A stretch of 16,072 bases of DNA, taken from contig JAQUEZ010000136.1 of assembly GCA_028684915.1 (NCBI GenBank), forward strand, positions 1 to 16,072, written 5' to 3'. This document shows, piece after piece, positions 1 to 16,072 of the stretch. The notes under the pieces are model-generated. The model saw only the letters and a program-made list of their open reading frames with translations, was not told the origin of the DNA and searched no databases. A program made the position numbers and the translations under genes. Position 1 is the stretch's first letter. Each line of letters begins with the position of its first letter. Source of the DNA: Desulfobulbus sp. (GTDB lineage Bacteria > Desulfobacterota > Desulfobulbia > Desulfobulbales > Desulfobulbaceae).

Positions 1-449
1 GTGGTGATAATCGCGCAGGAGTTTATTGCTTTTCCATCCTCTCCCTGCCAGTGATCCCAAACACCGGCCAAAGCAAAATAACCACCGCCGACAGGGCGAA
101 CAAAATAAGGCTGCTTGTGTCCTTCGACCAACTTCCACTCGAAAAATCCGCTTGCCGGGATGATACATCGCCGGTGCCTGAAAGGACTGCGGAAAGAGGG
201 CTTCTTTTCGATCCCCTCGGCCCTGGCGTTGCTCAGAGAGTATGGGGTCTTGGCTGTCTTTGACCAAAACGGCACTAGTCCCCAGTGGAGTAGGGCATAC
301 TCGACTCGGCCTGTTTCAGGGGTAGTGCAAATGGCCAAGATATCCTGGGTCGGAGCTATGTTGTAGCTCTCAAAGGGGGGAGGTTCGGGAAGTTGGAGAG
401 ATTCGTAACCGAAAGATCCATTACCGAAGAAAGCAAAGCGGCCGCACAT
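1..449 (-). CDS. SRAP domain protein (YedK/HMCES family), C-terminus cut off by window edge
   Basis: SRAP proteins use a Cys at position 2 to form a stable thiazolidine crosslink with abasic sites in single-stranded DNA and so shield them during replication. Reading from ATG 449 towards position 1 gives 149 residues with no stop. The protein begins MCGRF, so the catalytic Cys2 is present after Met removal. It then shows YNIAPTQ (29-35), HWGLVPFWSK (55-64), NARAE (74-78, with Asn74), RRCIIPASGFFEWK (93-106, with Glu104) and an FALAGVWDHW stretch (125-134). Asn74 and Glu104 sit almost exactly where E. coli YedK has Asn75 and Glu105. The catalytic His (about 160) would lie past the left edge. 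The family is usually about 220 residues, so roughly 70 are missing. The upstream ribosome site is only a weak A/G-rich run. The family assignment is firm; in vivo role is inferred from the family. Confidence 0.95.
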   Translation of the reverse strand, partial: MCGRFAFFGNGSFGYESLQLPEPPPFESYNIAPTQDILAICTTPETGRVEYALLHWGLVPFWSKTAKTPYSLSNARAEGIEKKPSFRSPFRHRRCIIPASGFFEWKLVEGHKQPYFVRPVGGGYFALAGVWDHWQGEDGKAINSCAIIT

Positions 450-560
450 TTTCTTTTTGGATTAAGTGATGAAAACGAGATGACTGATAACGAATACTGC
501 GCCAGCAAATGTGGTGCCGGTGATCATAAACGCCAAACATAATTACCAACGCAAGGAGGA

Positions 561-629
561 ATGACCATGAACTGTGACATCATCAACTTTCCGATTTTAG
601 CGGATTTCTTACGAGGTTCTCGAAAGTAA
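561..629 (+). CDS. Very short ORF with a strong ribosome site, possibly a gene remnant
   Basis: An AAGGAGG at 553-559 lies 7 bases before ATG 567 (an in-frame ATG also occurs at 561). The reading frame ends at TAA 627-629 after only 20-22 residues (MNCDIINFPILADFLRGSRK from 567). It runs convergently into the end of the small membrane protein gene at 583-786. The ribosome site is the only support. It may be the truncated start of a lost gene or a tiny peptide. I do not recognise it. Confidence 0.2.
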   Translation: MTMNCDIINFPILADFLRGSRK

Positions 630-786
630 AAGAAAAATAGAACGCACTTGCCGCAATATATGCATTCAGAATAGAATTGCTCCATTCCGAAAATATGCCA
701 AACCCTCCGTAAGTATTAGCATAAACTAAGACGACACCTGCCGACATAAGAAAAACAACGAGGTAGATGTGCAGCTTTCTTTTCAT
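583..786 (-). CDS. Small two-helix membrane protein, unknown function
   Basis: A 67-residue protein with a basic start (MKRK) followed by a hydrophobic helix at about residues 6-23 (IYLVVFLMSAGVVLVYA) and a second apolar segment at about 39-56 (ILNAYIAASAFYFSFTF). This predicts a small inner-membrane hairpin with both ends in the cytoplasm, since Lys/Arg lie before helix 1 and after helix 2. A GGAG lies 6 bases before the ATG at 786, which supports translation. No family was recognised. It stands alone between the SRAP gene and the dehydrogenase and shares a strand with both. Confidence 0.5.
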   Translation of the reverse strand: MKRKLHIYLVVFLMSAGVVLVYANTYGGFGIFSEWSNSILNAYIAASAFYFSFTFENLVRNPLKSES

Positions 787-1056
787 TTATTCTCCAAAAG
801 TAAATCGCCCTCGGCAGCATGTTTTCAAGCAAGATAAACAGGAGATACATTGACTCCTAATGCTTATAATCAATTTGCTAGCGTCGCTTCGCTGCGATCG
901 GTATCTTATTTATTGCGAAACAATTGGTCCAGTTTAGAGCGGAATCTTAACGCGCTGACCTGGGTGCTTGAAAATGGTTCGCCGGCGAGATTTGGCTTAA
1001 TTCGTCAGGCAATCATCTACTGCGGCCTGTGCAGCGCCCAGAGTGAAGTTTCCGGA

Positions 1057-1851
1057 TTATAAATCTCGCACGTCCCAGTTCCCGCCATGCAGGCGGCGTG
1101 GGTCCCTGGCCAGCAGCCGGACCAGTCCCGCAGAGGATTGCTCCGGGGTCATCAGCTGCCCTTGCTCCTTCCAAGGCCGAAACACGGCCTGAAGCTGCTT
1201 GGCTGCCCCGCCTTGGGACTCTCGAGCCTGGACCTGCATTCGTGTTTCCACGATACCCGGACGATAAATCAGGGTGGTAACGCTGGGCGCTTCGGCGGCC
1301 AGTTGCCGGGCCAAATGCTCTTCCGCGGCCTTGGCCGCGCAGTAGGCCGCGATGCCCGGCTGGGTCTTTTCCGCGGCCCCGGAGCCGAAAAACACGGCCA
1401 GCCCCTCGCCCTTGGACAGCAAATCGGGAAGGCAGCAGCGGATCAACTGATGGCCGGCCATAACATTGGCCGCAAACACCGCCTGAAAATCCCCGGATGA
1501 AAGCTCCCAGATATACGGCCCAGGGTGCAGCTGGCCAGCGGCATGAATGAAACCTTGGAAGTTTCCTATAGCCCGGGCGGCTTCCAGCATGGAGGCCACA
1601 GTCTCGGCCTTGGAAGCGTCCCCGGCCACAATAACCACCACGGCCTTGGGCGCTACGCCATCTTCGGCGCACAGCTCGCGAGTTTCCCGCAACATGTCGC
1701 CGCTTCGGGCGTTGATCACCAAGTTCACGCCTTCCCTGGCCAAGGCCACGGCTAAGGCCCGCCCGATGCCCATGGACGCGCCGGTAAGCAGCAGGGTTTT
1801 GCCGCGAAAAAAATGCGACACGTGTGTTTCCGATATATTAGCCTCCTCCAT
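1057..1851 (-). CDS. Short-chain dehydrogenase/reductase (SDR)
   Basis: A cytoplasmic NAD(P)-dependent oxidoreductase of the classical SDR fold; substrate unknown. Numbered from ATG 1851 (264 residues), it has the dinucleotide motif TGASMGIG at 23-30, a structural HAAG at 103-106 (NAG-type motif with His for Asn), the helix Asn near 129, catalytic Ser157 (FFGSG), and YCAAK giving Tyr170 and Lys174. The tetrad is therefore complete. The frame stays open upstream to ATG 1920, which would add 23 residues. That start has no ribosome site, while ATG 1851 has AGGA 7 bases upstream and leaves only a short lead before the Rossmann fold, so I prefer 1851. GC content is clearly higher than in the cupin and selO genes to its right, suggesting a different origin. 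The general family is certain, the reaction is not. Confidence 0.9.
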   Translation of the reverse strand: MEEANISETHVSHFFRGKTLLLTGASMGIGRALAVALAREGVNLVINARSGDMLRETRELCAEDGVAPKAVVVIVAGDASKAETVASMLEAARAIGNFQGFIHAAGQLHPGPYIWELSSGDFQAVFAANVMAGHQLIRCCLPDLLSKGEGLAVFFGSGAAEKTQPGIAAYCAAKAAEEHLARQLAAEAPSVTTLIYRPGIVETRMQVQARESQGGAAKQLQAVFRPWKEQGQLMTPEQSSAGLVRLLARDPRRLHGGNWDVRDL

Positions 1852-1954
1852 CAGTTCATCCTGGATCAAATTTTTTTCGGGATAATTTTCCTGCGCCAAA
1901 AGTCGAGATACTTCCAACATGGACAGGAGAAATGTGGGCTCTAATTAACGGTTC

Positions 1955-1984
1955 AGATTGTGGCTCACTGAGCTCTCACAATCT
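1955..1984. terminator. Hairpin between the cupin and dehydrogenase genes
   Basis: AGATTGTG at 1955-1962 and CACAATCT at 1977-1984 form a perfect 8-bp stem. Inside it, GCTC/GAGC can form a second 4-bp stem. It lies 18 bases past the cupin stop on the minus strand, the right place to end a selO-cupin transcript. There is no clear U-run on either side, so it may instead be an mRNA-stabilising hairpin or an operator. Confidence 0.35.
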
Positions 1985-2002
1985 AACATTATTCATTATG
2001 TC

Positions 2003-2374
2003 CTATATTTTATCATCATCTCGATGAACTGTTTCGGGAGAAAAGGCAGGCAAACAAACAGCTATATATTCTGCACCATCTTCAGTCGGAGTACTATATT
2101 GTACCCACTCATTTTTATTTATAATAATTGCTTCGCCCGCATGTACTTCAAATTCATTTGATTTAGTTTTGACCTTCAACATTCCTTTTAGTACTACTGT
2201 ATACTCAGCAAATTCTGGTTTTTGGCAAGGTTCAACCCAACCCCCCGGACTAACCATTCGAGCTATACTTAAAACTGACGTTTGAGAGTTAACTAACCCA
2301 ATATATTCTTCAATTATTTTGGGTTTGTTACCTGCTGCTTGAATAATGGTTGGCTTTTTTATTTTAGTAGCCAT
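2003..2374 (-). CDS. Single-domain cupin protein
   Basis: A 123-residue protein with a single cupin beta-barrel. The first motif region reads about PGGWVEPCQKPEFAEYTVVL and the second VHAGEAIIINKNEWVQYSTP. The usual two metal-binding His residues of motif 1 are absent, so a metal enzyme role is doubtful and a ligand-binding or regulatory role is possible. It ends with PAFSPETVHRDD, a tail I associate with small cupin_2 proteins. ATG 2374 is preferred over the in-frame ATG 2380 because AAAGGA then sits 6-8 bases upstream instead of 2. The selO stop is only about 40 bases upstream on the same strand, so the two may be cotranscribed. Substrate and role unknown. Confidence 0.8.
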   Translation of the reverse strand: MATKIKKPTIIQAAGNKPKIIEEYIGLVNSQTSVLSIARMVSPGGWVEPCQKPEFAEYTVVLKGMLKVKTKSNEFEVHAGEAIIINKNEWVQYSTPTEDGAEYIAVCLPAFSPETVHRDDDKI

Positions 2375-2416
2375 TGACATTTCCTTTTATAAAAAGGATT
2401 TCAATTTTATTAAAAA

Positions 2417-4120
2417 TCAAGATGAACAGCTATAGTGCGACACGCCACCAACGTTAAAAAACTCTCTAGGTTTTAGACGATAATATTTATCCTCTACTTC
2501 TTGTGATTGCTCATCGTATGGGTAGCTAAGTATTTCTTGCAACTCTCTAACTAAGGCGTAGTCACCCTGCATGGCTTGTTGGTAGGCGGGGGCAATCAAC
2601 CACTCTCGCCATGTGTATTTTGGGTTAGTCCGTTTCATACTTGCTGATATCTCAGCCAAATTGCCGTCTTTAACGACGAGATCGCGCCAGCTTTTTAGCC
2701 AATATTGCCATTGCTCATCGAGTTGTTGTGAAGTTTTAATGTAGAAGCTCTTTTTCAATGCTGAAACATCCTCTGGTATATGGGATAACTCACGGAAGAA
2801 AATGGTGTAATCCACCTCTGATTGAGTCATTAGCTGCATTAATTTCTTAAATAACTGTGGGTTATATTCAGTCAAGCCAAGTTTGGCCGCCCACATTTTT
2901 TGAAGTTGTTTTTGCATTTCTTCTGCAAAGCCATGGCGCACGTGGTCGAAATGTTCTAAAGCTTCAGTATATTCTGCGAGTAACGGTCTCACAGCTGTCC
3001 AGAACATATGGTAATTCGCTTCCGCTGCGATTGGCTGACTGAAGAATGAAAAGTGTTCGCCGCCGCCAGTCCAAGGTTGATACTCAGGGTCAAATATTTC
3101 ACAGAATCCAAATGGTCCATAGTCGAGGGTAAAGCCGCCAGCGGCGCAATTGTCACTATTATAATTACCCTGGCAGTAACCAACCCTTAGCCAATTGGCC
3201 ACCAGTAAAGTAAGACGCTGGCGAAACAGCTTAGCCAACTCAACCAATTGATCTGCAAAAACAAGATGTTGGTTAATGTCGATTTTGTATTCTCGTTCAA
3301 TTAAATGCGACACAATCATGCGCAACTCTTCAAATGCTCTTGGATGAGCATTGCTGCGGGCGCGGCGGGCAAATAACTCTAGCTGACCAACACGTAAAAA
3401 GGATGGTGCAACGCGAGTTGAAATAGCCACAGGATTGTCCACCAAAATATCAGGATCGGTGGAGTGGGAGTCTTGAGAATACCAAGGCCGGGTAACTGTC
3501 TCAGATTTAGAAACATAGAGTGTTAAAGAGCGGGATGTCGGAACACCTAAAGCCTGCATATATTCTTGAGCTAGAAACTCACGCACACTTGAACGTAGTA
3601 CTGCACGCCCGTCGGCACCACGACAATAAGGTGTTGAGCCGCCACCTTTCAATTGCATTTCCCAGCGCTGCCCATTGAGTATTCCTTCAAATACAGATAT
3701 CGCCCGACCATCGCCATAACCATTACCGGTACCAAATGGACATTGTTGAGTATATTCGGTGCCAAAAATCGACAATGCATAGCCAGTCGCCCAGCCAACC
3801 TGACGCATAGGCTCATGCGCAGCAGAGAGATCACCAGAGAATATCTGGCGAAATTTTGCATTAAGTGCCAGCTCGTCACTCAGCCCAAGTTCATTAAAAA
3901 AAATTCTGCTATGGGTTACATATTCTGGTTCTGCAAGCGGCGTGGGCTTCACAGGTACGAAATGACCAGAAAAAACCTGACGGGCACGGTGGTCATCACC
4001 ATCTTCGGTGGCATCAGGGTCGGCATTCAAGGTATCCATCAGAGAATAATCAGCTAATCGCGCAAACTCATCGAAGGTCGTTACGCAGGGCTCAGCAGAT
4101 GGTTTAGATATATATGGCAT
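2417..4120 (-). CDS. selO: Protein adenylyltransferase SelO (YdiU family), long form
   Basis: SelO is a pseudokinase-fold enzyme that transfers AMP from ATP to hydroxyl groups of target proteins and is tied to redox homeostasis. Visible hallmarks are [16 protein letters not shown] with the ATP-binding Lys, [13 protein letters not shown] with the helix-C Glu, the catalytic-loop region QGNYNSDNC, and LDYGPFGF with the metal-binding Asp. The protein ends in CSS, with Cys third from last, as in E. coli SelO, where this Cys forms a regulatory disulfide. At 567 residues it is longer than E. coli YdiU (478). It carries insertions, for example around [14 protein letters not shown], that fit the longer class. 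I chose ATG 4120 because AAAGGTG lies 9 bases upstream; an in-frame GTG at 4132 overlaps that ribosome site. Neighbouring MsrA and MsrB support an oxidative-stress theme. Confidence 0.95.
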
Positions 4121-4332
4121 TGTTGCAAACACCTTTCGCTAAGGGGATCGCGATTTTTGCGCTTTGTCAGAAGAGATACAGTAGGCACATCAAGTTGGAA
4201 TCAAATTACCTTTTAGAGCAGTTACCTCGTAGTCTCAATCTACCTTACGCTGGCAGGGTTTGAGGCTATTCCTGATTTTCTCTGGCTGAGCCGAGTAAAC
4301 ATTTTTCCAACGAGTCACAACTGACAGGAGTA

Positions 4333-4839
4333 TTATTTATCTGCCCTTTTCGGCAATACCCAGTTCGAGCGCGGGTAGTGACAGGTGTAGCCGCTGGGGA
4401 AACGTTCCAGATAATCCTGATGTTCAGGCTCGGCCTCCCAGAAGTCGCCAACCGGCGCGAGTTCGGTAGTTACTTTTCCCGGCCACAAGTTCGAGGCATT
4501 GACGTCGGTAATCGTGTCGAGCGCCGTTTGCTTCTGGGCGTCATTAACGCAATAAATCGCCGAACGATAAGACGCGCCTCGATCATTACCCTGCCGGTTG
4601 GCGGTGGTGGGGTCGTGTATCTGGAAAAAGAATTCCAAGATTTGGCGATAGGAAATCTCATCAGGGTTAAAGAAGATTTCGATACCTTCGGCGTGAGAAC
4701 CATGATTACGATAAGTGGCGTTGTGCACGTCGCCACCGGTGTATCCAACCCGCGTTTTCTCCACGCCCGGTAGTTTGCGGATCAGATCCTGCATGCCCCA
4801 GAAACAGCCTCCTGCCAAAACTGCACGTTCCTGTGTCAT
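4333..4839 (-). CDS. msrA: Peptide-methionine (S)-S-oxide reductase MsrA
   Basis: MsrA reduces the S epimer of methionine sulfoxide in proteins using a catalytic Cys. The 168-residue protein has the active-site motif GGCFWG at 10-15 with Cys12, followed by [40 protein letters not shown] and [16 protein letters not shown]. All are in the family order and the length is normal. No CxxC or other obvious C-terminal recycling Cys pair follows, so regeneration may rely on one resolving Cys or on external thioredoxin. The start ATG overlaps the msrB stop by one base (TAATG), so translation is probably coupled to msrB. Confidence 0.97.
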
Positions 4840-5285
4840 TACTTGCCCTCCACTTGGTTGATATAAACACCGTAGCCTTCCTCCTCCATATCATCCCGGT
4901 GGATAAAGCGCAGCGAAGCCGAATTGATGCAGTAGCGCAGGCCTCCGCGATCCTGCGGGCCATCCGGGAATACATGACCCAGATGGCTGCCGCCATGAAC
5001 CGAGCGGACCTCAGTGCGGATCATGCCGTGGCTGGTGTCGCGCAATTCATTAATGTACGCTGGTTCAATGGGTTTAGTGAAGCTGGGCCAACCACAGCCC
5101 GATTCGAACTTGTCAGACGATGCAAACAACGGTTCGCCAGACACAATATCTACATAGATGCCAGGCGCGTGATTGTTAAGATACTCGCCTGTCCCTGGAC
5201 GCTCCGTGCCACCTTGCTGGGTTACTCGGTGCTGTTCCGGCGTCAGATTGGCGACGGCGTCTTCAGATTTCTTGTACATCTCCAT
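4839..5285 (-). CDS. msrB: Peptide-methionine (R)-S-oxide reductase MsrB, zinc-less form
   Basis: MsrB reduces the R epimer of methionine sulfoxide and complements MsrA. The 148-residue protein has the SGCGWPSF motif with Cys64, [10 protein letters not shown] (101-110) and the active-site motif RYCINSASL with catalytic Cys119. Cys64 is the likely resolving residue. The two CxxC pairs that bind structural zinc in many MsrB proteins are replaced here (VDIVSGEP near 45-52 and the DGPQDRGG stretch), so this is the zinc-free type. AAGGAGA lies 6 bases before ATG 5285. It is the upstream partner of msrA in a two-gene unit, perhaps led by the zinc-ribbon gene 60 bases upstream. Confidence 0.97.
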
Positions 5286-5345
5286 GAAATTCTCCTTGAG
5301 CGTGCTTGTATAGCATTTGCCTCGAAAACAATATGCCCAACGCTG

Positions 5346-5564
5346 TCAAGGCCGTATCACTTTTTTTGAATCGCACAAATGTCCGGCATCTGGAGCAAGT
5401 CCGCCACAGGTGGCGCAGGTATATTTCATTTCTGGCAAATGTTCTCCACAGACCTGATCAGTGGATGTCGCACACAACTTCCCTTCAAGATCCTCGGTGC
5501 CAGGATTACAGAGCCTATTTGAATGCTCTGAAGTTGCACCGCAGTTCATGCATTTATATGTCAT
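5346..5564 (-). CDS. Small protein with two zinc-ribbon-like Cys clusters
   Basis: A 72-residue protein with a clear internal repeat. The N-terminal half is YKCMNCGATSEHSNRLC and the C-terminal half YTCATCGGLAPDAGHLC, each a CxxC knuckle followed by a further Cys, with more Cys between (KLC, QVC). This predicts two metal-binding ribbons, most likely zinc. AAGGAGG lies 5 bases before ATG 5564. The frame stays open to 5660, but the extra N-terminus has no ribosome site. It sits 60 bases upstream of msrB on the same strand and could belong to the same redox-responsive unit. I do not recognise a named family and propose no reaction. Confidence 0.75.
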   Translation of the reverse strand: MTYKCMNCGATSEHSNRLCNPGTEDLEGKLCATSTDQVCGEHLPEMKYTCATCGGLAPDAGHLCDSKKVIRP

Positions 5565-5660
5565 GGCGTCCTCCTTATCATCTTGACGAATCAAACAAGC
5601 AGCCAGCCACGCTAGCCACCCTAATAGCTCGAAGCTAAGGAAGACGGCATGGCTTGTCAA

Positions 5661-6351
5661 TGTTTGGAAAACCTAAAATTAGAGTCAGGCAGCGGTCGGC
5701 ATAAGTTGGGTTGGGTGTATGGTGGGCGAAAATTTGAGACCGGATCGAGCCCAAAATTTTATCTCTTTATATCGGGGCTATGCATACCGCGAGAGGTTGG
5801 CTAGTCGTTGGGTGAGGCAAGAGAGAAGGTAGAAAACTGACCGCAACTAATCGGAAACACATAAATATCGGCAGGGCTTTCCTTAAATTGCTGGTACTAG
5901 TGCACCAAGGCCGGATGCTCAAGGAAATGATACTGTTTATGCCTGGTTCGGCAGGATGTCGGGCAGGATCCAAGTAGAAGTGGCTTGGGGCTGGTTGAGG
6001 TAAACAGGAGATATCGTAACTTTGAGGGTTTCAATAACCTGCAGGCCATCCCCACTTAGGACACGGGCAATCCAATCCCGTACCTATCCTTTTTAAAGGG
6101 TAGCAAACCGGCCGCTGAATAATGCCGAATATCGGTAATTTGTTTCTACTTACCAACCTTGACGATGCATGCATTGTTGAAAACGACGACTACCAACACG
6201 ATAATCATGAGAATTGCCCATATGCGCGCTTTTGGCTCACTCGATCATGATGGTCACGGTGATAGCCGTCATTGTCTGCGGAAGCATTCGAGAATGACCC
6301 AAAAGTAATTACCGCAATATGGGCAAAGCTACCGGCCAGAAGGACTTGGGA
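5661..6351. other. Intergenic stretch without a recognisable gene
   Basis: About 690 bases with no ORF that combines a ribosome site, reasonable length and recognisable protein sequence. A short minus-strand frame near 6150-6210 encodes a Val/Ile-rich apolar stretch (MIIVLVVVVFNNA) but is too short to claim. The region may hold decayed genes, and its right part supplies the terminator region for the DUF4242 gene. I see no RNA gene or clear mobile element. Confidence 0.4.
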
Positions 6352-6624
6352 TTATTCTGCGCTAGTCGGATCAATAACCGATTTGATTTCTGAAATGCTA
6401 TTGGCTGGAAAACCCCCCTTCTGAGCATGCTCTCGAACGGCCTCTTCACTTGGTGCTATGTATACACAATAGATTTTATTTTCAGTGACATAGCTTTGCA
6501 CCCACTGGATCTGCGGCCCCATTGCATTGAGCACTCCGCATGATTTTTGAGAAATAGCCTTCAGCTCCGATGGTGAAAGCTTTCCGGCTCCTGGAATTTC
6601 TCGTTCGATAACGTATTTTGGCAT
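6352..6624 (-). CDS. DUF4242 family protein
   Basis: A 90-residue protein beginning MPKYVIEREIPGAG. It continues LSPSELKAISQKSCGVL, IQWVQSYVTENKIYCVYIAP, EEAVREHAQKGGFPANSI and a VIDPTSAE tail. This is the typical layout of the DUF4242 (SCO4226-like, small ferredoxin-like fold) family, full length. Family members have been linked to nickel binding, but function in bacteria is largely unknown. AAAGGGGGA lies upstream of ATG 6624. It is monocistronic here. Confidence 0.9.
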   Translation of the reverse strand: MPKYVIEREIPGAGKLSPSELKAISQKSCGVLNAMGPQIQWVQSYVTENKIYCVYIAPSEEAVREHAQKGGFPANSISEIKSVIDPTSAE

Positions 6625-6861
6625 GGCCGTCCCCCTTTACTTGAAAGAATAAGTTGGCACTAAAAATATAATGCGAAACACATCACTAAGCCACTATCTG
6701 TCTTGTCTTGGACACGGATTAGTTCCTTGAGTTGTGTTTTTTCTTCGAAAATCACCAACACTCGATGTGTTGAGTTACGCGGGTAAAACAAGATGAACTT
6801 GAGTCAAGATTTTTCAGAGATAAGGTGACTCTGCATCGAAAAACGTGGTGCATCTCCGATT

Positions 6862-7096
6862 CTACCCGGTTCTATAATTCGGCTGAGCATTGATGCCATG
6901 ATCGGAAACCGGCGTCCAATCGCCTGCCTCCGCGCACTTTCCATCCTTCCAGGCATTGAGCAGTTCCACCAGATGATAGGCAACACTCGCTGTCGCCCAA
7001 GCACACCGATCCTAGCGTTTGGGGCTATCCAAGGGCTTGTCGGCGACCGCCATCCACTTCGCCCAACGGCACGTTGGAAAAACTCGCTGGAAATGG
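6862..7096 (-). pseudogene. Possible gene remnant with an in-frame TAG, next to the distal end of array 1
   Basis: Reading leftward from the distal CRISPR repeat, one frame encodes HHFQRVFPTCRWAKWMAVADKPLDSPKR in two pieces of ordinary-looking protein, then TAG at 7012-7014. In the same frame it continues as DRCAWATASVAYHLVELLNAW, KDGKCAEAGDWTPVSDHGINA and QPNYRTG to TAG at 6862-6864. The sequence looks protein-like on both sides of the amber codon, which suggests a gene fragment inactivated by a nonsense change and cut by the array. I do not recognise the family. The stretch 6625-6861 to its left holds nothing else I can name. Confidence 0.3.
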
Positions 7097-7133
7097 TGAA
7101 TCATCCCGTTCACAAATCCGGTCAGTCCCATCC
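7050..7133. repeat. 84-bp block shared with 12130-12213 (copy 1)
   Basis: These 84 bases are identical to 12130-12213. The block contains a CCAACG-GCA-CGTTGG palindrome, a spacer-like stretch and the degenerate last repeat of the array. It marks the leader-distal ends of arrays 1 and 3 as copies of one ancestral array end. Confidence 0.9.
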
Positions 7134-7278
7134 CTGCTTTTGACGAATAGGGCCGGAAGGTTTTTGGGGGTTTTCATCCCGTTCACATATCCGGTCAGTC
7201 CCATCAGAATACGGGTTTGATGATGTGAACTGGGGCTCTTTTGTTTTCATCCCGTTCACAAATCCGGTCAGTCCCATC
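7097..7278 (-). CRISPR. CRISPR array 1: three type B repeats, two spacers
   Basis: Repeats of 36 bases lie at 7097-7132, 7170-7205 and 7243-7278. The plus-strand type B repeat starts GTTTTCATCCCGTTCACAAA and ends ATCCGGTCAGTCCCATC. The leftmost copy is degenerate (TGAA instead of GTTT at its left end) and the middle one has ACATAT for ACAAAT. Spacers are 37 bases each (7133-7169, 7206-7242). Read on the minus strand the repeat ends in GAAAAC, typical of a CRISPR repeat 3' handle. With the degenerate repeat on the left and the leader-like sequence on the right, transcription is leftward. It lies directly downstream of the RT-cas1-cas2-cas2 operon. Confidence 0.95.
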
Positions 7279-7520
7279 ACTACCGTCGCCGCACCCTGAT
7301 TTTCCAGGGGCCTGCTGGGCGGTTTGCGGCGCGGCAGCCTTTCGGCGGTCTGTCCGTGCCGTTTTTTGCAAAAAAAAATCGCATTTTTCCAAATGATTCC
7401 AAAGCGCGGCGCACCATTCACCTCCATTTTTACGCACCTTGTTGATCTTCCGTTTATTGTAAACATTTCACCCTTTTGCGAACCCAAAATCTTGAAGTGC
7501 GCCGCGAAATTTTTTGTACA
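7279..7520 (-). promoter_or_regulatory. CRISPR leader of array 1
   Basis: About 240 bases between the array and the second cas2 stop, homologous to the sequences right of arrays 2 and 3. The 27 bases next to the repeat (7280-7306, starting CTACCGTCGCCGCACC) are invariant in all three copies. Further out, motifs such as TTTCGGCGGTCTG and GCGCGGCGCACCATTCACC are also shared. Relative to leaders 2 and 3 it has many substitutions and a net two-base length change, so it is the most diverged copy. It should hold the pre-crRNA promoter and integration signals. Confidence 0.85.
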
Positions 7521-7539
7521 TCTGGATCGAACCAGCATT

Positions 7540-7821
7540 TCACAGCAGATAATAATCAACATCCACTGTTTTTCTCCCCGCTCCATCCACCCGCACTTTA
7601 TGCACATCCTTGGGGCACAGGGGATAATAGCGAACATGGTCTTGTTTAACATCAATAATCCGGGCAATGCGACCTTGCAGTTCCACCAATTCTTCTGCAT
7701 TTAAGAAGCATTCAAACAAACTGCGCTGCACCCGCACCCCGAAGTTTTCCAGCGTATCCGCAACCCGGCGCAGACGTTTTGGCTCACGCACATCAAAACA
7801 GATTGCAAAAAATCCGCTCAT
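7540..7821 (-). CDS. cas2: Cas2, second copy in the adaptation operon
   Basis: Cas2 is the small ferredoxin-fold dimer that, with Cas1, forms the spacer integrase. This 93-residue protein starts MSGFFAICFDVREPKRLRRVA, here as the first beta strand with Asp10, then NFGVRVQRSLFECFL (strand 2 motif), and ends in a beta strand DVDYYLL. YYPLCP near residues 65-70 is typical of Cas2. Its start overlaps the preceding cas2 stop by 4 bases (ATGA), so translation is coupled. It shares the V-R-V-Q-x-S-x-F-E-C-F core with the first Cas2 but is otherwise quite different, so this is not a recent duplication. Leader 1 begins about 20 bases past its stop. Confidence 0.93.
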   Translation of the reverse strand: MSGFFAICFDVREPKRLRRVADTLENFGVRVQRSLFECFLNAEELVELQGRIARIIDVKQDHVRYYPLCPKDVHKVRVDGAGRKTVDVDYYLL

Positions 7822-8108
7822 GCCAGGAAAAATCCCTCATCGCACACCCTGTTTCCTTGCCCTTGGTGCGAGACAGCCTCTTTGCACCAGGCGCAAAGCG
7901 GATACCAGCGGAGGCTGTCTTCCGGGGTGAGCAGTGCTGTTAACTGGAGCCGAAGCGCGGCCTGTTGCGCTTCATCCAGAAAACACTCGAACACGGAATA
8001 CTGCACCCGGACGCCATGATCGTGCAGGATATTCGCGACCTTACGCCGAATGGCATCTTCTTCAATATCGTAGGCGATCATCCAGCAACGGCTCCTCACA
8101 CCACTCAT
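7818..8108 (-). CDS. cas2: Cas2, first copy in the adaptation operon
   Basis: A 96-residue Cas2 with MIAYDIEEDAIRRKVANIL (strand 1, Asp14), HGVRVQYSVFECFL (strand 2) and RWYPLC near 67-72. After this it has an unusual Cys-rich segment (CAWCKEAV) and a C-terminal CDEGFFLA. Together with the RT-Cas1 protein encoded just upstream it should form the integrase complex. The start overlaps the RT-cas1 stop by 4 bases and the stop overlaps the next cas2 start by 4 bases, so all three are translated as one unit. With two different Cas2 proteins available, a Cas2 heterodimer is possible; this is inference. Confidence 0.93.
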   Translation of the reverse strand: MSGVRSRCWMIAYDIEEDAIRRKVANILHDHGVRVQYSVFECFLDEAQQAALRLQLTALLTPEDSLRWYPLCAWCKEAVSHQGQGNRVCDEGFFLA

Positions 8109-10144
8109 CGCAGGATCATGGGCCGATACCGTTCCTGCCGCCCCCGCACCACCGCCGCCAGTTCCCGCACCTGCTGTTCCATGCAGCGACGGTAATCAAG
8201 GTGCAGGCCGCTGACCGGGTGGGTCACCGCCGCATTCATCTTGGCTTCAAAGGCACGAATAAAAACCGTTCGAGCGTTGTCGTGCATGAAACAATGATCG
8301 TTTTCGTCATCGGGAAAGGTGAAATCCTGGGGCTGGACCTTGCCGTTCAAGACCAGGTTCAGCACCACCGCATCAACAACGAGAGACCTAAATTCTTCAA
8401 TCATATCGGATACCAGGGCCGGATGCCCGCTGCGCAGGGGGTGCAGGTAGCCCACATGCGGATTGAGGCCCCGTGCCCGCAACAGGGAATACATGTTGTA
8501 AAAGAGCAGGGTGTAGCCGTAGGAGAGCATGGCGTTGACCGGATCGGTCGGCGGCTGGCGCACACGCCCGCGAAAACACCAGGCAGGCTCGAAAACACCG
8601 GCCAGGGCGGCAAAGTATTTTCGGGCGGCGATGCCTTCAAAACCGCGCAACTGGTCCAGGGTTGTGGCGCTCTCCAGTTGGGCGGCGATGGTTTTCAAGT
8701 CGTCGGCGGCTTGGTGAAAGGCGGAAGTTTCCCGACGACGCGCCGACCGCATCGCCACAACCCGCGCATTTTCGATTTTGCCCCGCACACATTCGCGGGC
8801 CAGCGCCAGGCAAAATGTCGGATCATCGGCGGTGGCAAATTGATCCCGATGCAGCAAGACCGGGTCCGTGGCAAAGGAATCCACCACGCCGTAAAACCTG
8901 CCTTTGCCGGAAAGCAGACAGATAGGGATATTCTCCAGCAGGCAGAAGTGCATGGCCTGGGTGCTGATCTGGGCATTGCCGAACACCATGATCTGATCCA
9001 CCTTGATTGCCGGTATTTCCTGAAGGATTTCGCCTTTTTTTCGCACGACAAACCGCTCGGATTCCTTGCCCAGCATGGTGCCAGGTTCCAGCAGGTACAG
9101 GGTGCGCAAGCGGGGATCGCTGTCGGCGGGGATGTCGATATCGATGTCGTGTTCATCGCTTGCCAGCGCGGCATCGGATAAGGGCGCTGGCGCTGCGGCG
9201 GAAAGGGGCGGCGCAATATTTATTGCGATCCCGTGACGGACAGCATCAGGCAGCAAACCCGGTTGCGCCGGCGCTGCCGTCTCTTTTTCCCGGGTTTTCA
9301 ATACCAGGGTGCGGATAAATTCCACCCCCAAAAAACGAAACCCGGCGTTGAAGTTCACAATCCTGGTTTTGCCGTTATTGATGCGCAGGCGCAAGCTGTC
9401 CAGGACGGTTTCGGTCAGTTCAAGGGCATCCTCGGCCGCATCCTGGCTTTTGCATAACACCAGAAAATCATCGGCAAAGCGTACCAGGCGCAGATTGTTG
9501 GCGAGCAGGACATCGTCGAGATGATCCAGATACAGGTTGGACAAGAGCGGCGAAATGGGGGAACCTTGCGGCACGCCTTGGGTAATCGGGAGCCGCAGGC
9601 CGTCATCGAGCAAGTCTGTTTTGAGCCAGAGCCGGATGAGGTCGAGAATGCGTTGATCTACAACCAGGGTGCGGAGTTCCTGCAACAAGATATCGTGGTC
9701 GATTTCGTCGAAGAAGGCGTGGATGTCGGCGTCAACCACCCAGCAAAAGCCCTCATCGCGCCAGGCGGCCACCCTCCGCACCGCCTGATCGACCGAACGG
9801 CCTTTTCGGTAGGCAAAACTACAATCTTCAAACTCGGCCTCAAAAAGCGGGGTGAGCACCAGGGCGGCGGCGGTTTGCAGCACACGGTCGCGCACCGCTG
9901 GAATCGCCAGGGGGCGTTGGCCGCCGTTTTCCTTGTCGATCCAGGCACGCAATAACGGCAGGGGATGGTAGGAATTGCTGAGAATTTCGTGGCTCAGTGC
10001 AGCCAGGTTGTGTTCCAGCTCGGATGCAAAATCATCAACCGTCTGGCGATCAACTCCGGCACAGCCCTGATTTTCACGGACACGGAGCCAGGCCGCATAA
10101 AAATTTTCCTGACAGACGATCTGTTCGATGCTGTATCGGTTCAT
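8105..10144 (-). CDS. Reverse transcriptase-Cas1 fusion protein
   Basis: A 679-residue fusion that should integrate new spacers and may copy RNA into DNA for that purpose. The RT part covers about 1-280. It has QRPLAIPAVRDRVLQ (76-90), motif A DADIHAFFD (138-146, catalytic Asp140), QGVPQGSPISPLLSNLYLD (189-207), the FADD box (223-226, both Asp present) and FRFLGVEF (269-276). A Pro/Ala and Asp-rich linker spans about 285-345. Cas1 follows from about 346, with catalytic Glu503 (GFEGIAARKYF), His568 (GYLHP) and Asp580 (SDMIEEFR, with nearby Glu583), so both enzymes look intact. There is no Cas6 domain at the N-terminus, unlike the Marinomonas-type Cas6-RT-Cas1. No good ribosome site precedes ATG 10144. 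RT-Cas1 fusions are typical of type III loci, which fits the cmr genes to the right. Confidence 0.97.
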   Translation of the reverse strand: MNRYSIEQIVCQENFYAAWLRVRENQGCAGVDRQTVDDFASELEHNLAALSHEILSNSYHPLPLLRAWIDKENGGQRPLAIPAVRDRVLQTAAALVLTPLFEAEFEDCSFAYRKGRSVDQAVRRVAAWRDEGFCWVVDADIHAFFDEIDHDILLQELRTLVVDQRILDLIRLWLKTDLLDDGLRLPITQGVPQGSPISPLLSNLYLDHLDDVLLANNLRLVRFADDFLVLCKSQDAAEDALELTETVLDSLRLRINNGKTRIVNFNAGFRFLGVEFIRTLVLKTREKETAAPAQPGLLPDAVRHGIAINIAPPLSAAAPAPLSDAALASDEHDIDIDIPADSDPRLRTLYLLEPGTMLGKESERFVVRKKGEILQEIPAIKVDQIMVFGNAQISTQAMHFCLLENIPICLLSGKGRFYGVVDSFATDPVLLHRDQFATADDPTFCLALARECVRGKIENARVVAMRSARRRETSAFHQAADDLKTIAAQLESATTLDQLRGFEGIAARKYFAALAGVFEPAWCFRGRVRQPPTDPVNAMLSYGYTLLFYNMYSLLRARGLNPHVGYLHPLRSGHPALVSDMIEEFRSLVVDAVVLNLVLNGKVQPQDFTFPDDENDHCFMHDNARTVFIRAFEAKMNAAVTHPVSGLHLDYRRCMEQQVRELAAVVRGRQERYRPMILR

Positions 10145-10288
10145 GTGAGGTTGTTATTGCCGTTTTGTTTGATCGTGCCAACGTTCCAGCGCCGGCGGGC
10201 CACTTTGAGCGGTCCAGCGTTTCTCCAGTAATGAACCGCCTGGGTGGGCTTCCGACGTTGGAGCGCGGGAACCATCAGGAGGTTGTTT

Positions 10289-10317
10289 GCAGGGGCGGGT
10301 TTCAACCCTGCTCCTGC
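10289..10317. terminator. Strong hairpin between array 2 and RT-cas1
   Basis: Positions 10289-10317 fold into an 11-bp stem allowing two G-U pairs, built on GCAGGGGCGGG and its partner CCCTGCTCCTGC. It starts 2 bases left of the last repeat of array 2, so a leftward pre-crRNA would run into it before reaching RT-cas1. There is no U-tract. Either it ends or processes the array transcript, or it is a REP-like intergenic repeat. Further REP-like pieces lie at 10176-10190 and 10254-10275 in the same gap. Confidence 0.45.
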
Positions 10318-10318
10318 T

Positions 10319-11300
10319 GTTTTCATCCCGTTCTCATCTATCCGGTAACTGCATCCCTCAAGCAGAACTCGTAAGAAGGTGGTTTCCAAGTTTTCATCCC
10401 GTTCTCATCTATCCGGTCACTGCATCTGCGAGATGAGCGGCATAATCGGCGACGCTCTGATGTTTTCATCCCGTTCACAAATCCGGTCAGCCCCATCATT
10501 ACCATCGGTGTCGTCAAGACCTTGAGCATCAAGTTTTCATCCCGTTCTCATCTATCCGGTCACTGCATCGTCATACGGCACAAGAAGACCAGTTCTAAAA
10601 TTCTTTGTTTTCATCCCGTTCTCAACTATCCGGTCACTGCATCATGAAGCCGCTGCGGGAAGAGTTTAAGGCCCGGTGGTTTTCATCCCGTTCTCATCTA
10701 TCCGGTCACTGCATCTTGGGGCAATGATCTGACCCTGCATAGTCAGGGCACGTTTTCATCCCGTTCTCATCTATCCGGTCACTGCATCATTTCTCATAAA
10801 TGTTTTGATTTTATTGAAAGACTGTTTTCATCCCGTTCTCATCTATCCGGTCACTGCATCTGTGTTGAAGATGGTGAGGAGCTCATTTCAGCAAGGTTTT
10901 CATCCCGTTCTCATCTATCCGGTCACTGCATCATTACCTTTATTAATCTTAACAGGTTGTTATATCAGGTTTTCATCCCGTTCTCATCTATCCGGTCACT
11001 GCATCTCGAGATTGAGTGGGAGGGGCAGAAGATGTTCTATGTGTTTTCATCCCGTTCTCATCTATCCGGTCACTGCATCACAGGAACGCTTGCTATCGGA
11101 ACATACACCCTTTGGTTTTCATCCCGTTCTCATCTATCCGGTCACTGCATCAAATGCGAATAGCTACCGTCCCGTCTTCGGCTGGTGTGTTTTCATCCCG
11201 TTCTCATCTATCCGGTCACTGCATCAGAATGTAGGAGACAGCAGCTGGACAAGGAGGCATTTTGTTTTCATCCCGTTCTCATCTATCCGGTCACTGCATC
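10319..11300 (-). CRISPR. CRISPR array 2: 14 repeats (13 type A, one type B), 13 spacers
   Basis: Repeats start at 10319, 10390, 10462, 10533, 10607, 10679, 10752, 10824, 10896, 10969, 11043, 11115, 11189 and 11264. Type A repeats are 37 bases, starting GTTTTCATCCCGTTCTCATC and ending ATCCGGTCACTGCATC on the plus strand. The third (10462-10497) is instead a 36-base type B repeat like those of array 1, with one extra change. The first has one substitution (GGTAACT) and the fifth another (CTCAACTA); the rest appear uniform. Spacers are 34-38 bases. The leader is on the right, so the left end is oldest and transcription is leftward. Spacer reading frames are discussed in the findings. Confidence 0.98.
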
Positions 11301-11555
11301 CCTACCGTCGCCGCACCCTGATTTTCCAAGGGTTTGCGGGGCGGTTTGCGGCGCGGTAGCCTTTCGGCGGTCTGCCCGCGCCGTCTTGGGCGGAAAAATT
11401 GCATTTTTTCCAATGATTTCAAGGCGCGGCGCACCATTCACCTCCTTTTTTGTTCATCATGCTGATGTTTCATTGTTTATTGAGAATTTGCCATTTTCCG
11501 AATTAAAATTTCTCCAACGTGCCGCAAAACAAACAGGTGCAGCATCAAGCTCAAG
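11301..11555 (-). promoter_or_regulatory. CRISPR leader of array 2
   Basis: About 255 bases between the last repeat and the csx3-like stop codon. It differs from leader 3 at roughly six positions plus a 6-bp insertion near 11550. The repeat-proximal 27 bases (11302-11328) are identical in all three leaders. An inverted repeat GGAAAAA/TTTTTCC lies at about 11393-11411. On the minus strand it also contains an AAGGAGGTGA box directly before ATG 11437. The array promoter should lie in its A/T-rich right half. Confidence 0.88.
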
Positions 11556-11795
11556 CTAGAAAGGGCTGTGATCAAAAACAAGCACATCACCTGTTATTGG
11601 CGAACGATATGAAAGTTTTTTCACCCTACCGTGCAACAGATGCGCGATTCGGAGATACAGCCAGATAGGAGCCTGTCCCGTGAGCACGACATCTTGACCA
11701 TCAGGTACCAAGCTCCGTGCTTGCTGTTCATAGTCCGGTAGACTCTGGAGCTTGGCTTGCCCGGAATAGAAGGTTGAGAGATCAAGTTCTATCAT
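11556..11795 (-). CDS. Csx3-like (Crn3 ring nuclease family) mini-protein, copy 1
   Basis: Csx3/Crn3 proteins degrade cyclic oligoadenylate, the second messenger made by type III Cas10, and switch the response off. This 79-residue protein has DVVLTGQAPIWLYLRIAHLL (35-54). This matches the Csx3 core of a hydrophobic strand, G-x-x-PIWLY and a helix with AH. A Y-x-x-P...VLVFDH strand follows. The DPR motif seen after the helix in characterised Csx3 is replaced (YRSPITGD), and the protein is shorter than the usual 100-plus residues, so enzyme activity is uncertain. ATG 11795 has AGGAGG 6 bases upstream. The frame extends to 11969, but that part is the out-of-frame SAVED-like fragment. It differs from copy 2 at 5 of 79 residues. 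The family call rests on motif memory. Confidence 0.6.
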   Translation of the reverse strand: MIELDLSTFYSGQAKLQSLPDYEQQARSLVPDGQDVVLTGQAPIWLYLRIAHLLHGRVKKLSYRSPITGDVLVFDHSPF

Positions 11796-11805
11796 ACATA
11801 TCCTC

Positions 11806-11937
11806 CTAACGATGAATCGCACCCCAGTTTTCATATCCCTTGTTGAGCTGGTTGTGATGGATAACCACAGGCGCCGCAAAATTAGAAAGATATTCACCAA
11901 CAGCAAGGGCAACAGGCAAAGGGCTTCGCATGAAAAG
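11806..11937 (-). pseudogene. Truncated SAVED-like C-terminal fragment, copy 1
   Basis: The minus-strand frame ending at TAG 11806-11808 encodes TLFMRSPLPVALAVGEYLSN, then FAAPVVIHHNQLNKGYENWG and AIHR. It is nearly identical to residues of the fragment at 12860-13045, but the upstream part is replaced by the inverted-repeat element at 11938. A remaining ATG at 11931 would give only 41 residues. The stop overlaps the ribosome site of the csx3-like gene, as in copy 2. Confidence 0.5.
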
Positions 11938-12129
11938 TGTGGGTTGAAAATAAAGTTGGGAACTTCCAAATAAAGTCGGTAACTATAGAGTTAACTGCTT
12001 GTTTTTACATGCACTGGTTCTAGAAATCGACCTCAAAGTTACCATCTTTATTGAATTTCCTGAAATTCAATTCACGGAACATCAAACACATAAGTGCCTT
12101 TTGGTTTCCAACTTTATTTTCATCCCACA
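11938..12129. mobile_element. 192-bp element with 23-bp terminal inverted repeats (MITE or deleted IS, IS21-like ends)
   Basis: Positions 11937-11959 and 12108-12130 are inverted repeats matching at 22 of 23 bases (GTGTGGG-x-TGAAAATAAAG-TTGG). The ends read TG...CA. Each end carries a second internal copy of an AATAAAG-x-x-GG-x-AAC box: near 11948 and 11968 on the left, and near 12112 and 12046 in reverse on the right. Multiple transposase-binding boxes at each end resemble IS21-family ends. It encodes no transposase. No matching target-site duplication is seen (AAAAG on the left, CCATC on the right), which suggests that a rearrangement followed insertion. Its left end truncates the SAVED-like fragment and its right end abuts the 84-bp shared block. 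Confidence 0.75.
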
Positions 12130-12213
12130 CCATCCACTTCGCCCAACGGCACGTTGGAAAAACTCGCTGGAAATGGTGAATCATCCCGTTCACAAATCCG
12201 GTCAGTCCCATCC
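12130..12213. repeat. 84-bp block shared with 7050-7133 (copy 2)
   Basis: Identical to 7050-7133. It starts immediately at the right end of the 192-bp element and includes the degenerate distal repeat of array 3 plus one base of its first spacer. Confidence 0.9.
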
Positions 12214-12360
12214 TAACGCTCGCCAGTTCATTGTCGATTTCATGAAGAAGGTTTTCATCCCGTTCTCATCTATCCGGTCACTGCATCCGTGCTTGCGAGT
12301 GAGATTGCAGCCTGGGCAAACATGTTTTCATCCCGTTCTCATCTATCCGGTCACTGCATC
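12177..12360 (-). CRISPR. CRISPR array 3: one degenerate type B repeat and two type A repeats, two spacers
   Basis: Repeats lie at 12177-12212 (type B, with the same degenerate TGAA left end as in array 1), 12251-12287 and 12324-12360 (both type A). Spacers are 12213-12250 (38 bases) and 12288-12323 (36 bases). The leader is on the right and transcription is leftward. The leader-distal repeat is type B while the leader-proximal ones are type A. This shows an array end inherited from the array 1 lineage and joined to a type A leader end. Confidence 0.95.
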
Positions 12361-12609
12361 CCTACCGTCGCCGCACCCTGATTTTCCAAGGGTTTGCGGG
12401 ACGGTTTGCGGTGCGGCAGCCTTTCGGCGGTCTGCCCGCGCCGTCTTGGGCGAAAAAATTGCATTTTTTCCAATGATTTCAAGGCGCGGCGCACCATTCA
12501 CCTCCTTTTTTGTTCATCATGCTGATGTTTCATTGTTTATTGAGAATTTGCCATTTTCCGAATTAAAATATCTCCAACGTGCCGCAAAACGAACAGGTGC
12601 AGCATCAAG
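12361..12609 (-). promoter_or_regulatory. CRISPR leader of array 3
   Basis: About 249 bases, nearly identical to leader 2 and clearly homologous to leader 1. The repeat-proximal block 12362-12388 is invariant. It starts 1 base after the last repeat and ends at the stop codon of csx3-like copy 2, so there is no intergenic gap beyond the leader itself. It also carries the minus-strand AAGGAGGTGA-ATG (ATG 12497). Confidence 0.88.
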
Positions 12610-12849
12610 CTAAAAAGGGTTGTGATCAAAAACAAGCACATCGCCTGTTATTGGCGAACGATATGAAAGTTGTTTCACCCTACCGTGCAACAGATGCGCG
12701 ATTCGGAGATACAGCCAGATAGGAGCCTGTCCCGTGAGCACGACATCTTCGCCATCAGGCACCAAACTCTGGGCTTGCTGTTCATAGTCAGGTAGACTCT
12801 GGAGCTTGGCTTGCCCGGAATAGAAGGTTGAGAGATCAAGTATTATCAT
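12610..12849 (-). CDS. Csx3-like (Crn3 ring nuclease family) mini-protein, copy 2
   Basis: The 79-residue paralogue of the protein at 11556-11795. It differs at residues 3 (I for E), 27 (Q for R), 34 (E for Q), 60 (Q for K) and 77 (N for S). The G-Q-A-P-I-W-L-Y core and the terminal VLVFDH strand are unchanged, so both copies appear to be kept under constraint. ATG 12849 has AGGAGG 6 bases upstream, overlapping the TAG of the preceding SAVED-like frame. This couples it to the cmr operon direction. In type III systems such a protein would tune cyclic-oligoadenylate levels. The loss of the usual DPR residues could mean binding without cleavage. Confidence 0.6.
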   Translation of the reverse strand: MIILDLSTFYSGQAKLQSLPDYEQQAQSLVPDGEDVVLTGQAPIWLYLRIAHLLHGRVKQLSYRSPITGDVLVFDHNPF

Positions 12850-12859
12850 GCATATCCTC

Positions 12860-13045
12860 CTAACGATGAATCGCCCCCCAGTTTTCATAGGCCTTGTTGG
12901 GCTGATTATGATGGATAACCACAGGAGCCGCAAAATTAGAAAGATATTCGCCTACAGCAAGGGTAACAGGCATAGGGCCACGTATAAAAAGGTGAACTTT
13001 ATCTGTGCCGTAATGGACCGATCCACTCACTTTTTCACCAAGCAC
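12860..13045 (-). CDS. Short SAVED-like fragment or small protein
   Basis: A 61-residue frame starting at GTG 13045 (a TAG lies five codons upstream, so it cannot be longer). It contains KVHLFIRGPMPVTLAVGEYL, then SNFAAPVVIHHNQ and a Tyr-containing tail ending in AIHR. The order strand (VHLFI), G-P, apolar helix with LAVG, strand (APVVIHH), then Tyr resembles the C-terminal end of SAVED domains, which sense cyclic nucleotides. A whole SAVED domain is far longer, so this is either a remnant or a stand-alone half-domain working with the csx3-like protein. Sequence conservation in both tandem copies and the good ribosome site within its stop for the next gene argue for a retained unit. No clear ribosome site precedes its own start. 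Assignment is tentative. Confidence 0.35.
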   Translation of the reverse strand: MLGEKVSGSVHYGTDKVHLFIRGPMPVTLAVGEYLSNFAAPVVIHHNQPNKAYENWGAIHR

Positions 13046-13119
13046 CTTTGTTTTTGCCTATCTTGTTGATTTTTTGTAGATATTATCATGATTGCGCCAA
13101 CGTCCGAGCGTGGGAACTA

Positions 13120-13548
13120 TCACTTGGCTGTTGCGCTATTCTGGCACCAATCCTGAATTTTCTCTTCATTAAACTGAGACCACTCTTCTTTATTGCAAGA
13201 AATTTTAAGTACGGCGTCTTCCTTGCCGGCGCTAATCTCATGTATTTGGCTGAAAAAATGAGAACCATTCAAATATCCAATCGAAAAACGCTCTTTAGGG
13301 CTTTTCATCGGTATCATTCCCAAATGTCCTAGAACTTCTGCCCTTGTCAAATCAACTCGAAGTATCGAACCAGGCAATTGAAAGGAATTATTTTCGCATT
13401 GTAAAACAACAGACACTTTTTTCATTTTACGCTGTTTCTCTTGTTGTAATTCATTTTCAATTTTCATGGCTTTATAAAAAGTAAAACCAGTAAGAATTGT
13501 TCCAAAAATACTTGCAAGTCCTGATGTCAGGTTAAATGCGTTATCCAT
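13120..13548 (-). CDS. Membrane-anchored protein in the type III-B operon, unknown family
   Basis: A 142-residue protein with one hydrophobic helix at about 7-27 (LTSGLASIFGTILTGFTFY), then a charged helical stretch at about 28-44 (IENELQQEKQRKMKK) and a soluble domain at 45-142. That domain contains DLTRAEVLGHLGMIP (66-80), a basic loop KSPKERFSIGYL and a C-terminal EEWSQFNEEK helix. ATG 13548 is used because GAGGT lies 5 bases upstream; an in-frame ATG at 13569 overlaps the cmr6 end and lacks a site. It begins 10 bases after the cmr6 stop, so it is almost certainly cotranscribed with cmr4-6. Being tail-to-membrane and in a type III operon, it could be an effector or a signalling partner. 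I do not recognise the family, so that role is inference. Confidence 0.75.
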   Translation of the reverse strand: MDNAFNLTSGLASIFGTILTGFTFYKAMKIENELQQEKQRKMKKVSVVLQCENNSFQLPGSILRVDLTRAEVLGHLGMIPMKSPKERFSIGYLNGSHFFSQIHEISAGKEDAVLKISCNKEEWSQFNEEKIQDWCQNSATAK

Positions 13549-13558
13549 AATTACCTCA

Positions 13559-14743
13559 TTAAATATCATTCAATTGTTTAGCCAAGGCTCTTGCTCGGTC
13601 GTTCTGGTAATACAATTTTTTCTTTCCTTGTGGCCTGTCTGGTTTTTTAATAATTCCAGGATAAAATCCATCAAGGGTATTCGAAAATATCTCGACGCAC
13701 TTTTCACGAACTTCAACATTACTTTCTTGAACAATGTTTGGCAGCCAGCGCTGCGCAGCATCATAAAAATCATTACGATTTTGACATGTTGCCCATGCGT
13801 TTTCTTCCGACTCTTTATAGATTTCTGCCGCAAGCCCGGTGTAGCCTTTTGCTGTGAGTTCCTTTTCAATGTGTTCCCGCTGGCGTTGGCTTTCCTGTTC
13901 TGCTTGCTTTTGTTGCGCTTGTTTTTCCCGCCGTTTTTTTGAGTCCTTGCTTTCCTGCATCAAGCCATATCCTACAGCCGTTTTGCCACCCGCGCCGATG
14001 GTCTCCAGGGCGTTTTTCAATAATTCCAAACCGGTTTCCACATCTTTGCGAGCATCTTCCTTCATTTCGTATGCCCCAGGCCGAGTGGCAAGCGAAAACA
14101 AAAACGTTTGCCCTGGTGCAACCGTCAAAAAAAAGACTGGCACCGGGTCGCAATAATCCGCAGGTGGGTTTTTCGGGTCTGCATAATATTCCTGATAATG
14201 GGGATTGAGGATATCCAGTTCCAGTTGCGGGTATTTTTCCGGCAGGGCATCAAAAACGATCAGGCTGCCAGCGGAATTCTCTGAACCAAAGAGCTTGTCT
14301 ATTTGTTCTTGCTGCTCTTGTTGCCATTCTTTCCCCCAGGCCCGCAGCAGACCTTTCACCGATGAGCCGGGGAGATAGGGCGCGCCTAAGGTTGGGTGCC
14401 AGATAAAGCCGGTTTCGTACGGGTGGCTTGCACCCAGGCCGGAAACAAAACGCCAGCTTGTTTGCATGGAAAGGGATGCGCCGTGCAGTGTTGTTTCCAC
14501 AAGATTACGCTGGCGGTTGCAGGCATTTTGCAGGGCATGATCACTCTGATTGTCCGATTTTTTCACAATAGCTTCGAAAAATTCTTTCTTGGCATTATCC
14601 GGTAAACCCCAAACGTCTTTTTGTTCTTTGTATTTATCACTCCAGCCTGGCGGATATTTGTTAAAAATCAAGCCAAGATTAGCTGTGGGATTTTGGGAAA
14701 GTGTTTCCCAATCAATCTTTTTCCCGTCGTACAAAGGAATCAT
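13559..14743 (-). CDS. cmr6: Type III-B RAMP protein Cmr6 with C-terminal extension
   Basis: Cmr6 is a RAMP (RRM-fold) subunit that caps the Cmr4/Cmr5 filament at the 3' end of the crRNA. The 394-residue protein has SGLGASHPYETGFIWHPTLG (101-120), LPGSSVKGLLRAWG (124-137) as the conserved RAMP helix, and a glycine-rich GAGGKTAVGYG loop (250-260). The core ends there. About 130 extra residues follow: a Lys/Gln/Glu-rich predicted coiled coil at about 266-297 and a helical C-terminal domain rich in charged and aromatic residues. Typical Cmr6 proteins stop soon after the glycine loop, so this extension is unusual. ATG 14743 shares one base with the cmr5 stop (TGATG); a GTG one codon earlier is possible. 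Confidence 0.93.
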   Translation of the reverse strand: MIPLYDGKKIDWETLSQNPTANLGLIFNKYPPGWSDKYKEQKDVWGLPDNAKKEFFEAIVKKSDNQSDHALQNACNRQRNLVETTLHGASLSMQTSWRFVSGLGASHPYETGFIWHPTLGAPYLPGSSVKGLLRAWGKEWQQEQQEQIDKLFGSENSAGSLIVFDALPEKYPQLELDILNPHYQEYYADPKNPPADYCDPVPVFFLTVAPGQTFLFSLATRPGAYEMKEDARKDVETGLELLKNALETIGAGGKTAVGYGLMQESKDSKKRREKQAQQKQAEQESQRQREHIEKELTAKGYTGLAAEIYKESEENAWATCQNRNDFYDAAQRWLPNIVQESNVEVREKCVEIFSNTLDGFYPGIIKKPDRPQGKKKLYYQNDRARALAKQLNDI

Positions 14744-15171
14744 CACTGCCCGCCTTTATCATCAGCAGCAACATCAGCATTATCTAGCCAGGCATCCGCA
14801 AATTTTTTCATCCAGTTGAGCAGGGCAACCGCCTCCTGTTCCGCCCGCATGTATTGATTCCGGTCGCCGCTCATGATTTGCCCAATTAAATTTGTTGCCG
14901 TATAAACTCGGCAAGGTCGATCATCTTGCTCTGTACCACAAAGCCAGTCCTGAAGTTGTTTATACAATCTATCAGATGGTTTATTGCTGTCTCCCCCGGC
15001 ATCAGCCAATAAAAAGGCCAGAGTTTGCCCCAATCCGTTTTGCAGAATCCGCACCGGTGTTTTGCGGATGTGAGTCAGCATTTTGTCTTTCTCTTTTTTG
15101 TCTTTCTTTTTCTCTTCTTCTATAAACTTCATGGCAAAGACCGCCCGTTTTTGATCGTTTGTCCGTGCCAT
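14743..15171 (-). CDS. cmr5: Type III-B small subunit Cmr5
   Basis: Cmr5 is the small helical subunit of the Cmr interference complex, lining the crRNA-target duplex next to Cmr4. The 142-residue protein starts MARTNDQKRAVFAMKFIEEE. It has a strongly charged Lys-rich stretch (KKKDKKEKDKM), then THIRKTPVRILQNGLGQTLA with the conserved family motif of Pro...Gly-Leu...aliphatic, and a C-terminal helix EAVALLNWMKKFADAW. Size and position between cmr4 and cmr6 fit. I use ATG 15171 with GGAGG about 9 bases upstream. A longer frame to 15207 overlaps cmr4 without a ribosome site. Only 2 bases separate it from the cmr4 stop. Confidence 0.93.
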   Translation of the reverse strand: MARTNDQKRAVFAMKFIEEEKKKDKKEKDKMLTHIRKTPVRILQNGLGQTLAFLLADAGGDSNKPSDRLYKQLQDWLCGTEQDDRPCRVYTATNLIGQIMSGDRNQYMRAEQEAVALLNWMKKFADAWLDNADVAADDKGGQ

Positions 15172-15173
15172 AG

Positions 15174-16055
15174 TTATACGCCTCCATTCACTTTTATGCA
15201 GCACCATCCTTGACCCACGGTTTCATTGCCGCCGATTTGCAGGTAGTTATCGTTCGCCAACGCTTCCAAATGCTGTGCCACATGATCAGCCCCGCCGACC
15301 TGACCGTTCATCCTGGGGGCATGGCATACCGCCAGCCCATAGAGGATTGTTTCCGGAGGCAGAGTTTCCTCCACCCACATGTTGCCGTCTCCGCCGGTGG
15401 TGGTTTTTTGGTCGTTGAGCTTGATTCGGGTGGCAATCTGGGTGGCATGGTTCACCATATAGGTAAAATCTTCGTCGGGCACGATAACCAGACGGGCTGG
15501 GTCAAACTCAGCGTCTTTATGGAGTATTTTTTGTATAGAGCTCTGGACGTTGGTATCGCCAGCCAGATCTTTTATTTTGAATTGGATCTCTTCCAGCACC
15601 AAAGGATCTGTAAAGCCACTGCCGGAAAGCACCAGGACGGTTTCCTTTTCTCCCTGTATCGCTGCTGTTTTCCAATCCGGCTCCGTCATGCCGATCAAGC
15701 GAGTATCGCGCTGCAATCGTTTTAAAATCATCGGGCAGGTCGCCCAGACAAAGACTCCTTGCAGGCTGCGGACAGGGAAGGCAAGAATTCGGGCATCGGT
15801 TAAAGAGAGGGCCCCGGCACTGGGTTGTGCATCGGAACCGCCAAACAGGGTTGTTATCTTAGGATCTTTTTTGCCCCACAGTCGTTCCGCCTTGTCCCGC
15901 AAACTGCCCTTGAAGCCGGACGCGGCAAACATGGGAAAGCCGGTGTGCACTTCCCGTTGAATCGGTAGATCAACCACTCCGGTGGTCTGCCCCGTGCCAG
16001 GATGCAGGAAGGTTATGGCCTGCAAGGTAATCATTCTTGAAACAGGTTTTGACAT
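15174..16055 (-). CDS. cmr4: Type III-B backbone RAMP protein Cmr4 (target RNA cleavage)
   Basis: Cmr4 forms the backbone of the type III-B complex and cuts target RNA every 6 bases. The 293-residue protein has FLHPGTGQTTGVVDLPIQRE (16-35). Asp29 lies at the place of the catalytic Asp of characterised Cmr4 proteins (Asp26 in Pyrococcus), so RNA cleavage should be intact. GFPMFAASGFKGSLRDKAE (39-57) is the RAMP helix motif and GGNETVGQGWCCIKV the C-terminal Gly-rich strand. AAAAGGAGG sits 7 bases before ATG 16055, which lies 17 bases from the right edge. The strong ribosome site inside the operon fits its high copy number in the complex. Upstream cmr genes, including cas10/cmr2, are expected beyond the edge. 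Confidence 0.96.
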   Translation of the reverse strand: MSKPVSRMITLQAITFLHPGTGQTTGVVDLPIQREVHTGFPMFAASGFKGSLRDKAERLWGKKDPKITTLFGGSDAQPSAGALSLTDARILAFPVRSLQGVFVWATCPMILKRLQRDTRLIGMTEPDWKTAAIQGEKETVLVLSGSGFTDPLVLEEIQFKIKDLAGDTNVQSSIQKILHKDAEFDPARLVIVPDEDFTYMVNHATQIATRIKLNDQKTTTGGDGNMWVEETLPPETILYGLAVCHAPRMNGQVGGADHVAQHLEALANDNYLQIGGNETVGQGWCCIKVNGGV

Positions 16056-16072
16056 CTCGTTTTCCTCCTTTT

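Follow-up and report, generated by a model that had tools for sequence, protein, structure and literature searches.

A 16,072-bp contig of Desulfobulbus sp., JAQUEZ010000136.1 (the window, analysed at its full length), carries what is in all likelihood a type III-B (Cmr) CRISPR locus that is probably functional, in which an RT-Cas1 integrase is partnered by two different Cas2 proteins and a crRNA-guided Cmr complex would signal through cyclic tetra-adenylate (cA4) to Csx23 and Csx3. The minus strand holds cmr4-cmr5-cmr6, an RT-Cas1 fusion that has no Cas6 domain and three CRISPR arrays with 17 spacers, and the right edge of the contig falls directly beyond cmr4. In the proposed working of the locus, RT-Cas1 with its two Cas2 subunits would insert invader DNA, or RNA copied by the RT, beside three related leaders. 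A Cas6 encoded off the contig would cut the pre-crRNA, and the crRNAs of the Cmr complex would pair with phage transcripts. Cas10, also off the contig, would make cA4 and so switch on Csx23, and the role of Csx3 would be to bind the signal or to remove it. Within this scheme, RNA-derived acquisition, cA4 signalling, the ring-nuclease activity of Csx3 and the adjacency of Cas10 and Cas6 are steps that we infer. The initial annotation of this DNA had the core of the locus right, but did not record that there are two cas2 genes, a csx23 and a duplicated csx3/leader unit, nor the SAVED remnants and the mixing of repeat types.

The effector genes are the following.
15174..16055, minus strand: cmr4, Cas7-type backbone subunit (NCBIfam TIGR02580, 221.4 bits against a cut-off of 87; PADLOC Cmr4, 1.7e-66)
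14743..15207, minus strand: cmr5, small subunit (NCBIfam TIGR01881, 69.6 bits against a cut-off of 27.9)
13559..14746, minus strand: cmr6 (NCBIfam TIGR01898, 146.1 bits against a cut-off of 51.1, over residues 93-263 of 395)

All three score above the NCBIfam equivalog cut-offs, as expected of the Cmr-type subunits of a type III-B locus, and the Cmr6 C-terminus runs for about 130 aa past the end of the family match. No gene for Cas10, Cmr1, Cmr3 or Cas6 lies within the 16,072-bp contig, which ends beside cmr4. The two Cmr-type relatives that include the cas6-to-cmr3 part of the locus, L001 and L039, share the order cas6-cmr1-cas10-cmr3-cmr4-cmr5-cmr6-(accessory genes)-RT-Cas1-cas2a-cas2b. Because of this gene order, cas6 and cas10 would be expected just past the right edge of the window, and the earlier proposal that Cas6 is supplied from outside the contig appears reasonable. 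The position of the signature gene cas10 beyond the contig leaves some room for a type III-C or hybrid locus, but we regard this as highly unlikely. The cmr4, cmr5 and cmr6 products match III-B equivalogs, and the Cmr-type relatives do have cas10, that of L001 matching both Cas10 and Cas10b profiles and that of L039 being 60% identical to it. Moreover, the presence of Csx23 and Csx3 implies signalling, whereas type III-C loci are described, in the available text of PMC12409355, as having no active cyclase and very few ring nucleases. An Rfam search of the window gave nothing at the gathering threshold.

The adaptation side of the locus has a single fusion protein as its integrase.
8105..10144, minus strand: RT-Cas1 fusion, 679 aa (Pfam RVT_1 at 69-276, 2.4e-38; Cas_Cas1 at 349-633, 2.9e-92)

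Pfam and NCBIfam matches bear out the annotated placement of an RT-Cas1 fusion beside cmr4-cmr5-cmr6. Every active-site residue named at that stage is found in the protein, namely D140, F223-A-D225-D226, E503, H568 and D580. Among the 120 database matches listed, window included, no substitution occurs at D140, D225, E503, H568 or D580, and position 226 is Asp in 119. The simple layout without an N-terminal Cas6 is upheld as well: no Pfam domain other than RVT_1 and Cas_Cas1 was found in RT-Cas1, and its alignment with the solved Cas6-RT-Cas1 (7kft) sets in only at chain residue 343, which shows that the Cas6 part is missing from the window protein. In the phylogeny that had been suggested, here a tree of 39 of the 119 other listed matches with long outgroup branches, the window protein, with the active sites of both its domains intact, clusters with other RT-Cas1 fusions. 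A search of RT-Cas1 against viral contigs returned no match.

The fusion is followed by two cas2 genes.
7818..8108, minus strand: cas2a (Pfam Cas2, 5.6e-21; in a 10-row cas2a clade, support 97/97)
7540..7821, minus strand: cas2b (Pfam Cas2, 5.9e-21; in a 10-row cas2b clade, support 98/97)

The Cas2 tree, which left out L013 and two short extra profile matches in L039, places cas2a and cas2b in separate clades, both supported and both of 10 rows, and the neighbouring effector types differ. Of the 10 fused relatives at 50% identity or more, 9 have RT-Cas1, cas2a and cas2b together, and RT-Cas1-cas2a-cas2b is a conserved operon. Among the relatives examined, L041 and L042 are from the same genome, and L005 has an RT-Cas1 fragment only, with no cas2. 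Six relatives of Cas6-RT-Cas1 size (open frames of 881-1028 aa) are 29-36% identical to the window RT-Cas1; five have one cas2, and the sixth, L044, has none, its contig stopping after RT-Cas1. The contig pieces of L045, L052 and L013 extend little more than 200-350 bases past a single cas2, and a second may be cut off there.

The closest known adaptation module, compared by its description, is that of Vibrio vulnificus YJ016, which like the window pairs a Cas6-less RT-Cas1 with two distinct Cas2 proteins, but is joined to a III-D effector where the window has Cmr. Both Cas2 proteins of this type III-D system are reportedly needed, and RNA-derived spacers are said to be acquired (Gonzalez-Delgado et al. 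2019). Marinomonas mediterranea MMB-1 resembles the window in combining a III-B effector with an RT-Cas1 integrase. It belongs to branch 1, whose proteins have a fused Cas6, unlike the window RT-Cas1. RT-Cas1 systems represent a known route for bacteria to store memories of RNA, and uptake of spacers from RNA has been reported for MMB-1 in the part of PMC5513706 that was available.

What, then, do the spacers of the window record? Spacer matching against phage sequences, as proposed in the initial annotation, gave two matches to one contig, IMGVR_UViG_3300004151_000008.
12213..12250, minus strand: spacer sp2 of array C, 35/38 to this contig
11226..11263, minus strand: spacer sp3 of array A, leader-adjacent, 33/38 to this contig

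The E-values on the phage record are 6.9e-13 for sp2 and 7.4e-8 for sp3. As controls, 20 shuffles of each spacer reached at most 23 in that stretch of the contig, and none of the remaining 15 spacers scored above 23 in the half of the contig that was compared. Both crRNAs are antisense to open reading frames, with the encoded residues agreeing at 12 of 12 whole codons in each case, and pairing of the crRNA tag with the target flank is possible at 0 and 3 of 8 positions for the two spacers. The contig looks like a dsDNA phage, and sp2 and sp3 look like two records of what is seemingly one bacterial virus. Of the 17 spacers, seven had their cores scanned exactly against IMG/VR, and one of these seven (sp2) gave a match; the sp3 core was missed as a result of its mismatches. 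Blastn of array A against phages and plasmids, and of arrays B and C against phages, found no match, and the arrays of two relatives, L001 and L002, gave none in phages either. For 15 of the 17 spacers the searches yielded no target, and 10 of these were compared with the one phage record and not with IMG/VR. A survey in PMC5513706, as far as its available text goes, found few targets for RT-Cas1-linked spacers, those of Arthrospira giving a single match. Here two spacers from two arrays lead to one dsDNA-phage-like contig, both oriented to pair with mRNA.

These matches fit an RNA and a DNA source alike. It could be that RT-Cas1 acquires from DNA only and that the RT persists because it serves some other step, for instance to fill in or tail the ends of prespacers, a reading that we hold to be rather unlikely, though the least so of the alternatives. 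Both known targets do lie in one dsDNA-phage-like contig, and RT-Cas1/Cas2 has been reported to add short 3'-DNA tails to RNA protospacers (PMC11014452, in the text available). Against this, phage mRNA could just as well have supplied both spacers, their orientation suits mRNA targeting, and the catalytic aspartates of the RT are nearly as strictly kept as the Cas1 residues among the 120 listed matches. A further and very speculative proposal, to which we give little credence, is that the two Cas2 paralogues pair as an obligate heterodimer and thereby render the RT-Cas1 integrase asymmetric, such that RT-made cDNA would be inserted one way and the crRNA would be antisense to the source transcript. 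The fixed cas2a-cas2b order, the division into two clades, the common repeat core and leader blocks, and the antisense orientation of both spacers are compatible with this idea but do not amount to proof. If true, it would explain how useful guides arise from RNA in a type III system, where RNA has to be targeted. The conserved Cas2a/Cas2b pair makes it a testable case.

The arrays and their leaders are arranged as follows.
10319..11300, minus strand: CRISPR array A, 14 repeats and 13 spacers (13 A-type repeats and one B-type at 10462-10497)
12177..12360, minus strand: CRISPR array C, 3 repeats and 2 spacers (A-type repeats twice, with a truncated B-type repeat at the end)
7097..7278, minus strand: CRISPR array B, 3 repeats and 2 spacers (B-type repeats, the last truncated)
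11301..11530, minus strand: leader of array A (leader alignment)
12361..12590, minus strand: leader of array C, inside 292 nt that are 98% identical to the corresponding stretch at array A (leader alignment)
7279..7509, minus strand: leader of array B, sharing 71-87% identity with the leaders of A and C (leader alignment)
7050..7133, no strand: 84-bp array end that recurs with 100% identity at the end of array C (12130-12213)

Three arrays had been counted previously, and the number is right, but the locus had been taken to start at 7540 and array B lies to the left of that position. The two repeat types, A and B, are mixed among the arrays. A tandem duplication of 675 bp (11263-11937 and 12323-12991, 93.9% identity) has as its unit a SAVED remnant, then a short csx3, then a leader.

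This unit and the gene beside it make up the accessory part of the locus.
13120..13569, minus strand: csx23, predicted cA4-activated effector (PADLOC Csx23, 1.1e-25; PDB 8qjk csx23, 1.3e-05)
12610..12849, minus strand: csx3 copy 2, 79 aa (containing ORF: Pfam Cas_csx3, 26.5 bits against 21; NCBIfam 25.7 against 55.4, under cut-off)
11556..11795, minus strand: csx3 copy 1, 79 aa (containing ORF: Pfam Cas_csx3, 27.3 bits against 21; NCBIfam 26.3 against 55.4, under cut-off)
12860..13045, minus strand: SAVED C-terminal remnant, 61 codons (PADLOC SAVED4-SAVED_TM, 2.4e-08, profile 226-270 of 278; Pfam SAVED, 20.2 bits, below the cut-off of 26.2)
11806..11937, minus strand: second SAVED remnant, inside the 675-bp duplicate

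Residues R76, R94 and F95 of the window Csx23 align with R95, R110 and F111 of Vibrio cholerae Csx23, given as cA4-binding in the available text of PMC11014256; the correspondence is presumed, as the V. cholerae numbering was inferred from spacing in the 8qjk alignment. In a check for an N-terminal transmembrane domain, no hydrophobic segment of Csx23 exceeded the usual threshold (hydropathy maximum 1.26 against 1.6), and a single-sequence structure model shows a long helix at 3-46 with a mean pLDDT of only 45.5. Csx23 was present in 4 of 1,113 loci of one survey (PMC11229360, text available in part). The V. cholerae prophage III-B system likewise pairs a Csx23 bearing the Arg/Arg/Phe set with a Cmr effector (PMC11014256). 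The window differs in having two csx3 copies and RT-Cas1; the main text of that paper nowhere uses the words 'reverse transcriptase'. Vibrio Csx23 systems are named as exceptions to having an off-switch in the accessible portion of PMC12409355.

The window Csx3 is a 79-aa protein, against the 110-residue chain of Archaeoglobus fulgidus Crn3/Csx3 AF1864, whose core with three conserved histidines it matches. Of the A. fulgidus residues H57, H60, H80, D69 and R71, as taken from the available text of PMC7371418, the equivalents of the three histidines are retained in the alignments. Both window copies, L001 and L004 have no Asp or Arg at the places aligned with D69 and R71. Near these places stand an Arg (YRxP) and, save in L001, the Asp of a GD motif, which could substitute. 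Ring-nuclease activity of Csx3 is doubtful because D69 and R71 are missing and the score falls under the NCBIfam cut-off, and since the L001 and L004 copies show the same difference it marks a Csx3 subfamily rather than decay. The combination of csx23 with a duplicated csx3 is an unusual accessory module in an otherwise known kind of locus, one locus thereby joining Csx23 to a duplicated Csx3 of a subfamily that lacks two catalytic residues.

Could the whole locus be a decaying remnant, in which adaptation and memory are kept while signalling is being lost, as a beheaded SAVED, a Csx3 short of two catalytic residues and fragmented arrays might indicate? No complete SAVED sensor with an effector domain was found, both copies being reduced to the C-terminal end, and arrays B and C have truncated end repeats in common. 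Even so, we consider decay improbable. The frames of cmr4-6, csx23, RT-Cas1 and both cas2 genes are open, RT-Cas1 and Csx23 retain active-site or ligand residues, array A has next to its leader a spacer that matches a phage contig, and the D69/R71 difference is shared with relatives.

Turning to the surroundings of csx3, in all three csx3-bearing relatives (L001, L004 and L050, the last outside the Csx3 alignment with its residues read by eye) the gene lies directly behind one for a protein with a hydrophobic segment. The slot before csx3 is filled by differing candidate effectors across these relatives.

The CRISPR locus of the window belongs to an already known kind of system, within which three features and one finding in its relatives appear worthy of specialist attention, none of them claimed to be unpublished: a conserved Cas2a/Cas2b pair, two antisense spacers that match a phage, the combination of csx23 with a duplicated csx3, and an unnamed effector family in related loci. 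The window represents a complete contig, as the protein-database entry for its RT-Cas1 traces to one contig of 16,072 bp. The main observation of the initial annotation, an RT-Cas1 gene beside cmr4-cmr5-cmr6 with three arrays, is correct. Every gene of the locus lies on the minus strand, with cmr4 first and array B last, where the gene identities come from Pfam, NCBIfam and PADLOC profiles and the arrays from a scan for both repeat types:

15174-16055, minus strand, cmr4
14743-15207, minus strand, cmr5
13559-14746, minus strand, cmr6
13120-13569, minus strand, csx23
12860-13045, minus strand, first SAVED remnant
12610-12849, minus strand, csx3 copy 2
down to 12177, minus strand, leader C and array C
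11806-11937, minus strand, second SAVED remnant
11556-11795, minus strand, csx3 copy 1
down to 10319, minus strand, leader A and array A
8105-10144, minus strand, RT-Cas1
7818-8108, minus strand, cas2a
7540-7821, minus strand, cas2b
down to 7097, minus strand, leader B and array B

RT-Cas1 consists of an RT and a Cas1 domain in the Pfam search and its match to the solved Cas6-RT-Cas1 structure 7kft starts only at residue 343 of that chain, which bears out the earlier statement that the N-terminal Cas6 domain is missing. The catalytic residues named at that stage are likewise all in place. Each of the 120 proteins listed as matches, the window's own among them, carries D140, D225, E503, H568 and D580, and 119 carry D226. 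The family is large, since 2,009 of the 7,998 candidates scored pass E 1e-3; at E 1e-60 a match is found in 10 of 369 genomes from the class of relative L001 and in 15 of 395 from the phylum of L002, counts that take in intron-type RTs and Cas6-RT-Cas1. In the RT/Cas1 phylogeny the window protein falls inside a clade of 46 rows (SH-aLRT 98). The gene is broken in the related locus L006, and in that of Methylovulum psychrotolerans (L004) it is interrupted by an inserted ORF (L004:11943-12881) that by eye looks like a transposase.

Behind RT-Cas1 lie two cas2 genes, an arrangement that a profile search of 24 sequences (the window and 23 loci) recovered in the window and in nine of the ten relatives of at least 50% identity that have RT-Cas1 as one protein (L001, L002, L003, L004, L006, L039, L040, L041 and L042, where L041 and L042 come from one genome). 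The tenth, L005, gave no cas2 in this search and holds RT-Cas1 only as a fragment. The other 13 loci are more distant or split. Of these, 12 carry one cas2; in L045, L052 and L013 a second may have been cut off at the sequence end. The remaining locus, L044, gave none by profile search and its contig ends there. Two of the 13 reside on named Alphaproteobacteria plasmids, each annotated with a single cas2, and L050, with a separate RT (51% identical), also has one. The Cas2 tree places the first Cas2s in a clade of their own (97/97) and the second ones in a separate clade (98/97), which marks cas2a and cas2b as what is evidently an old subunit pair rather than the product of recent duplication. 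A module with two Cas2 proteins is reportedly known from V. vulnificus YJ016. The effectors that adjoin the pair differ: L001 and L039 have Cmr genes, L004 a gene for a Csm5-like protein, and L002 and L006 genes for fused Cas7 proteins. This variety agrees with the view, put forward in PMC5513706, that RT-Cas1 passes as a module from one type III system to another. The window cmr6 carries about 130 extra amino acids at its C-terminus that match the end of the L004 Csm5-like protein (35% over 117 aa), possibly a module common to subunits of different effector types.

The arrays contain two repeat types, A (37 nt) and B (36 nt), which share with the relatives' arrays a core in which six to ten variable bases separate CCGG from a following AACGGG, with A-rich sequence at the end. 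Array A has 13 A repeats and one B; array C has two A repeats and ends in a truncated B repeat, and array B consists of three B repeats. Because the same 84 bases, a truncated B repeat and a flank with the inverted repeat CCAACG/CGTTGG, close both arrays B and C (7050-7133 and 12130-12213), an exchange between the two is suggested. A 675-bp unit of SAVED remnant, csx3, leader and first repeat also occurs twice (11263-11937 and 12323-12991, 93.9% identity). Taken together, the mixed repeats, common ends and duplicated unit indicate arrays rearranged by recombination. The two repeat types most likely share a single adaptation machine. The leaders of the window, L001, L002, L004, L006 and L039 have a recurring block, GCCGCAAA (GCCGAAAA in L004), and a second, looser one that ends in TGA; the L041 leader is too short for this comparison. 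In L004 and L006 arrays flank the adaptation genes on both sides, with leaders 92% and 89% alike.

Two spacers match the same 79,747-bp IMG/VR record (IMGVR_UViG_3300004151_000008, here L057): sp2 of array C at 35 of 38 bases (E 6.9e-13 for that record) and sp3, which adjoins the leader of array A, at 33 of 38 (E 7.4e-8 for that record). In 39,800 bases of the record none of the remaining 15 spacers exceeds 23 matches, a level that shuffled spacers also attain (maxima of 21 to 26); against the whole record array B has no match, and arrays A and C have no places beyond these two sites. With genes for a primase, ribonucleotide reductase and peptidase (PHROGs), DNA polymerase I-like and nuclease genes (by eye), and a primase that resembles those of Pseudomonas phage ZQG1, Roseobacter phage RDJL Phi 1 and Bordetella phages (25-31% identity), the record appears to be a dsDNA phage. 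Each of the two crRNAs is antisense to a phage ORF, with agreement at 12 of 12 whole-codon residues, and in the target flanks 0 of 8 and 3 of 8 positions would allow pairing with the crRNA tag; such a pattern is what a type III system requires. Antisense orientation in two of two spacers is no statistic, arising one time in four by chance, and neither spacer separates an RNA from a DNA source. The targeted ORFs (L057:949-2337 and 6568-7371) both match phrog_22518, of unknown function, and have common repeated segments of EVGKxY type.

The signalling genes include csx23, whose product is recognised by PADLOC (1.1e-25) and matches the solved V. cholerae protein (1.3e-05), with equivalents of R95, R110 and F111 present and no clear transmembrane helix by hydropathy; a protein database search, which needs shared 5-residue words, returned the window's own protein alone. 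Whereas the A. fulgidus Csx3 has D69, described as essential in PMC7371418, and R71, described there as important, the short Csx3 of the window, L001 and L004 keeps the three histidines and lacks both. This makes it a Csx3 relative of uncertain ring-nuclease activity. All three relatives that have csx3 (L001, L004 and L050) carry it directly behind a gene for a protein with a hydrophobic segment; in L050 this is a TM-CARF protein, and in L001 and L004 a member of an unnamed family. In L039 a membrane protein takes this place and there is no csx3. In L047 a protein related to that of L001 (23% over 134 aa, 2e-08) is fused to a domain of the Csx16 family, for which ring-nuclease activity is confirmed (PMC12409355), a fusion that argues for an off-switch job for the csx3 slot. 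The slot ahead of csx3 in the window evidently once held a SAVED gene, of which only the end is left, and csx23 adjoins it.

The most likely working scheme is one in which RT-Cas1, Cas2a and Cas2b would integrate prespacers at the three leaders and the array transcripts would be processed by a Cas6 encoded off the contig. The Cmr complex with Cas10 would then recognise phage mRNA and make cA4, on which Csx23 would act, with Csx3 binding or destroying the cA4. Integration and targeting are backed by the sequence evidence given here; for the other steps we infer probable roles from the named families.

To the left of the arrays, window positions 1-6624 hold ordinary genes, by eye SRAP-like, short-chain dehydrogenase, cupin, SelO-like, msrA and msrB, together with a SCO4226-like protein (Pfam 6.6e-30); a SRAP-like gene is also found near the L042 locus.
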